Below, piece by piece: positions 1 through 64,000 of a stretch of DNA of 64,000 bases. Every line of letters starts with the position of its first letter. Positions within the stretch are counted from its first letter, which is position 1. The position numbers and the translations under genes were made by a program. Below the pieces are notes generated by a model, which saw nothing but the letters and a program-made list of their open reading frames with translations, did no database searches and was not told where the DNA came from. The DNA is from an uncultured Bacteroidales bacterium. Lineage in GTDB: Bacteria; Bacteroidota; Bacteroidia; Bacteroidales; Bacteroidaceae. The stretch is taken from the NCBI GenBank assembly GCA_902787575.1, contig CADAGX010000002.1:219809-283808 (forward strand), in the 5' to 3' direction.

Positions 1-2
1 CC

Positions 3-3000
3 AACATCACTGGTGCAACAGCCGACTACGTTGTGGTAGACGAGATGACGCTGGATACCTTCTACATGGCTCACGGCCTCCTCAGTATGGCCATCATTGC
101 TAACGCAGACCGCAGCCTCAACTACATTGTGGCCAAGGTGGGCGAAGACGGCAAGCTGACCGTCGGCATCAAGAGCCCGGGTTCGACCTCCGGCAGCGAC
201 TGGACAGGTTTTGCCAACACGAAGGTATTCTATCTTGGCGATATGGACGGTGCTGTAGCAACCGAGGGTATCGACAAGGCACTTGCCGGCCAGGTGGCTC
301 GCGCTACGAAGATTCTGCAGGACTACATCCCCAGTGCTGGTCCCGACTATGCTACGTATCCCAACTTCAGTGCTGCACTGAAGGAAGCCCTCGAGACTGC
401 AATCGGCGAAGCCGAGAGCGCTGCAAGCAACGAAGACAAGTACGCTGTCATCCAGAAGTTCTCTGAACTCTTCGAGAATATCTACGCTTGTAAGCAGGCT
501 TACTTGAGCATGTTCCGCGATGCAAACCTCGTGGAGGATGTGGCCATCATGATGCAGAACGAACTGTCTGAGGCAGACCTCAAAACGTATCTGGGCATTT
601 CAGATGACCTGCGTGTAGCATACGAAGATGGTCTCTATTCGGCCGAGGAAGCAGCAGCTCCTGCCATCATGGCACCCGTAGAGAAGTTTATTCCCGAAAC
701 GGATCCTGAGGACGGCTTCATGAAGATTACCGACAAGACGCAGATGGCTTACTTCGCTGCATACGCAAATCAGGTGAACGGTGCTCAGAATGCCAAGATG
801 ATGAACGATATCGACATGACGGGTATCGAGTTCATCGGTGTCGGTACAGAGGAGCGTCACTACACAGGTACGTTCGACGGTCAGTGCCACACCTTCTCTA
901 ACGTCTTTGTTTCCGGTGGCGCCTATGCAGGTGTATTCGGTTGCGTGGGTGGCGGTGCTACCATCAAGCGCTTCATCGTGGATGAGAACAGCTACATCTA
1001 TGGCGACCACTTTGTAGGTATCGTAGGTGGTTCAAGCGGCAGTGGTACCATCACACTCGACCAGCTCGGCAACGAGGGTATCGTGGAAGGTGCCAACCAG
1101 AACGTGGCCGGTATCATCGGTTGCAACAATGGCTCGGCTGCTACATTCGTGATTACCAACTGCTACACCACTGGCCCCATCACTGGCGGACGCGAGAGCG
1201 CAGCCATCACAGGATGGACAGGCGGTTCGCAGAGCAGCATCACCAACTGCTGGTCCACCAGCGCTGTGGTAGGTATGGATGGCGGCAAGCCTTTCTATCG
1301 CAACGACGATACTGTTATCTCTAACTGCTTCAACCTCACTGGCGAGCAGGCAACGAAGCTCGACAGCCTCGAGACTGTGAATGGTGCTCTGACATGGAAG
1401 CTGAATGGCAGCTCGGTAGACGCTGAGCCCGTTTGGTACCAGAAGATTGGCACGGATGCTTATCCGCGTCTGTTCACTGGCGACGTGGTTTACTACTACG
1501 GCGGTGAGTACATGAACGAGAAGCCCGTTGTGGAACTCAACTCTTATGCTTACGCACTGGAGAGCGCTTCCGACGCAGAGAAGGCTACCATCTCCTACGC
1601 TCTGATGTCTCCGGCCAAGGCTGCGAAGATTAACTTCTACGCTGGCGGCACGAAGGTTCACAGCGAGGAACTGGCAGGCGACGACCTGACAATGGGAACC
1701 CACTCTGTGGAAGTGCTCAACAAGAACCTGGGTGAGGTTGGCACTGAAATCACGTTCGACGTAGAGGTTACCTCTATCGGCGTGAAGGAGGCCCGCCGTG
1801 TGAATTCTCCGACAGAAGGTGGCCGCTATCTGGCAAATGCCGTTCGCAGCATGGCCTTCAACGACAACACCGAGAGCACAGCCTTCGGTACTATCTATGT
1901 GGTAGAGCCTAAGACGAGTCGCGACGAACTGACTGGCACCCAGAAGACTGGCGGCATCAGCGACGACAAGCTGCAGGGTCTCTTCGCCTTCACTCCCACC
2001 TTCGAGCCGATTCTGGCCGAGGACGGCACTCCTGGCTTCAAGGGTGGCCTGACGTACGAAGGCGGTGTTAAGGTGTACGACGATAATGCTCAGTACGACC
2101 CGAAGACTGTGAGCGTGTCCGACGACGGCCGTGTATTCGTGAGCCGTATGAGCGGTCGCTGCAACAGCCCCATCTATGAGGTTAATCCTGAGAACCTGAA
2201 CGAGCCTTGGACTCCTGTCTTCGCAGGCGGTGAGCTCGACAGCACTTCGGGTATTACTTATGTGGGCGATGACATTCAGAGCGGTCAGGTGGCTGCATTC
2301 AGCACCTCTGGCTCTGGCGAGAACCTGAAGTTGTGGGCCATCATGGCAGGCCGTACAGATGGTAAGGTGAACTACAGCGACTTCTTCGCATACGTTTATG
2401 ACCTCGGCACTACGCTGCCTTACACTGGCGTTCCGACGCAGAAGATTGACTCCCTGTGGGGTCAGTGGTCTGTGGCTGCCAGCGGTCTGAACATCGCCAC
2501 CGACCACAGAGGTGGTGTATGGTTCTGCTCGTTCCGTTCGTCGCCAAAGGCAACCGAGCCCTCTCTCGTTCACATCAACGCAGAAGGCAAGGTGGACTAC
2601 TTCGACAAGACGAAGTCGATGCCTGGCGGTGGCCTCGCAGTTAGCCGCGACGGTTCTATCCTCGTTCAGCCTTACGGCAACAAGACCGTGGTGGTGAACA
2701 GTGTGAACTACGCTCCTATGGCTAACGGCATGATTGCCCTCACCCCGCTGGCTTCCATCCCGACGAACGAGAACTACGCAAGCGGTCTGACGATGGACTA
2801 CGCAGGCAACATCTACGTGGCTTCCTACAACAAGACTCCCGAGCGTTCGATGAACCGCTATGTATGGCCTTCGGATGAAGAAGTGGTTACCACCACTCCG
2901 TCCAGCAAGCGTGCAGCCTTCAAGGTTGGCGAGACGAAGACGGGCATCGAGAAGGTGAACATGGCTGGTGAGAACGAGATTTACAACCTTGGCGGCGTTC

Positions 3001-3062
3001 GCATGGAGAAGGCTCAGAAGGGTGTGAACATCGTGAACGGCAAGAAGGTTCTCGTGAAGTAA
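3..3062 (+). CDS. Secreted surface protein with GLUG-like repeats and propeller-like C-terminal half (5' end outside window)
   Basis: The frame is open to the left edge, so the N-terminus and any signal peptide are missing; the GTG at 33 is only an internal codon. Roughly residues 240-430 of the visible part are glycine-rich GLUG-type beta repeats (for example GTFDGQCHTFSNV, then repeated G-x-xGG-x-x blocks and TNCY/TNCW/SNCF motifs), a fold seen in adhesins and surface proteins. The C-terminal 350 residues contain recurring VSxDGRVFV / LAVSRDGSILV / TMDYAGNIYVA blades suggestive of a beta-propeller. The protein ends in the Prevotella-type sorting tail YNLGGVRM ... NGKKVLVK. Such tails are associated with export and surface anchoring in Bacteroidota; the exact route is inferred. 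The ligand or function cannot be told. Confidence 0.8.
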   Translation, partial: NITGATADYVVVDEMTLDTFYMAHGLLSMAIIANADRSLNYIVAKVGEDGKLTVGIKSPGSTSGSDWTGFANTKVFYLGDMDGAVATEGIDKALAGQVARATKILQDYIPSAGPDYATYPNFSAALKEALETAIGEAESAASNEDKYAVIQKFSELFENIYACKQAYLSMFRDANLVEDVAIMMQNELSEADLKTYLGISDDLRVAYEDGLYSAEEAAAPAIMAPVEKFIPETDPEDGFMKITDKTQMAYFAAYANQVNGAQNAKMMNDIDMTGIEFIGVGTEERHYTGTFDGQCHTFSNVFVSGGAYAGVFGCVGGGATIKRFIVDENSYIYGDHFVGIVGGSSGSGTITLDQLGNEGIVEGANQNVAGIIGCNNGSAATFVITNCYTTGPITGGRESAAITGWTGGSQSSITNCWSTSAVVGMDGGKPFYRNDDTVISNCFNLTGEQATKLDSLETVNGALTWKLNGSSVDAEPVWYQKIGTDAYPRLFTGDVVYYYGGEYMNEKPVVELNSYAYALESASDAEKATISYALMSPAKAAKINFYAGGTKVHSEELAGDDLTMGTHSVEVLNKNLGEVGTEITFDVEVTSIGVKEARRVNSPTEGGRYLANAVRSMAFNDNTESTAFGTIYVVEPKTSRDELTGTQKTGGISDDKLQGLFAFTPTFEPILAEDGTPGFKGGLTYEGGVKVYDDNAQYDPKTVSVSDDGRVFVSRMSGRCNSPIYEVNPENLNEPWTPVFAGGELDSTSGITYVGDDIQSGQVAAFSTSGSGENLKLWAIMAGRTDGKVNYSDFFAYVYDLGTTLPYTGVPTQKIDSLWGQWSVAASGLNIATDHRGGVWFCSFRSSPKATEPSLVHINAEGKVDYFDKTKSMPGGGLAVSRDGSILVQPYGNKTVVVNSVNYAPMANGMIALTPLASIPTNENYASGLTMDYAGNIYVASYNKTPERSMNRYVWPSDEEVVTTTPSSKRAAFKVGETKTGIEKVNMAGENEIYNLGGVRMEKAQKGVNIVNGKKVLVK

Positions 3063-3116
3063 AAGAAATCTCAATCCCCGCCTCTCCGCTCCGAGAGGTA
3101 GGGTTTTCCCTACATT

Positions 3117-3148
3117 GGTGGGCGTTCTTCGGGACGCCCACCTTTTTT
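3117..3148 (+). terminator. Strong intrinsic terminator after the left-edge surface protein
   Basis: A perfect 9-bp stem GGTGGGCGT/ACGCCCACC (3117-3125 with 3134-3142) is extended by a G-U and a C-G pair, closed by a UUCG tetraloop, and followed by six T residues (3143-3148). It lies 55 bp downstream of the stop codon at 3062. Confidence 0.93.
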
Positions 3149-3178
3149 GTATTCAGAGGACAGACTGCGGCCGCAAAA

Positions 3179-3260
3179 ATGCGACGCGTCGCATCGCTTC
3201 ACGCCACACGTCGCAAGTCGTCACGCGACGCGTCGCGTGACGGAAAACTACACGTCGCAT
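3179..3260. repeat. Array A: four 12-bp dyad cores at 22-bp pitch
   Basis: Cores lie at 3181-3192 (GCGACGCGTCGC), 3203-3214 (GCCACACGTCGC), 3225-3236 (GCGACGCGTCGC inside the 20-bp perfect palindrome TCACGCGACGCGTCGCGTGA, 3221-3240) and 3247-3258 (ACTACACGTCGC). Centres are at 3186.5, 3208.5, 3230.5 and 3252.5, exactly 22 bp apart. Flanks tend to be TCAC before and GTGA after each core. The array ends in CATTTTT. The same family recurs at three other intergenic sites in the window. Confidence 0.9.
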
Positions 3261-3368
3261 TTTTCAGTGCCTCGTGTTAGACATTTTTCTGCGGCAGATA
3301 CCTTTTTAAACAAAAAAAAGTTGTATATTTAATTGCGGCAGTTGATACTGCATTCTGAAATATTTTCG

Positions 3369-3376
3369 TACCTTTG
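3369..3376 (+). promoter_or_regulatory. Bacteroidota -7 box for cysS
   Basis: TACCTTTG matches TAnnTTTG and lies 20 bp before the cysS ATG. No TTTG -33 element stands at the ideal 19-21 bp distance, so the call rests on the -7 box alone. Confidence 0.65.
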
Positions 3377-3396
3377 CGGCGCGAAAAAGAGAGAAT

Positions 3397-4896
3397 ATGG
3401 AACAGACACTTTTCATCTATAACACTTTGACTCGTCGCAAGGAACTTTTCCGTCCCTTGCACGAAGGGCGAGTGGGTATGTACGTGTGTGGCCCGACGGT
3501 TTACGGCGACGCACATTTGGGACATGCTCGTCCCGCCATCACGTTCGACTTGCTCTTCCGTTACCTTCAGCACATCGGATACAAGGTTCGCTACGTGCGT
3601 AATATCACCGACGTGGGTCATCTGGAGCACGATGCAGACGAGGGCGAAGACAAGATAGCCAAGAAGGCACGGCTCGAACAGCTGGAGCCGATGGAGGTGG
3701 CGCAGTATTACACAAACCGCTTCCACGAGGCCATGGCTGCACTGAACTGTCTGCCGCCCAGCATTGAGCCGCATGCCACCGGACATATCATCGAGCAGCA
3801 GCAACTCGTCAGCGAGATTCTGCGCAACGGCTATGCCTACGAAAGCAACGGTTCCGTCTATTTCGATGTCGAGAAATACGACAAAGACCACAAGTACGGC
3901 ATTCTCTCTGGTCGCAACCTCGAGGAGGTGAAGGACGCCTCGCGCGAGTTGGATGGAGTGGGCGAGAAGCGTCGTCAGGCCGACTTTGCGCTGTGGAAGA
4001 AGGCGCAGCCCGAGCATATCATGCGCTGGCCCAGCCCGTGGAGCGACGGATTCCCCGGCTGGCACTGCGAGTGTACGGCCATGGGGCGCAAGTATCTGGG
4101 CGCGCACTTCGACATTCACGGCGGTGGCATGGACCTCATCTTCCCGCACCACGAGTGCGAGATTGCACAGGCTGTGGCATCGCAGGGCGACCAGATGGTA
4201 CGCTACTGGATGCACAACAACATGATTACCATCGAGGGCAAGAAGATGGGCAAGTCGTACAACAACTTCATCACCCTGCCGCAGTTCTTCAGCGGCGAGC
4301 ACGAGAAGTTGACGCAAGCCTATGCACCGATGACCATTCGCTTCTTCATTCTGCAAGCTCACTACCGCTCGACGGTGGACTTCGGCAACGAGGCCCTGCA
4401 GGCTGCCGAGAAGGGACTGGCGCGACTGATGGACGGTTGGAAGGCGCTGAAGCGGCTGCAGGAAGGGCAGAAGGTGAAAGGCGCGCCGGCTGTGGAGATG
4501 TCGTACGTCGACGAACTGCGCTCGAAGTGTTACGAGGCGATGAACGACGACCTCAATTCGCCGATTGTTATCAGTCACCTCTTCGATGCTTGCCGCGTCA
4601 TCAATACGGTGCTCGACAAGAAAGCCAGCATCTCGGCCGAAGTGGCGCAAGCATTGCTTGGTCTCTTCCATACGTTTGCTTTCGATGTGCTTGGTCTCGC
4701 TGAGGATGCCGAAGGAAACAACAAGGCACGCGAGGAAGCGTTTGGTGCCGTGGTGAATATGGTGCTGGAGCAGCGCGTGCAAGCCAAGGCCGAAAAGAAC
4801 TGGGCACTGAGCGACAAGATACGCGACGACTTGGCGGCCCTTGGTTTTGAGGTAAAAGACACCAAGGATGGTTTCAGTTGGACGCTGAATAAATAA
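3397..4896 (+). CDS. cysS: Cysteinyl-tRNA synthetase
   Basis: Cytoplasmic class I aminoacyl-tRNA synthetase that charges tRNA-Cys with cysteine. At 499 aa it has normal family length. The HIGH motif appears as HLGH (residues 40-43), preceded by the zinc-ligand Cys31 in YVCGPTVYG. Further zinc ligands are the WHCEC segment near residue 223 and HHECE near 251. The second signature is KMGKS (283-287), a usual Bacteroidota variant of KMSKS. The C-terminal part carries the expected DALR-like helical domain. The ATG at 3397 is well placed behind the -7 box at 3369. Transcription appears monocistronic, since the next gene is convergent. Confidence 0.98.
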
Positions 4897-4908
4897 TACA
4901 AAACGTGG

Positions 4909-4941
4909 AAGGGCAAATGAGACGAGGTCTCACTTGCCCTT
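4909..4941. terminator. Bidirectional hairpin between convergent cysS and the 433-aa gene
   Basis: A 15-pair stem with one mismatch (4909-4923 with 4927-4941, loop GAG) sits between convergent stop codons and covers the last codons of the minus-strand gene, whose stop is at 4930-4932. U-tracts on both sides are poor (CTTCGTTG on plus, GTTTTG on minus), so termination in both directions is likely but not certain. Confidence 0.55.
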
Positions 4942-6231
4942 CTTCGTTGTTTCCAATTCCCGCAGATTTGCCGGACTGATGGTCAGTGTGGGTGTCGGCC
5001 GGAGTGGCACGACGCTTCCGTTGCCAAGCAACGCTTGCCGCACGCCTTGCAAGATGGGGTCGAGCCGACGCTCGGCGGCACCATGCAACACGGTGGAGTC
5101 GCTGAATGCAGCCTGCTCCTCCTCGTTGGTACGCTGCACGATGTTGGAGGCGGCCCACAGCGTGGAGTCGTAGCCGGCCTGGTCTATGGTTTCCAGCATG
5201 TTGCGGCTCACCTTATGCCCTTTGCGCAGCCGTATCTTCAGTTCGTCAATGTTGTAGAGGAGTGAGCGTGTGACGATTTTGCCTTTCTTTATCTGCAGTG
5301 CGATGTTTGTGACGTAGGTTCCTCGCCGCTTCGGCAAGTAGTTGGCGTGCAACTTGACGTCGATAGGCACCAGATACGACTTGTTGGCCCCCACCACCTT
5401 CATCTGCAAGTTCTTCATCTCGCCTTCGAACCGTAGTAGGCGCAGTTTCTTTGGTGCCACGTATAGCGTTCCTTCGAGATAGGGCACCGCCAGCCTCATG
5501 CCGTCCCGCTGTCCGAGCGTGATGCGATAGAGGCTGTCACCGTCGGCCGAGGACAGCACCGCGCAACTTGTGTCGTAGTATTTCTTTATCAGCTTTGGGT
5601 CGTTCAGCGGTATGAGTGTGCCGTTCCAGAACTCGGCGTCCTTGGTCATCGGCCCCAGCCCTACGAGCACGTGCTGATTGGTGCTGTCCATGTGCGACTC
5701 CTCGAAGCCTCGGTCCGAGAACTGTCCACGCAGTCCGCGCATGAAACTCAGCTCGCGAAGGTTGATGGCCGAGCGTGCCTTCATGAAGGACTCGGCCAAC
5801 TCCATGCGTTTGCCGTATTGCGTGCTGAGGCGGTAGAAGAAGGAGTTCTGCTTCCGTCGGCTCCAGCTGAATTCCTTGTTGAGCCGCCGTGCCACCAGTT
5901 CCAGCAGGTCCGTGCCCGACAGAATGGTGACTTCGCGCATGACGGCTGCCATGGGTTTCAGCTTCACCACTGCCGGACAGTCTTCGGCTCGCAACTGCAA
6001 CTTTTCGTAGCCGATGAAGCTGAATTGCAGCATCTCACCTTTCTGGGCCTCGAGTGTGAAGTCTCCGTCTATGTTTGTCAGTGCGCCGCGATCCGGCCCA
6101 AGGTAGATGGCAACGAAAGGCAACTCCTGTCCCGTCTCTCCGTCTATCACGTGGCCGTGCACCTGCAACTGCGCGCAGACGACGGCCGGCATGGCCCACA
6201 GCAGGGCCAGAAGGATAATCTTGTGCTTCAT
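4930..6231 (-). CDS. Carboxypeptidase-regulatory-like domain protein, exported
   Basis: A 433-aa product starting at MKHKIILLALLW (ATG at 6231); the longer frame upstream overlaps the previous gene and is not credible. A signal peptide (about 1-20, ending VVCAQ) is followed by a CarboxypepD_reg-like beta-sandwich (about 22-100: HGHVIDGETGQELPFVAI ... GYEKLQL), as found at the N-termini of TonB-dependent transporters and related Bacteroidota envelope proteins. The remaining 330 residues are beta-rich and unrecognised. The start overlaps the stop of the 1023-aa gene by 4 bp (ATGA), so the pair is translationally coupled. It is the last gene of the sigma-factor operon. A periplasmic or outer-membrane location is inferred. 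Confidence 0.85.
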   Translation of the reverse strand: MKHKIILLALLWAMPAVVCAQLQVHGHVIDGETGQELPFVAIYLGPDRGALTNIDGDFTLEAQKGEMLQFSFIGYEKLQLRAEDCPAVVKLKPMAAVMREVTILSGTDLLELVARRLNKEFSWSRRKQNSFFYRLSTQYGKRMELAESFMKARSAINLRELSFMRGLRGQFSDRGFEESHMDSTNQHVLVGLGPMTKDAEFWNGTLIPLNDPKLIKKYYDTSCAVLSSADGDSLYRITLGQRDGMRLAVPYLEGTLYVAPKKLRLLRFEGEMKNLQMKVVGANKSYLVPIDVKLHANYLPKRRGTYVTNIALQIKKGKIVTRSLLYNIDELKIRLRKGHKVSRNMLETIDQAGYDSTLWAASNIVQRTNEEEQAAFSDSTVLHGAAERRLDPILQGVRQALLGNGSVVPLRPTPTLTISPANLRELETTKKGK

Positions 6232-9200
6232 CTGTCTTCGGGATAACTGATACCTGTGATAATCTGTCCGTCCTCCGCCAGTCCTTCGGCGCTCAGCGTG
6301 ATGGCTGTCGTGCGGCAGTTGTTCCAGAAGCTTACTTTGGCTTCTCCCTTTTCGTCGAGCTGCAGATTCGGATTCCAATAGAGCGTGCGCCGATAGTCTT
6401 TGAGGTCGGGCAGCGGACGCTGCGAGTAGTTGGGCTGGTAGAACTCCTCGCAGATGCTGTAACCCTGCATCACATAGTGGCGGTCGCGGTAGGTGGGCCG
6501 CACCTCGCCGTCGAGATACTCGAATGCCACGTTCACCGTGGGCTGGTCTGCCCCCATGTAATGTCGGTCTCCCTCGCGGCGTGGCTCGTAGTCAGTGATG
6601 AGCCTTACGTTTTTGTAGTTTCCCATATCGTATCGCCTCAAGCTCTCTTCGCTGTATGGCGCGTAATACTTTCCACGCGTCTCGGGCCACCAGATATCAG
6701 AAATGCCACCAAATCTTAAATCTTCTGTAAAATGCGAGAAATCGATTCTCTCCACGGGTTCTCCGCTTGAGAAGGGAGAAAGATATGAGTCTATACGACT
6801 CGAGAAAGAAGGTGTGATATTGCCCAAAGATCCACTGTATCCTGGTCCGTTCCTGTAGTGTCGGAAGTCGTTCATGTCTGCCACGTATAGTCGCGAAACC
6901 CACGACATCAGGTAGCTCGGCCCGGTAAACCACCCCGGCGTGAAGCCTGCGTCGGCGCATTCGTTGAAAGCTCTGTATGCGTCCACCACCAGCGCAGGAT
7001 GGTCGGTCGAGAACTTGCGAAGTCCGCCGTGGCGTGCGTGTACCTTCACTTCGGCCAGCGTTTTTGTGTCTTTGAGGCTCGGCGCCAGCATGGTGCCCTC
7101 GCGGAATGGCGCCACGTGGGTATGATAGAAGTTGAACGGCTTCACGAAACGCGGGTAGTAAGGTGTCAGGCGGACGTAGAACTCGGGATACTCCGTGTTG
7201 TTCGGCACCACCCATAGGTGCTCGTACGATGGCTTCAGCTTGGATTTGCGCAGCCGCCAGTGGAAAATCTTGTCAATCCAGCGGCGGCGCCGTTCCGCAC
7301 CTTTCCACTTTGTAGTGTCGGACGCGGCTAGATTGAGGATACACTCGCCGTAGAACGACGGCATCTGCAGAATGAATTGGCCGTTGCGTGTCTCCACTTC
7401 GCCCACCATATTCGAGAGTCCTTCCACCGTAGGCTTTGTCACCTCCACGTGTACACGTACTTCGTGCTTCAGGTAGCCTGGCGCGTAGTAGTGGGTGGAA
7501 TCTTTCTCGCGCAGGCGATAGGAGTAGGTGTTGTGCAGGTCGCGTGCGTAGTCGGCTGTGCCCAGCGTGGGCACCGACACGCCGCTTGGTGAACCGCGGT
7601 GATGGAAGAAACTTTCCGTTCGGCCGCGGCCCAGCTGTAGGTCGAAGTCTTGATCCTCGCGCCAATGGTATGCCTCGTTTCCCCAGCCGAATAATCCCTC
7701 TCGGCCGGGCGCGAAGTAGCGGTTCACGGTGCCAAAGAAAACTGGTGTGTCTTCGATGGGATGATTGATGTGGAAAATGCCGGGCGTGGCCATCGTGAGC
7801 CAATTGTGGCGCCGCCAGCCTTGCACGAGCAGCAGCAGATCGAGATGTCGGCGGTGCTCGTCGTCGTCTTTCTCGAAGTAGTAGTCGGGCTGCTCCACGA
7901 ATCCTTTTATCTGGCTGCATAGCAGCATTTCCGTCAGCATGTTGCTGCTGTCGTAGAGATACTCGGAGTAGGCAGCGTCGCGAACGGCCAGCGAGATGGT
8001 GCTGCCTGCGGCATTCGGGTTGGAGACCGCCACGTCTATCTTTTCGAAGGGCCGGTACATGTTGCTCACGCCGTCGAACTCCACCTGTGTGCGCTCGACA
8101 TCCTGTTTGTGGCGTATGAAGACGAGGCGGTCGCTATAGACACGCCCATCGGCATTGTACACTGTAACTTGCGCTACGCCTGTCGGCAGCGAGTCGGTGG
8201 GAATGAAAAACTCGGTATCCGTGGCACGGAACTTGCGGAAGAAGTGCAGTGCACCGCCCGTCATCACGGTCACGCCCAGTGTCTCCTGTGCCGCCGTGCC
8301 TCGCGGCTGCAGTGTGAGGCGCAGTTGCTGGCCGACGATGTCGGTTCGAACGGCACAACCATCGGTTTCTGCATAAGGCACTTTCACTCTGATGACGCGC
8401 CCGCTGTCGCTCTCGAAGTGTGCGTGGTAGCTCTCGCCTTTTTCGTAGTCAAACTCCATTATGCCGCGTCCGCGGTTCTCGGTGTGGGCCTTAGCCACCG
8501 TGTCGCCCTTGCGGTTGGTGACGTACATAGTGCCGCTGATATGCTCGCCATCTCGCTCGTTGGCTTCGAAAGCCACACGCGCATGTGTGCCGGCCACGAG
8601 TACGCCGCCCTCGGGATAGAGTGTGGCTCTTGGCGACGGGCGTTTTGTCTCGGTGCGGAAGTAGCGCTGCTTGGGGCGAGTGGTCATGTTGTGGTCAAAT
8701 TCGCCCGGTTCCTTGGGTTTGTCGTAGAGCGGGAAGATGCGGCTGTAGAGTTTCTCGTAGTCGCGGAAATATTCCTTCGCCATCTTTCGGGTCAGGAAAT
8801 ATTCCTCGGCTGGCCAAGTGTGCATGTGCTGATATTCGCCCCAGTTGAGTTGCCAGCGTGTGTAAGCCCGCAACTCGTAGAACCCACCGTAGAGCGAGTC
8901 GGGTAGCACGAAGGAACCGTAGCCCTGTCCGTTGGTAAGGCGGATAAGGTGGCGTTGCTGCAAGTATCCTTCTTGGTTCCACAGCTCGGCGTAGAGCAGG
9001 CGGCTCAAGTTGGTGGGTCGTCCGGTGTCGCTGCGGCGTACGTAGGCTTTGAAATAGAGCGTGTCGCCGGCAAAGTAGCACGTGTTATCCATGTGCAGGA
9101 AGACTTCTTCCTGCGGAATCGTCGTGCCGAAATGTTCGAGATTACGCTTCCAACCCTCCAGCGTATTGGGCAGCTGGCTTTGCTCCGACACACTGTCGGT

Positions 9201-9299
9201 AAGCAGTGAGAAGTCCCATCCGTCGCCTGCGGCCTGCAGTTGTGCGTGCAGGTGGCTGAAGGACGAGAGGGCGAGCAGTGTGAGAATTATCCTTTTCAT
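6228..9299 (-). CDS. MG2-type macroglobulin-like large exported protein
   Basis: The start is MKRIILTLLALSSFSHLHAQ (ATG at 9299), giving 1023 aa with a clear signal peptide. The N-terminal block EVFLHMDNTCYFAGDTLYFK resembles the MG2 domain of bacterial alpha-2-macroglobulin-like proteins (P..v.i.td...Y..Gd.i.fka), as does the later YEGGVLVAGTHARVAFEA-like repeat (about residues 218-238). Many Bacteroidota proteins of about 800-1000 aa share this arrangement and are exported, often next to TonB-receptor-like proteins. No thioester CxEQ motif was seen, so covalent trapping is not indicated. Only 5 bp separate it from the upstream 141-aa gene, and it overlaps the next gene by 4 bp. The function is probably envelope related (inference). 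Confidence 0.85.
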   Translation of the reverse strand: MKRIILTLLALSSFSHLHAQLQAAGDGWDFSLLTDSVSEQSQLPNTLEGWKRNLEHFGTTIPQEEVFLHMDNTCYFAGDTLYFKAYVRRSDTGRPTNLSRLLYAELWNQEGYLQQRHLIRLTNGQGYGSFVLPDSLYGGFYELRAYTRWQLNWGEYQHMHTWPAEEYFLTRKMAKEYFRDYEKLYSRIFPLYDKPKEPGEFDHNMTTRPKQRYFRTETKRPSPRATLYPEGGVLVAGTHARVAFEANERDGEHISGTMYVTNRKGDTVAKAHTENRGRGIMEFDYEKGESYHAHFESDSGRVIRVKVPYAETDGCAVRTDIVGQQLRLTLQPRGTAAQETLGVTVMTGGALHFFRKFRATDTEFFIPTDSLPTGVAQVTVYNADGRVYSDRLVFIRHKQDVERTQVEFDGVSNMYRPFEKIDVAVSNPNAAGSTISLAVRDAAYSEYLYDSSNMLTEMLLCSQIKGFVEQPDYYFEKDDDEHRRHLDLLLLVQGWRRHNWLTMATPGIFHINHPIEDTPVFFGTVNRYFAPGREGLFGWGNEAYHWREDQDFDLQLGRGRTESFFHHRGSPSGVSVPTLGTADYARDLHNTYSYRLREKDSTHYYAPGYLKHEVRVHVEVTKPTVEGLSNMVGEVETRNGQFILQMPSFYGECILNLAASDTTKWKGAERRRRWIDKIFHWRLRKSKLKPSYEHLWVVPNNTEYPEFYVRLTPYYPRFVKPFNFYHTHVAPFREGTMLAPSLKDTKTLAEVKVHARHGGLRKFSTDHPALVVDAYRAFNECADAGFTPGWFTGPSYLMSWVSRLYVADMNDFRHYRNGPGYSGSLGNITPSFSSRIDSYLSPFSSGEPVERIDFSHFTEDLRFGGISDIWWPETRGKYYAPYSEESLRRYDMGNYKNVRLITDYEPRREGDRHYMGADQPTVNVAFEYLDGEVRPTYRDRHYVMQGYSICEEFYQPNYSQRPLPDLKDYRRTLYWNPNLQLDEKGEAKVSFWNNCRTTAITLSAEGLAEDGQIITGISYPEDR

Positions 9300-9304
9300 A
9301 GCAG

Positions 9305-9730
9305 TTACTTCTTGAAGTAGGCTTTCAGCTCTTCCATGCTGGCTTTGCCTTCGATGTGGATGAGCGTCAGTTTCTGTGCATTGGCACGGTAGAAAATGTA
9401 GGTGTGCAGTCGGCCGTCTGTCGGCAACTCGTAGAATCCGTAGTGGAGTCGGCCGTTCGAGCGGTCTTCCTCGCGTGCTACTGCTGTGCGGGCATCGGAA
9501 AGCACGAGGCTTTCGGCGTGCCGCATTTGTTCGTTCTGCGGCTGGCGGACTTCGATGCTGTGGAAGTTTGTCAGTTGATAGGGCTTCAGTTTCTTGCCGC
9601 TTATTCTCACTTCCGTGGCATTCGGCAGTACGGAGAATTCGCCAAAGAGCGGTGCGATGTGCACCTGTGCCTGCAGCCTGACACTGGCGACGCACAGCAG
9701 CGTAAGGAGTGTGAGTCGGATGTGTCTCAT
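9305..9730 (-). CDS. Small exported protein of unknown function (141 aa)
   Basis: Starts MRHIRLTLLTLLCVASVRLQAQ (ATG at 9730), a good signal peptide with likely cleavage after LQAQ. The mature part is about 120 residues with alternating hydrophobic strands and a lysine-rich C-terminus (LKAYFKK). I do not recognise a domain with confidence. It sits third in the sigma-factor operon, overlapping the anti-sigma candidate by 4 bp (ATGA at 9727-9730) and lying 5 bp ahead of the macroglobulin-like gene. That position suggests a periplasmic accessory to the same response. Confidence 0.8.
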   Translation of the reverse strand: MRHIRLTLLTLLCVASVRLQAQVHIAPLFGEFSVLPNATEVRISGKKLKPYQLTNFHSIEVRQPQNEQMRHAESLVLSDARTAVAREEDRSNGRLHYGFYELPTDGRLHTYIFYRANAQKLTLIHIEGKASMEELKAYFKK

Positions 9731-10131
9731 GGCGCAGTAGGTTTTTCGGGGTTGAACATATCCTCCATCTGGTGCTGCATCAGATCTGTGGCTTGCTCGG
9801 CCGTCAGTTGCTTGCCGGCCACAGTGGCCGTGCAGAGGTTCTGGGTGTCGAAGTGTCGGTAACTTAGTGCACCGACAAAGCAGACCGCAGCCAGACAGGC
9901 GGCTGCAGCCCATGCAATGCGGCGATGCGACGTAGGGCGGTGGTGCCGGCGGCCCGTCTGCAGGAAAAAGAGTGTGGCCCGCACCTCGTCGAAGCGTGCG
10001 TCGGCTCCCTCGGGCGACAGCAGGAATGCACGCAGAAGGCGTTCCTCGGCTGCCGAAGTGCGTGCCTCGAAGTAGCGATCGGCCAGTGCCAACGCCTCGG
10101 GGGCAGTGAGTTTGTGTTCCTTCTGTGTCAT
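9727..10131 (-). CDS. Small single-pass membrane protein, candidate anti-sigma factor
   Basis: 134 aa. The N-terminal 65 residues are charged and helical (LADRYFEARTSAAEERLLRAFL), followed by a basic stretch and one hydrophobic segment of about 20 residues (AWAAAACLAAVCFVGALSY, about 70-90), then a short external C-terminus. This cytoplasmic-helix/TM/short-tail plan, the position directly after the sigma gene and the ATGA overlaps at both ends (10128-10131 and 9727-9730) fit an anti-sigma factor. No zinc-binding HxxxCxxC anti-sigma motif is visible, so the assignment is by context. Confidence 0.75.
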   Translation of the reverse strand: MTQKEHKLTAPEALALADRYFEARTSAAEERLLRAFLLSPEGADARFDEVRATLFFLQTGRRHHRPTSHRRIAWAAAACLAAVCFVGALSYRHFDTQNLCTATVAGKQLTAEQATDLMQHQMEDMFNPEKPTAP

Positions 10132-10619
10132 AATACTGTCTTTTTGTAGATGTCCCTAATTTTTTTCCTCGCTCGGCTCATCTGCATCATCACGGCCGCC
10201 TCCGTCATTCCCAACGTGTCGGCAATCTGTCGGTAGCTCTCGTCTTCGTACTCGTGGCGGCGCAGGATTTCGCGTTGCAGGGGCGAGAGTTCCTTTTCCA
10301 CCAGTTGTTCCACATATCGGAGCGTATCGCGCACTTCAGTCTCGTCGGGAGGTGACTTCTGTCTGCCCCATAGCTTCAGGAGCGACGACCTGCGTTGCTG
10401 CTTTTCCCGTTCCTTCTGAAGGCGGTGCTTCACAGCCGTGTGTAGCAGACGCTGCCCATCGTCGGCATTCTCTGGCGCGTAGCCCTTCTGCCAGAGGCGG
10501 TAGAAAGCATCCTGTACTGCGTCTTCCACTTCCTCGCGCGCGCCTGTAAATAATAAGGTGCCCTCGCGGAGGCGACGACAGAGACGCTTGTATGCTTCGA
10601 GTAGTGGAGTCCGATTCAT
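10128..10619 (-). CDS. RNA polymerase sigma factor, ECF (sigma-70 family)
   Basis: 163 aa, standard ECF length. Region 2 is represented by GAREEVEDAVQDAFYRLWQK (about residues 26-45, the DxxQDxFxxxW pattern). Region 4 is LSPLQREILRRHEYEDESYRQIADTLGM followed by the recognition helix TEAAVMMQMSRARKKIR. It starts a five-gene minus-strand operon in which every junction is an ATGA overlap or a 5-bp gap. It probably controls an envelope-directed regulon including its own operon. No convincing ECF promoter could be picked in the 190 bp upstream. Confidence 0.92.
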   Translation of the reverse strand: MNRTPLLEAYKRLCRRLREGTLLFTGAREEVEDAVQDAFYRLWQKGYAPENADDGQRLLHTAVKHRLQKEREKQQRRSSLLKLWGRQKSPPDETEVRDTLRYVEQLVEKELSPLQREILRRHEYEDESYRQIADTLGMTEAAVMMQMSRARKKIRDIYKKTVL

Positions 10620-10732
10620 GGGCAGGCAGTGCGCTTTTTATATTATAAAAGGGTATGAAACGCCAAAACCTAACGCGCGAACATCTGAAATGCGCTGCTT
10701 TTTGCAATTTTTAACTTTTCGCTTGTCTGGAA

Positions 10733-10808
10733 ACGACGTGTCGCATTTTTTGCGGTGCCCGCAGTTTTGGGACTACCACGTGTTGCATTGGTCGAAACGA
10801 CGTGTGGT
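10733..10808. repeat. Array B: degenerate 22-bp-phased dyad array
   Basis: Recognisable cores are ACGACGTGTCGC (10733-10744), ACCACGTGTTGC (10775-10786) and ACGACGTGTGGT (10797-10808). Centres are 42 and 22 bp apart; the slot between the first two holds only a degenerate GC-rich palindrome (TGCGGTGCCCGCA, 10751-10763). It lies between the Fur-family gene (ends 10811) and the sigma operon, both on the minus strand. Confidence 0.7.
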
Positions 10809-10810
10809 AT

Positions 10811-11260
10811 CTAACGTTTCCGCGCGCTGCACTCAGCGCAGACACCTTTTATCATATAGTTGACGGCCGTAGGCGCGAATCCTGCTGGCAAGTCAACGGG
10901 CGGAATGTGCGTGTCGCGCAGGCAGAAAGTGCGGTGGCATTGTTCGCAGTAGAAGTGTGTGTGCTGGTCTTCGAGCGTGCAGTCCTCTTCGCCGTGGCAG
11001 GCCTCGTACTTCATGGCACCGCTGCCGTCTTCGATGCCATGCACCAGATGGTGCTGCAGGAGCAGTGTCAGCGTGCGGAAGATGGTGCTTCGCTCGGCCG
11101 TTACCATGCGTTCCTCCAGCTCGCGAAGCGAGAGCGGATGGCGCGCGCCCTCCAGTTCGCGAAAGACCCACAGGCGCATGGCAGTGGGCTTGACGCCGCG
11201 AGCCAGAAGTCTCTCCTCCAGCAGGTCTGTGTCCGTAGTGTTGTGGTCGGATTTATGCAT
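10811..11260 (-). CDS. Fur-family transcriptional regulator
   Basis: 149 aa. The N-terminal winged helix (about 15-85) contains KPTAMRLWVFREL and the recognition-helix segment AERSTIFRTLTLL, the classical Fur pattern. The C-terminal metal-binding/dimerisation part has HTHFYCEQC (CxxC at 105-108) and CAEC (141-144), the structural zinc site. Family members are Fur, Zur and PerR; specificity cannot be decided here. It starts 6 bp after the nucleoside kinase stop and is the last gene of the sirtuin-kinase-Fur unit. Confidence 0.93.
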   Translation of the reverse strand: MHKSDHNTTDTDLLEERLLARGVKPTAMRLWVFRELEGARHPLSLRELEERMVTAERSTIFRTLTLLLQHHLVHGIEDGSGAMKYEACHGEEDCTLEDQHTHFYCEQCHRTFCLRDTHIPPVDLPAGFAPTAVNYMIKGVCAECSARKR

Positions 11261-11266
11261 GTGGCA

Positions 11267-12940
11267 TCAGTATCTGAACGAGCTGCCGCCTGCAAATTCG
11301 CGTAGCAGGCTGGTGGGCGGCACCTGATCGGCCGGCACTGGCAGGAAGTAGTGTATGAATTTCGTCAGGCGGTATGCCTCGGCGTACTCGGGCGCGCGCT
11401 CTGGCACTTGCTCCAGAATGGGCAGTACCTGCGTTCGTATGACGCCCAGCTCGTAGAGCAAGGCGCTGTTGAACGTGGCGTCGGCTTGCTCCTGGAAGGG
11501 CAGAATCCATTTTTCCTCGCCCGCCTTCACGCTTGGCCCGCGTTTGATGGTCTCCAGCGCCGAGTAGCCGCGATATTTGTAGTCGCGAATCACGCGGCGT
11601 AGCAGGCGAATGTCGTCCGTCGGGATGTGGTTGTGGTCGTCCAGCTGCACGGTGGTGAGCGGCGACACGAAGATGCGGAATTTCTTGTCATCAGGAATTT
11701 GACGCGTAAAGAGCGGATTGAGCGCGTGATTGCCCTCAAGGATGATGACATCGTCGGGACCGATGCTCAGCTTCTTGCCTTCGAAGACGCGTTGGCCGCT
11801 GGGGAAATCGTAGCGTGGAAGTTCCACCTCCTCGCCTGCGAGCAGTTGGTTTATCTGCTTATTAAAGAAGGCAGTGTCCACGGCTTCGATACATTCGAAG
11901 TCGTATTCGCCGTGTTCGTCGAGTGGCGTATCGACACGATTCACGAAGTAGTCGTCGGTGCTCAGTATGCGCGGACGGACGCCGCACGCCATCAGCAGTG
12001 TTGCCACACGCTTGGCCGTAGTGGTCTTGCCGCTGCTGCTCGGGCCGGCCAGCAGCACCATGCGTGCCTTGCGCTCGACAATCTGGTCTACGATGTCCAC
12101 CAGTTTCTTTTCCTGCAGTGCCTCGCTCACATTGATGAGTTCAGATGCGTAGCCGGCACGTATGGCAGCGTTGAATTCGCCCACGGTGCGTACGCCCAGA
12201 ATGTGCTGCCAATGCAGATGTTCGCGCACCACGTCCAGCATCTTTGTCTGTTCCTCCATTTCCTCCAGTTGCGACGGGTCGGACATCTTTGGCACGCGAA
12301 GCATCAGCCCATCGTGGAATGGAATCAGGTCGAAGAGATGCAGCTGTCCCGTGCGGTTGAGCAGACAGCCGTAGAAGTAATCGATGCTGTTGCCCAGCTT
12401 ATAATAGGTTGTGTAGAGGCTTTCCACGCTTTCTAGCAGTTGCACCTTGCTTTTCATGCCACGTTTTTGGAAAAGCTCGATGGCTTCCTCCGTCGGGCTC
12501 TGGATGTAATAGATGGGCATGTCGGCATCTATTATTTCCTGCATCCGCTTCTTGATGCTACTGACGATGGCCGGAGAAATGCCAGCCGACAAATTCTCTG
12601 GTTCCATGAGAAGACGGCAGAGATATCCGCCTTTCATCGGCACTCCAATGAAGAGCTGCGCCCACGGATAAAGGTCTTCCACAGCTTTTGCAAGCACGAA
12701 AAACAGCGTGCGGACGTACGTGCGCATTCCTGTGGGCGACTGAAGTCCGAAAAAGCGAACGTCCTTGTTGTTGTAGAAGCGGTAGCTCATGCCTTCTACC
12801 TTGTTGTTTACGTGTGCACACACTGGGCCGTACTGCATTTCCAGCCCCGAGAGACGAAATGCGTCGTAGAGGTCGGAGCCGAAAGGCAACGAAATTTTTT
12901 TCTTGTTGTTCGTGCAGCGTATTCTGAGTTCAGTTGCCAT
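11267..12940 (-). CDS. TGS/threonyl-tRNA-synthetase-like plus uridine-kinase-like nucleoside kinase
   Basis: 557 aa. The first 60 residues resemble a TGS domain (ISLPFGSDLYDAFRLSG), and the following 200 residues resemble the accessory part of threonyl-tRNA synthetase. The C-terminal half is a phosphoribulokinase/uridine kinase P-loop domain with Walker A GPSSSGKTT (299-307) and the downstream STDDYFVNR segment typical of Udk. This fused architecture is common in Bacteroidota and Firmicutes and is usually annotated as nucleoside kinase; the substrate is probably a pyrimidine nucleoside (family inference). It lies between the sirtuin gene (26-bp gap) and the Fur-like gene (6 bp). Confidence 0.9.
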   Translation of the reverse strand: MATELRIRCTNNKKKISLPFGSDLYDAFRLSGLEMQYGPVCAHVNNKVEGMSYRFYNNKDVRFFGLQSPTGMRTYVRTLFFVLAKAVEDLYPWAQLFIGVPMKGGYLCRLLMEPENLSAGISPAIVSSIKKRMQEIIDADMPIYYIQSPTEEAIELFQKRGMKSKVQLLESVESLYTTYYKLGNSIDYFYGCLLNRTGQLHLFDLIPFHDGLMLRVPKMSDPSQLEEMEEQTKMLDVVREHLHWQHILGVRTVGEFNAAIRAGYASELINVSEALQEKKLVDIVDQIVERKARMVLLAGPSSSGKTTTAKRVATLLMACGVRPRILSTDDYFVNRVDTPLDEHGEYDFECIEAVDTAFFNKQINQLLAGEEVELPRYDFPSGQRVFEGKKLSIGPDDVIILEGNHALNPLFTRQIPDDKKFRIFVSPLTTVQLDDHNHIPTDDIRLLRRVIRDYKYRGYSALETIKRGPSVKAGEEKWILPFQEQADATFNSALLYELGVIRTQVLPILEQVPERAPEYAEAYRLTKFIHYFLPVPADQVPPTSLLREFAGGSSFRY

Positions 12941-12966
12941 TTTTATGTCAGATTAAGAAAAAGAAA

Positions 12967-13665
12967 TTAGGCTTGCTTCAAAAGTTTTAGGAACTCCTCC
13001 ATGCCGGCCGACGCGCCCTGCATGATGTGATGAAACGGGTGGCTGCTGTTCCACTGCACAGGCTTTGGGTCGATGAGATAGATGGGGACGCCGTCGGCCA
13101 CCAGTCGTGTCAGTCCTGCGGCAGGATAGACGTTCAGACTCGTGCCGATGATGAGCATGAGGTCGGCCTTCGCACAATATTCGGCAGCAGTCTCTATTTC
13201 CGGCACGGGCTCGCCGAACCAGACAATGAATGGGCGCAACTGACTGCCGTCGGCTGCCTTGTCGCCAATTTTCACCTCCATATGGTCGGGCGGCAACGTC
13301 TGGATGTATCGCGGATTATTGGGGTCGCGGCTGCTGGTGACCTTCATCAACTCACCATGTAAGTGTATGACGTGGCTGCTGCCGGCCCGTTCGTGCAGGT
13401 CGTCCACGTTCTGGGTGATGACCGTCACGTCGTGTTCCGCCTCGAGCTGTGCCACGAGTTCATGGCCGCGGCATGGTTTTGCATCCAACAACTGGCGCCG
13501 CCGTGTGTTGTAGAACTCGGTAACGAGCGAAGGATTGCGTGCCCAGCCCTCGGGCGTGGCCACATCCTCTACATTATACTGCTCCCAGAGTCCGCCGTTG
13601 TCGCGGAAAGTGCTGATGCCGCTCTCCGCACTCATGCCAGCACCCGTCAGAACTACCACTTTCAT
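12967..13665 (-). CDS. Sir2-family NAD-dependent protein deacylase, zinc-motif-less
   Basis: 232 aa. The NAD-binding motif LTGAGMSAESGISTFRD is at 6-22, TQNVDD at 84-89 and the catalytic HLHGE His at 103. FYNTRRRQL supplies Y52 and R55, the YxxR pair that marks class III (SIRT5/CobB-like) desuccinylase-type sirtuins. The usual two CxxC zinc pairs after HGEL are absent: the segment reads MKVTSSRDPNNPRY with no cysteine. Loss of the zinc site in short bacterial sirtuins of this group is plausible, but zinc-independent folding is an inference. Divergently transcribed from the FKBP cluster; first gene of sir2-kinase-fur. Confidence 0.93.
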   Translation of the reverse strand: MKVVVLTGAGMSAESGISTFRDNGGLWEQYNVEDVATPEGWARNPSLVTEFYNTRRRQLLDAKPCRGHELVAQLEAEHDVTVITQNVDDLHERAGSSHVIHLHGELMKVTSSRDPNNPRYIQTLPPDHMEVKIGDKAADGSQLRPFIVWFGEPVPEIETAAEYCAKADLMLIIGTSLNVYPAAGLTRLVADGVPIYLIDPKPVQWNSSHPFHHIMQGASAGMEEFLKLLKQA

Positions 13666-13690
13666 CCTTGTATTTTTAGTGAATTATCTG

Positions 13691-13698
13691 CAAAAATA
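13691..13698 (-). promoter_or_regulatory. -7 box for the sirtuin operon
   Basis: Reading on the minus strand, TATTTTTG matches TAnnTTTG and lies 25 bp upstream of the sirtuin ATG at 13665. No clear -33 element. Confidence 0.6.
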
Positions 13699-13742
13699 CG
13701 AAAAAAACCGAAACGTTTGTCTGTTAGATGAATAAAATGTCG

Positions 13743-13750
13743 TACTTTTG
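13743..13750 (+). promoter_or_regulatory. -7 box for the FKBP cluster; fixes the first FKBP start
   Basis: TACTTTTG lies 28 bp before the ATG at 13779. A TTTG at 13716-13719 stands 23 bp upstream, slightly longer than the 19-21 bp ideal. Because the box lies downstream of the possible ATG at 13728, translation must begin at 13779. Confidence 0.65.
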
Positions 13751-13778
13751 CGCTGCAATTTACATTTTTAGCACGTTT

Positions 13779-14363
13779 ATGGATAAAATTAGCTACGCCT
13801 TGGGCCTCGGAATTGCCCATCAGATTAAGAATATGAACATCGAGAATTTCAGCATCGAGGACTTCGCACAGAGTGTGCGTGACGTCATCGAGGGAAATCC
13901 CACAGCCATCAGCAGCCGTGAGGCGCAGCAGATGCTGAACGACTACTTCCAGAAAAAAGAGAAAGCACAGGCCGAGACCGCCATTGCTGAAGGCTCTGTT
14001 TTTCTTAAGGAGAATGCAAAGAAGGCCGGCGTAGTGCAGACGAAGAGCGGACTGCAGTACGAAGTGCTGACAGAAGGCTCGGGACGCAGTCCAAAGGCGA
14101 CTGATACCGTGCGTTGCCACTACGAGGGACGTCTGCTCGATGGTAGCGTTTTCGATAGTAGCTACCAACGCGGCGAGCCTGCCGACTTCGGGCTGAATCA
14201 GGTGATAGCCGGTTGGACCGAGGGAGTGCAGCTGATGAAGGAGGGTGCCAAGTATCGTTTCTATATTCCCTACCTGTTGGCTTACGGCGAACGTGGTGCC
14301 GGTTCCAGCATCCCGCCCTACAGCACGCTCATCTTCGACGTGGAACTGATAAAAGTACTCTAA
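13779..14363 (+). CDS. FKBP-type peptidyl-prolyl cis-trans isomerase (cytoplasmic paralogue)
   Basis: 194 aa from MDKISYALG. It has an FkpA/FklB-like N-terminal dimerisation region (about 1-80) and a C-terminal FKBP domain starting near CHYEGRLLDGSVFDSSY. The FKBP pocket residues are visible: the Tyr of HYEG, VFD, F in ADFG, VIAGW, the Tyr of LAYG, and F in LIFDVEL. There is no signal peptide, unlike the two downstream paralogues, so it should act in the cytoplasm. First of three tandem FKBP genes; the gap to the next is 36 bp. Confidence 0.93.
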   Translation: MDKISYALGLGIAHQIKNMNIENFSIEDFAQSVRDVIEGNPTAISSREAQQMLNDYFQKKEKAQAETAIAEGSVFLKENAKKAGVVQTKSGLQYEVLTEGSGRSPKATDTVRCHYEGRLLDGSVFDSSYQRGEPADFGLNQVIAGWTEGVQLMKEGAKYRFYIPYLLAYGERGAGSSIPPYSTLIFDVELIKVL

Positions 14364-14399
14364 GACAAAAGAATAGTTTAACAATAAAAAGAAAAAAAC

Positions 14400-15269
14400 A
14401 TGAAAAAGATTAGTTTTCTTTTGGCCGCTTTTGTGGCTGTGGTGATGATTTCGTGCGGTCCTAAGACGCCGAAAGCAAGTTTGAAGAGCGACGTGGACAC
14501 ACTGAGCTACGTGATTGGTATGGCTCAATCGCAGGGCCTGAAGGATTATCTCGTGCAGCGTATGGGCGTTGATACGGCATACATCGACGAGTTCGTGAAA
14601 GGTCTGAACGAAGGTGCAAATGCTGGCGACAGCAAGAAGCGTGCAGCCTACTATGCCGGCATTCAGATTGGCCAGCAGGTAAGCCAGCAGATGCTGAAGG
14701 GCCTGAACTACGAAGTGTTTGGCGACGACAGCACTCAGACTGTGAGCCTCGACAACTTTATGGCTGGCTTTGTGGCTGGTACAACTGGCAAGGGCGGTCT
14801 GATGACTGTAGACTCCGCATCTCAGATGGCACAGACGCTGATGCAAACGGTGAAGGCTAAGCACATGGAAGAGGTGTATGGCGAAAACAAAAAGGCCTGC
14901 GAGGAGTTTATGGCCAACATCGCCAAAAAGGAAGGCATTCAGGCACTCGAGAACGGTGTGTACTATGAAGTGCTGACCGAGGGCAAGGGCGAAATTCCTT
15001 CTGACACCAGCCGCGTGAAAGTTCACTACGAGGGCAAGCTCATCAATGACAGCGTTTTCGACAGCTCGTACAAGCGCGAAGCTCCCACAACGTTCCGTGC
15101 CAACCAAGTGATTCCCGGCTGGACGAACGCCTTGACTCATATGCCTGTTGGCTCGAAGTGGAAAGTTTACATTCCGCAGGAGCAGGCTTACGCCGACCGC
15201 GAAGCTGGTCTGATTAAGCCGTTCTCTTGCCTTATTTTCACCATCGAACTGCTGGAGATTGAGAAATAA
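14400..15269 (+). CDS. FKBP-type prolyl isomerase, lipoprotein
   Basis: 289 aa. A lipoprotein signal peptide ends in VVMISC with Cys19. An FkpA-like N-terminal helical region (about 30-185, SYVIGMAQSQGLKDYL) is followed by an FKBP domain (about 195-285: VHYEGKLINDSVFDSSY, VIPGW, LIFTIELLEI). In the tyrosine loop it reads AYADREAGLIKPFS rather than LAYGERG. The role is protein folding at the periplasmic face of the envelope. The SQGLKDYLVQRMGVD segment is almost identical in DNA to the next gene. Confidence 0.92.
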   Translation: MKKISFLLAAFVAVVMISCGPKTPKASLKSDVDTLSYVIGMAQSQGLKDYLVQRMGVDTAYIDEFVKGLNEGANAGDSKKRAAYYAGIQIGQQVSQQMLKGLNYEVFGDDSTQTVSLDNFMAGFVAGTTGKGGLMTVDSASQMAQTLMQTVKAKHMEEVYGENKKACEEFMANIAKKEGIQALENGVYYEVLTEGKGEIPSDTSRVKVHYEGKLINDSVFDSSYKREAPTTFRANQVIPGWTNALTHMPVGSKWKVYIPQEQAYADREAGLIKPFSCLIFTIELLEIEK

Positions 15270-15279
15270 TTAAAGGGAA

Positions 15280-16230
15280 ATGAAAGTCGAAAAGAATAAT
15301 TTCCGTTTCGCAGCGTTCAGCCCGAAGTTCGTCTGCCTAATTCTTCTCTGTCTTCTTTGTTTGCCTGCAGTCGCAGCTAGCAAGAAGAAAGCCAAGAAGG
15401 CGCCGGAAACGGTGGTTAAGGTGGACACTGTGAGCGTGGATTCTTTTAGCTACGCCCTCGGCTTGGCCAACTCAAATGGCCTGAAGGATTATCTGGTGCA
15501 GCGTATGGGCGTCGACGTGACATACATGGAAGATTTCCTGAAGGGCTTCCAGCAGGGCACGTTCTCCGAGGCCGATAAGCGCGAAAAGGCACGCATCGCA
15601 GGGTTGGAGATTCGCCGTCAGGTGGAAGACCAAGTATTCCCGACTTCGAATAAGCAGGTGAATGACACGGTCGACCTGCTTCGCCGCGACAGATTCGTGC
15701 AAGGCTTCTTCGACGGCGTCAGCGGGAAGAACGCGACCCTTAGTATGGACAGTGCTCAGGCTGTTGTAAAACGTCAGATGGACTTCTATCACAGGGAAAA
15801 GATGGAACGTCTGTACGGTGCAAACCGAGTGGCTGGCGAGGAATTCCTGAAAGCTAACGCCAAAAAGGACAGCGTGAAGACCACGCCGAGCGGTCTGCAG
15901 TACAAAGTGCTGACACAGGGCACTGGCGAGATTCCCACGCCCGAGAAGCGCGTGCGCGTTCATTACGAGGGACGGCTGATAGATGGCACTGTTTTCGACA
16001 GCAGTTATGAGCGCAACAAGCCTACCATGTTCACCGTGAATGGTGTCATTAAAGGATGGATAGAAGCGCTCTGCATGATGCCGAAAGGTAGCAAGTGGGA
16101 AGTTTATGTTCCGCAGCAGTTGGCATACGGCGACCGTGAACAGGGAAAGATACCTCCCTTCTCGTGCCTGATTTTCACCGTAGAACTGCTCGACGTGCTT
16201 CCGGCCATCGACCTCGACAACCCGAAGTGA
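15280..16230 (+). CDS. FKBP-type prolyl isomerase, exported
   Basis: 316 aa. The N-terminal hydrophobic stretch FVCLILLCLLCLPAVAA (about 18-34) is a signal peptide or anchor, followed by a lysine-rich linker (SKKKAKKAPE). An FkpA-like dimerisation region and an FKBP domain (VHYEGRLIDGTVFDSSY, VIKGW, LAYGDREQG, LIFTVELLDV) follow. It starts 10 bp after the previous stop and is the last gene before a strong terminator. Probably periplasmic. Confidence 0.92.
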   Translation: MKVEKNNFRFAAFSPKFVCLILLCLLCLPAVAASKKKAKKAPETVVKVDTVSVDSFSYALGLANSNGLKDYLVQRMGVDVTYMEDFLKGFQQGTFSEADKREKARIAGLEIRRQVEDQVFPTSNKQVNDTVDLLRRDRFVQGFFDGVSGKNATLSMDSAQAVVKRQMDFYHREKMERLYGANRVAGEEFLKANAKKDSVKTTPSGLQYKVLTQGTGEIPTPEKRVRVHYEGRLIDGTVFDSSYERNKPTMFTVNGVIKGWIEALCMMPKGSKWEVYVPQQLAYGDREQGKIPPFSCLIFTVELLDVLPAIDLDNPK

Positions 16231-16260
16231 GGCGAGTGCGTCTCGCAGTTTTGTAAAAAC

Positions 16261-16297
16261 AACAGGCAGCAAGCAAAAAACTTGCTGCCTGTTTTAT
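16261..16297 (+). terminator. Intrinsic terminator after the FKBP cluster
   Basis: A perfect 13-bp stem AACAGGCAGCAAG/CTTGCTGCCTGTT (16261-16273 with 16281-16293), a 7-nt loop, and a short T run (TTTTA). Confidence 0.92.
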
Positions 16298-16336
16298 TAC
16301 GACAAAGCGTAAAAAGAAGAATTCTGAATGGCGGAT

Positions 16337-16367
16337 TTTGCATTCTGAATTAAAATAAGTACCTTTG
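16337..16367 (+). promoter_or_regulatory. Consensus Bacteroidota promoter for argS
   Basis: TTTG at 16337-16340, exactly 19 bp of spacer, then TACCTTTG at 16360-16367. This is the best match to the TTTG-N19-21-TAnnTTTG consensus in the window. It overlaps the TTG at 16365, so the true argS start is the ATG at 16401. Confidence 0.88.
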
Positions 16368-16400
16368 TCGCGTAAAATAACGAACCGTAAATCTTTAGGT

Positions 16401-18200
16401 ATGAATTTCGCTCTTGAAAAGAGAATATCAGAGGCAGCACGGACTGCTATCGAAGAGTTGTATGGCGGAGAAGTGAAGGCCGAAATGGTGCAGCTGCAGG
16501 AGACGCGCGCCGAATTCGAAGGCCAGCTGACGCTGGTGGTGTTTCCCTTTCTGAAAATGAGCCGTAAACGGCCGGAAGACACCGCACAGGAGATTGGCGA
16601 ACGCCTGTTGGAGAAGATTCCCGACGTGGTGAGCCGCTTCAATGTGATAAAAGGTTTTCTGAATCTCTCCATCAATCCACAGCAATGGATCGGGCTCTTG
16701 GAGCAGATTTGGCAGGATCCGACGTTCGGTTTCGTGCCAGTGACAGAGACGAGTCCCTTGGTAATGATAGAATATAGTAGCCCAAATACAAACAAACCAT
16801 TGCACCTTGGGCATGTGCGTAACAACCTTCTGGGCTGGGCGCTGGCGCAAGTGATGCAGGCCAACGGCAACCGCGTTGTTAAGACGAACATTGTGAACGA
16901 CCGCGGCATTCACATCTGTAAAAGTATGCTGGCGTGGCTGAAGTGGGGACAGGGCGAAACGCCAGAAACAAGTGGCAAGAAAGGCGACCACCTTATCGGC
17001 GATTACTATGTAGCCTTCGACAAACATTATCGCGAAGAGGTTAAGAATCTTGTGGAGCAGGGCATGGACGAGGAGACAGCTAAGCAGGAGGCTCCGCTCA
17101 TCAAGGAAGCGCATGAGATGTTAGTAAAATGGGAAAAGAATGACCCAGAGGTGCGCGCACTATGGCGCAAAATGAACGAATGGGTGTATGCTGGCTTCGA
17201 CGAGACATACAAAGCGTTGGGCGTGAGCTTCGATAAGATTTATTACGAGAGCGAGACGTATCTCGAGGGGAAAGAAAAGGTGGAAGAAGGATTGCAGAAG
17301 GGACTTTTCTACCGTCGCGAGGATGGCAGCGTGTGGGCCGACTTGCGTCCGGAAGGGCTCGACGAGAAACTATTGCTTCGTGCCGACGGTACCAGCGTCT
17401 ATATGACACAGGATATCGGCACGGCGAAGTTGCGCTTCCAGGATTATCCCATCGACAAGATGATATATGTGGTTGGCAACGAGCAGAATTATCACTTCCA
17501 AGTATTGAGTATACTGCTCGACAAATTGGGATTCAAGTGGGGCAAGGACTTGGTGCACTTCTCTTACGGAATGGTGGAACTTCCCAACGGGAAAATGAAA
17601 AGCCGCGAGGGAACCGTGGTGGATGCCGACGATCTGATTGCCACTATGGTGGCTGATGCCCGACAGATGAGCGCTGACAAAGTGAACAAACTGGAGAACA
17701 TAACGGAGAACGAGGCACAGGAGATTGCTCGTGTCGTGGGCATGGGTGCGCTGAAATACTTCATCCTGAAAGTTGATGCACGCAAGAATATGTTGTTCAA
17801 CCCCGAGGAAAGCATTGATTTCAATGGCAACACCGGTCCTTTCATTCAGTATACGTACGCTCGTATTCGCAGCATCTTGCGCAAGGCCGATGAGCAGGGC
17901 ATTGTTCCGCAGAAACTTACGACTTGCGAATTGAGCGACAAAGAAATCAGCTTGGTGCAGCACTTGCAGGGGTTTGCCGCCGCTGTGCGCCAAGCCGGTC
18001 AGGACTACAACCCAAGCTGCATCGCAAACTATTGCTATGAGTTGGTAAAAGAATACAACCAGTTCTATCACGACTTCAGCGTGCTGCGCGAAGAAGACGA
18101 AGCGAAGCGTGCTTTCCGTCTGGCCCTCTCGGCTGCTGTGAGTCAGGTGGTGAGAAACGGCATGGGACTGCTGGGTATCGAAGTCCCGGAGCGAATGTAA
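16401..18200 (+). CDS. argS: Arginyl-tRNA synthetase
   Basis: Class I synthetase that charges tRNA-Arg. From ATG 16401 the product is 599 aa, normal for the family. The N-terminal Add1-type domain covers about 1-110, the HIGH motif is HLGH at 135-138 (NTNKPLHLGHVRNN), and the KMSKS position reads MKSREG (about 399-404), the usual ArgS variant. The C-terminal DALR helical anticodon-binding domain follows. It begins a tightly spaced run of six plus-strand genes reaching 26574. Confidence 0.98.
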   Translation: MNFALEKRISEAARTAIEELYGGEVKAEMVQLQETRAEFEGQLTLVVFPFLKMSRKRPEDTAQEIGERLLEKIPDVVSRFNVIKGFLNLSINPQQWIGLLEQIWQDPTFGFVPVTETSPLVMIEYSSPNTNKPLHLGHVRNNLLGWALAQVMQANGNRVVKTNIVNDRGIHICKSMLAWLKWGQGETPETSGKKGDHLIGDYYVAFDKHYREEVKNLVEQGMDEETAKQEAPLIKEAHEMLVKWEKNDPEVRALWRKMNEWVYAGFDETYKALGVSFDKIYYESETYLEGKEKVEEGLQKGLFYRREDGSVWADLRPEGLDEKLLLRADGTSVYMTQDIGTAKLRFQDYPIDKMIYVVGNEQNYHFQVLSILLDKLGFKWGKDLVHFSYGMVELPNGKMKSREGTVVDADDLIATMVADARQMSADKVNKLENITENEAQEIARVVGMGALKYFILKVDARKNMLFNPEESIDFNGNTGPFIQYTYARIRSILRKADEQGIVPQKLTTCELSDKEISLVQHLQGFAAAVRQAGQDYNPSCIANYCYELVKEYNQFYHDFSVLREEDEAKRAFRLALSAAVSQVVRNGMGLLGIEVPERM

Positions 18201-18234
18201 GAACAGAAACTGCAGAATAATATAATAAGCCTTG

Positions 18235-18681
18235 ATGAATACAGCCTCCAGCCCCAATTCCCAGCCTGCGCCCTTCGACGGACGAGAATGCCTCTGCGTG
18301 GACGCGGCTTGCTCGGGAAATCCCGGGCCGATGGAGTATCGTGGCGTTTACCTGCCCAGCGGACGCGAAGTGTTTCGCTTCGGTCCTATTCAGGGCACGA
18401 ATAATATCGGAGAGTTTCTGGCTATTGTGCATGCTTTGGCACTGATGAAGCAGCGCGGCGTAGTGATGCCCATCTATAGCGACAGTGTGAGCGGCATGGC
18501 CTGGGTACGCAATCGTAAGGCAAAGACCTCGCTGGAACGAAACGAACAGACGTCGGAGGCCTTGGACTTGGTGCTGCGGGCAGAGAAATGGCTGCGCGAA
18601 AATGGCGTGGCGGCGCCCGTCTTGAAATGGAACACTGATGAGTGGGGCGAAATCCCTGCGGACTTTGGAAGGAAAAAGTAG
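18235..18681 (+). CDS. Ribonuclease H-like protein
   Basis: 148 aa from ATG 18235. The RNase H fold residues are recognisable: VDAACSGNPG with D23, E60 in NNIGEFLAI, D83 in IYSDSVS, and a terminal aspartate in PADFGRKK, giving the D-E-D-D set. It would cleave the RNA strand of RNA-DNA hybrids. Shorter and more divergent than E. coli RnhA, but typical of a small Bacteroidota RNase H group. It lies 34 bp after argS and 10 bp before the lipoprotein gene. Confidence 0.88.
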   Translation: MNTASSPNSQPAPFDGRECLCVDAACSGNPGPMEYRGVYLPSGREVFRFGPIQGTNNIGEFLAIVHALALMKQRGVVMPIYSDSVSGMAWVRNRKAKTSLERNEQTSEALDLVLRAEKWLRENGVAAPVLKWNTDEWGEIPADFGRKK

Positions 18682-18691
18682 CACAAAAGAG

Positions 18692-20926
18692 ATGAAGAAG
18701 CATTGGGCAATATTCCTCTTGGCTCTCCTTGCGACGCTATCTTGCACGAGAGTTAATATGCCAACCTATCCTCCGATTGACAAATTGCCTGGAAAAGTGG
18801 AGCAGGAAGGCGTGAAGGTGGAGCATTTCCCCTCCATGATGCACACTTTCATTTGGCGGAACTGGGGATTGGTTCCAACCTCCCGTCTTGCCGAAGTGTT
18901 GGGAACCTCGGAACGAAACGTGCGCATGGTTGCAGTTTCCATGGGGTTGGAAGCACGGCCAAAGGTTGATCCTGTCTGGACATCTTCGAAAGGATATATC
19001 ACCTTGCTGAAACGCAATTGGCACATTCTTCCCTACGAGCAGATTCTCGTGCTGCTGAATATGACGCAGGAGCAACTGGAATGGAATCTCTTCGAAGACG
19101 ATTTCTTATTTACTAAACTCGGAAAAAAGAAGCCCCAATGCGAGCGTCTCACCTTTCATAAGCCGACGAAAGAGATGAACCAGCGGGCTGCAGAAATTGC
19201 CGAAATGGTGCGTGCGAACAAGCCCGGCAAGACGGTGCCAAGGTTTGATTTTTTCTCGGGAATGCCTTTGTATGGCGTGACGAATCACAAACAGTCAGGA
19301 ATGGCAGACGGCCTGCGGATGGTATTCTCTTACAATGCCATCTATGGCGACCCGCTCATGGATGCGGCGCAGTCTTCCTATTCCGACGAATTGCTTGCAC
19401 GGCTCAGCGCATTGGGCATCAATGCTGTGTGGGTACACTCGGTTCTCCGCATGCTGGTGGCGCCGGAAGGTCCGTTTCCCGGCGACGAGAACTACAAGGA
19501 ACGGCTCGAGAACCTGAACACGCTGGTGAAGCGAGCCGCGAAATATGGCATCCGGGTGATGATGTACGTCAATGAACCTCGCGCGTTGCCGAAAAGGTGG
19601 TTTGACACAGAGGAAAAGCAAAGCCTTGCAGGACTGACAGAAAGGGAACAACAGACTTTCTGTACCTCAGATCCACGCGTACTTAAGTGGCTGTCTGGCT
19701 CCTTCGAGAGGGTATTCAAGGCTGTGCCAGGACTTGGCGGTGTCTTTATCATTTCCATGTCCGAAAATCTCACGAACTGTGCGTCTCATAAACACCAGAA
19801 CGATTGTCCCCGATGCGCCAAGCGTCCTCATGACGAACTTTTGGCCGAGGTAAATAATACCATTGCAGATGGAGTATTAAAGGGTAATCCCGATGCAAAG
19901 GTCTTGGTGTGGGACTGGGGATGGGACGATAGTTATGCCGAACAAATTATTAATCGATTGGATAAGCGGTGCACTCTGCTTTCCGTTAGCGAGTGGTCAT
20001 TGCCAATTAACAGGGGAGGCGTGGCGTCTAAGGTCGGCGAATATTCCATTTCAGCGGTTGGCCCCGGTCCGAGAGCCGTAGAACATTGGAAGTATGCCAA
20101 AGCAGCTGGCCTGCAGACTGCGGCAAAGGTAATGGTGAATGCTACATGGGAAGTAAGTTCTATTCCGGTAATTCCTGCGATGGATCTTATTGCTTCTCAT
20201 GCAAGCAACCTTGGGAAAGAAGGAGTCAAGGACGTGGTAATGACGTGGAGCGTCGGAGGATATCCATCTATCAATTTTGCCGTCTTTCAAAAGATGCTCT
20301 TAGATCCGTCCGTAAGTCTTGACGAAATAGCAAACGATTATTATGGAGAAAAATCCGGGCCTGTTGTGCGACAGGCGTGGAAAGAATTCTCTGACGGATT
20401 TAAGGAGTATCCTTACAATATAAATGTTCTATATAGCGGCCCACAGCACTTGGGGCCGGCAAACTTATTTTATCCCGAACCCACGGGCTGGCATGTTTCT
20501 ATGGTTGGTTTTCCCTACGATGACTTGGATTCGTGGAGGCGCATCTATCCCGCTGATGTTTATATCTCTCAGATTCGTAAGGTGGCCAAAGGCTTTGAGC
20601 TAGGAGCGAGTCTTTTGAAGCAGGCGATTGCCAAGGAGTCAGATTCTGGCATTAAGAAAATGCTGCAAACCGATTACAGAAGGGCTCAAGGTTTTAAATG
20701 TATTTTTAATTCCGTAGCAAACCAGGCCACGTTCATCCTCTGCCGGGACAAGAAGGATGCGAAAGGAATGAGGCAGATGATAGACGACGAGATTCTTAAT
20801 GTGAAGGAGTTCATGCCTCTGTGCGATGAAGACCCGACTTTCGGCTATGAGTCCTCGAACCACTATTATTTTGTTCGTCAGGATTTGCTGGAAAAACTTA
20901 TTAACTTAGAGTTCCTCCGGAAATGA
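18692..20926 (+). CDS. Lipoprotein with glycoside-hydrolase-like (TIM-barrel) region
   Basis: 744 aa from MKKHWAIFLLALLATLSC (lipobox, Cys18); the upstream in-frame start lies inside the RNase H gene. The middle part (about 170-560) looks like a TIM-barrel glycosidase: ALGINAVWVHSVLRM, RAAKYGIRVMMYVNEPRAL, VFIISMSENLTNC, VLVWDWGWDD and VVMTWSVGGYPS are beta-strand/loop segments resembling GH20- or GH123-type proteins. A cluster ENLTNCASHKHQNDCPRC carries three cysteines. The C-terminal 150 residues are helical. The family is not certain and catalytic residues were not assigned. Probably outer-membrane anchored; lies between RNase H and the exporter, 9 bp upstream of the latter. Confidence 0.75.
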   Translation: MKKHWAIFLLALLATLSCTRVNMPTYPPIDKLPGKVEQEGVKVEHFPSMMHTFIWRNWGLVPTSRLAEVLGTSERNVRMVAVSMGLEARPKVDPVWTSSKGYITLLKRNWHILPYEQILVLLNMTQEQLEWNLFEDDFLFTKLGKKKPQCERLTFHKPTKEMNQRAAEIAEMVRANKPGKTVPRFDFFSGMPLYGVTNHKQSGMADGLRMVFSYNAIYGDPLMDAAQSSYSDELLARLSALGINAVWVHSVLRMLVAPEGPFPGDENYKERLENLNTLVKRAAKYGIRVMMYVNEPRALPKRWFDTEEKQSLAGLTEREQQTFCTSDPRVLKWLSGSFERVFKAVPGLGGVFIISMSENLTNCASHKHQNDCPRCAKRPHDELLAEVNNTIADGVLKGNPDAKVLVWDWGWDDSYAEQIINRLDKRCTLLSVSEWSLPINRGGVASKVGEYSISAVGPGPRAVEHWKYAKAAGLQTAAKVMVNATWEVSSIPVIPAMDLIASHASNLGKEGVKDVVMTWSVGGYPSINFAVFQKMLLDPSVSLDEIANDYYGEKSGPVVRQAWKEFSDGFKEYPYNINVLYSGPQHLGPANLFYPEPTGWHVSMVGFPYDDLDSWRRIYPADVYISQIRKVAKGFELGASLLKQAIAKESDSGIKKMLQTDYRRAQGFKCIFNSVANQATFILCRDKKDAKGMRQMIDDEILNVKEFMPLCDEDPTFGYESSNHYYFVRQDLLEKLINLEFLRK

Positions 20927-20935
20927 TATTGTATT

Positions 20936-22837
20936 ATGAATGAATCTTCGCACACTCACGACGCAAATGCCGGACGCTTCTCGTTCTTCGAGGTGATGGG
21001 TAAGTACTTTGGCCGCTACAAGCGATATATTGTCGGGACCTTCACGATGAATGTGCTGGCAGCGCTGTTCAACGTCTTTTCTTTCACCGTACTGCTGCCC
21101 ATTCTGCAGATTCTTTTCAAGGTAAATGACACCCGTTTCAGTTTTATTCCGTGGGGAACAGGCGGATGGGGCAACTTTGTGGATGTGGCCAAGAACAACG
21201 GGTATTATTATTCACAGCAGATGATTGACTCGTTTGGGCCAGCCACCACTTTGCTGCTGTTGGGCGTCATACTATCTGTCCTGACGCTTCTGAAGACGGC
21301 CACTTACTTTGGCGGTTCGGCCATGTTGATGCCGCTCCGCTCAGGAATCATCCGTGATATACGTCAGGACTTGTATCATAAGATTCTCAGCCTGCCGCTG
21401 AGCTTCTTTTCCGAAGAGCGGAAAGGTGACATCCTGACTCGTGCCTCCACGGATGTGAACGAGGTGGATGCCAGCATCAACAGTTCGCTTGATATGGTCG
21501 TTAAGAACCCTATTTTTATTCTTGTGTACTTGTGTACGCTGGTGGCCATCAGTTGGCAGTTGACACTCTTCACGTTGTTGGTGGTGCCGTTGCTTGCGTG
21601 GGGAATCGGCTCTATTGGGAAAAAACTGAAGTCACGCTCGCTGCTGATGCAAAGCCGTCTGTCGGACAGCATGAGTCAGATCGAAGAGACATTGGGCGGG
21701 CTTCGTATCATCAAGGCTTTCATTGCCGAGGAAAAAATGATGAGCCGTTTTGTGAAGGTGAACAACGAGTATCGCGACATTGCCACGCGAGTGGCCATCC
21801 GTCAGAGTGCCGCACATCCCGTGAGCGAGTTTCTCGGCACGGTTATGATAGTCATTGTTCTCTGGTTTGGTGGGTGGCTGATTTTCTCGGGACAAGGTGG
21901 CATCGACGCCAACCTCTTTATCTATTATCTGGTTATCCTCTACACAACGCTACAGCCAATCAAGGAATTGTCGCGTGCAGGCTATGCCATCCAGAAAGGC
22001 ATGGCCAGCATGGAGCGTATCAACAAGATTCTTTCGGCGGAGAATCATATCAAGGAATGCGCTTCGCCTGTGGAGGTAAAGGGTTTGGAGCGCGACATCT
22101 GCTTTCATGGCGTGCATTTCAGCTACACCGAGGGTAAACCGGTGCTCTGTGATATCGACCTGCGGGTGGAAAAGGGCCGCACCGTGGCACTTGTGGGCCA
22201 GTCGGGTTCGGGAAAGAGCACGCTGGTGGACCTGATTCCACGCTATCACGACGTTTCTGCAGGCTGTATCACCATTGATGGCGAAGACATCCGGCGCCTG
22301 AGCATACACTCGCTACGCGGACTGATTGGCAATGTAAACCAGGAAGCCATCCTCTTCAACGACACAATCTTCAATAACATAGCTTTCGCGGCCCCCGTTC
22401 CTACGAGCGAAGAGGAGCGCGAAGAACTGAGCCGTCGAGTGGTGGAAGCGGCGAAGATTGCCAACGCGCACACGTTTATCATGGAGAGCGAGAACGGATA
22501 CGAGACGATGGTTGGCGACCGTGGCTGTCGGCTTTCTGGCGGACAGCGGCAGCGCATCAGCATAGCACGTGCCATCTTGAAGAATCCGCCCATCCTCATT
22601 CTCGATGAGGCCACAAGTGCACTGGACACCGAGAGCGAGCGACTGGTGCAGGAGGCGCTGGAGCGACTGATGAAGACGCGCACTACCATTGCCATTGCGC
22701 ACCGTTTGAGTACCATCAAGAACGCTGACGAAATCTGCGTTCTGCACGAAGGGCGCATCGTGGAGCGTGGTACGCACGAGGAGTTGCTGTCGCTCAACGG
22801 ATACTATCGCAAACTGAATGATATGCAGCAGTTATGA
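20936..22837 (+). CDS. ABC exporter, MsbA-like (fused permease and ATPase)
   Basis: 633 aa. The N-terminal transmembrane domain (about 30-350) has six predicted helices and the type IV exporter intracellular loop features. The nucleotide-binding domain has Walker A GQSGSGKST (about 421-429), signature LSGGQRQR (about 533) and Walker B ILILDEATSALD (about 552-563), with switch His in IAIAHRLST. It is related to MsbA-type lipid or glycolipid flippases. The stop overlaps the start of the next gene by 4 bp (ATGA), coupling it to two LtaS/MdoB-like enzymes. This suggests export or modification of an envelope lipid or glycan. Confidence 0.93.
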   Translation: MNESSHTHDANAGRFSFFEVMGKYFGRYKRYIVGTFTMNVLAALFNVFSFTVLLPILQILFKVNDTRFSFIPWGTGGWGNFVDVAKNNGYYYSQQMIDSFGPATTLLLLGVILSVLTLLKTATYFGGSAMLMPLRSGIIRDIRQDLYHKILSLPLSFFSEERKGDILTRASTDVNEVDASINSSLDMVVKNPIFILVYLCTLVAISWQLTLFTLLVVPLLAWGIGSIGKKLKSRSLLMQSRLSDSMSQIEETLGGLRIIKAFIAEEKMMSRFVKVNNEYRDIATRVAIRQSAAHPVSEFLGTVMIVIVLWFGGWLIFSGQGGIDANLFIYYLVILYTTLQPIKELSRAGYAIQKGMASMERINKILSAENHIKECASPVEVKGLERDICFHGVHFSYTEGKPVLCDIDLRVEKGRTVALVGQSGSGKSTLVDLIPRYHDVSAGCITIDGEDIRRLSIHSLRGLIGNVNQEAILFNDTIFNNIAFAAPVPTSEEEREELSRRVVEAAKIANAHTFIMESENGYETMVGDRGCRLSGGQRQRISIARAILKNPPILILDEATSALDTESERLVQEALERLMKTRTTIAIAHRLSTIKNADEICVLHEGRIVERGTHEELLSLNGYYRKLNDMQQL

Positions 22838-24645
22838 GACGTTCGATTCACTTCTTGGAATATCTTTTTTGCCTGTTGTTACTGGTTTTCTGTGTGGGTA
22901 GAATAGGCTTTATGGCCTATAATGCAGACGTGGAGACGTTCGGCGTGGGAGATGCGATGCAGGCATGCTGGCATGGGCTGCTGTCGCACGACCTTTTTGT
23001 CACGGCGTTTTTGCTCGTAGTGCCTTGGCTCGTAAGCCTGCTGGCCCTGCGGATGAACGGGAAGTTGCCTTTGCGCGCCGTGCTTATACCTTATTATATT
23101 ATATTAGGCATCGCCGTCGGCACGATTATCGTGGCCGATGCTGTGATGTACGAATTCTGGCAGTTCAAGCTCAGCGCTGTAGTTCTCAGTTACGCATCCT
23201 CTCCCGAGGGTACCACCAACAGCGTAAGCCTCGGTTTCCTGCTGACGCGTCTGGCTGTGCTGCTGCTGTTTTGGATAGTCATCATTGTGCCGTGCATTCT
23301 TTTTACACCACGCCGGCTCGAGAACGACCGCCCGACGCGTCTCTGGTTTCGCAACCTGAGCATCATCTGGGCTTTCCTGCTTATGGCAGGCGCCTTGCTC
23401 GTGCGAGTGGGTGACGCTTACTACAGCCGAAAGCTCTTTCTGAATCATGCGGCCACGAACTCCGTTTATGCCTTTGCGGCCTCCTTCCCGATGGAAAAGG
23501 ACTATGGAACGAAGTACCGCAGCGAGGTGGAATCTTCCGGCGTAGAGGAGATGAGCTGGCTCTATCCTGCTGATTTGACCGATGTGGCCGATACGTTGCT
23601 CACCACGCAGCGGCCAAATATTCTGTTCGTCCTTATCGAAAGTTTCGGTGGCAAGTTTGTCCAGGAGCTGGGCGGCGTGCCCGGTGTCGCACCCGAATGG
23701 AGCCGACTGATACCGGAAGGCGTGTTTTGGGAGAATTACTACAGCAACAGTTTCCGAACTGACCGTGGCACCGTCTCGGCCTACAGCGGCTGGCTCAGTT
23801 ATCCAACTGTGAGCCTGATGACTCACGCAGAGTGGCACCACCGGCTGCCCAGCTTGGCTAAGTCGTTGGCACGCGAGGGATACGCCACAAGCTACCTTTA
23901 TGCTGGCGCCATGACGAATATGGGCAAGCGTACCTACCTGCAGAATATGGAATTCCACGAGTTGCTCGACGAGACAGCTTTCTCACCCGACGAACTGACC
24001 AGCAGTTGGGGCGCTGATGACAGCACGTCGGCAATGAAGGTCTTCCACCTTATTAGTCAGAAAGATTCAGCCCGTTGGTTCGTGGCCTACCAGACGCTCT
24101 CGAGCCACGAGCCGTGGCAAGTGCCATACCACAGGCTGGAAGATGAGAAACTGAATGCATTTGCCTACACCGACCACTGCCTCGGCCAGTTGATCGACTC
24201 GCTGCGAACGTTGCCGGCATGGGACGATATGCTGGTTATCTTGATGCCCGACCACGGATTTCTCTACGAGCAGAGCTACGAAGACCCTGAGTTCTTCCAT
24301 AGTCCCATGCTTTGGATTGGCGGCGCTGTGCGTAGTCCGCGCAGAATGTCCGTGCTGATGAATCAGAGCGACGTGGCGGCCACGCTGCTCTCGCAGATGG
24401 GAATCGGTCATGCCGACTTCCCGTGGAGCCGCAACGTGCTGAGCCGCGGATACGTATATCCCTTTGCATATTGCAACTTCCCTGCTGGCTTCCTCTTCTG
24501 CGACAGCACGGGAGTCAGTATCTTCGACATTACAGCCGATGAAACGATATTCGAGGCCGGAGATACCGACGGACACCGCCAGCAAGTGGGGAAGGCCATC
24601 TTGTCTGGCAGCGGCTTCGGCCCGTCGCCCAAAGGGGTGGAGTAG
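22834..24645 (+). CDS. LtaS/MdoB-like membrane phosphotransferase (sulfatase fold), first copy
   Basis: 603 aa. About five N-terminal transmembrane helices (to about residue 200) precede an extracytoplasmic sulfatase-fold domain. Catalytic and metal residues of the LtaS family can be placed: E269 in LIESFGG, nucleophile T313 in RTDRGTVSAYSG, H in LSSHEPW, and D-H in MPDHGF. The family transfers phosphoglycerol or phosphoethanolamine from a phospholipid to glycans or lipids; the acceptor here is unknown. Translationally coupled to the ABC exporter and followed after 21 bp by a paralogue. Confidence 0.92.
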   Translation: MRRSIHFLEYLFCLLLLVFCVGRIGFMAYNADVETFGVGDAMQACWHGLLSHDLFVTAFLLVVPWLVSLLALRMNGKLPLRAVLIPYYIILGIAVGTIIVADAVMYEFWQFKLSAVVLSYASSPEGTTNSVSLGFLLTRLAVLLLFWIVIIVPCILFTPRRLENDRPTRLWFRNLSIIWAFLLMAGALLVRVGDAYYSRKLFLNHAATNSVYAFAASFPMEKDYGTKYRSEVESSGVEEMSWLYPADLTDVADTLLTTQRPNILFVLIESFGGKFVQELGGVPGVAPEWSRLIPEGVFWENYYSNSFRTDRGTVSAYSGWLSYPTVSLMTHAEWHHRLPSLAKSLAREGYATSYLYAGAMTNMGKRTYLQNMEFHELLDETAFSPDELTSSWGADDSTSAMKVFHLISQKDSARWFVAYQTLSSHEPWQVPYHRLEDEKLNAFAYTDHCLGQLIDSLRTLPAWDDMLVILMPDHGFLYEQSYEDPEFFHSPMLWIGGAVRSPRRMSVLMNQSDVAATLLSQMGIGHADFPWSRNVLSRGYVYPFAYCNFPAGFLFCDSTGVSIFDITADETIFEAGDTDGHRQQVGKAILSGSGFGPSPKGVE

Positions 24646-24666
24646 GATACAATACTTGAATATACC

Positions 24667-26574
24667 ATGATGAAAGGTAACCAGATGTCAGCGGGCGGCC
24701 GTATTGCCGCCTCCTTACGCGAGAGGCAGGATCAGCATGCTGCGTGGCGCGTCTGTCTGCTCTTCCTGCTGAGGTTTTTCCTCTCGTGCCTTCTCGTTTT
24801 TGCAGTGGGAAAGGTCGTTTTCATGTGTTACAACCGTTCTGTCGAAGTTTTTTCGGTGCGCGACGTGTGGGACGTCTGGCGTCATGGCTTCAGTATGGAC
24901 GTCAGCACCAGCTGTTACCTGCTCGTCCTGCCGTGGCTTGTGATGCTCCTCTGGCAAAGTTGGCGGCGGATGCCCGTCAGATGGTTGCTCGTGCCCTACA
25001 GCGTGCTTGTGGCCGTTCTGCTGGGCCTCATTATTGGCGGTGACGCGGTGCTTTATGAGTTTTGGAAATTCAAGCTCAATGCCGCCATCTTCTCCTATAT
25101 GCACAATCCCGAGGGAGCTACGGCCAGTGTGAGCCTGCCATTCCTCGTTTCGCGTGTCGTTGGCATCCTGTTGGCCATCTTCCTCATAGCCATATTACTG
25201 TTGCAGGCGGTGCGTGCCAGCCTTCCAGCCCCGCGTGTTCGACAGACAGGGCGTGCGTGGGCCGCTGTCCTGCTATTAATGCTGGCTCCAGTTGTGTTCC
25301 TTGGCATCCGTGGCAGCATAGGCACCAGTGTGATGAACGTAGGCGTTCCGTACTACAGCCAGCGGCTGTTTCTGAATCATTCGGCCGTCAATCCGGCTTT
25401 CAGCCTGCTGTCTTCCTTCAAGCGTGCGAAGAATTACTCAGACGAGTTCGACTGGTTGCCCGAAACGGAGCGTGCCGAGGTTTTTGCCCCTCTGTATCCG
25501 TTGGAGACAGAAGACGTGGCTGATACGTTGCTCGCCACGACGCGACCCAATATCCTCGTGGTGCTGATGGAAAGCTTTGGCGGCAAATTTGTGGCCGAGT
25601 TGGGTGGTATTCCGGACGTAGCGCCGAATTTGAGCCGCCTCATACGGGAAGGCGTCTTCTGGGAGCAGTTTTATGCCAACAGCTTCCGCACCGACCGTGG
25701 TACGGTGTCTGTCTTCAGCGGTTGGGTAAGCTATCCCACCGTGTCCCTCATGCGGTTGCCCGACAAACTTGCTGGCATTCCGTCGCTGGCACAGTGTCTG
25801 TTGCACGAAGGTTACACCACGGGTTATCTCTACGGCGGCGACATACGCATCATGGGGAAGCGAGGCTATCTTGTAAGTGCAGGGTATCAGGATTTTGTGA
25901 GCGACAAGGATTTCCCTTTCTCGGCAGTGCACGAGAGCAAGTGGGGTGTAAACGATAGTATCGCAGCCCGTCGGATGTACGAATGGATAGCCAGTAAACC
26001 TGCTTCCGAACGGTGGCACCTGGTATTCCAGACGCTGTCGAGCCACGAGCCCTTCGAGGTGCCGTATCATCGGCTTGCCGACAAGAAACTCAATGCCTTT
26101 GCTTTCACCGATCAGTGCATCGGGTCGCTCATAGATTCGCTGCGGACCTTGCCTGCTTGGGACGACATGCTCGTCATACTGCTGCCCGACCACGGTTATC
26201 TCTACGACCTTACGTACGAAGACCCAGCCTTCTTCCATTGCCCCATGCTGTGGCTGGGTGGCGCTGTCAAGCAACCGCGGCGAATGCAAGTGCTGATGAA
26301 TCAGAGCGACCTTGCGGCCACGCTGCTCTCGCAGATGGGAATCTCGCACACCGACTTCCCTTGGAGTCGTAACGTGCTGAGCCGTGCATATACGTATCCT
26401 TTTGTCTATAGCAATTTCCCGGGTGGCATACTTTTCTGCGACAGCACAGGAGTCAGCGTCTTCGACATCGCCAGCCGCCAACCCATTACCGAGCAGCCGG
26501 CGCCGTCGCCCGAGCGAGTGCAAAAAGCAAAGGCTATCCTGCAGACCAGCTACGACCAGTTAGGTGCTCGCTGA
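24667..26574 (+). CDS. LtaS/MdoB-like membrane phosphotransferase, second copy
   Basis: 635 aa, a clear paralogue of the preceding gene over its whole length, with a longer N-terminal cytoplasmic extension (GNQMSAGGRIAASLRERQDQ). Catalytic residues are kept: E302 in LMESFGG, nucleophile T346 in RTDRGTVSVFSG, LSSHEPF, LPDHGY. Segments such as DSLRTLPAWDDMLVIL are nearly identical in both copies, pointing to tandem duplication followed by divergence. Different acceptors or different donor groups may explain keeping both (inference). Last gene of the argS-led run. Confidence 0.92.
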   Translation: MMKGNQMSAGGRIAASLRERQDQHAAWRVCLLFLLRFFLSCLLVFAVGKVVFMCYNRSVEVFSVRDVWDVWRHGFSMDVSTSCYLLVLPWLVMLLWQSWRRMPVRWLLVPYSVLVAVLLGLIIGGDAVLYEFWKFKLNAAIFSYMHNPEGATASVSLPFLVSRVVGILLAIFLIAILLLQAVRASLPAPRVRQTGRAWAAVLLLMLAPVVFLGIRGSIGTSVMNVGVPYYSQRLFLNHSAVNPAFSLLSSFKRAKNYSDEFDWLPETERAEVFAPLYPLETEDVADTLLATTRPNILVVLMESFGGKFVAELGGIPDVAPNLSRLIREGVFWEQFYANSFRTDRGTVSVFSGWVSYPTVSLMRLPDKLAGIPSLAQCLLHEGYTTGYLYGGDIRIMGKRGYLVSAGYQDFVSDKDFPFSAVHESKWGVNDSIAARRMYEWIASKPASERWHLVFQTLSSHEPFEVPYHRLADKKLNAFAFTDQCIGSLIDSLRTLPAWDDMLVILLPDHGYLYDLTYEDPAFFHCPMLWLGGAVKQPRRMQVLMNQSDLAATLLSQMGISHTDFPWSRNVLSRAYTYPFVYSNFPGGILFCDSTGVSVFDIASRQPITEQPAPSPERVQKAKAILQTSYDQLGAR

Positions 26575-26584
26575 GGCATCCTTT

Positions 26585-26665
26585 CATGCGACGTGTCGCA
26601 TGAGTCCACGCGACGCGTCGCGTGAGCCGTTGCCACACGTCGCGTGAAGCAACGCCACACGTCGC
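26585..26665. repeat. Array C: four 12-bp dyad cores at 22-bp pitch
   Basis: Cores are GCGACGTGTCGC (26588-26599), GCGACGCGTCGC (26610-26621, within an 18-bp palindrome 26607-26624), GCCACACGTCGC (26632-26643) and GCCACACGTCGC (26654-26665). Centres 26593.5, 26615.5, 26637.5 and 26659.5 are exactly 22 bp apart. The array fills the gap between convergent genes, and its last core touches the A-run that serves as the U-tract of the minus-strand terminator. Confidence 0.92.
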
Positions 26666-26708
26666 AAAAAAATAGCCGCACGCGGAAGGAAATCTTCCGA
26701 CGTGCGGC
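26666..26708 (-). terminator. Intrinsic terminator of the TPR-AraC regulator gene
   Basis: On the minus strand, GCCGCACG (26708-26701) pairs with CGTGCGGC (26682-26675), with an inner CGGAAG/CTTCCG stem (26683-26688 with 26694-26699) and one bulged base. Seven T residues follow after one base (A-run 26666-26672 on plus). It lies 42 bp beyond the stop at 26751. Confidence 0.9.
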
Positions 26709-26750
26709 GTTGTTGGTTTAGTAAGGTTAGTATTCTCGTTGCAGCTTGCC

Positions 26751-28445
26751 TTACTCAGTCGTTTTCGGAATGATTCGGTACTGCATAGGCGTCACCTTGT
26801 AGAATTTCTTGAAGAGATTGCAGAAGTAAGGCGTGTCGTCGAATCCGCATTCGTAGGCAATGGTGTTTACCGGCCGCTCCGATTCCTTCAGCAGACGTGC
26901 TGCCTTCTCCAGGCGGATGCGGTTGAAATAAGTGTTGGCGGACATGCCTGTGGCGGCAAGTATGCGTCGTGTAAACTGCGAGCGGCTCATGCACATTTCG
27001 GCGGCCAGCACGTCGATAGACAGGCGGTCACGTTCCAGGCTCTGCTCGTAGAGTTCCGAGACTCGGGCCAGAAACTCCACATCTTTGGCCTTCAGCGTTT
27101 GGCTTTCTGTCTCCTCCATCGCTTCTGTGGCAGGTACGACCTCCGTTTCGTCTTCAGCCACGTCTGTTTCTTCGATTATCTCCTGTGGTTTCTTGCGATG
27201 CGCAAACCATGTGGCAAATATAATGCAAGCAATACCTGCGAGCAGGATTAGCAGCGTCGGGTAGCACTCGCGCAGGTTGTCTGCCGTGCCACGCCTGCCA
27301 TCCATGATTGCCAGTTCGTTGCGTTGGCTCAGCCGGATTTCATTGGCCAGTTTCTCGGCGCGCTCGTTGTGCAGGCTGTCGTTCAGCGTCATTGCCTCGC
27401 GCATGTAGTTCAGCGCCTGCCGTGGTGACTGGTCGCTCAGCGCATCGGCCAGCAGACGGCACGCTTGCTGCAGGATATAGTTGTTTCCCGTGGCGCGGCA
27501 AACGCTCTCGCACTCTGTCAGCGCGTGTTTGGCAGCGTTGTTGCGCCCCATCCTCATGTAGAGCCGGCCCAGTTGTTTCAGGGTGATAGCCAACGATGTC
27601 TTTTCGTTTTCTGCGCGCAACATGTCGATGGCTCGCAGATAGAACGACTCGGCCTCCTTGTCTGCATGTTGCGCCGCGTATATGTCCGCCGTCTGTGACA
27701 GCCGTCGTGCCACCTTTATATTATTGCCCGCCTTGCGGTCCAGTTCATACGCGCGTTGCGCAAAATCCAGCGCACGGTCATATTCCTTTGACTTGGTATA
27801 GATTTCAGCCGCCATGCCATATCGTACGCTCAGCAGCGAACTGTCCTCCAGCGAGCGTTCGATTTCCGTGGCCTTCAGGATATAGTGTTTCGCGTCGTCG
27901 AGGCGGTTCGCTTGCAGGCTAAGACCAGCTAAAATATTGTACGCGCGCGAGAGGTTTGCGCTGTCGCGACGCATACTGTCTAAGCGTAGTTCGGTCTGCG
28001 CTGCCTCCAACGCCATGTCTATGCGCCCAATACGGTGGTTTGCCACAGCCTGTAGGGCCAGTGCCTCCTCGATATATGGCGTGTCGCACTCTTCGCGTGC
28101 CTCTTTCTCTGCGCGCGTGGCAGCCTGTAACGTGGCAGTCATGTTAGACATCTTGTCGAGATAGTACGAGGCCATATGTAAATTTACGGCCTTACGTATG
28201 GTGCGATTTTTCGTGCCTTTCCCGAAATGGATGAGACTGTCAGTCACTCCTTCTGCGTCCAGCAGAAACATTAATCTGTTGGCCGTAGAAAGTTTTATGT
28301 GATTGGAAATCAGGATTTCGCGATATAGGCTATCTGTTTCTGGCACGGCGCAAATGCTGGCTGAAACAGCCGCAAATATAGTTGTAAAGAGTAATTTCTT
28401 AATCTGCGACGTTTGGAAAACCAAAATCCGGATGCGTAAATTCAT
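26751..28445 (-). CDS. TPR-membrane-AraC type regulator
   Basis: 564 aa from MNLRIRILVF (ATG 28445); the longer frame would include the promoter region. A signal-like hydrophobic segment LLFTTIFAAVSASICA is followed by about 330 residues of TPR-like helical repeats (ADKEAESFYLRAIDML, ALTLKQLGRLYMRMGR-like). A transmembrane helix LLILLAGIACIIFATWF comes next, then an AraC/XylS double helix-turn-helix (about 465-560: SIDVLAAEMCMSRSQFTRRI and NTIAYECGFDDTPYFCNLFKKFY). Periplasmic TPRs thus connect directly to a cytoplasmic DNA-binding domain, a Bacteroidota one-component design. It is divergent from the 884-aa surface protein gene and may regulate that locus (inference). Confidence 0.92.
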   Translation of the reverse strand: MNLRIRILVFQTSQIKKLLFTTIFAAVSASICAVPETDSLYREILISNHIKLSTANRLMFLLDAEGVTDSLIHFGKGTKNRTIRKAVNLHMASYYLDKMSNMTATLQAATRAEKEAREECDTPYIEEALALQAVANHRIGRIDMALEAAQTELRLDSMRRDSANLSRAYNILAGLSLQANRLDDAKHYILKATEIERSLEDSSLLSVRYGMAAEIYTKSKEYDRALDFAQRAYELDRKAGNNIKVARRLSQTADIYAAQHADKEAESFYLRAIDMLRAENEKTSLAITLKQLGRLYMRMGRNNAAKHALTECESVCRATGNNYILQQACRLLADALSDQSPRQALNYMREAMTLNDSLHNERAEKLANEIRLSQRNELAIMDGRRGTADNLRECYPTLLILLAGIACIIFATWFAHRKKPQEIIEETDVAEDETEVVPATEAMEETESQTLKAKDVEFLARVSELYEQSLERDRLSIDVLAAEMCMSRSQFTRRILAATGMSANTYFNRIRLEKAARLLKESERPVNTIAYECGFDDTPYFCNLFKKFYKVTPMQYRIIPKTTE

Positions 28446-28480
28446 CTTTTCTGAGGGTGTTTTTATGCTTTTTTCAGATG

Positions 28481-28488
28481 TAAAGGTA
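28481..28488 (-). promoter_or_regulatory. Possible -7 box for the TPR-AraC gene
   Basis: Minus-strand TACCTTTA, one base off TAnnTTTG, 35 bp before the ATG at 28445. Preceded on that strand by a run of T's. Weak. Confidence 0.4.
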
Positions 28489-28688
28489 CAAAAAAAAAGT
28501 GAAAATGACAAATATCTGCGGGGAAAAACTGAAAAATGACGGGTGGGTGCGGTTGTAATCGCAAATAACTGAAAAATAATTGAATGACGAATTTGTATGA
28601 TTCAAATTTACAATTTACAATTGCAAAATAGGCTAAAATTTACAATAAAAAGCAAAAAAAACTTAATTTTCTTGTCGTTTTTATTATG

Positions 28689-28696
28689 TATTTTTG
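28689..28696 (+). promoter_or_regulatory. -7 box for the surface locus
   Basis: TATTTTTG matches TAnnTTTG and is followed by GC, as in most boxes of this window. It implies a leader of about 100 nt before the ATG at 28803. The -33 region is T-rich without a clear TTTG at the ideal distance. Confidence 0.6.
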
Positions 28697-28802
28697 CGTT
28701 GCTAACATATTTTTAACGAAGTTTAAACAGTGCTACAGGATGCAAGAAGAGAAACGAAATGTGAGAAAAAACAAATAAACTAACCAATAATTTTAAACCG
28801 AG

Positions 28803-31457
28803 ATGAGTATGAAAAAGTTTTTAGCAATTCTGGCGCTTTTGCTTCCGGTGGGTGTAATGGCGCAGCATTGGACAGCGATGACGACTTACAACTATCCGAA
28901 CTCGACACCTGTCTATGTGCAAGTGAAAGTAAACGGCAAGTTGGCTACTGCCAAGACTCCGCTTGAGTTGGCAGCCTTTGTCGGTGGTGAATGCCGCGGC
29001 TATGCTGCTTCTGCCACAGTGTTTGATACTCCTGTTGCCTCAGTGGAGTTGCACGAATTGCGTGTGGTAGGTGACCTCTCGACGGAAGCTGGTCAGGAAA
29101 TCACGTTCCGCGCTTTCTACGATAATGTAGAGTATGAGTTTACTTCGAAGGTGGTTTTCTCGGGCGAGACGGACTTCATTCCTTCTAACCCGCTAGTGCT
29201 GAATCTGGATGCTGTGACAAACGTGACTTTGGCCACTCCTATCGAGATTTCGCAGCCTGCTTCGGCATTCCCTTATTCTATGGATTTGTCGCAGTACATC
29301 ACGTTCCAGTATAGGCCCAATGACGGTTCGCCCTACACGCCGCTTGGCGAGAGCACCATCGTCAGCCCGATTACGTATGAGTGGATCGTTGGAAACTACA
29401 TGAATGAGCTTTCGTTTGTGGGTAACAACCTTACTGTCACTCCTGCCGTAGAAGCAAATTATGATATTATGCTCTATGTGTATATTGGTGACCGCGAGTC
29501 GCAGCAGTATCAGTCGTTCGTACGTATTCCCACTACTATTGCCGTGCAGATTGCAAAGGTTCCGGTTGAAAGCATTTCCTGCAGTATATCGTCTGCCGAG
29601 TTCTACGCATGGGAAGATTTCGCTGCTTTCTTGAACGGCAAGGTTACGGTGTTGCCCGCCAACGCCACCGACGCTACTTATCATCTGGAGGGCGGCCAGT
29701 ACATGAGTGAGAACGTGTTCACGAAGGGTGGCCAATACGAAGTGCGCATCGTACCCAATGACGATTCGTACCAAGGCGCTATTCCTACGGTGAGTGTGAC
29801 GGTTTACGATCGCCCCACTGGTATCGAAAGTTCGATGCCCAATGGATTAACAGTGGGCATTGGTGAGAATGTTTACGATGCCCTTTCGAACTCGACAAAC
29901 TACTTCTGGAAAGGCACAGAGCCCGAAGCTAATTATGCCAGAATAAATCTTTCGTACACGCCTGGCGCAGATGGATACATCGACGGACAAGGCGTGGCCA
30001 CCAAGGTCGGTCAGGTACGCGTTACGGTGACGCTTACTAATTATACTGTTGATGATGCATCTCCTGTAGCTCGTCCGACCAACTACACCGTGCCGGTGAA
30101 CATCGTCAGCCGTCTGCAGCTGCAAGTGCAGATTGGCCAGGAAAGCACTTACATTAAGGGTGTAGAGTCCGGAGTTTCGCCTGTATTTGTTTACGTGACA
30201 AATCCGAACAGCGAGCCGTTTGACATGAACGACCTCAGTCTTGAGTTCGACGAACGATTCCCTGGCATTCCCTATGCAAATCAGACATTGGTGCTCCAGA
30301 CGGGCACAGAGAATGACGTCAAGATATATGGCTTCCACATTATGCCGAAGTACGTGTCCAATGGCGCCACCTATACCGTGAAGTATCAGGGTACGCCCAT
30401 TGGCGAAAACGGCATGATTACCATTACGCAGAATATGCAACTGGCTAATGGCTGGAACTGGATGGCTATGAACAGCGTGACATCAGCCGATGGCACGGAT
30501 GTGAACACCGCTTTCACGAGCGATGACATTATTGAGGTACGCTCGCAGAGTGCTTTGCTCTACAACGACCCGGTGTACGGATACTTTGGCGATATCTCGC
30601 GCCTTCGTGGATTCGATGCTTCTTATAAGGTAAAGACCAACAAGGCCACTACGGTACAGTTGGGATCTCTTTCCATATTCGAGGCTAAGCAGTCGATGGA
30701 GGAACTCTTGCAAGGCTACAACTGGATGAACAATCCTTATGAGTTCGACGTTCCTGCAGCACAAATCAACAGTTTCTTGGGTGGTAATTTTGTTCCCAGC
30801 GAGGGCGACAGAATCATCACGCAGGAGGACGGCTTCGCTATGTATAGCGATGGCGCATGGGTAGCACCCAACGGCTTTATCTTGAGAGAAGGCAAGGGTC
30901 TGGTGTATTACAATGCCAGCGCTTCAGGCGAGCCTCTCTACGTCGACTTTGATCCGTCACTTGCTCCTCAGGCCGCAGGTGGTGGTGTGAAGGGCTTCAT
31001 GAGCTTTGAAGACAATGCAGCAGCAGACATCTTCCAGTACGACGCTCATGCTTTCGCCGACAATATGTCTATGGTAGCAGTTATCGAAGGTCTCGAGGAT
31101 CCCGAGAACTACACGCTTGGCGTATTTGTGAACGGCGAGTGCCGCGGTCGCGGTCAGGTTGTTAAGGACGGCAAGATGTTCGTTTCCGCCGTGGGTAAGG
31201 TAGGCGAGCAGTTGACATTCAAGCTGGCCAACAACTTCACGGGCGTTGTGACCGACCTCGACGAGACCATGACCTACAGCCTGATTAAGGGCTCGCTCAA
31301 GGCTCCCGTTGCCATCAGCGGTTCCAGCGTTACTGGTATTGCTAAGACAAAGCAAGACGTTCAGGACGACGCAGTTTACGACATGAGCGGTCGCCGTATT
31401 CAGACGATGCAGAAGGGTATCTACATCAAGAACGGCAAGAAGTTCATCAACAAGTGA
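28803..31457 (+). CDS. Secreted surface protein with duplicated GECRG module and C-terminal sorting tail
   Basis: 884 aa (a start at the second ATG, 28809, is equally possible). Signal peptide 1-20 (LLPVGVMAQ). Residues about 22-136 form a module with GGECRG (61-66) and GQEITFRA (97-104). A related module recurs near the C-terminus with NGECRG (777-782) and GEQLTFKL (801-808), and once more in the 229-aa lipoprotein downstream. The middle is beta-rich and Ig-like (about 140-520), followed by LANGWNWMAMNS and LQGYNWMNNPYEF motifs. The end, YDMSGRRIQ ... IYIKNGKKFINK, is a Bacteroidota C-terminal sorting-type tail. First gene of the six-gene surface locus; function unknown. Confidence 0.88.
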   Translation: MSMKKFLAILALLLPVGVMAQHWTAMTTYNYPNSTPVYVQVKVNGKLATAKTPLELAAFVGGECRGYAASATVFDTPVASVELHELRVVGDLSTEAGQEITFRAFYDNVEYEFTSKVVFSGETDFIPSNPLVLNLDAVTNVTLATPIEISQPASAFPYSMDLSQYITFQYRPNDGSPYTPLGESTIVSPITYEWIVGNYMNELSFVGNNLTVTPAVEANYDIMLYVYIGDRESQQYQSFVRIPTTIAVQIAKVPVESISCSISSAEFYAWEDFAAFLNGKVTVLPANATDATYHLEGGQYMSENVFTKGGQYEVRIVPNDDSYQGAIPTVSVTVYDRPTGIESSMPNGLTVGIGENVYDALSNSTNYFWKGTEPEANYARINLSYTPGADGYIDGQGVATKVGQVRVTVTLTNYTVDDASPVARPTNYTVPVNIVSRLQLQVQIGQESTYIKGVESGVSPVFVYVTNPNSEPFDMNDLSLEFDERFPGIPYANQTLVLQTGTENDVKIYGFHIMPKYVSNGATYTVKYQGTPIGENGMITITQNMQLANGWNWMAMNSVTSADGTDVNTAFTSDDIIEVRSQSALLYNDPVYGYFGDISRLRGFDASYKVKTNKATTVQLGSLSIFEAKQSMEELLQGYNWMNNPYEFDVPAAQINSFLGGNFVPSEGDRIITQEDGFAMYSDGAWVAPNGFILREGKGLVYYNASASGEPLYVDFDPSLAPQAAGGGVKGFMSFEDNAAADIFQYDAHAFADNMSMVAVIEGLEDPENYTLGVFVNGECRGRGQVVKDGKMFVSAVGKVGEQLTFKLANNFTGVVTDLDETMTYSLIKGSLKAPVAISGSSVTGIAKTKQDVQDDAVYDMSGRRIQTMQKGIYIKNGKKFINK

Positions 31458-31473
31458 GAATAAGACGACGCGT

Positions 31474-31503
31474 GCCCGAGTCCGGTTTTCGCCGGGCTCG
31501 GGC
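31474..31503 (+). terminator. Possible attenuator or terminator hairpin after the 884-aa gene
   Basis: A 12-pair GC-rich stem (31474-31485 with 31492-31503, one G-U pair, loop TTTTCG) lies 16 bp after the stop codon. It is followed by TTGCCC rather than a T run, so it may stabilise the upstream transcript or only partly terminate. Confidence 0.5.
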
Positions 31504-31575
31504 TTGCCCGTCGAAACTCATAATTGAAATAAACAAAGAGCAAAACCTCATTTTCAAAGTTAATTCTTCACACAG

Positions 31576-33342
31576 ATGAGAGCGAGTAAAGCCAAATGGT
31601 TGCTGGTGTTCGGGCTGTTGCTGAGTGCAACATCGCATGCTCAGAACATCGATCAGATTAGAGATGCCGACCCGCTGGTCATTACTGGTGCGGTGGGAAC
31701 GCAGAATACATACCGCTACTCCAGCGGTTCAAACTATTCTTCTCCGCTGAGCAACACCCTGTATGCCAACCTGAACATCAGCATCTATGGCTTTGCTATG
31801 CCCTTTTCTCTCTATTACACTAACAATAATTTAGATTTCAATTACCCGCAAATATCCTTCAGCCTCACTCCTTCCTACAAGCACTGGACTGGTTATCTTG
31901 GCGAGAGTTCCATGGCCATGAGCAACTATGTGATGAATATGTCGTTCTATGGTGTCGGAGTCGAGTACAATGACGGGAAGCGTTGGCGCGGTGGCGCATT
32001 CTACGGTCGTTTGCGCAAGGCTATCAACGACGACCCCACCGACCCCTTTGCACGTTCCGCACAGTATAAGCGTATGGGTTGGGGTGTGAAAGCAGGATAT
32101 GGTAGCGGTAAGAACTATCTCGATCTCTATCTTCTCTATGCTTACGACTGCCTGAACTCGCTCGACGAGACATGGCAGAATCGTGTGGCTCCGCAAGACA
32201 ATGTGGTGGTGGGCTTGAAGGGATGCGTCACTCCGTTCCGATGGATGAACTTCACCGCCAACGCAGCCGCCAGCGTATTTAGTTCGGATACGCGCGCGCA
32301 AAAAGTGGCCACAGAAACTTCGTTCGACAAAGTCTTCGACGTGCGTTACTCCACGCTGATGCGATTTGCCGGCGATGCAAACATGAACCTCACGTTCAAC
32401 GGGTTCACCTCCAGCATCAACTATCGTTTCATTCAGCCCGATTACACTTCGCTGGGCAACTACTACATGAGTAACAACTACCATTCGCTGGGACTTTCCA
32501 CCAGCGGAACCCTCTTCCGAAAACTCTCCCTTTCCGCAACATTCAACGGCCAGGCCGACAACCTGACGAAAGAACAGATGTACACGACGCAAGGGTTTAT
32601 ATATGCTGCCAACGCATCGTTGCGCTGTGGCGAGCACCTCAGCCTCGCAGCTGGATACAATGGCTACCTGCAGAGCCAGGCCGACGGTGTCTGCAAGGTA
32701 AATGATACTACGGAGGTTCGGCGTGTGATGAACAGCTTCAGCTTTACGCCTTCCTACGCATACGATACAGAACTTCTCGGGCACAATGCCAGCTTGTCGG
32801 CCAGCTACACCGAAAACAAAGACCTCAACAAGTTTGCCACGGGCGAAAGCGATGTCAAGACGATGGCATTCGGAGCTTCCTATGGTATGGACATCCATCC
32901 GTGGGAACTGAATCTCATGCTTTCACTTAGCCACCAGCAGAGCCGCGGTTTCAAAACACGATATTCCAGCGAGGTGGGTAGCCTTACCCTCAGTCGCTCG
33001 TTCCTCCACGAGAAGAACCTCAATGTTTCCCTCACAGGAACACTTGCTTACAACGAAGTGCGTCGCCAGTCGAAGAACCTCTCCATGGGATGTAGCTTCG
33101 GTTTGGGCTATACGCTGGCCAAGGTGCATGTATTCAGCGCTGCGGGCTCCTTCAACAAGTTCGGAGACGTGAATATCACCAAGACACGTAGCAATCTCGA
33201 CATGACAGACATTTCACTCAGTTTAAGCTATGCATACACCTTCTCGCTGCTCACCATCAAGAGCAAGAAACATCGGCAGCAAGACGCCGAGCGTAAGGAA
33301 AAGGAGATGCAAGAGAGCGTGAACCGAGCACTGAAACAGTAG
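31576..33342 (+). CDS. Outer-membrane beta-barrel protein
   Basis: 588 aa. A signal peptide (LLVFGLLLSATSHAQ) is followed by a protein made almost wholly of alternating amphipathic strands with aromatic girdles (LYANLNISIYGFAMPFSLYY, SFSLTPSYKHWTGYLG, YGVGVEYNDGKRWRGGAFYGRL, and many LSASYTEN- and SLSYAYTF-like strands). A transmembrane barrel of 16 or more strands is likely. Unusually for a barrel it does not end on an aromatic residue: the final strand LSLSYAYTFSLLTI is followed by a charged, lysine- and glutamate-rich tail of about 30 residues. I recall similar barrels beside giant TANFOR-type proteins in other Bacteroidota (from memory, not checked). It could anchor or export the neighbouring giant protein. 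Confidence 0.85.
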   Translation: MRASKAKWLLVFGLLLSATSHAQNIDQIRDADPLVITGAVGTQNTYRYSSGSNYSSPLSNTLYANLNISIYGFAMPFSLYYTNNNLDFNYPQISFSLTPSYKHWTGYLGESSMAMSNYVMNMSFYGVGVEYNDGKRWRGGAFYGRLRKAINDDPTDPFARSAQYKRMGWGVKAGYGSGKNYLDLYLLYAYDCLNSLDETWQNRVAPQDNVVVGLKGCVTPFRWMNFTANAAASVFSSDTRAQKVATETSFDKVFDVRYSTLMRFAGDANMNLTFNGFTSSINYRFIQPDYTSLGNYYMSNNYHSLGLSTSGTLFRKLSLSATFNGQADNLTKEQMYTTQGFIYAANASLRCGEHLSLAAGYNGYLQSQADGVCKVNDTTEVRRVMNSFSFTPSYAYDTELLGHNASLSASYTENKDLNKFATGESDVKTMAFGASYGMDIHPWELNLMLSLSHQQSRGFKTRYSSEVGSLTLSRSFLHEKNLNVSLTGTLAYNEVRRQSKNLSMGCSFGLGYTLAKVHVFSAAGSFNKFGDVNITKTRSNLDMTDISLSLSYAYTFSLLTIKSKKHRQQDAERKEKEMQESVNRALKQ

Positions 33343-33396
33343 AATATTGAGAACTGAAATACATTATATACCTTATTATATATAATATATAGCGAT

Positions 33397-36300
33397 ATGA
33401 GAAGACAAAAAACTTTGCTGGTCCTTCTGGCTGTGTTGATGAGCGCTGTGCGCGTCATGGCTCAAGAGGTTGTAGTCACAGTGACTCCCGTGCAGCAAGT
33501 ACTGCCTCCGCAGCTTCTACTCTATATGACCGACCCCGGTCGCTTCTTCACCATCACCCTCAACAACACCACGGGCGAGGACCAACCTGTTTACCTTGGT
33601 TTGCAGCTCGAGCACGTCAATCCAAGCGACGGGCTCAGCATCTCCACGCCTCCTCAGTACCAGCCTGCTGCGCCTTTCGTAGTGCCTGCCAACGGAAACT
33701 ATACGCTCACCACGGCAGACATGAAGAACCTCTTCAATCATATCCCATCGCAGGCCATGAAGATTCCCGAGTCGCTTGTCGAAGGGTACATGAACGGCTC
33801 GTTCGGTCTGCTGCCCGAAGGAACGTACCAAGTTCAGTTCCAAGCATACAAGTGGAAGTCGCCCAAGTACGCATCGCCCGTGGCGTGCAGCAATCCTGTG
33901 GGCGGAAAGAATACGTTCACGGTTTGTTACAATGCCACAGCTCCCACCTTCCTTACTCCCATGGTGGGCCTCGGAAACGACGACCTTGCCGTGGCCGAAG
34001 TGGATGTCAAGAACCCGCAATTCTCGTGGACACAGCCAGTGCTGAGTTGCAATCCCTATGCCTTCACATATACCTATAATATACGTTTCGTAGAACTTCT
34101 CGAGCACCAGCAGCCCGACGTGGCCATGGACCACAACCCTGTGGTTTACGAGCGCACCGGCCAGATGGCACCGATGTTCTTGCTCGATAAGATCGTGCTC
34201 CAGACAAAGTTCTCGATGGATAAGACATATATTGCACAGGTCACCGCTGTGCAGTCAGGCGCAAGCTCTCTCAACTATATTTCTCTGGCCAATGAAGGCA
34301 AGAGCCCCATGCGTATCTTCCGTTTTGTGGATAAGCAGGGCGGCAATGAAGAGGAACAGAAAGACCGTCATTTCAATATTACCGAGGGCGACATGGATGA
34401 AGAAGGCGGTGCCGACACGCTCTATAAGTTCCGCAACCCCGCCATTACTTCGCCTAATTTCCCCGAAGACAAGGTGCGTCGCCTCTATAAGGAAGCCGAC
34501 GTTTATTTGGCATGGAAACCAGCTTGGTATCTGGGCGGCGTAGGCAAAGACGCATACGACCTGAAGATGGAATACGTCGTGGAGATGTTCAACGGCTCTG
34601 ATGATGCTGACAAGGAGAAAACGTTGGAGAAGGAGCCTATTTATACAACCACCACTACCGAATCCCAATACACCATTCCTTGGGACGAAATCAAGGATAA
34701 GGTGAACCTCAAGGACTATGTGGTGCTTCGTGTAAAGCCGCGGTGTACCAACTTGGCCGAGGGCGACTCCATCAATTTCGTGGATACCCTCAATGTGATG
34801 GACTTCACGATGGCAGAGCATTTTTCTCCCAACCATTTTGCTTGTACGCCCACCGTGGAGATTACAAACTTCAAGATCACATCGAAGAAGGCAGCAGACT
34901 TCGAAGGCAAGGAGATTGGACTGGGTGAATATCAGTTGACTATCGACAAGATTGAAGGTGGCAATGCCGAAAAGGGCTTCACTGGACGCGGTCGTGTGAA
35001 GTGGGAACTTCCCATCGGCACAGCCATGGTACATGTGAAGTTCGACACCCTGCGCATCAATACCGAAGATGTCGCCATTGGTGGTCTGGCATCCAGCTAT
35101 GCCGAGCCCAAGATGTCGAACTACGAGGCCGTGGAGAATATCTTCACCGACCTTGGTCTCGAAGACATGTTGGTCAAGGCCGGTGTGCCCTATGCCGAGA
35201 GTCTGCAGGGCGCAGCCAAGAAGACCATCTCTGACAAGATAGACGGACTGGCCAACTATTATTCGCTGGTGAAGAGTGCCAGTGGTATCTATGATATCCT
35301 CACGGGCGGTACGGCCGATATCTACATGCCCATCTGCCTGCCCAAGGACAAGGTGAGTCAGCTCAACTCCTCGCCTGTGGACATTCAGATCACCACCATG
35401 AAGTTTGCCCCCACTTGGGCCACGATGGACCTCCTTGGCGAGTTCACCATGCCCGACAGCAAGTGTCTGGCCTCTGATTTGCTCGTCTTCGGAGCACCGC
35501 GTCTCTGTATCTCGCCAGACCACATCATTCCCGAGGCTGGCACGCTGGCGCTGCTCGATAAGTTTACGGTCAAAGATCCAAATACAGACTATACGTGCAC
35601 GTTCAATGCACCGTCCGACCTCTTGGAGCCAACCGACGGCTGCTATGTGGCATGGAAGGACTACAAGTTCGAGATCTTGGGCGTGGATGTCGATATGAAG
35701 ATTCCCGGCCTGAAGAAGTACGACGAGAAACTCGACACAATCACCAACGAGTTGCCCAACCTCAAGCTGAAAGGCTTCATTTCCAGCTGGGACGACTTCA
35801 ATATCGACGAAGTGACGATGGATCCCTTCGAGGCAGAAGACCTGCCGGGCTTCACGTTCACAGCCAGCAAAATCGCTTACGACCACTCCCTCTATAAGAA
35901 CTGTACGGCAATGTCGAGTTTCAAGTTCCCCGAAGGCTACGACAAGATTGAAGGCGTGGGCGAAGCCATTTATCAGGAACACGGTCTCGACGGATGGGAA
36001 GGTCTCTACATTGGCGAGATTTCCGTGGCAATGCCTAAGGGCATTTCCGGCACAGACGGCCGCCTGAAGATTGCGGGCAAGAACATGCTCTTCGACCGCA
36101 GTGGTGTCACGCTCGATGCCGACCTCGAGGAGCTCATCGGTGCCAAAGTTGGTGACTTCTCGTTCGAAATCAACCGCGTTGGCCTGTCCTTCATACAGAA
36201 TGACTTCGACAACTGCCATATAGACGGTAAGCTTACCCTGCCTCTCCTGAAGGGAGAAAAGGGCGACCCGGCAGAGATCGGGCTCAATTGCCAGATTCGC

Positions 36301-39300
36301 AAGCAGATTGACGACAAGGGAAAGAAGGGCGAAGAGTTTGTCTATGTTTTCAACACCAAGAGCCTGAATGGCGACTACATGCTCGACCTCTTCTTGGCCA
36401 AGCTGGTGCTCGACGACAAACTCACCTACTTCCTCGTCGAAGCCGAACCCCAGAAGAACAAACTGGGCCAGAGCGAACTTAAGACGAAGTGCGAACTGCT
36501 CTTGGGCGGAAAGATAGAGATTGGTGGCAAGGAGGTCATCGAGGATTGGCTCAAGAAGGATTTGGGCTTCAAGCTTAGCCTGCCCGACATCCATTTCGTG
36601 GGCATGCGCATAGCCAATTGCAAGCCGTGGAAGTCTAAGTATGTGGACATCCAGGCCGACATCGAGAAGGAACGCGCCGAGCAGAAGAAAAGCGCACTTG
36701 GCGGTCTCTACTTAGAAGGCAAGGAGTTCCATAATGGCTCGAAGACCGACGGCAGCGATGCCACCTTCTTCTTCCACACCGGTTCTTGGTCCTTGGCTTC
36801 CTACAAGAAGCAACTTGGCCCGTTCGAGTTCAGCCTCGAGGACTATAAGATTAACAAGAAGATGGATGGCAAAACCCTCAACCTTGGGCTTGAGGTAACG
36901 GGTAAGGTGGCTCTCGTAAAGGGTATCGACATCTCGGCCGACGTCACGCTGTCCATTCTTGGAAAGATAACAAACGTTGGCATCGACCTTTCAAAGATAG
37001 GTTGTGAGTTCGAAGACGTTAATCTCCAGCGGATGGGCGTGAATGCCTCCTTCTGTGGTATTGGGATTGCAGGTTCTGTAGAGTTTGTTAAGGATGGCGA
37101 TAATAAGGATGTAGGCAAGGGCTTTGCTGCTTCGCTCGACATCACCTTGCCTGGCGACCTCTTCTCTGTTCATGGCGATGGCGGATACTTCGACTATGAT
37201 GGCGACGACGGGCAGTATTCATGGGGATGGGTACACCTGGCCATAGGCGGTAAGATAGAACTCGGACCGTGTGCCATCACCAAGTTGGGCGGCGGCTTCT
37301 ATTTCAACTGCTCGCGCAACTCGGCAGGCGACGACAAGAAGCCCACCAGAGTGGCAGGCCTCGTAGGTATCTTCATGGAGCTTGGCATGGCCTCGCCCGA
37401 CGGAGTGACCATCAGGGGAGACCTTACACTCAATGTGGTCTATAACCGCAAGCGTAAATGCCTCTCCAGCTTCAACATGACGGGTAACGTCAAGGCTGTG
37501 GGTGGCATCATCAATGCCAACATGACACTCGTCTATGAGAACAGCGAGAAAGACCGCTACCTGCAAATCAACATTACGGCCGATGCTTCGCTCAGTGCCG
37601 AGTCAATGGCCGGAGCACTCGATTCCTTCGGAGCCAACCTCGGTACCATCAAGGACCAGATGCAGCAGTTGGCAGGTGACAAGTTCAAGGATGTCATCAC
37701 AGACTGCAAGCAGGGACTGAGCGGCAAGATTGGAGCCAAAGCCAAGGATCCCGAGGGCAGCATGGAAAATGAGGAACCGAGTACAGCGGCTGAGGAAGAC
37801 CCCGCCACTGTGACAAAAAACTCCAAGACGTCGAAACAGGGTGGGTTGCCCAAGATGGGCGCCAAGATCTCGCTCGACGTAAAGATTACGTGGCGTGCGG
37901 GTGGCACAGAATATAAGAAACCCAAGTGGCACGTCTATTTGGGCGAGCCGGCCGAAGATAAGCGATGCACGCTTACACTTATCGACTTCGACTCGGGCAT
38001 CGTAGATTGCCATGTTGGTGCTAATGCCTACATCTGTGTCGGTAACGAGCTTCCCAACAACGGCGAACTGCCACCGTTGCCCGCCAAGATTGCCAAGTTC
38101 TTGGATGGTTCCAAGCATGGCGATTTCCAGAGCGACAATGCTTCGCAGGCACAAGCCGCCCGCCAGCTGGCTCTTCAGGGCTTCAATGGTGACATTTCTG
38201 GTGGAGTGATGCTCGGTGCCATGGGCTACGGCGATATCACCATCAATCTTGGTCTCATCAAGGGAACATTGGAGGCCATCCTCGGCTTCGACGTATCTGT
38301 GGTGCACTACAATAATGGCTACTGTGTAAACCTCGGAAAGGTGCCTGGCTACAGAGGCTGGTATGGCAAGGGACAGCTTTACGCTTACCTCTACCTGCTT
38401 ATCTCGCTGCACTTCAATCTTGGTTTCATCGATTACGACTTCGACCTTGCCAGTGCCGAGATTGGTGGTGTGCTCAAGATGGGCGGCCCCAAACCCAACT
38501 ACTTCCAGGGTAAGGCTCGTGCCAAGATTTCCCTCTTGGGCGGACTCTTCAAGTTCGACAAGAGCTTCGAGTTCGAGTGCGGTGAGTACTGCCAGCTCTT
38601 CAAGGGCAATCCGCTCGACAACTTCATTCTCTTCGACGACTGTACGCTGGGCGACACCATCCAAGGCAAGGGCTGGACCAAGGTTGATAAGAACAAGGTG
38701 GCCAACACGGCCGACATGCAGCCCAAGGTGAAGGTGAACGTCTCCACACCGCAATATGCCAACACCAAGGCACCTATTGGTGAGCACTTCCGTCTGCTCG
38801 ACGAGAACGAGTTGGAGCGCATCGCTGGTCAGTTTGGCGAGGGCTCCGAAGAATGGGAGAAGAGCAAGATGCAGGCCAAGCGTACCTTCGTCTTCAGAGA
38901 TTTTGGCGAAGTGTGGCTCTATGAATACGACGATCCGTCGTCTTACACGTCGCATACCCCTGTTGCCGAGAATGCGTCGTTCGACCTAAAGAAGAAGCTT
39001 GCACAGGAATGGTGTGGAGCCAAGAAAATGTACATCATCCCATTGCAGCAAGGTGGTGGCAAGAGTCGCCGATATCTCGATTTGGGCGAATTGCGCAAGA
39101 ATCTGAAGGCTGGTAAGTTCTACCGTCTGGTGGCTGCCGGTTATGCAAAGGAAATACAGAAGGGTGTCGAGGCAAATCCATACACCTATTACAACCAAGG
39201 TAAAAATAAGGGTAATATCGCTTGGGTGAAGAGTACCGAGTACTACTTCCAGACCGAGCCGGAGAACATTGTAAACGACAAGGCACCGTTGCAGGACTAT

Positions 39301-42300
39301 GTGGCCATTGCCTATCCCAGCCACTACAACCAGCTGCGTTCGCCAGAGTCGGATATCGACAAAGCCAAAGGCACCGTGAAGCATATCGATGCTTATCTGA
39401 ACGATGTGCAGGCACCCACCATTGCCCTTACAGAAGACCTCAGTACCAAGGCGTTCAAGAATGGTAAACTTTATTGGCGTCTGCTCAATCCTATGGGTAA
39501 GCAGCTCGACATCGTAGAGAATGCGTGGGTAAAGACCACTAATTTTGAGGGTGTGTCCGGCACCGAGATGGTGAACATGGAACCCAAACGCAAGTTGAAT
39601 GCCCAGGCTGGCGAGAAGTACATCTTGCAGCTCGACTACTATACGTACGAGAATGTGTCAGACGACGAATTCAATCCGAATGACAAGAAATGGCAGACGA
39701 TGGATACCACGCTCGTGAAGCTCTACGTGCAGACTCTTCCCTCCGACCGCGATTGGCGCAGGGGTATAGGAAAAGGTAATTTGAGTTGTATCTATGACCA
39801 ACCCTTTATTGCTGTGAAGCTGACCAGTGTAACAATCGACAGGCCCTATTCGGGCAGTAAGACTGATGCCGATATAATGAAGGGCTATTATTACACCAAG
39901 TGTCCATTTACCTTCATCAGCTATATGAGCAACTTCGTCTTCCCTGCAGGATGGGAGATTACGGAACGAGGTTTCTTCAATATTGAAGTCACCACCTCCG
40001 AGTCCATGCTGTTCCAAGATCCCGGCGGTGGAGGAAAATACGAAGGCAGGTACCAAGAAAAACAAACATATCGGACGCACAATGCTTTTGCCGATGTAAA
40101 GAACACCATGGTTTATACCATACCTTCGACTACATATACTGATAATCAAAAAAAGAAGCATTATTATGTACCAGTTCAGTATCCGCTAAGTAAGTACTGG
40201 CATGAGAATGGGTATGGCGATTGGGATTACGTACACAATGTTGATGACCGCATTGCACCTTATTCTCCGTCTACTGCAGTAAATACAGACTGGTTTGCTC
40301 GCGCAATCTTTGATCCAATAATTGAGGCATATCACCGAGTAGACTATATGAATAATTCCATTCACTCTGCTGCGGTCGGTGTAGAAAATAAACAACGGAA
40401 TTGGTATCCTACTAAGGACTCAGAGAAGAGCCGCGCTGACGCACTATCCCACAAGAAGGATGAGTTAAAAGACTGGTATGCCAATCACAGAGGAACTTAT
40501 AGGACAGAGTATGGCTCATATGTACATGCAGTGGATAACTCGTGCTCATTCTTCGTTCCGGCCTATCAGTTCCCCGTCATTTGGAGTATCTGTGCGGCAG
40601 AAAACATCAGTGGTGCTTACAAAGGTATGTCCAACGACAACGACCGCGCCCAAAATGAGGGTCCCACATGGAGTAAACTGACCGGCATGACCTGGTATGA
40701 AGGCTATAAAACATGGATTACGGCGAATGCAAAGTATCGCTGGACCTACAAAGAGAAGCCTGCAGAAACATGGAAGAAATTTGACCTTGAAGGCGCAAAG
40801 AAACTCTTTAAGAAGGCACGTGCTATAGCCTATCGCGTGAATGCATACGACATTACAAACGGCCATTACTATCCAATCGGAGGCTTGCTGAACGGATACA
40901 ACAGATTCGATATTGAGTGTACAAATCCATTGACCAGTGATCATTCAGGCGCAGTAGTAGGTGCGAACATAGGCAATACAACGGGCAAGTCTAATGGCAC
41001 GTCCACGGGCGGTGGTTATGTGCCAGTGGATACGAAGGTTTACACATCTACGCTCACCTCATCCCAGTTGGAAGGTTATCTGCAAAAGGTAAAGGAGATG
41101 CACGACTCGTGTCAGGTAATCTATGATTTTTGCGCAAAGTATTGGCCGCGCTATAAGTCGTGTGCCGAGAAACTTGCCAAGGCCGCCCAAAAAGCAGAAA
41201 AAGCGGCTATAGATGCAGTAACGTTCTACGCGAACTCCAGTGGAAACACCGCCAGATTTGAGACTACATATAACAATCAAAAGTCGAATGTGACGCAATA
41301 TGTTAAGGATGCTCGTAAATGGCGCGACTCTGTGAATGTCGATTACAACTGGCTCACACCCGATATGAAGGCAAGGGCCTATCTGCAAAGTCCCGTAACT
41401 AAATCTTATGGATACTTCAAGCGCTCGCTGAGGGAAATAGCCACTCATCTGTCCGTCTATATGGATAGGTATATCACGCCGCAGAGCGACCCGAACGACG
41501 CGCAGTACAAGCGTTACCGCAGCATGCAGGACGAGGCTAACTCTTGGCTGACGAAACTGCAGGAGTGGTACGACGAAGGGTACGCATCGTATCGTAATAA
41601 TGATGGTTACTGCAGGCAAGCCATCAACCAGGCCGACTGGGCTGAGAAGGAAATAAAGAAGATGACGAGCCAGAATGTATCGACCGTTGGTGATGCTTAC
41701 AGCAAGGCTTATGTATTGAAGAATGGAGTGGTGGAAGAAAAAGGATATATCCGAATGAATTTTGACAATGCTTTGGCCAAGGCTAACGAGGCTCTGGCAG
41801 ATGCCAAAAAGAAGACCAGCTCATCATCAAACATAAAGATAGCGAATAAAGCGCTTGCAGGCGTTTCTCAGAGTGGTTCTGCGATTTCACTGGGTAAAGC
41901 TTCCTCTTCTGGAAAGAAGACTACACTGAGTCAAGGTACTGTTTCTGGTAAGGTTGCTTCAGCAAAGAAGCAGGCAGCAGAGGCCGTTGCAGAGCCTCTT
42001 GCCAGAGCTTCGAGGGCTGGTGTCCCGAAGAGCATAGCAGCTGAGCAAGAACTTGCTCGGGCGAAAGAGTTAGCCGTATTGGCTGCAGAGAATGCAAAAG
42101 CGCAGGCAGAGCGGCAAGCCACAGTGTCGGAAATGACAAGTTATATCAATGACATGAATGCTGTGCTTGCCGACTACGACCAGATGGATAAATCTATCAC
42201 GACCATGCGTCAGCGCTTGTCTGAGGCAGCCCAGAATATAGAAAAGGTAGGCGGCACCGACGGCACAGGCGGACATCTGAAGACAATAAAGGATACATTC

Positions 42301-44154
42301 AACGACCAGTGCACTCATTACAAGACCACCCTGTCGTGGTACAATAGTATGAAGTCGTCCGAAGAACGTATGGTGGGCGATACGCTGAAGCTCGTACAGG
42401 CAAGGGCCAAACTGCCTTCGCTGAGCGAAATAAAGCGTAACTTGGAAGCAGCCAAACGTAAACTCGATCAGGCTTCGGGTCGGGATACACTGACGGCCGA
42501 TCGCCTGATGGGTCGCATCGACTCACTTCTGGCCGTCGTGCAGAAGAAGCTGAGCAAGTTTGAGTCGCATGAACTCCGCATCAATGGATACAATAGTTTG
42601 ATGGAGACTTATAGGAATGCAAAAACTGCTTACAAGGTATATCAAAGTGGCGACCTCCTCAGCATTAATGAATGTATTGATAAATGCAAGCAATTCGTCG
42701 ACGATTTTGCCAAGTATAAAGCGTATTTCGAGGAACTCAGAGACATTCCGCCTTTCATTGACTCTGCCGACGACCCCGTATGGGACGCATTCCATGAAGC
42801 TGGATACGATGACAATCACGATGTCGTGAAGCGTGCAAGGCAGCTATGGGAGTCTGAAAACGAGCGTGCCAACGCCCTGAACTACCTGAAAGAGGTGACA
42901 GCGTGGTATAGGGAATTGGAGGTATTGAATGCTCCTGGCGATCCATTGCACGTACCCGACATGCTTCGGAAGGCTCAAAGTGATTTGGAGAATCCGAGCA
43001 ACGAGTTGCTGTCGAAGGTTGGTCATTATGTAGTAAGCAAACTGACTTCTTTAAAGTACGAGGCAAGTCAATTTGATACTTATGTTATAAAGCTTACGTA
43101 CTTGAGTAGGGATATGAACAATGAATTTAATGGCCACTTGTCTAAGGCTCGGACAAATTGGAAAGACTACGAAGCTGCGATTTGCCATCTTCATCTTACC
43201 GAAGCCAACTACACTGCAGCTCCCAAACAATGTGTCATCAATTGTGAGAAAGCAGCGAGCGTGATAGGCACGATGAAGGAAAAATACAATAGCGACTATC
43301 TCCCACACATCAAACGTAGTAAACAACTGAAAGCTGAGGCGGAAGAGTATTTCAAGTCGATTCCGGTTGATAATCCTTCGGTGTCGAATGCCCGACAGAA
43401 GTATGCAGAAGCAGGCCGGATATTTAGAGATATCGTGGATTGCTGCACGAGACTGGATAATGCGGACGCGGGAGCGAAAAAGGTTTTTGAGAAGACACTG
43501 AAAGACAATTACAATAGTGAGGTTTATCCGTTGAAGGTGAAGGCCCAGCAAGCGATTAAGTACATTGAGCTGTATCACAAGCCTCAGCTTATTCCTGAGG
43601 TCGTGATAAAGCCCTTTGCCGAAGACATCAAGACGCGTGCAAGCCAGGCATCCACATCTTTAACACAGGTTAATTCGATTTACAGGACGAGCCAGACTGA
43701 CTACGAGAGCTTCATGACTGCGCGCAATAGGATGAATTCTTACATGCAAGAATATCTGAATAAGAAGAAAATTTTTGCATCTGCCGCAGTGTTGAGAACC
43801 GCACTCCAGAACTGTATTGCCCAAGCCGATATGATGATAAAGCTCGCGCCGCTGATAGTGGTAAATTGCGATAAAGCAATGAAGCTGATAGACGCAGAGA
43901 TGTCGTCCTTTGATGATGCAACATTCGAGATGAATTATATCGGCGATATTCGAACGGTAGATCCATCGGCTTTCTCTACGGCAAATCGCTCTTATACTTC
44001 GATGAAGAGTATAGTGAGTTCTCTTTCCTCCAAGAGGCCGACATTCGTGACGCGTGCGCAGAATACGGCAACGTATCTAAAGGAGGCTGAGCAAACAAAA
44101 GAAAAAGCGACATCGTTGAATCGTAACGTGGGATCATCGGCAGTTAGAAGATAA
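33397..44154 (+). CDS. Giant 3585-aa exported protein with TANFOR-like N-terminus and helical tail
   Basis: Signal peptide 1-22 (LLVLLAVLMSAVRVMAQ). Residues about 28-180 look like a TANFOR domain (VLPPQLLLYMTDPGRFFTIT ... GTYQVQFQAYKW), followed by a fibronectin-like stretch to about 310. Residues about 310-2000 are a long beta-rich region with recurring short hydrophobic strands and glycine turns (IGGKIELGPCAITKLGGGFY-like) and scattered cysteines, including an ECGEYC pair. After about 2125 the composition changes, and residues about 2530-3585 are strongly helical and coiled-coil-like (KLAKAAQKAEKAAIDAV, ARAKELAVLAAENAKAQAER). No enzyme motif was seen. The coding frame is intact over 10.7 kb. 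Flanked by a barrel and a fibronectin-like protein in the same direction, it is probably a surface filament, adhesin or scaffold; this is inference. Confidence 0.88.
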   Translation: MRRQKTLLVLLAVLMSAVRVMAQEVVVTVTPVQQVLPPQLLLYMTDPGRFFTITLNNTTGEDQPVYLGLQLEHVNPSDGLSISTPPQYQPAAPFVVPANGNYTLTTADMKNLFNHIPSQAMKIPESLVEGYMNGSFGLLPEGTYQVQFQAYKWKSPKYASPVACSNPVGGKNTFTVCYNATAPTFLTPMVGLGNDDLAVAEVDVKNPQFSWTQPVLSCNPYAFTYTYNIRFVELLEHQQPDVAMDHNPVVYERTGQMAPMFLLDKIVLQTKFSMDKTYIAQVTAVQSGASSLNYISLANEGKSPMRIFRFVDKQGGNEEEQKDRHFNITEGDMDEEGGADTLYKFRNPAITSPNFPEDKVRRLYKEADVYLAWKPAWYLGGVGKDAYDLKMEYVVEMFNGSDDADKEKTLEKEPIYTTTTTESQYTIPWDEIKDKVNLKDYVVLRVKPRCTNLAEGDSINFVDTLNVMDFTMAEHFSPNHFACTPTVEITNFKITSKKAADFEGKEIGLGEYQLTIDKIEGGNAEKGFTGRGRVKWELPIGTAMVHVKFDTLRINTEDVAIGGLASSYAEPKMSNYEAVENIFTDLGLEDMLVKAGVPYAESLQGAAKKTISDKIDGLANYYSLVKSASGIYDILTGGTADIYMPICLPKDKVSQLNSSPVDIQITTMKFAPTWATMDLLGEFTMPDSKCLASDLLVFGAPRLCISPDHIIPEAGTLALLDKFTVKDPNTDYTCTFNAPSDLLEPTDGCYVAWKDYKFEILGVDVDMKIPGLKKYDEKLDTITNELPNLKLKGFISSWDDFNIDEVTMDPFEAEDLPGFTFTASKIAYDHSLYKNCTAMSSFKFPEGYDKIEGVGEAIYQEHGLDGWEGLYIGEISVAMPKGISGTDGRLKIAGKNMLFDRSGVTLDADLEELIGAKVGDFSFEINRVGLSFIQNDFDNCHIDGKLTLPLLKGEKGDPAEIGLNCQIRKQIDDKGKKGEEFVYVFNTKSLNGDYMLDLFLAKLVLDDKLTYFLVEAEPQKNKLGQSELKTKCELLLGGKIEIGGKEVIEDWLKKDLGFKLSLPDIHFVGMRIANCKPWKSKYVDIQADIEKERAEQKKSALGGLYLEGKEFHNGSKTDGSDATFFFHTGSWSLASYKKQLGPFEFSLEDYKINKKMDGKTLNLGLEVTGKVALVKGIDISADVTLSILGKITNVGIDLSKIGCEFEDVNLQRMGVNASFCGIGIAGSVEFVKDGDNKDVGKGFAASLDITLPGDLFSVHGDGGYFDYDGDDGQYSWGWVHLAIGGKIELGPCAITKLGGGFYFNCSRNSAGDDKKPTRVAGLVGIFMELGMASPDGVTIRGDLTLNVVYNRKRKCLSSFNMTGNVKAVGGIINANMTLVYENSEKDRYLQINITADASLSAESMAGALDSFGANLGTIKDQMQQLAGDKFKDVITDCKQGLSGKIGAKAKDPEGSMENEEPSTAAEEDPATVTKNSKTSKQGGLPKMGAKISLDVKITWRAGGTEYKKPKWHVYLGEPAEDKRCTLTLIDFDSGIVDCHVGANAYICVGNELPNNGELPPLPAKIAKFLDGSKHGDFQSDNASQAQAARQLALQGFNGDISGGVMLGAMGYGDITINLGLIKGTLEAILGFDVSVVHYNNGYCVNLGKVPGYRGWYGKGQLYAYLYLLISLHFNLGFIDYDFDLASAEIGGVLKMGGPKPNYFQGKARAKISLLGGLFKFDKSFEFECGEYCQLFKGNPLDNFILFDDCTLGDTIQGKGWTKVDKNKVANTADMQPKVKVNVSTPQYANTKAPIGEHFRLLDENELERIAGQFGEGSEEWEKSKMQAKRTFVFRDFGEVWLYEYDDPSSYTSHTPVAENASFDLKKKLAQEWCGAKKMYIIPLQQGGGKSRRYLDLGELRKNLKAGKFYRLVAAGYAKEIQKGVEANPYTYYNQGKNKGNIAWVKSTEYYFQTEPENIVNDKAPLQDYVAIAYPSHYNQLRSPESDIDKAKGTVKHIDAYLNDVQAPTIALTEDLSTKAFKNGKLYWRLLNPMGKQLDIVENAWVKTTNFEGVSGTEMVNMEPKRKLNAQAGEKYILQLDYYTYENVSDDEFNPNDKKWQTMDTTLVKLYVQTLPSDRDWRRGIGKGNLSCIYDQPFIAVKLTSVTIDRPYSGSKTDADIMKGYYYTKCPFTFISYMSNFVFPAGWEITERGFFNIEVTTSESMLFQDPGGGGKYEGRYQEKQTYRTHNAFADVKNTMVYTIPSTTYTDNQKKKHYYVPVQYPLSKYWHENGYGDWDYVHNVDDRIAPYSPSTAVNTDWFARAIFDPIIEAYHRVDYMNNSIHSAAVGVENKQRNWYPTKDSEKSRADALSHKKDELKDWYANHRGTYRTEYGSYVHAVDNSCSFFVPAYQFPVIWSICAAENISGAYKGMSNDNDRAQNEGPTWSKLTGMTWYEGYKTWITANAKYRWTYKEKPAETWKKFDLEGAKKLFKKARAIAYRVNAYDITNGHYYPIGGLLNGYNRFDIECTNPLTSDHSGAVVGANIGNTTGKSNGTSTGGGYVPVDTKVYTSTLTSSQLEGYLQKVKEMHDSCQVIYDFCAKYWPRYKSCAEKLAKAAQKAEKAAIDAVTFYANSSGNTARFETTYNNQKSNVTQYVKDARKWRDSVNVDYNWLTPDMKARAYLQSPVTKSYGYFKRSLREIATHLSVYMDRYITPQSDPNDAQYKRYRSMQDEANSWLTKLQEWYDEGYASYRNNDGYCRQAINQADWAEKEIKKMTSQNVSTVGDAYSKAYVLKNGVVEEKGYIRMNFDNALAKANEALADAKKKTSSSSNIKIANKALAGVSQSGSAISLGKASSSGKKTTLSQGTVSGKVASAKKQAAEAVAEPLARASRAGVPKSIAAEQELARAKELAVLAAENAKAQAERQATVSEMTSYINDMNAVLADYDQMDKSITTMRQRLSEAAQNIEKVGGTDGTGGHLKTIKDTFNDQCTHYKTTLSWYNSMKSSEERMVGDTLKLVQARAKLPSLSEIKRNLEAAKRKLDQASGRDTLTADRLMGRIDSLLAVVQKKLSKFESHELRINGYNSLMETYRNAKTAYKVYQSGDLLSINECIDKCKQFVDDFAKYKAYFEELRDIPPFIDSADDPVWDAFHEAGYDDNHDVVKRARQLWESENERANALNYLKEVTAWYRELEVLNAPGDPLHVPDMLRKAQSDLENPSNELLSKVGHYVVSKLTSLKYEASQFDTYVIKLTYLSRDMNNEFNGHLSKARTNWKDYEAAICHLHLTEANYTAAPKQCVINCEKAASVIGTMKEKYNSDYLPHIKRSKQLKAEAEEYFKSIPVDNPSVSNARQKYAEAGRIFRDIVDCCTRLDNADAGAKKVFEKTLKDNYNSEVYPLKVKAQQAIKYIELYHKPQLIPEVVIKPFAEDIKTRASQASTSLTQVNSIYRTSQTDYESFMTARNRMNSYMQEYLNKKKIFASAAVLRTALQNCIAQADMMIKLAPLIVVNCDKAMKLIDAEMSSFDDATFEMNYIGDIRTVDPSAFSTANRSYTSMKSIVSSLSSKRPTFVTRAQNTATYLKEAEQTKEKATSLNRNVGSSAVRR

Positions 44155-44176
44155 GTCTCTAAAATAATACGAAGAT

Positions 44177-46450
44177 ATGAAACGAATCAATAAGGCTTTG
44201 GCCACCATCTTTTCTCTGAGTCTGTTACTCCTCTTCGTTCCCTCACGGGGCATGGGATATGGCATGCACGTCTGGCCGGATGACAATCCTCCGGCAGCGC
44301 AGGAAGTCTCAGACTCTCAGCCTAAGCAGTACGGCCTCATTCAGGCTGGCATCTATTTGCTGGCTCGTTCATACGGCGACAGCGTTGTGCTCCGTTGGGG
44401 CGCAGAGGACTATGTGACTCAGCGCACGCTGGACGAGGATGGTGTGATGGTGGTACGCTACGATTACGATCCCGAGGGCGACGACCCCTTCTGCGATACA
44501 CTGGTCATAGGCCTGAAGCCTTGGACACAGCAGCAATTCGAGGAAACGTATGCCCAGGACGACAGCATCGCGCGCATGGCCATGGGCGTAATGTTCAGCA
44601 AAAGCGGACTGCGCCCCGACCAGACGAAGGCAACACCCGGTAGCTTCGGTTCTCTGCTCGAAATTCATCAAGACCAGCAGACCAACCAAGCCTTCCGTAT
44701 GTTGGTGGCCGAATGGCGTCGCGACTTGGCCGAACATATGGCCATGCGTTGGGTGGACAAGAACGTGCGGCCCGGACACGAGTATGAATACATCGTTCGT
44801 CCCGTGAAATACGATAGCACGTTGCAGCTCATCATTGCTCCGGCTATCCTGAGAGTCGTAAATAAACGTTATCTGCGTCCTGACTTCGACATCAAGATGG
44901 GAGACAGTATTATCTCTCATTGTCAGGTGCGTCTCTGGTGGGAGGACCGCGGCATCTCGAGCTACGAGATTGACCGTCGCCGTGAGGGAGAGACAGAATG
45001 GACACGCGTCAATAATCTTCCTTATTGGAACATGCAACCGGTGACGGACGGAGTGGAATTGCCCGACTCGCTCGACTGCTTCTATGGCGATGTGGTGCCC
45101 GAGCCCGGCAACTACGAATACCGCATCTTCGGTCACGACCCCTTTGGCGACCTCACAAAGTCGTCTCCGATTCTCAAGGTGCGTGTGCCCGACATGGAGG
45201 CGCCGCGTGCTCCCGAACTGGTGCTGGTGGAGATTGACCGTCAGGACAGCACAGACCTCTCGAAGCAGGTGATGGCTACCTTCCACTTCGAGAAGGACAC
45301 GCTGGAGGAAGACTTCACGGGCTTCAATGTGCTCTACTACAACGAGCGCCATACGGGCCACGAATGGAAGAAGCTGAACAAGGAACTGCTGCCGCCGAGC
45401 GACTCGCTCTTCACCTGCGACATGACGGGCTTCAGCACTGGCATGGTGCTCGTGGCCGCCTTCGATACGGCGCAGAACGTGTCTTACTCCCTGCCGCGCA
45501 TGGTGCAGATAAAGGACGTTAAGGCGCCTGCACCGATGCGTAACTTCAAGGCTGAAGCCAGCATCGAGGACGGCACCATCACACTGACATGGGAGCCCGA
45601 TACGTTGGACGACGATATCGAGTACTACGAAGTGCTCTTTGCCAACGACACCACCCACTCTTTCATCCAGCTCAACGAGGGCAAGCTGAAGGAGCCGCGA
45701 TACGTGGATACTGTGGCAATGGACGTGAACCAAAAGTACATATATTATAGGGTGCGCGCGGTGGACTTCTCGACCAACCAGAGCAAGGACGTCCAACTTC
45801 AGGTGCTGCGCCCCACACGTCTGAAACCGCAGGTGGCCCATCTACTCGACTCGCGTGCCGACTCGCTGGGCATCCACATGCAGTGGGCGTGCAGCAACGA
45901 ACAGATTATGGACCGCCACGTGCTGATGCGCCGACTCAGAGGCGAAGAGAAGTGGGATACGTTGGCTGTCTTCTCGGCCGACTCCATACGTGCAGCAGAG
46001 AACGTGCTCCATTATACCGACAGTCCCGGCTACAACCGCAAGCAGGACTATCAGTATTGCGTGGAATCGTTCTCGTGCTTCAACATCTCCAGCGGTCTCA
46101 GCCTGATATTCTCCATCAGCTACGAAGGACCTCGCATTCAGCAGATTCCCATCGAGCTGAAGGGAGCCTATCTGACCGAGAGCAACGAGACGCAGCTCAC
46201 GTGGAACATCAACAACGGCAAGCCTGTGGAGGGTGACTGGTACATCTGCATCTACCGCAAGGGACCGCGCGACGAGAACTACGTGTTCCACATCTCCGTG
46301 CCAGCCGACACGAAGGAGAGACGCTCCTCGATACTGACACCCGGACAGGCAGAGCAGTACTACGTCAAACTGAGATTCGAAGACGGCCGCGAGAGCCGCA
46401 TGTCGAACGAGGTGCGGGTGGAAAGGCCCGCAGCTGCGACGGGCAACTGA
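44177..46450 (+). CDS. Fibronectin type III-like exported protein
   Basis: 757 aa. The N-terminal hydrophobic signal segment is LATIFSLSLLLLFVP. Residues about 35-250 contain an unrecognised domain opening with GIYLLARSYGDSVVLRWG, itself an FN3-like strand pattern. At least three FN3-like repeats follow, for example APELVLVEIDRQDSTD ... GFNVLYYNERH, APMRNFKAEASIEDGTITLTW ... YYRVRAVDFSTNQS, and a final ETQLTWNI ... YYVKLRFEDGRES. It follows the giant gene after 22 bp. In context it is probably a secreted or periplasmic partner of the giant protein. Confidence 0.85.
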   Translation: MKRINKALATIFSLSLLLLFVPSRGMGYGMHVWPDDNPPAAQEVSDSQPKQYGLIQAGIYLLARSYGDSVVLRWGAEDYVTQRTLDEDGVMVVRYDYDPEGDDPFCDTLVIGLKPWTQQQFEETYAQDDSIARMAMGVMFSKSGLRPDQTKATPGSFGSLLEIHQDQQTNQAFRMLVAEWRRDLAEHMAMRWVDKNVRPGHEYEYIVRPVKYDSTLQLIIAPAILRVVNKRYLRPDFDIKMGDSIISHCQVRLWWEDRGISSYEIDRRREGETEWTRVNNLPYWNMQPVTDGVELPDSLDCFYGDVVPEPGNYEYRIFGHDPFGDLTKSSPILKVRVPDMEAPRAPELVLVEIDRQDSTDLSKQVMATFHFEKDTLEEDFTGFNVLYYNERHTGHEWKKLNKELLPPSDSLFTCDMTGFSTGMVLVAAFDTAQNVSYSLPRMVQIKDVKAPAPMRNFKAEASIEDGTITLTWEPDTLDDDIEYYEVLFANDTTHSFIQLNEGKLKEPRYVDTVAMDVNQKYIYYRVRAVDFSTNQSKDVQLQVLRPTRLKPQVAHLLDSRADSLGIHMQWACSNEQIMDRHVLMRRLRGEEKWDTLAVFSADSIRAAENVLHYTDSPGYNRKQDYQYCVESFSCFNISSGLSLIFSISYEGPRIQQIPIELKGAYLTESNETQLTWNINNGKPVEGDWYICIYRKGPRDENYVFHISVPADTKERRSSILTPGQAEQYYVKLRFEDGRESRMSNEVRVERPAAATGN

Positions 46451-46513
46451 CCTCCGGCTCTGACAATGAATAGCAAATAACAAGGATTACGAATTGATAC
46501 AAACGACGCGGAT

Positions 46514-47203
46514 ATGAAATATCGACTTTCCAAGCTAATCTGCTTCTGCCTCGTGGGCATGATGGCCAGTTGCGGACTTATCGACATGGAGTTCGACCCC
46601 GAAACGCAACAAATCGTGAGCATGCAGTTCAATTATGACACGGTCTATGTGATGAAAGGCGACACCTTCTTCTTGGCGCCCTACATTTATCCCGACACGG
46701 TGAGCAATACCACGCTGTACTTGTACAGCACGAACGAGCAGGTGGTGGGCGTGCAGAACGACACTATCTATGCTGCCGACGAGGGAGAGACATTGGTGGT
46801 GGCCGTCTCCGTGAGCCATGCGATCTCAGATAGCTGCGTGGTGGTCGTCATGCCTCGGTGGGATGATGTGAACGAACATCAGTATATCAACGATATGGTG
46901 GTCTATGCTCACATCCTCTCGGGTGGTATGGCACCGGCCGGCAAGATGCTCTTCGGTGCCTTCAGCGATGGCGAGCCTCGCGGCTTGGCTGAGCCGATGA
47001 ACGAGGAGCGCACGCTCTATCGGTTCCGTGTGTGGAGCGACGATTTCTATGTCTCGCAAGGCCGCCCCGGCGAGGAGATCACCTTCCGTGCCTATAACCC
47101 ACGCACCCTGCAGGTGCAGGAGACGATGACGCCCTTCAGCATCCCCTTCGACGGCGAGAGCCACGGCACTCCCAGCAAGCCCATCGAGCTGCGCTTCGAG
47201 TGA
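46514..47203 (+). CDS. Lipoprotein sharing the GExRG module with the 884-aa protein
   Basis: 229 aa. Lipobox GMMASC, Cys20. Residues about 30-112 form a Big2/Ig-like beta domain (MKGDTFFLAPYIYP ... TNEQVVGV ... GETLVVAVSVSHAISDSCVVVV). Residues about 120-229 match the module of the first gene of the locus: FGAFSDGEPRG (147-157) and GEEITFRAY (186-194), ending GTPSKPIELRFE. Probably a cell-surface or periplasmic-facing lipoprotein. The 63-bp gap from the FN3 gene contains no terminator, so it is likely co-transcribed. Confidence 0.87.
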   Translation: MKYRLSKLICFCLVGMMASCGLIDMEFDPETQQIVSMQFNYDTVYVMKGDTFFLAPYIYPDTVSNTTLYLYSTNEQVVGVQNDTIYAADEGETLVVAVSVSHAISDSCVVVVMPRWDDVNEHQYINDMVVYAHILSGGMAPAGKMLFGAFSDGEPRGLAEPMNEERTLYRFRVWSDDFYVSQGRPGEEITFRAYNPRTLQVQETMTPFSIPFDGESHGTPSKPIELRFE

Positions 47204-47269
47204 TGCCGTCCCCTTTTCTCCCAGTGACTCCCAAATATGAACGATGAACTATAAACTATGAACTATCAT

Positions 47270-49681
47270 ATGAAACGCCTTGCTTACCTCTCCATACTGC
47301 TTTCCCTCCTGTTGGGAAGCTGTACCCTCATGATGGAGAACGTTGACACCGAAGAAGCAGAACAGGTCAACCTCGAGGAAGTCGGCTTCGACGAGCCTTA
47401 TACCCAAAAGACCGAGTATGGCGATGTTACCTTCCAATACGGTGACAGCACCCGTGTGTTGCATCAGGAAGCCATGAAGTACTTGGTAAAGGTGGAGGAT
47501 GACAGCGTGCTCTATTTCACCGACAACATTCCTCGCGACCTGCTTGTTCCCGAGGGGCAGTACGTGTCTATGGGATGTAACGAGCACCTGCGCCGCGGTC
47601 TCTGCTCGCAGGTGGTCTCTCTGACGAAGGAGAATGGCATGTACCGCATGGTGACTTCGCGTCGGCCCAACAGTAATGTATTCAAGCAGCTGGATGTGGA
47701 TATCAATTTTAATTATGTCCAGGGAATGGACTTCGATACCCAGGAGTACCTCGAGGAACAGGGCATGATTAATGAGCGTGGCGACACGGACAGCATCTTC
47801 ACCGACTGGTCGCTGCTGGGACAGGACATCGTGGAGCGCAAGGAGGCCGAGGTGCGCCGTCGCATCCGCGCCCGCTATGGCGAGTCGGCCATGACGCGAT
47901 GGAGCTTTTTTGGAGATGATGAGGAGGTGGAGGAAGGCGACCAAGGTGACAAGGACTATAAGCCCTCGGATATCGATAAGACAGATAAGAAAACGAAGGA
48001 CGTCAGAATCTTCAAGATTACGACGAAGCGCATGGTAGAGCTCTTCGACTTCAAACGAGCTGGAGACTGGAAGGGAAGTCTGGAAGTAAACTATCACGAA
48101 GAGACCACTGTACACCATATTCAGAAAGTATCGAACGGACAGGACTATCTCTACGACAGCTATGACGAGTCGGCCAGCATTTCGGCCACTCTCAACCTTG
48201 GTTGGGAGAATACACTATGGAACTCCAACGAGACAAAGACGCTCAAGGGTGCCTATAATAAAATCTACGACAAGATAAATGACGGTTGGTACGAGAGAGT
48301 CAAGAAGAACAAGAAGGCGCTCTCCTGTTCGAACTTCATGATTCATATTCCGCTCCCAGTCATCACTGCAGTGGAGTTCTTCATTCGTATCGAACCGAAG
48401 GTGGATGTCACCGTAGAATTGGTTGGCGAATTGCAGGTAACCAAACAACTTACTAAGATACACAAGGAGGTAGAGTATCAGGATGGTAAACTGATAAAGA
48501 AAATATATAAGCCAGCAAAAGAATCAAACAACAGTTTCAAGGTTACCAAGTTCGACTTATATGGCTCCTTCTGTATAGATGCACACGTGGAAGCCTTGGT
48601 CGGTTTTGCCACGACGGGTGGCAACTTCGGGTTGGGCATCGGTGCGGAGGTTGGCATGAAGTACACGATAGGGCTTCATTTGCCCATTCAGCCACAAGAC
48701 GGAGGCTCTTTCAGCGTGTATCTAAAGCCGAAGATAAAGGCCTTTGCCCAGTCGCCAGGAGGAAAGCCATGGGCCGAGATGGATTTCAGTATTCCTGGAG
48801 TTCCAGCTGAGATTAATCTGTTGGGACCGGTGACGGTGCCTATGAGTCCCACGTTCGACCAACCGAAGGGTAGTTTTACGTTGAATGAAGTAGGTGGAGA
48901 TCCTTCTGCCGTGGTCAAGGCCAGTTTCCGCATCGCTGATCTGAACGCTTTAAAATACGTAAATTTGGCCGATTATGAGGTAACTGCCCGCCTCTTCCGC
49001 GAGGAGAAAGGAAAGGAATCCGAAATGGTGGGTGATGCACTTCCGCAGGCGCTTTCCTCGAATTATAAAACGTCATATACTTTCAATATCGAGGATGCCG
49101 ATTACAAAGCTGGATGCTATTATACAGTCCGCCCGTTTGTGAGGTATAAGAAGACCGGCGATATAGTCGGAGACGAAAATAGTGATGTGATATGTAAATT
49201 AGAGGGAGATGACTCCGAATACCCCGTACTCTCATTCCAGAAATTCTATCAGATCAGTTTCGAGAAGACAGAAGATGACTATGAGAATTACGGCGTGAGA
49301 CTGCGCGTCCTCATGAACAACCTCGAGAAACAAGTGAACTGGAAGGAGTGGGGCGTAGAATTGGAGGTGAAGGGCTATTACCGCGAATCTTACGGTGGCT
49401 ACAAGAAAGGAGATTATCGCGAGACGTTGCTCGAGCGCAAGCGCTTCCCTGTGAGAAGGCTGGTTACGAAGAAAAACATTCTCCTGAGCTACAAGATGGA
49501 GACGCCTGGCGACGAGGACATAGAGGTAACAGCCCTCGTGTATTACATCGACAAGAAGGATGAAATCCACTTCATCCACATGCTTGACGTTAACAAGGAG
49601 ATTCTCCGCCTGACCGATGACATGGACGACTGGGAAACGGATACATCCCATGGCAACGAGCAGAACATATCTATTAAATAA
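47270..49681 (+). CDS. Large lipoprotein, last gene of the surface locus
   Basis: 803 aa from MKRLAYLSILLSLLLGSC (Cys18 lipobox); the in-frame ATG at 47258 would add only four residues ahead of the signal peptide. The N-terminal 230 residues include an acidic and charged linker (FFGDDEEVEEGDQGDKDYK). The middle (about 240-530) is beta-rich with glycine-rich strands (ALVGFATTGGNFGLGIGAEV, YTIGLHLPIQPQ). The C-terminal 250 residues have FN3-like strands (YYTVRPFVRYKKTG, EVTALVYYIDKKD). No known family was recognised. Its glycine-rich strands resemble those in the giant protein's middle region, which would fit interaction or shared ancestry (inference). Confidence 0.85.
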   Translation: MKRLAYLSILLSLLLGSCTLMMENVDTEEAEQVNLEEVGFDEPYTQKTEYGDVTFQYGDSTRVLHQEAMKYLVKVEDDSVLYFTDNIPRDLLVPEGQYVSMGCNEHLRRGLCSQVVSLTKENGMYRMVTSRRPNSNVFKQLDVDINFNYVQGMDFDTQEYLEEQGMINERGDTDSIFTDWSLLGQDIVERKEAEVRRRIRARYGESAMTRWSFFGDDEEVEEGDQGDKDYKPSDIDKTDKKTKDVRIFKITTKRMVELFDFKRAGDWKGSLEVNYHEETTVHHIQKVSNGQDYLYDSYDESASISATLNLGWENTLWNSNETKTLKGAYNKIYDKINDGWYERVKKNKKALSCSNFMIHIPLPVITAVEFFIRIEPKVDVTVELVGELQVTKQLTKIHKEVEYQDGKLIKKIYKPAKESNNSFKVTKFDLYGSFCIDAHVEALVGFATTGGNFGLGIGAEVGMKYTIGLHLPIQPQDGGSFSVYLKPKIKAFAQSPGGKPWAEMDFSIPGVPAEINLLGPVTVPMSPTFDQPKGSFTLNEVGGDPSAVVKASFRIADLNALKYVNLADYEVTARLFREEKGKESEMVGDALPQALSSNYKTSYTFNIEDADYKAGCYYTVRPFVRYKKTGDIVGDENSDVICKLEGDDSEYPVLSFQKFYQISFEKTEDDYENYGVRLRVLMNNLEKQVNWKEWGVELEVKGYYRESYGGYKKGDYRETLLERKRFPVRRLVTKKNILLSYKMETPGDEDIEVTALVYYIDKKDEIHFIHMLDVNKEILRLTDDMDDWETDTSHGNEQNISIK

Positions 49682-49687
49682 GGAATA

Positions 49688-49819
49688 GAAGCCCCGTCCC
49701 CATCCTTGCCACGAGGGGAGGGAGCAAATGAGAAGCCCCCTCCCCAGCCCTCCCGCGAGGGGAGGGAGTAAATGAGAAGCCCCCTCCCCAGCCCTCCCGC
49801 GAGGGGAGGGAGTAAATGA
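49688..49819. repeat. Three tandem 44-bp GC-rich repeats
   Basis: Units 49688-49731, 49732-49775 and 49776-49819. Units 2 and 3 are identical; unit 1 differs at several positions. Each contains CCCCTCCCC ... GGGGAGGG, able to form a hairpin, and ends in AGTAAATGA. They begin 7 bp after the stop of the large lipoprotein. They share the CCCTCCCC/GAGGGG theme with the repeats at 63791-63894. They may act as a 3'-end stabiliser or terminator. Confidence 0.92.
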
Positions 49820-49865
49820 GAGATTAAGGAGTAGGAGTGATAAATTGTATTAGCTTGAATGTGGA

Positions 49866-50249
49866 ATGAAAAGATTCCGAAATGTGATATTTCTTTTGCT
49901 GTGCTGCAGCCTTCAGGCTGTGGCACAGCCGCGGCTTACGTTTCGCGAACTGATGGCCGACGCAGGCACGCTGAGCGTGGGCAAGGCTGAGAGCCGCAAG
50001 GTGGTGTTCGAGTGCAAGAACACGGGCACACAGCCGCTCATCTTCGACCATGTGGAGACGAGTTGCCCGTGTGCCGACGTGAAGTTGCCTCGCAAGCCGC
50101 TGAAGCCGGGCAAGTCGACACGCATCAAGGTGACGTTTCATTCCAAGGATTTGGACGACCGCGGTGTCTCGACCAACCTCATCACCATCTTCTACAACGG
50201 GCCAAATCAGTTCACTCGCATCCGAGTTTTTGCCAACTTGGTGGACTGA
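49866..50249 (+). CDS. DUF1573-type exported protein
   Basis: 127 aa. Signal peptide to about residue 20 (FLLLCCSLQAVAQ). The mature part is a single Ig-like domain of the DUF1573 type: FECKNTGTQPLIFDHVETSCPCADV with its CPC motif, then PLKPGKSTRIKVTF. Such proteins are very common in Bacteroidota envelopes; the function is unknown. It is separated from the surface locus by the 44-bp repeats and followed by dyad array D. Confidence 0.9.
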   Translation: MKRFRNVIFLLLCCSLQAVAQPRLTFRELMADAGTLSVGKAESRKVVFECKNTGTQPLIFDHVETSCPCADVKLPRKPLKPGKSTRIKVTFHSKDLDDRGVSTNLITIFYNGPNQFTRIRVFANLVD

Positions 50250-50276
50250 TTCGACCGCTCAATTTTGCTTCTCGGA

Positions 50277-50382
50277 ATGCCACGCGTGGCATGCTTTCAC
50301 GCGACGCGTCGCGTGAGCTCTTGCGACGTGTGGCGTGAGCTCATGCGACGTGTAGTTTTTTTCACGCGACGCGTAGCATTTC
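50277..50382. repeat. Array D: five 12-bp dyad cores at 22-bp pitch
   Basis: Cores are GCCACGCGTGGC (50279-50290, inside a 16-bp perfect palindrome), GCGACGCGTCGC (50301-50312, inside TCACGCGACGCGTCGCGTGA, 50297-50316), GCGACGTGTGGC (50323-50334), GCGACGTGTAGT (50345-50356) and GCGACGCGTAGC (50366-50377). Centre spacings are 22, 22, 22 and 21 bp. Seven T's follow the fourth core (50356-50362). Intergenic, between the DUF1573 gene and the acyltransferase promoter. Confidence 0.93.
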
Positions 50383-50483
50383 TGGGTTCCTCATTTTCCC
50401 TTTTCCGACAGCGCCTTCGGCGGCTCTATTTGCCAAAGGGCAAGAAAAAAGCATTTTTCTTTTTCTTTCCGCTTATTTTACGC

Positions 50484-50491
50484 TACCTTTG
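50484..50491 (+). promoter_or_regulatory. -7 box directly in front of the acyltransferase ATG
   Basis: TACCTTTG ends 4 bp before the ATG at 50496. If transcription starts 4-7 nt after the box, the message would be leaderless or nearly so. The region 20 bp upstream is T-rich without a clean TTTG. Confidence 0.65.
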
Positions 50492-50495
50492 CAGT

Positions 50496-51434
50496 ATGAA
50501 GTGGACAGAATGGTTGCTACTGAGTGTGCTGCGTGGTCTCTCGCGCTTGCCTTTGAGGGTGCTCTACGTGCTCTCCGACTGTCTCTTCCCAGTGGTTTTC
50601 CATGTGGTGCGCTATCGCCGTCGGCTCGTGCAGCGTCAGTTGGCAGATAGCCTGCCGGAGAAAACGGCGGAGGAGCGTCGGCGCATCGAGCGCCAGTTTT
50701 ACCACAATCTCTGCGACTACGTGGTGGAAATCCTGAAGCTGCAAACCATTCCGATTGCCGAGCTGAAGCGGCGCGTCCGCTTCGAAGGCTTCGATACGCT
50801 GCAGGACGAGATGCGTCGCCGCGGTAAGAGTGTGGTTTTTGCCTATCTCGGCCACTACGGCAACTGGGAGTGGCTGTCGTCTTTCGCGCTCTGGCTCGAA
50901 GACGACATGCAGGCCGCGCAGATTTATCATCCGCTGCGCAACAAGCAGGCCGACGAGTTCTTCCTGCGTTTGCGTGCGCGTTGCGGAGGTGCCAATATCC
51001 CCATGAAGGATACGCTGCGGCGCATCCTTTCGTTGCGTGCTTCGGGACGCGGCCTCATGGTGGGCTGCATTGCCGACCAGAGTCCGAAGTGGGAAGCCAT
51101 GCACCACTGGACAAACTTCCTCCACCACGAGACTTCCTTCTTCATCGGCGCGGAGCACCTGGCGAAGCGGCTCGATGCCGTTGCTTTCTATTTGCATGTG
51201 TCGCGGCCTCGGCGCGGATATTACGAGTGCCGGGTCGAGCATACGTGCTTCGACACGACAGCTGTGCCAGATTACGCGCTGACCGACCAGTATGCCGCGC
51301 TGCTGGAGCAGCAGATACGCGAGGAACCCGCCCTGTGGCTTTGGACGCACGACCGCTGGAAACGTACCCGCGAGGAGTGGGAGCGCCGACGCAAAGCCTC
51401 GGACGCTAAGTCCCGCAGCGAAGAAAAAGACTGA
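50496..51434 (+). CDS. Lipid A-type acyltransferase (LpxL/HtrB family)
   Basis: 312 aa from MKWTEWLLLSVL (ATG 50496); upstream in-frame codons lie in the repeat array and promoter. The N-terminal hydrophobic anchor is followed by the acyltransferase signature GHYGNWEW with H120 and E125 (Hx4E) and the later QSPKWEAMHHWTNFL segment. The family transfers an acyl chain to the lipid A precursor at the inner membrane. The C-terminus is highly charged (RTREEWERRRKASDAKSR). It is followed after 22 bp by the glf gene and stands at the edge of the glycan cluster, consistent with lipooligosaccharide assembly. Confidence 0.92.
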   Translation: MKWTEWLLLSVLRGLSRLPLRVLYVLSDCLFPVVFHVVRYRRRLVQRQLADSLPEKTAEERRRIERQFYHNLCDYVVEILKLQTIPIAELKRRVRFEGFDTLQDEMRRRGKSVVFAYLGHYGNWEWLSSFALWLEDDMQAAQIYHPLRNKQADEFFLRLRARCGGANIPMKDTLRRILSLRASGRGLMVGCIADQSPKWEAMHHWTNFLHHETSFFIGAEHLAKRLDAVAFYLHVSRPRRGYYECRVEHTCFDTTAVPDYALTDQYAALLEQQIREEPALWLWTHDRWKRTREEWERRRKASDAKSRSEEKD

Positions 51435-51456
51435 CAGACATTAAAGAAGAAAAGAT

Positions 51457-52566
51457 ATGCTGGATTACCTCATAGTTGGCTCAGGCCTGATGGGCGCCAC
51501 GTTTGCTCACCTGGCACACCGCGCCGGAAAACGTTGCCTTGTGCTGGAGAAGCGGCCGCATACGGGCGGCAATGTGCATTGTCTCGACGTGGAGGGAATC
51601 CACGTCCATCAGTATGGCGCCCACATCCTGCACACCAACGATGCGAAAGTGTGGGACTTCGTAGGGCAGTTCGTGCGCATGAACCGCTACACCAACTCGC
51701 CGCTGGCCAACTATCGCGGCACGCTCTACAACCTGCCGTTCAACATGAACACGTTCCACCAGATGTGGGGCGTGGTGACGCCCGACGAGGCTCGCGCCAT
51801 CATACAGCAGCAGACGACTGCCGAGCCTGCGGCCGACGACTCGCTCGAGTCGCACGCCATCCGCCTCGTGGGCCGCGACATCTACGAGCGGCTCATCAAA
51901 GGATACACCGAGAAGCAGTGGGGCCGCCCCTGCTCGCAGCTGCCGTCCTTCATCATCAAACGCCTGCCGCTGCGCTTCGTCTATGACAACAACTACTTCA
52001 ACGACCGCTATCAGGGCGTGCCCGAGGGCGGATACAACGTGCTGACGGACGCCTTGCTGAAGGGCATAGAGGTGCGTACCGACGTGGACTTCCTGCAGAA
52101 TCGCGCTTGGCAGGAGCAGGCGCGACGCGTGGTCTTCACCGGTCCGCTGGATGCCTTCTTCGACTTCCGCCTTGGGCATCTCGAGTATCGGACCGTGCGC
52201 TTCGAAACCGAGACGCTCTCCACATCCAATTTCCAAGGCAACGCGGTGGTGAATTATACCGACAGCGAGACACCTTGGACGCGCATCATCGAGCACAAGC
52301 ACTTCGAGTCGTTCGGCGACGACGTGTACCAGAATCCGCACACCGTCATCAGCCGCGAGTACAGCACGGAGTGGCAGCCCGGCATGGAGCCGTACTATCC
52401 CATCAACGATGCGCGCAACTCGCAGCTGCTGGCTCAGTACCAACAACTGGCGGCCGCCGAGAAGAATGTCATCTTCGCCGGCCGGCTGGCCGAGTACAGG
52501 TATTACGACATGGCGCCCACCATAGCGCGCGCAATGGAACTGTGGGAGCGCGAAGCCAGCGTTTAG
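51457..52566 (+). CDS. glf: UDP-galactopyranose mutase
   Basis: 369 aa, full length. The N-terminal FAD-binding motif GSGLMG (8-13) is followed by EKRPHTGGNVH and the HQYGAHILHTN segment, all diagnostic. The enzyme converts UDP-galactopyranose to UDP-galactofuranose, the donor for galactofuranose residues in surface glycans. It is transcribed toward the minus-strand glycosyltransferase cluster, and the two stop codons overlap (52563-52566). Presence of glf predicts at least one galactofuranosyltransferase nearby; the 306-aa GT2 is the best candidate. Confidence 0.97.
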   Translation: MLDYLIVGSGLMGATFAHLAHRAGKRCLVLEKRPHTGGNVHCLDVEGIHVHQYGAHILHTNDAKVWDFVGQFVRMNRYTNSPLANYRGTLYNLPFNMNTFHQMWGVVTPDEARAIIQQQTTAEPAADDSLESHAIRLVGRDIYERLIKGYTEKQWGRPCSQLPSFIIKRLPLRFVYDNNYFNDRYQGVPEGGYNVLTDALLKGIEVRTDVDFLQNRAWQEQARRVVFTGPLDAFFDFRLGHLEYRTVRFETETLSTSNFQGNAVVNYTDSETPWTRIIEHKHFESFGDDVYQNPHTVISREYSTEWQPGMEPYYPINDARNSQLLAQYQQLAAAEKNVIFAGRLAEYRYYDMAPTIARAMELWEREASV

Positions 52567-53468
52567 GCTTTCTCTGTGGCAGTGCGCGAAAGTGTTTCTT
52601 CGATGTGACGCACTGCCTCCATATGTGTAGAAGAAAATTTGCGGGCAAACAGATACGGACTTGCCAACAGTTGCGGCACGTCCGCGTCCTGCCACACGTA
52701 CGGGTTGCCACGCGTCCAGTCGATGGCTCGCACGCTGCTTCGTTCGGCATCAGACGCGTCGAAGACTTTGTCGCGGAAGGGCGAGTTCCATAGTGCCGTC
52801 TGCATGAAGAGTTCGTCGGGGCACAGCGTAAAGCGGAAAGTCTGCCAGAGTTTTTTCTCCTGACGGAGCACATATTCGCAGCACGCCTGCGTGATGCTGA
52901 ACCATTGCGGCCCCTTGCGTATCTCCCAGTCTCCGTGTTTTCTCCTTATCCCCAGCACTTTCTGCGCTGCCAGCAGCAGGTTGCGTACGGGCGCCGTCAG
53001 GGCGTGAGCCACCGGATTTCCCCTTCCTTTGGTGCGGTTGAGCACGTAGTAGTATCGCGTCCGGCGTGTGGCGTCGGCCAACTGTTTGGGCGCGTTCCAG
53101 AATCCCACCATCTCGCTCGTTTCGTGTTCGGCGAAGAAGTGGTGAATCTCGTCTTGCGTCTTGAGTGGCAAGTCCACGCCCGAGAGCAGGTGGTAGCGCT
53201 CGTATGGGCCGTGAGCTGCTGCCGTCCGCAGGCATTTCAGCTCGGCTTCCATCACAGAAGTATGCGCCCAATAGACGCTCAGCGGCTGCATATCCACGAA
53301 CAGGCGGGCGTGGGAGAGTCGCTTTGCTGCAAATCGTTGCCGCATGGCACGTGCCTTGCGGTCGATGTGCAGAAAGATGTCGTTTCGCTCGTCGTCCAGC
53401 ATTCGCAGCAGCGCCTCCAGTATCTCCGGTTCGTTGTGCGCCATGATGAGGTATGCGTGTCGTTTCAT
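52563..53468 (-). CDS. Core-2/I-branching-type beta-1,6-N-acetylglucosaminyltransferase-like (GT14)
   Basis: 301 aa from MKRHAYLIMAHNEPE (ATG 53468). The opening AYLIMAHNEPEILEALLRMLDDERNDIFLHIDRK, the segment YHLLSGVDLPLKTQDEIHHFF and CPDELFMQT (acidic catalytic region) are typical of the Branch/GT14 family. Likely adds a GlcNAc or related sugar to the surface glycan; acceptor unknown. The start overlaps the upstream GT4 stop by 4 bp. The gene ends convergent with glf, sharing 4 bp, with no room for a terminator. Confidence 0.92.
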   Translation of the reverse strand: MKRHAYLIMAHNEPEILEALLRMLDDERNDIFLHIDRKARAMRQRFAAKRLSHARLFVDMQPLSVYWAHTSVMEAELKCLRTAAAHGPYERYHLLSGVDLPLKTQDEIHHFFAEHETSEMVGFWNAPKQLADATRRTRYYYVLNRTKGRGNPVAHALTAPVRNLLLAAQKVLGIRRKHGDWEIRKGPQWFSITQACCEYVLRQEKKLWQTFRFTLCPDELFMQTALWNSPFRDKVFDASDAERSSVRAIDWTRGNPYVWQDADVPQLLASPYLFARKFSSTHMEAVRHIEETLSRTATEKA

Positions 53469-54640
53469 TCCGTGTCGAGCAATGATTCGTAAAGCGCGAC
53501 GTGCGCCTTGCAGGTTTCCTCCAGCGGGTATTTCAGACTCAGCACGTGGCGCTGCATCTCGTGGCGCGCGTCCTCGTCTTTTATCAGGTGCGTGAGCTGG
53601 CGTGCAAACTCGTCGAGGTCGAACGGCGTCACCAGCACACCATTCTCGCCACCGTTCGTCAGCAGGTTCTCCACTCCAGCGCAGCAGTTGAAGGCCACGG
53701 GCACCACGCCGTTGGCCTGTGCTTCCATGATAACCAGCGGCCAGCCCTCGTAGGACGAAGTGAGGCAGAGTATGGCAGCACGCTCGTAGTACGGGCGGGT
53801 GTCGGCATGTCGGCCCTCGAATGAGACGTGCTGCAGTTGCAGGCGTGCTGCGAGGGCGCGCAAGTTGCCTTCCTCGGGCCCGTCGCCGATGATGAGCAGT
53901 TGCCAGTCGGGGCATTGCGGCTCCACGGCGGCCCATATCCGCAGCAAGCGGTCCACGCGTTTGTCTGTGTATGACAGACGGCCCACGAAGATGACCGCCT
54001 TCTCCTTCTCTGTGCGTGGCTGACGGACGGGCAGCAGATAGTTGGGCGTGACGTGTATCTTCTGTGCCTCCTGAGCCGAAAGCTGCAGTGTCTGTTGCAA
54101 CAGCGCCTTGTATTCGGGGCAGAGCACCGTGAAGGCGTCCACGCTGCGCAGGGTGCGGGCGTAGCGGGCTGCGTATTTCCTCTCATAGACGTGCAGGCGG
54201 TTGAAGCGCACATTGTAGTAGCAGTACCATTGCAGGCGCTGCCACAGGTTGCCATCCTTCAGGCGTTCTTTCCTTGCCTTCTTGTGGAGCGTCTCCCAGA
54301 ACGGCAGGGTGTGGCTCGCGTGCACGATTCTGACGCCCGTCTGTAGGCGTATCTGTGACGCGAAGTACGGCTCTGTGCACACATAGGTGAGAATCCGAAT
54401 GCCGTGTTCGCGGATGTGGCTGGCAAGCTCGTCGGCCGATGCTTTGTCCTTCAGTTTCTGTCGGTACTCGATGATGTCGAGCGCACAGTCGACGGGCAGA
54501 AGCGAGGGCACGACCTCGCGGCAGAAAACAATCACGCGATAGCCTTCTCGTGCCAAGGCTTGCCCCACGTCGAGCGTCACTTTCTCTGCGCCTCCGCAAG
54601 GGAACTGTCCGCCAAATACAAAGCCGATGGTTGTGGTCAT
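53465..54640 (-). CDS. Glycosyltransferase family 4
   Basis: 391 aa. GT-B fold. The N-terminal half has GFVFGGQFPCGGAEKVTLDV (GGAE, typical for GT4), the C-terminal half VIFVGRLSYTDKRVDRLL and EGWPLVIMEAQANGVVPV (EX7E nucleotide-sugar binding motif). Cytoplasmic or peripheral enzyme adding a sugar from a nucleotide donor, retaining mechanism by family. Preceded after 33 bp by the acyltransferase gene and coupled (ATGA) to the GT14 gene. Confidence 0.93.
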   Translation of the reverse strand: MTTTIGFVFGGQFPCGGAEKVTLDVGQALAREGYRVIVFCREVVPSLLPVDCALDIIEYRQKLKDKASADELASHIREHGIRILTYVCTEPYFASQIRLQTGVRIVHASHTLPFWETLHKKARKERLKDGNLWQRLQWYCYYNVRFNRLHVYERKYAARYARTLRSVDAFTVLCPEYKALLQQTLQLSAQEAQKIHVTPNYLLPVRQPRTEKEKAVIFVGRLSYTDKRVDRLLRIWAAVEPQCPDWQLLIIGDGPEEGNLRALAARLQLQHVSFEGRHADTRPYYERAAILCLTSSYEGWPLVIMEAQANGVVPVAFNCCAGVENLLTNGGENGVLVTPFDLDEFARQLTHLIKDEDARHEMQRHVLSLKYPLEETCKAHVALYESLLDTE

Positions 54641-54673
54641 GCTGTGAGTTGTATGTTTTCTGCTGGGTGTTTT

Positions 54674-55669
54674 TTATTGTTCTGCACGTGTGGCCCGTCC
54701 TGTCGTCGTGACGAAACGCCAGATACCCTCGAGCAACATGGCTGTGGCCAACGAGACGGCCACGAGTACGACGTACATGAGCAGGGGATAGCGCAGGCCG
54801 TATATTTCCTCGTGGAAGAGATAGTAGGCATAGAACGTGTGGGTGAGCCACATATAGAGCGAGTAGCGACCGAAGAAGACGAGCACTTTCTGCATGGGGG
54901 CAGATACTTTCAGCTGCATGTACAGGAAAACGAATAGCAGGCAGAAGAAGACGTTGAAGTCGCTGGCCCCGATCATCATGCGCACAAGGCAGAGCAAGAC
55001 TATCCACACGAGCGTAAACCTCCCGCCGCGAGGCAAGGGCAGCGAAGGATGGAGCGCGCAGATACATCCTGCGTAGAATGGCGGCAAGACAAACAACGTG
55101 TTCTTCAGAAGCTTGACGGCTATAATGCTGCTCCACGGGCCGAGCATTTTGTGAAGCAGGCTCACGAGGAAGACGATGACGAAGAGGGTGGCGTTGGTGC
55201 GTAGCGTGTGTCGTCGGGTGAAGTCGATAATGTGGCGCGACAGGAGAAGAAGCACCACATAGGGGAAGACGAACCACCATTCTCCGTTGTACGAGCATGA
55301 GAGCGCCAGAAAGTTCAGCAGCAACGTTTGCGCGCTGCCGGGGTATTGGTCGGGACGAAGCCAGCAAGCCAGCGGGATGAAGGCAAGGAAGACATACCAG
55401 TAGCGCTTGTAGAGACGGAGGATGCGTTTGCCCGTAGCCGTGTCGGCCGTCTTGGCCAGTCCGTAGCCCGAGACAAAGAGATAGATGGGGACGCAGAGGC
55501 CTGCCACCCTGGCCAGGGCGTAAACCAACGGCTTGCCGTTGATGAAGTTGACAAAGGTGGTGCACTCTTCGACGCGTGTCAGCGTGTTGAAAAGATGCAG
55601 AAAGAGCATCATCAGGATGGCGATGCCCTTCAGTTCTACGCTTTGTTCCTTCTTAATATCAAGCATCAT
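54674..55669 (-). CDS. Membrane acyltransferase (acyltransferase-3 family)
   Basis: 331 aa with about 9-10 transmembrane helices. The N-terminus ELKGIAILMMLFLHLFN has the usual catalytic-type histidine in helix 1 of the acyltransferase-3 (OafA/WecH-like) family, followed by PIYLFVSGYGLAKTAD (family motif FxxSGY/F). Probably O-acetylates or otherwise acylates a sugar of the surface glycan. ATG at 55669 or 55666 (two consecutive ATGs). Starts 1 bp after the fucosyltransferase stop. Confidence 0.9.
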   Translation of the reverse strand: MMLDIKKEQSVELKGIAILMMLFLHLFNTLTRVEECTTFVNFINGKPLVYALARVAGLCVPIYLFVSGYGLAKTADTATGKRILRLYKRYWYVFLAFIPLACWLRPDQYPGSAQTLLLNFLALSCSYNGEWWFVFPYVVLLLLSRHIIDFTRRHTLRTNATLFVIVFLVSLLHKMLGPWSSIIAVKLLKNTLFVLPPFYAGCICALHPSLPLPRGGRFTLVWIVLLCLVRMMIGASDFNVFFCLLFVFLYMQLKVSAPMQKVLVFFGRYSLYMWLTHTFYAYYLFHEEIYGLRYPLLMYVVLVAVSLATAMLLEGIWRFVTTTGRATRAEQ

Positions 55670-55670
55670 T

Positions 55671-56516
55671 TTATGCGTCGGCCTCTATGCGAATCCAGTT
55701 GTCGAGGTAGATGGGCATCCGTCCGCCGTCTCCCGCGTTCCAATGGTCGGGACAAATGACGGTCTGGCTCTTGCTGCTGAGCCAAACGCCCCACCACGAA
55801 AATGTGCTGTTGCAGATGATATGGTGGTGGCAGTGCGTCATCAGCATCATATCCTGCCAGCTGTCTTCGCCTCGGTTCCAGTTGATATACGTGGCGTTGG
55901 CCAGCGGCAGATTCTCGCGCACCCACTCCATGTCTTCGCAGAAGACGTAGTAGTGTGGATTTGGCACGAGCTCTTCCATCCGGCGGAGTGCCTTTTGGTA
56001 GTAGGGCAGCTGGCAGACGCATCCCACGGCCTTGTAGTGCTCGGGTTTCAGGTAGTCGCCGCGCCGGATGTGCAGCGAGACGGAGTTCGCCTCGGCGTCT
56101 ATCTGTGCGGCGAGGGCTTTGTTTTGCTGGCTTGCCAGCTCCATGTTGAACGTGAACGCCCTGCGGATTTCTTCTTCGTGGCCTTCGAGGTAGGCCAGAT
56201 TCTGGTAGAAACCCTTGTAATAGACCAGCGGCCAGAGGATTTTCCCGTCGTAGTGACGGAGCGAACCATGCTCGTGCCGCTCGAGGATGGTGCGGAAGAA
56301 CAGGAATTCGAGCGCCTTCTTCAGCCACTGCGGCAGGCAGATTTCTGTGTGCGGCAGGCGGAAGACGCGGTTCATCTCGTAGCCGTGGTGGACTTTGTAG
56401 TGCACCATGTCCGAAAGGTCTATCCACGTTTTCGGGTAGCGGCTTTTCATGCGCAGGTAGAGCGCGTAGATGAACATCTGGTTGCCCAGTCCGCCGGTCA
56501 TTTTTATGAGTCGCAT
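55671..56516 (-). CDS. Alpha-1,2-fucosyltransferase-like (GT11)
   Basis: 281 aa from MRLIKMTGGLGNQMFIYALY (ATG 56516), the canonical GT11 N-terminus. The GDP-fucose motif is HIRRGDY (149-155), and the later CNSTFSWWGVWL is the second family hallmark. Expected to transfer fucose in alpha-1,2 linkage onto a glycan, as in FutC/WbsJ; in a gut commensal this could create host-like H antigen (inference). The start lies 13 bp inside the 3' end of the upstream GT2. Confidence 0.95.
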   Translation of the reverse strand: MRLIKMTGGLGNQMFIYALYLRMKSRYPKTWIDLSDMVHYKVHHGYEMNRVFRLPHTEICLPQWLKKALEFLFFRTILERHEHGSLRHYDGKILWPLVYYKGFYQNLAYLEGHEEEIRRAFTFNMELASQQNKALAAQIDAEANSVSLHIRRGDYLKPEHYKAVGCVCQLPYYQKALRRMEELVPNPHYYVFCEDMEWVRENLPLANATYINWNRGEDSWQDMMLMTHCHHHIICNSTFSWWGVWLSSKSQTVICPDHWNAGDGGRMPIYLDNWIRIEADA

Positions 56517-57403
56517 GATTCCTGTTGAGTGTTTAAAAGAGTAAAGCAATCGCGCATCGTTGTGTCCGTCACGAGGCGTCCGTCCTGTGTGAGGCGGTCC
56601 AGCGAGGCGGTGCCCACCACGCGTTCGTATTCTTCGGCCAGTCGGCCAGCTTTGTAGAGGTCGTAGAAGTAGCGCCAATGGCGGCCGTGATTCTTTTGCA
56701 CGTGCAGTTCCAACTGCTTTCCGCCGTTGATTATCTTCTTCTCGAACTCCGCAAAGCTCCTTATGTTGTAGTGATAGATGCGGATGTCGCATTCCCTTTT
56801 GCGGGGGCAGAGCATCGTCACTTTGTGGTTGCCCATACCTATTTGTATATACGTGCGCGTGCGATGGGCCACCTTGCCGCGTTGCGGCTGGAATATGCTG
56901 TAGGGCGAGAGGTCGTAGGCCTCGGTGGGTGCGAACTCCACGCGTCGCGTCCACTGCGTGAAGTGTGTCGGCTCTGGGTACATGCTGCGAATCTGGCAGT
57001 GTGCCACGTTGCCTCCGCAGGCTTCGAGCTCGGTGCGCAGGTTGCCCGATGGACTGAACCAGAATTCGTCGGCGTCGGCATTGATGACCCAGGCGGCGCC
57101 GAGTCGTTTCTTGGCGAGCCGTATCATGCGGTCCACCCATTGTTTCTGCTGATAGTCGGTGCCGGGCTCGTGGATGACGGCTTCAATCCATCCGCTGCGG
57201 CGGTACCGTTCGATGATTTGCGGCGTGGAGTCGGTGGAGTTGTTGTCCGTCACCACGAAGGCATCCACACCCATTTGGTGGTGGAAGCGCAGGCAGGCCT
57301 CCAGTGTTTCCTCTTCGTTCTTCACCAGCAACGTCATCACCAGCCGGCCGCCTGAGCGGTCGGGGCGAAGAATGTCGGTCAGCGCGGAGAGTATCTTATG
57401 CAT
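56504..57403 (-). CDS. Glycosyltransferase family 2 (Glyco_tranf_2_4 type)
   Basis: 299 aa. A GT-A fold in which VMTLLVKNEEETLEACLRFHHQMGVD and VTDNNSTDST form the nucleotide-binding strand-loop and DADEFWF (110-116) is the metal-binding motif. This arrangement is typical of the DUF23/GT92-related GT2 group. The acceptor is unknown. Begins 1 bp after the stop of the upstream GT2 and overlaps the fucosyltransferase by 13 bp. Confidence 0.92.
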   Translation of the reverse strand: MHKILSALTDILRPDRSGGRLVMTLLVKNEEETLEACLRFHHQMGVDAFVVTDNNSTDSTPQIIERYRRSGWIEAVIHEPGTDYQQKQWVDRMIRLAKKRLGAAWVINADADEFWFSPSGNLRTELEACGGNVAHCQIRSMYPEPTHFTQWTRRVEFAPTEAYDLSPYSIFQPQRGKVAHRTRTYIQIGMGNHKVTMLCPRKRECDIRIYHYNIRSFAEFEKKIINGGKQLELHVQKNHGRHWRYFYDLYKAGRLAEEYERVVGTASLDRLTQDGRLVTDTTMRDCFTLLNTQQESCDS

Positions 57404-57404
57404 G

Positions 57405-58325
57405 TCAGGTAGTTATTGCGCCCAATTGTTCGCGGATTCCCGCACGCCAAGCGCGGCAGAAGGCTGGGATATCCTTCATTTCGTAGGCCTGCGTGAAGGG
57501 TGCCGTCAGCAGGGCTGTGAGCACGAGACCCGTCAGATTCAGCAGGCCGCGCAGGTGGCGAACTGCCCAGTTGCGGCCGTAGTGATGGTTCAGATAGGTG
57601 GAATTGCGAATCATGTAGTATCGTTTCCACTTCTTCTGCTGCTGGCGTTCGGTCCAGTTGCTTGCACAGAAGAATTGGTGCTTGTCCATTTCGGCAGTCG
57701 GCACGTACAGAATCCTGAATCCTGCCAGCTGGGCGCGCAGGCAGTAGTCTGTGTCGTCGCAGAAGATGAAGAGCGCCTTGTTGGGCAGTCCCACTCGGCT
57801 TACCACGTCGCGGCTGACGCACAGCCCCTCGAAGGCCGTGCCGGCGATGTATGTGGGCTGCGAGACATGGCGTGTGGCGTGGCGTCCGCGGTGGAGGCTG
57901 CGCAGTGGATGGGTGAGGTCGAAGGCCAGAAAATCGTTGGAGTACACAGCGTCGCCCATGATGCGGCGTGGTGCCAGTATGCCCGTGCCTTCGCTGTCGG
58001 CATGGCGCAGCAGGCTGTGCAGGCAGCCGGGCCGTGGGAAGACGTCGTCGTCCATACACCAAATCCATTCTGCGCCCATGTCGTAGGCTTTCTGAATGCC
58101 CGTATGGAAACCTCCGGCTCCGCCGCAGTTTTCCTGATGGATGACGCAGAGGTCGGGCTGCGTGTCGAGCCATTCGGCCGTGCCGTCGGTGCTGGCATTG
58201 TCGACCACCACAATCCGCGCCGGTGCGTTTGCCCGAAGGCAGTCCACGCAACGCTTCAGCAGTTGCAACCTGTCGTGAGTCACCACGACGGCCGTGGCGC
58301 GCAAATTATTACCTGTGGTATTCAT
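57405..58325 (-). CDS. GT2 glycosyltransferase, candidate galactofuranosyltransferase
   Basis: 306 aa from ATG 58325, which overlaps the upstream stop by 1 nt (TGATG). GT-A motifs: VVVTHDRLQLLKRCVDCL, VDNASTDGT, ENCGGAGGFHTG (68-73) and MDDDVFP with the metal-binding DDD at 92-94. The GGAGGF and xDDD pattern is shared with GlfT-type and rhamnosyl-type GT2 enzymes. With glf in the same cluster, galactofuranose transfer is the best guess. Specificity is inferred, not shown. Confidence 0.9.
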   Translation of the reverse strand: MNTTGNNLRATAVVVTHDRLQLLKRCVDCLRANAPARIVVVDNASTDGTAEWLDTQPDLCVIHQENCGGAGGFHTGIQKAYDMGAEWIWCMDDDVFPRPGCLHSLLRHADSEGTGILAPRRIMGDAVYSNDFLAFDLTHPLRSLHRGRHATRHVSQPTYIAGTAFEGLCVSRDVVSRVGLPNKALFIFCDDTDYCLRAQLAGFRILYVPTAEMDKHQFFCASNWTERQQQKKWKRYYMIRNSTYLNHHYGRNWAVRHLRGLLNLTGLVLTALLTAPFTQAYEMKDIPAFCRAWRAGIREQLGAITT

Positions 58326-59041
58326 CAATACTGCTCGCGGTTTTTAGATTTCCTGCGTGCCGCCACCATCAGTGCGAAGCATTGTTCGGGGTCGAAGCCG
58401 CGCTCGCGGGCGTAAGTCTCGGCCATGATGCGGTGCATATGGGGTGTGGCAGGCAGTCGTTCGAAGTTCTTGCATCCTTGCTGCAGGCTGACCTTTCCGA
58501 AGGCCATGCGGTTGAGGTCTATCAGGTCCACCAGTACGCTGCCGTCGGCCGCCCTTTCGAAGAGGATGTTACCACGGCCGTAGTCGAGGTGTCTGATGCC
58601 TGCTTCGTGCAGTCGTGCCGTGGTGTGGGCTACGGCGCGAAGCACATCGTCGTACTCGTCGGGCGCCTGCATGATGACGCCGAAGTCTTGGTGGCAGGGC
58701 GATGTCAGCGTCACCAGATAGCTGCGAAAGAAGAGCCCGTGGCGACGCACGTTCAGATAGCCGACGGGCGCAGGTGTGCCTACACCCACCTGCTGGAGGC
58801 GTTGCGCATTGCGAAACGCGCGCTTGGCCTTCGACGGCCGCAGTATGCCATAGACGAAACGATTGATGAAGTTGGGGCGGCCGAAGGACTTCACCACCAC
58901 CGAGGTGCCATCCACCTCGAAGCGCCTGAGCTGGTTGCGCCCGTTGTGTATGAGCGTGCCTTCTCCCTTGCCAAAACGGCGAGGCAGCGAGAGCATGAAA
59001 TCTTTCAACCCTTCGTATTCGGGAATCAGGCGGCAAGTCAT
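58325..59041 (-). CDS. Lipopolysaccharide kinase-like (InaA/WaaP/KdkA type)
   Basis: 238 aa small protein-kinase-fold enzyme. A lysine strand VVVKSF (K51), the catalytic loop HLDYGRGN (151-158, HxDxxxxN) and DLNR (175-178) in place of DFG are all present, so it should be active. Family members phosphorylate Kdo or heptose in the lipopolysaccharide inner core. It follows the GT2 gene with an ATGA overlap (59038-59041) and is coupled to the next GT2 by 1 nt. Confidence 0.9.
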   Translation of the reverse strand: MTCRLIPEYEGLKDFMLSLPRRFGKGEGTLIHNGRNQLRRFEVDGTSVVVKSFGRPNFINRFVYGILRPSKAKRAFRNAQRLQQVGVGTPAPVGYLNVRRHGLFFRSYLVTLTSPCHQDFGVIMQAPDEYDDVLRAVAHTTARLHEAGIRHLDYGRGNILFERAADGSVLVDLIDLNRMAFGKVSLQQGCKNFERLPATPHMHRIMAETYARERGFDPEQCFALMVAARRKSKNREQY

Positions 59042-59751
59042 ATCTTATCGAACCCTTTGGTCCACTTCAACCAGTAGTACTTCAGCGGATTCTTATACTT
59101 CAATTGTTTCCACGGACGGCTGCTGTGAGGCCGGTGCACCACTGGCAGCGACGTGAACACGTAGTTGTGCAATCCGGCTTCCACCGAGCGATGCGAGATG
59201 GTGACGTCGAACCAGTTCTTTGTCTCGTCGAGTTCTGCGAAATCCACGCGCCGCAGCAGTTCGGGCGTCAGCAGCGAGCAGCAGAAGGAGCAGTGGTGAC
59301 GCGTGTTCAGGACACCCGTCTGGCCAGCCACGAACTGGTAGGGATAGTTTGTCTGCCCTTCGGTATCAACGGTGGGGGAGGCTGCAATGCCCGTGTCGGG
59401 GCGTGCGAGTGCTCCGTCCCAAAGGCCTTGCAGTGTGTCGGGGCGCACCGTTACGTCGCTTTCCACGATGAGCAGTCCGGCATCCTCGGCGAGGCAGGCT
59501 TCGCGTTCACGCTTGAGAACCAGCAGATAGTTGGGCGACGGATGCGTTGTGAGCTCGCTGAGGTTCACCAGCCGGAAGTCGTCGTGCTCGGACGCGGCCT
59601 GCAGGCGGGCTGTATTCTCGGGCGTGCTGAAGTCGTTGTACACGGTGTAAGTATGCGGAACACTCAGCTCCGAGCCCAGCACGGCACGCACCGTCTCCAG
59701 TGTGGAGTCGATGGCATCCTTTACGGGCGTGATGATGTGAAGTTGCTTCAA
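59038..59751 (-). CDS. Glycosyltransferase family 2, first gene of the glycan operon, TTG start
   Basis: 237 aa. The N-terminus LHIITPVKDAIDSTLETVRAVL is the first strand and helix of the GT-A fold, and VESDVTV (97-100 ESDV) is the metal-binding site. There is no in-frame ATG near the N-terminus, and a TAA stands 4 codons upstream of the TTG at 59751, so a TTG start is required to keep the fold intact. The -7 box at 59771-59778 leaves a short leader of about 13 nt. Confidence 0.9.
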   Translation of the reverse strand: MKQLHIITPVKDAIDSTLETVRAVLGSELSVPHTYTVYNDFSTPENTARLQAASEHDDFRLVNLSELTTHPSPNYLLVLKREREACLAEDAGLLIVESDVTVRPDTLQGLWDGALARPDTGIAASPTVDTEGQTNYPYQFVAGQTGVLNTRHHCSFCCSLLTPELLRRVDFAELDETKNWFDVTISHRSVEAGLHNYVFTSLPVVHRPHSSRPWKQLKYKNPLKYYWLKWTKGFDKI

Positions 59752-59770
59752 GGCAGTTTAATATTTTCTG

Positions 59771-59778
59771 CAAATATA
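59771..59778 (-). promoter_or_regulatory. -7 box for the glycan operon
   Basis: Minus-strand TATATTTG, a full match to TAnnTTTG, 20 bp before the TTG start at 59751. Divergent from the box at 59821. Confidence 0.65.
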
Positions 59779-59820
59779 AAGAATCTTTCCGATATGCGGA
59801 AGAAATCGGGCGGAAAATGC

Positions 59821-59828
59821 TATCTTTG
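59821..59828 (+). promoter_or_regulatory. -7 box for the orphan membrane protein
   Basis: TATCTTTG, followed by CAGGGG. A Shine-Dalgarno AAGGAG at 59866-59871, uncommon in this phylum, precedes the ATG at 59876. Confidence 0.65.
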
Positions 59829-59875
59829 CAGGGGCAAAGGGAGGAGGCCGAGAAACAGAACGAAGAAGGAGAAAG

Positions 59876-60538
59876 ATGAAAGCAAGAAAGATATTTTTGG
59901 CAGTGCTGGCCGCAGTGGGCCTGCTGCTGGCGGGCTGGGTGGCATACGTCTTTTCGACGCCTGCCGAGGATGTGAATGCCAAGGTTTGGCTGCTGACGGA
60001 CGATGTGCAGAGTGTGGATGCCAAGCGATGGCGAGGCGTGGCCACAGAGGCGGGCATGGACGGTTGTCTCTCCTTCCTCGAGGGACGGCCGCAGGCACGT
60101 GTGTGGTTCCACATCGGCACGCTTGCCGACGAGGATTTCGATGCGTATGTCGATACGCTCGGCACGCGCATGGCTCGCATGCAGGCCGACCGCAGTCAGC
60201 TGGTCATGGAAGGCACGCAGCTGGACGTGCTGAACTGGTTCAACAAACAGCACATCTATACGGTATATACGATGGATGCTGCCTGTCCGTCCTCGCTGAC
60301 GCAGACACAAATCGACAGCGTGGTCGTCCGCATGAGCCGTGTGGCAGAGAGTGGTTGCGCGCGTGCCATCTGCATCCCTGCATGTTGGTATGGCATCATG
60401 CGCGGCCTGTATCGCGAGAGCGGCGTGGAGTACGTCGTCCGCCGCCCCGACACATCTCTCTTCTGGCTACGAATGTCGCCGCGGGGTCAGCGGATGCTGC
60501 GCGACTCCCGCGTGCGGATAATTGCTGTACGGCCGTAG
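59876..60538 (+). CDS. Single-pass membrane or exported protein of unknown function
   Basis: 220 aa. One N-terminal hydrophobic helix (FLAVLAAVGLLLAGWVAYVF) is followed by an extracytoplasmic domain of about 190 residues. The alternation of strand and helix segments (QARVWFHIGTL, QLDVLNWFNKQHIYTVYTM, ARAICIPACWYGIM, VRIIAVRP) hints at an alpha/beta or small TIM-like fold, but no family was recognised. Own promoter with a good ribosome binding site; ends 4 bp before the convergent nucleoside hydrolase stop. Confidence 0.85.
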   Translation: MKARKIFLAVLAAVGLLLAGWVAYVFSTPAEDVNAKVWLLTDDVQSVDAKRWRGVATEAGMDGCLSFLEGRPQARVWFHIGTLADEDFDAYVDTLGTRMARMQADRSQLVMEGTQLDVLNWFNKQHIYTVYTMDAACPSSLTQTQIDSVVVRMSRVAESGCARAICIPACWYGIMRGLYRESGVEYVVRRPDTSLFWLRMSPRGQRMLRDSRVRIIAVRP

Positions 60539-60542
60539 GGCG

Positions 60543-61544
60543 TCAGGGTTTCCGCGTGATGGTTTCTACAAAATAACGTTTGATGGCCGTTGCCTGCTGA
60601 GGCGTCACGTAGATATAGTAGTGGCGGCCGTTGGCATCCTCGGTGAAGTGGGTGCAACCCTCGTCCGTCACGTCTATGCGTCCGGCAGGCGAGATGTTGA
60701 AGAACTGCTGCGGATCTACGGCATAGAGCGCTGCGGTGAGGTCCCACGTGGGGCGGTCTTCCATTTTCGGCAGGTATGCCTTGTAGGCGTCCACGATGGG
60801 GTGGTGCTCTGTCCAACCGAAATCGTTCAGTATGCTGCTGGCCGGATAGCGGATTTGCAAGCCCAGCTCGAAGGGCGACGTCACAATGTCTGTAGGCCAC
60901 TGGTTGTACACTTTCTGGCAGGCGGGAATGTCGTTTACTACGTTGTACTCCTTGTATTTCGGGTCCCGCATGTGGCCGGCCATGACCACGAGTCGAGCCA
61001 CCTTCTGTGCCACCAGTTCGCGTCCGCCCAAGGGCGAGAATTCGTCGGGCGCGCTGGCCAGCAGCTCGGCTAGATTGGTGCTGAAGCCCACCGAGACGAT
61101 GGTTACCGACTTATCCGCTGCGGCTGCCAAGAGTCTGCGATGCAGCGACACAGCCGTTGGCAGCGACGCGTAGTCCTTGATGCTTCGTTTGTAGAGCGTA
61201 CGGCCTTTTGCATCCTTTTCTTCGCAAACCACTTGCGTGTAGTTCTTCCCTGCCACACGGCTTTGCTCGCGGCGGCTCGTGGTGCCGATGGGAATGTGGC
61301 GGCAGCCATACCACGTATTGAGCAAGTCGATGAACTGCACGGGCGCCAGTCCCTCCTTGTTGAGCATCACAGCCATCAGTCGGATACGTCCTTCGCGATG
61401 CCACTTGTACAGCATGTCGATGGCCAGCGCGTCGTCCACATCGTTGCCCATGTCGGTTTCGAAAATGATGTTCGTACGTTCCTTGGCTCCCACGCACAGC
61501 GATGCGGCAAGGGCCAGCAACGCTAAGATAAATCTAAAGTGCAT
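60543..61544 (-). CDS. Exported nucleoside hydrolase (IunH-like)
   Basis: 333 aa with an N-terminal signal peptide (FILALLALAASLCVGA). The calcium-binding signature of nucleoside N-ribohydrolases is present: ETDMGNDVDDAL with D31, D35, D37 and D38. Later segments VTIVSVGFSTNLAELL and VVMAGHM match family strands. Expected to cleave a ribonucleoside to base and ribose, here in the periplasm. It lies 56 bp downstream of the Na/Pi transporter and may be co-transcribed with it. Confidence 0.92.
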   Translation of the reverse strand: MHFRFILALLALAASLCVGAKERTNIIFETDMGNDVDDALAIDMLYKWHREGRIRLMAVMLNKEGLAPVQFIDLLNTWYGCRHIPIGTTSRREQSRVAGKNYTQVVCEEKDAKGRTLYKRSIKDYASLPTAVSLHRRLLAAAADKSVTIVSVGFSTNLAELLASAPDEFSPLGGRELVAQKVARLVVMAGHMRDPKYKEYNVVNDIPACQKVYNQWPTDIVTSPFELGLQIRYPASSILNDFGWTEHHPIVDAYKAYLPKMEDRPTWDLTAALYAVDPQQFFNISPAGRIDVTDEGCTHFTEDANGRHYYIYVTPQQATAIKRYFVETITRKP

Positions 61545-61600
61545 ATGTGATTAGTTTAGTGTGTTACAGACAGCCCCAACTATGGACTGTGAACTATGGA

Positions 61601-63316
61601 CTAAATCTTTATTCTCGTTCCCAGTCGGGCCTCCACCACGTTCACCACATAGTCGCCCAGCTTCTCGCATTCGTTGATGAGGTCCATGTAAATGGTACCT
61701 ACCGCATACGAATACTCATGCTTGTTGATGTCGCTGATGTTTTGCGACTTCAGCTGGTTGCGGTAGTTGTTTATCTCGTTCTCTATGTTGTACGTGCGAT
61801 TTATGTCGAAGCCTTCCTTCCGTCCGCCAATGAGCTGATTCATCTGTGTCAGCGCCTGGTCTGTCAGCGCCATCATCTCTAGGATGCGCGAATACTGCTT
61901 CTGCGTAAAGTGGTCCTTGTTGCCGAGCACTTTGCGGTTGATGGTGCGAGCCATGTTGTAGCACGAGTCGCCGATACTTTCTATCTCCGAAATCTCGCGT
62001 AGCATGGCGCGAATCTTTGCTTTCGTCTCGTCGCTCAGGTGCGCGTCGCTCACTTGGTCCAGATATTTGGCAATGCTGATTTCCAGATTGTCAGAGATGT
62101 TCTCGTACTTCTCGATGCGGCTGAAGAGTTTTGCAAACTGCTGTTTGTCTTTCTCCGTCAGCAACTCGCGCACCATGTCGAACATGCTCTGAATCCTCTC
62201 GCTGAATGCTTGTATCTCCTTCTGCGCCTCCAGTACCGATAGTTCGGGCGTCTTCATGATACCCGAGGTGATGAAATGCAGGCGGAAGTCTTCCTCCTCT
62301 TTGACGCGCTTCGGCTTGATGATACGGCACACGAACTTTTCTATCTGCGGCACAAACCATATTTGCAGCAGCGTGTTGGCCGTGTTGAACGTGGTGTGGA
62401 ACGCTGCCAGCACGAAGGCGGCCTTGGCCAGGTTGTCTGCGTAGCCGGCATCGCTCGGCTCCATGCTGCGGTCGAATCCCACGAGCGAGCAAACGAGGTT
62501 CACCAGCGGCTTCAGCAGCACCAGCGCCCAAGCGGCTCCCACCACGTTGATGCTCAGGTGAGCAAAGGCAGCTCGGCGCGCATGTATCGTGGCACCAGTG
62601 GCAACGATGTTGGCCGTAATGGTGGTGCCGACGTTCTCGCCCAGCACCAGCATGATGCCTTGGTCTATGTGCAGCACTCCGGTGGCGCAGAGCGTCATGG
62701 TGATGGCCATGATGGCTGCCGACGACTGCACGCAGAGTGTCAGCACCGTGCCTATCAGCAGGAAGAGGAGCGAGTTCCAGAGGTTCGGCTCGTTGAAGTG
62801 CTCGAAGAAAGTGCTGATGGCAGCATTCGTTGCCGGGTCGTCCACCAGTGCAAAGCCGGTGGCCTTCAGCGTGGCAAGACCAAGAAAGAGAAATGCTACA
62901 CCAAAGAGGAAGTCACCCACGATGCGGCGCTTCTTCATATAGATAAGGATGATGCCCAGGAAGAAAGCCGGATAGACGAAGTTTACTACGTTTCCTGCAA
63001 ATCCCAGCGACATAATCCATGCTGTCACCGTCGTGCCGATGTGGGCGCCCATGATGACCGAGATGGCCTGTGCCAGCGTCAGCAGTCCCGCGTTCACAAA
63101 GGAGACAGTCATCAGCGTGGTGGCAGTGGAAGACTGCACGGCTGCCGTGATGAAGGTGCCCGTCAGCACACCCATAAATCGGTTGGTGGTCATGGCACCC
63201 AGTACGTGGCGCAACTGCGGGCCCGCCATCTTCTGCAGCGCTTCGCTCATGGCTTTCATACCGAACATCAAGAGTGCCAGCGACCCCAGAAGTTTGAAGA
63301 TAATCAGGTAGGACAT
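61601..63316 (-). CDS. Na+/phosphate cotransporter family protein with PhoU-like C-terminus
   Basis: 571 aa. Two Na/Pi-cotransporter repeats contain the hallmark QSSTATT (61-67) and QSSAAIMA (about 217), with about 8-9 membrane helices over the first 310 residues. Residues about 350-571 are helical with PhoU-like segments (ISEIESIGDSCYNMARTIN, NECEKLGDYVVNVVEA). Imports phosphate with sodium or, in the YjbB type, exports excess phosphate. Confidence 0.95.
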   Translation of the reverse strand: MSYLIIFKLLGSLALLMFGMKAMSEALQKMAGPQLRHVLGAMTTNRFMGVLTGTFITAAVQSSTATTLMTVSFVNAGLLTLAQAISVIMGAHIGTTVTAWIMSLGFAGNVVNFVYPAFFLGIILIYMKKRRIVGDFLFGVAFLFLGLATLKATGFALVDDPATNAAISTFFEHFNEPNLWNSLLFLLIGTVLTLCVQSSAAIMAITMTLCATGVLHIDQGIMLVLGENVGTTITANIVATGATIHARRAAFAHLSINVVGAAWALVLLKPLVNLVCSLVGFDRSMEPSDAGYADNLAKAAFVLAAFHTTFNTANTLLQIWFVPQIEKFVCRIIKPKRVKEEEDFRLHFITSGIMKTPELSVLEAQKEIQAFSERIQSMFDMVRELLTEKDKQQFAKLFSRIEKYENISDNLEISIAKYLDQVSDAHLSDETKAKIRAMLREISEIESIGDSCYNMARTINRKVLGNKDHFTQKQYSRILEMMALTDQALTQMNQLIGGRKEGFDINRTYNIENEINNYRNQLKSQNISDINKHEYSYAVGTIYMDLINECEKLGDYVVNVVEARLGTRIKI

Positions 63317-63411
63317 CTCGTTCTATCTTTTAGTTTGTGAATGAATTAGTTCGTGAGTCGTTGAGTCCTCCTCGTCTCAAATCCCTCTTCCCCAATCCTC
63401 GTATTTGTCTG

Positions 63412-63442
63412 CAAAGATAGCGCAAACGAGCGGAATGCGCAA
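63412..63442 (-). promoter_or_regulatory. Promoter of the Na/Pi cotransporter gene
   Basis: Minus-strand TATCTTTG at 63419-63412 with TTG (63442-63440) 20 bp upstream, a good match in spacing. It leaves a leader of roughly 90 nt. Confidence 0.7.
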
Positions 63443-63790
63443 GAAAAGAAACGGAATTTTCTGCGCGAAGCGTGGTGTGATGCGCACCCCCCTTGTCATT
63501 CTAATCTTGGCTCTCTGTAGGGAATTTGCTTGTCAAATTCCGAAACGCGAACACTTGCCATGCGGTCTTTGACAAGCAAAGACCCTACCCGTGATGTTTA
63601 CTCTTCACAAAGCATCTGGCTCGTTGTAGGGCAATCGCGCGTTATGCGTTCAAGCGATTGGTGAGGGCGCAGCCCGAAGGCGGGGCTTGTCAAATTCCGC
63701 GCGACATGGGACACACCACACCTTGCCCACCATTGTCATTCTGAGGGAGCGAAGCGGATGAAGAATCCCACCACCCAGTAACACAAAAAG

Positions 63791-63894
63791 CCCCTCTCCT
63801 CGGAGAGGGGTTTGGGGTGAGGGCTTCCCCTCTCCTCGGAGAGGGGTTTGGGGTGAGGGCTTCCCCTTCTCCAGAGTTGGATAGGGGTGAGGTT
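63791..63894. repeat. Two and a half tandem 36-bp GC-rich repeats
   Basis: Units 63791-63826 and 63827-63862 are identical; a degenerate third unit reaches about 63894. Each has CCCCTCTCCTCGGAGAGGGG, a perfect 20-bp palindrome, then TTTGGGGTGAGGGCTT. Similar theme to the 44-bp repeats at 49688-49819. Confidence 0.92.
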
Positions 63895-63911
63895 TTGAGG
63901 CCGTAAGGCTA

Positions 63912-64000
63912 CTACTTGACCATGACTTTTATTGCCTTTTCCCCTATCTTCACGATGGCTGTCGAGCCAGGATGGAGTGAGGTGTAAATGGTGGCAAGGC
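63912..64000 (-). CDS. C-terminal end of a secreted protein (cut by window edge)
   Basis: The minus-strand frame is open at the right edge and ends at the TAG at 63912-63914. The visible 28 residues, with TIYTSLHPGSTAIVKIGEKA followed by IKVMVK, look like the beta-hairpin tail found at the C-termini of secreted Bacteroidota enzymes and surface proteins. The main part of the protein is outside the window, so no function can be given. Confidence 0.65.
   Translation of the reverse strand, partial: LATIYTSLHPGSTAIVKIGEKAIKVMVK

Follow-up and report, generated by a model that had tools for sequence, protein, structure and literature searches.

The central fact of the repeat arrays that we describe here from an uncultured Bacteroidales genome is that the spacer between neighbouring cores is fixed in length while its sequence is free. 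The family is not defined by its core; near relatives share the 22-bp pitch with other cores. We put at about an even chance the reading that these arrays are platforms for a helically phased DNA-binding protein lying on one face of the DNA, with a target that turns over between species.

Phased arrays in the window and its genome

The window, by which we mean the whole 64,000-nt stretch of DNA analysed, belongs to genome G000 (other genomes and loci carry G and L numbers) and holds four arrays, A to D, with the following neighbours.

Array A, 3181..3258, no strand assigned: four cores, 22 bp; cysteinyl-tRNA synthetase gene 138 bp further on
Cysteinyl-tRNA synthetase gene, 3397..4896, + strand: PF01406; follows array A; its G005 and G134 relatives have a 3'-side array instead
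Array B, 10733..10808, no strand assigned: degenerate; three cores; outside the tally of 58 arrays given below
Sulfatase gene, 24667..26574, + strand: PF00884; its G134 relative likewise has a lag-22 array 3' of the gene
Array C, 26588..26665, no strand assigned: four clear cores, 22 bp; 13 bp past the sulfatase gene
DUF1573 gene, 49866..50249, + strand: PF07610; precedes array D
Array D, 50279..50377, no strand assigned: five cores; the DUF1573 gene ends 29 bp before, the lipid A acyltransferase gene starts 118 bp after
Lipid A acyltransferase gene, 50496..51434, + strand: PF03279; follows array D; its G134 and G025 relatives likewise have a 5'-side array

The five cores of array D start at 50279, 50301, 50323, 50345 and 50366 of the window sequence and are centred on 50284.5, 50306.5, 50328.5, 50350.5 and 50371.5, giving spacings of 22, 22, 22 and 21 bp exactly as the first-pass annotation had claimed. 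The same core and pitch had been claimed for three more regions, and this is borne out by array A (cores at 3181, 3203, 3225 and 3247) and array C (26588, 26610, 26632 and 26654), both with spacings of 22, 22 and 22 bp, but only partly by array B, whose cores at 10733, 10775 and 10797 are 42 and 22 bp apart. Within the window the strict core GCSACRYGTSGC is found at 10 sites, all of them in arrays, whereas 100 first-order Markov simulations gave 0.16 on average and 3 at most; seven of its pairs stand 21 or 22 bp apart, as compared to none in any simulation. A core search allowing two mismatches gave 20 window matches against a mean of 6.0, with 20 or more in 0 of 100 shuffles. A 24-kb segment (window 26.6-50.3 kb) is bounded by arrays C and D, and a single ORF of about 3,570 codons (33439-44154) runs between them.

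Genome G000 comprises 2.65 Mb in 34 contigs and is estimated to be 86.9% complete. Queried with the DNA of array D it returned 69 matches; R1, a sequence-only profile spanning two units, had 203 matches over both strands at E up to 0.1. Arrays were called in the stretches fetched around the R1 places and in the window, the sole stretch not selected around arrays, a chain being at least three cores; 60 chains resulted, two of them second registers of the same array, so that G000 has at least 58 arrays. The expected genome-wide, almost wholly intergenic family is thus present: 54 of the 58 lie between two called genes, two at contig ends and two inside genes, with gene calls from a simple in-house caller that misses some genes. 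Neighbouring cores 20-23 bp apart (n=183) are separated by 22 bp in 175 cases and by 21 bp in eight, and by 20 or 23 bp in none, so the constant spacing on which the first-pass annotation had staked its claim extends beyond the four sites of the window. Nine further core distances up to 70 bp were 32, 42, 43 (three), 44 (three) and 65 bp.

Information per position over 274 G000 units is 0.03-0.09 bit at the four middle spacer positions and up to 0.96 bit at the spacer edges, so that the spacers described earlier as RTGA...TCAC follow that form as a tendency of their edges and no further. Core positions reach 0.5-1.94 bit, values that are inflated, as those of the spacer are not, by the choice of cores by score; C2, A4 and C5 are nearly fixed and position 3 is loose (0.5 bit). 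Scans for perfect dyads found few sites because symmetry is imperfect at the R-Y centre and at position 3. A CRISPR array was rejected here as it had been in the first-pass annotation, the core being 12 bp and variable and the spacers 10 bp with some recurring, as compared to conserved repeats and unique spacers of ~30 bp.

Relatives recognised by rhythm

Searched by core, the family appears narrow. R1 matched 7 of 61 genomes, G000 included, all seven in one genus, and none of 80 named loci fetched through a neighbouring gene; a mixed profile, R2, matched 30 of 139 genomes of the genus and 5 of 201 of the family, one of these from another genus, with G000 included each time. Arrays in congeners retain both the GACRYGTC centre and the pitch but differ in their spacers (for instance GTTTGCCAAC). 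Core profiles under-count carriers because dialects are missed, and lag scans, in which self-similarity is measured at each lag, were therefore used instead. Neither G134 nor G025 has an R2 match, yet both show 22-bp arrays on such a rhythm scan.

In the 1,192,937 bp of G134, lag 22 was found at 50 places, none of them inside called genes, and its double, lag 44, at 28, as compared to 0-13 places for all other lags from 12 to 45, the highest of which (14, 18 and 21) are multiples of 3 or 7. Among 374 intergenic stretches of the same genome lag 22 had 45 places against none in 20 block shuffles, and other lags had up to 7. The G134 cores are mostly R-Y-centred dyads (GGARCRYGYTCC, TTTATCACRYGTGATAAA, GTGGMRTGCCAC, CTACRYGTAG) and some families are non-dyad, the consensus letters and dyad status in G134, and likewise the letters in G025, having been judged by eye. 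Dyads resembling GAGTACTC also follow one another at about 11 bp, half the pitch, in two G134 loci (L302 at about 350-400 and L379 at about 11870-11930). G025 showed seven lag-22 places in 60 kb at a looser threshold and two at a stricter one, other lags from 14 to 35 giving 0-2, with array cores GCAMCRYGKTGC / CGCAMCRYGKTGCG.

Beyond the genus, G170 of the same family has one lag-22 place in 20 kb (AAACAATATTGTTT), and G171, also from another genus, has none in 40 kb. The 80 named loci (1.41 Mb) held 12 lag-22 places, the top of lags 14-40, followed by lag 21, a multiple of 3, with 10; four of them, L032, L034, L072 and L076, have clear phased dyads, and each bears a Prevotella or Prevotellaceae title. 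The dialect of G112 is non-dyad, with the majority unit RCGACAGCAAGCAGGAGCCGAT and the further form GCGACAGCAAGC; it matches G112 62 times, G134 twice and weakly, G000 and G025 not at all. Two elements of the first description must consequently be given up: the core GCGACGCGTCGC as the definition of the family, and the dyad as an obligatory feature. Whichever reading of the arrays holds, they escape a search by core sequence.

Shared positions and dialects in register

One of the two in-frame arrays of G000 lies in the DNA polymerase I linker that joins the 5'-3' exonuclease domain to the 3'-5' exonuclease domain; the other is in the tail of a DEAD-box helicase gene. In the same linker of G112 and G134 a 22-bp array has its first base at the same point, 39 nt downstream of where a shared GGCGACCT starts, and units 1-4 read as follows.

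G000: GCGACGCGTGGC, ACTACACGTCGC, GCCACACGTCGC, GCGACGCGTGGC
G112: ACTACAGCAAGC, ACGACAGCAAGC, GCGACAGCAAGC, GCGACAGCAAGC
G134: GGAGCACGCTCC, AGAGCGTGCTCC, GGAGCACGCTCC, decayed GAGGCAGTAGGG

The linker is 46 residues long in all three, as compared to a median of 33 and a range of 29-56 in 28 congeners besides G000 (G112 and G134 included; one not measurable); that of G025 has 31 residues and no array. Since three species share both position and register, this array was inherited. A core that differs genome-wide between sister species and stands in register in a coding linker points to protein and sites co-evolving, to gene conversion between arrays, or to both.

Outside coding sequence, the lipid A acyltransferase gene has an array before it in three genomes, G000 (array D), G134 and G025, and the sulfatase gene has one after it in two, G000 (array C) and G134. 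The two genes are adjacent in G134 with one array between them, and in G000 they are separated by the 24-kb segment, which is absent from that place in G134. A search with the G000 core found arrays in 0 of 29 congener loci around the acyltransferase gene, where rhythm shows those of G134 and G025. At a stricter threshold, with two of the 50 G134 places dropped as simple repeats, 8 of 57 array-adjacent gene ends have a G134 array at the same end, as compared to 3 of 193 controls (one-sided Fisher p = 0.0004), the eight resting on five G134 arrays and so not being independent; the other 49 of the 57 have none at the same end in G134. A first orthology count, 4/19 against 2/75, was set aside because two of the four were a CCTAAT simple repeat. 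Among 16 distinct G112 arrays, four are flanked by a gene with a relative adjoining a G000 array (DNA polymerase I, L400, L403 and L410; L404, a 46% paralogue, was left out), an uncontrolled count. Array positions are thus partly, not generally, conserved.

A proposed protein platform or a minisatellite

Under the platform reading, an array is a run of about 3-10 tandem 22-bp units, each made of a core of about 12 bp read by a putative sequence-specific protein and a spacer of about 10 bp, fixed in length and nearly free in sequence. In most of the species seen the core is a C-R-Y-G-centred dyad, such as a symmetric dimer would recognise. Two turns of 11 bp each, close to the helical repeat inferred for DNA supercoiled within cells, make up 22 bp and would place bound units on one face, where they could touch or polymerise; the idea of two turns and one face, raised in the first-pass annotation, fits the near-absolute pitch. 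The core changes genome-wide between species, as a dialect, with pitch and part of the positions staying, as if protein and sites were co-evolving. A core-reading protein touching its neighbours on one face would account for the pitch and the runs as well as for the dyads and the looseness of position 3.

Several features argue for this. A spacer of fixed length and free sequence suggests geometry between neighbouring bound units, and the core pattern, with C2, A4 and C5 nearly fixed and position 3 loose, is contact-like. We infer that a protein binds the cores, that bound units touch and that co-evolution drives the dialects; a use in chromosome organisation or in insulating neighbouring genes is possible. 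Counted against the platform are the non-dyad unit of G112, several non-dyad families in G134, the mostly unshared positions and the 40 kb of G171 without arrays; the two gravest objections are the asymmetry of the G112 unit and the failure to find a binding protein. Plasmid iterons and ArgR-type operator pairs are likewise ~18-22-bp repeats about two turns apart with protein on one face, at few loci and with a known protein, whereas the arrays occupy dozens of loci; the spacing near an integral number of turns that marks phased operators and iterons is found here, and lag 22 recurs in G134, G112 and G025. More tentatively, and to our mind rather unlikely as a whole, the arrays might form a chromosome-wide nucleoprotein system in which a protein of fast-changing DNA specificity coats them and a change in that specificity leads to the dialect being rewritten in place, unit by unit, with the pitch and part of the positions inherited.

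The chief rival, unlikely in our estimation, is a self-homogenising dispersed minisatellite without host function. Its 22-bp unit would grow by slippage, gene conversion would spread variants between arrays, the unit length would be kept because out-of-step pairing is not homologous, and the dialects would be ordinary concerted evolution. Units alike within an array (for instance in L256, L259 and L022), dialects that are genome-wide, replacement in place within DNA polymerase I and a G112 unit that is no dyad are all what such a repeat would give, and it counts against the platform that concerted evolution would likewise preserve the unit length of a minisatellite. What it accounts for less readily is that some 12 bp of core are preserved next to a spacer whose middle is free in sequence yet constant in length, and that unrelated cores in G134 share the pitch of 22 when other lags there stay at 0-13 places.

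The minisatellite reading also has a published parallel from another Bacteroidales species, the BrickBuilt element of Porphyromonas gingivalis (PMC4596501), described as a 23-nt intergenic minisatellite within a MITE and found at 19 places in ATCC 33277. BrickBuilt is the nearest published kind, sharing with the arrays its dispersed intergenic tandem repeats, nearly the same unit length and a Bacteroidales host. Compared by description, it differs in being one sequence family within a MITE that has a leader and a tail with terminal inverted repeats, and the available parts of its description contain neither a plan of fixed core and free spacer nor a change of dialect between species. The G000 arrays read by eye showed no common leader or tail beside them, and those of G081 lie in longer mosaics. 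Its 23-nt unit does not recur in the G000 distances, where 22 bp prevails and 23 bp is absent.

Mobile repeats and methyltransferase genes

A REP- or MITE-like mobile palindromic repeat, copied in trans by a transposase, we hold to be improbable. Copies are dispersed and intergenic, many positions are unshared between species, two G000 genes carry in-frame arrays and those of G081 lie within longer mosaic repeats, all of which a mobile repeat would produce. PF01797 (Y1/RAYT) has matches in 62 of 139 congeners, but the array carriers G005, G036, G131, G112 and G025 are not among them; the Y1 transposase was rejected as partner on these five carriers, which speaks against the mobile palindromic repeat suggested at first pass if a RAYT is to move it. 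Array D is also without a match in phage and plasmid collections, and the DNA polymerase I array, common to three species in position and register, was inherited.

Like REP/BIME elements, the arrays are short, dispersed, mostly intergenic palindromic repeats with several families per genome and some units in genes (PMC3733652). The same source, as far as its description was available, reports GTAG- and CGTC-tagged REP super-families, of which the CGTC repeats are present in Bacteroidetes and lack a dedicated transposase. REPs form stem-loops 20-40 bp in length and often pair up head to head as dimers (PMC3733652), whereas the arrays are exact 22-bp runs in which no stem is kept. Of the marks of REP/BIME elements, a cognate Y1 (RAYT) transposase has no match in those five carriers, and a stem-loop maintained by pairing is not kept in the cores.

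The G081 mosaics (L239, L244, L245, L247, L248 and L250) are intergenic, combine several repeat motifs over up to about 400 bp and include arrays among these. The element beside them we take to resemble the IS66 type. Around 1504 of L155 a two-unit array lies within near-perfect inverted repeats of about 20 bp.

All three EcoRI-type methyltransferase genes (PF13651) of G000 have an array 364-620 bp away on their 5' side, and each is followed by a GmrSD_N/HNH restriction-type gene.

EcoRI-type methyltransferase gene, L177 2992-5727
EcoRI-type methyltransferase gene, L184 293-3091
EcoRI-type methyltransferase gene, L187 2989-5691

The methyltransferase module of G025 (L422) has lag-22 arrays on both sides and both G036 copies (L420 and L425) have lag-22 repeats upstream; the G005 copy (L423) has no array. 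As a partner of the arrays the enzyme was rejected, since the array carriers G112, G134, G035 and G131 are without a match to it. A long leader before these genes (L177 3113-3537, L187 3089-3452 and counterparts) is partly alike across paralogues and species and shows paired-looking blocks; Rfam gave one match on four methyltransferase loci, far below its gathering score, and none that is credible.

Gene ends and readings at the RNA level

The arrays favour 3' ends, an enrichment for which the first-pass annotation had proposed a test. Among 298 called gene ends within 700 bp of arrays in nine genomes, the 156 3' ends lie at a median of 80 bp and the 142 5' ends at a median of 191 bp, with 58/156 as compared to 7/142 under 50 bp. 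This crowding at 3' ends is consistent with an RNA-level element, either a transcription terminator or a 3'-UTR hairpin array, and so are the A-rich outer edges in G000 (AAAA at 34/116 outer vs 42/488 inner flanks), G081 (10/20 vs 0/52) and G035 (8/20 vs 5/74); G076 has no such excess (0/18 vs 1/62). We nonetheless regard this role, which the first-pass annotation had listed, as very improbable. The inner pair within cores is broken in 42/66 and 41/66 rows with no covariation, and overall core pairing, at 82.0%, falls below the 85.2% of shuffled rows, the rows overlapping and including reverse complements and so not being independent. Furthermore, the window has no Rfam match, and a terminator scan of 45000-56000 called none at array D, where the GC-rich stem and following T run of an intrinsic terminator were not found. 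That there is no pairing within cores argues that the arrays are not RNA-level, which we count for the platform.

The arrays were also considered as synteny breaks and rejected as such: a neighbour is kept across 9/29 arrays and 5/14 array-free gaps of at least 100 bp, and across 34/64 smaller gaps, so that breaks are no commoner at arrays than at other large gaps.

Least probable of all is a signal resembling those for DNA uptake, its dialects varying by species, that biased uptake and recombination would spread. A short word conserved within a species and differing between species is the mark of the Neisseriaceae DUS (PMC3630211), and biased uptake could rewrite sites in place. Yet the DUS, as described there, has thousands of copies per genome, and such words occur singly, hundreds to thousands of times, whereas the 2.65 Mb of G000 have about 58 phased arrays; an uptake word also needs no fixed pitch.

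Implications

The PINSR repeat of Prevotella intermedia (PMC4755523) is, like the arrays, intergenic, high in copy and restricted to a Prevotella lineage; by description it is set apart through its 188-bp unit, with no 22-bp phasing in the account available. REP super-families, DUS dialects and PINSR thus each share single features with the arrays. As first supposed, the 22-bp phased arrays appear to be undescribed, in that we found no description of them in the open-licence literature. They would be a new variant among dispersed intergenic repeats, and as a nucleoprotein system they would stand further from anything known.

If no protein is bound, the arrays are dispersed bacterial repeats evolving in concert, and the constraint on their length has yet to be explained. 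If the arrays do bind a protein, this lineage, Prevotella-like by its nearest named gene relatives, would have a hitherto undescribed chromosome-wide DNA-binding system whose code differs from one close species to the next, and how a single protein co-evolves with numerous scattered sites could be tested directly. In-place rewriting, if true, would extend even inside the DNA polymerase I gene. Races between proteins and their sites are known from PRDM9 and centromeric satellites, and the arrays would then be a bacterial counterpart of them, with a structural rather than a regulatory role.
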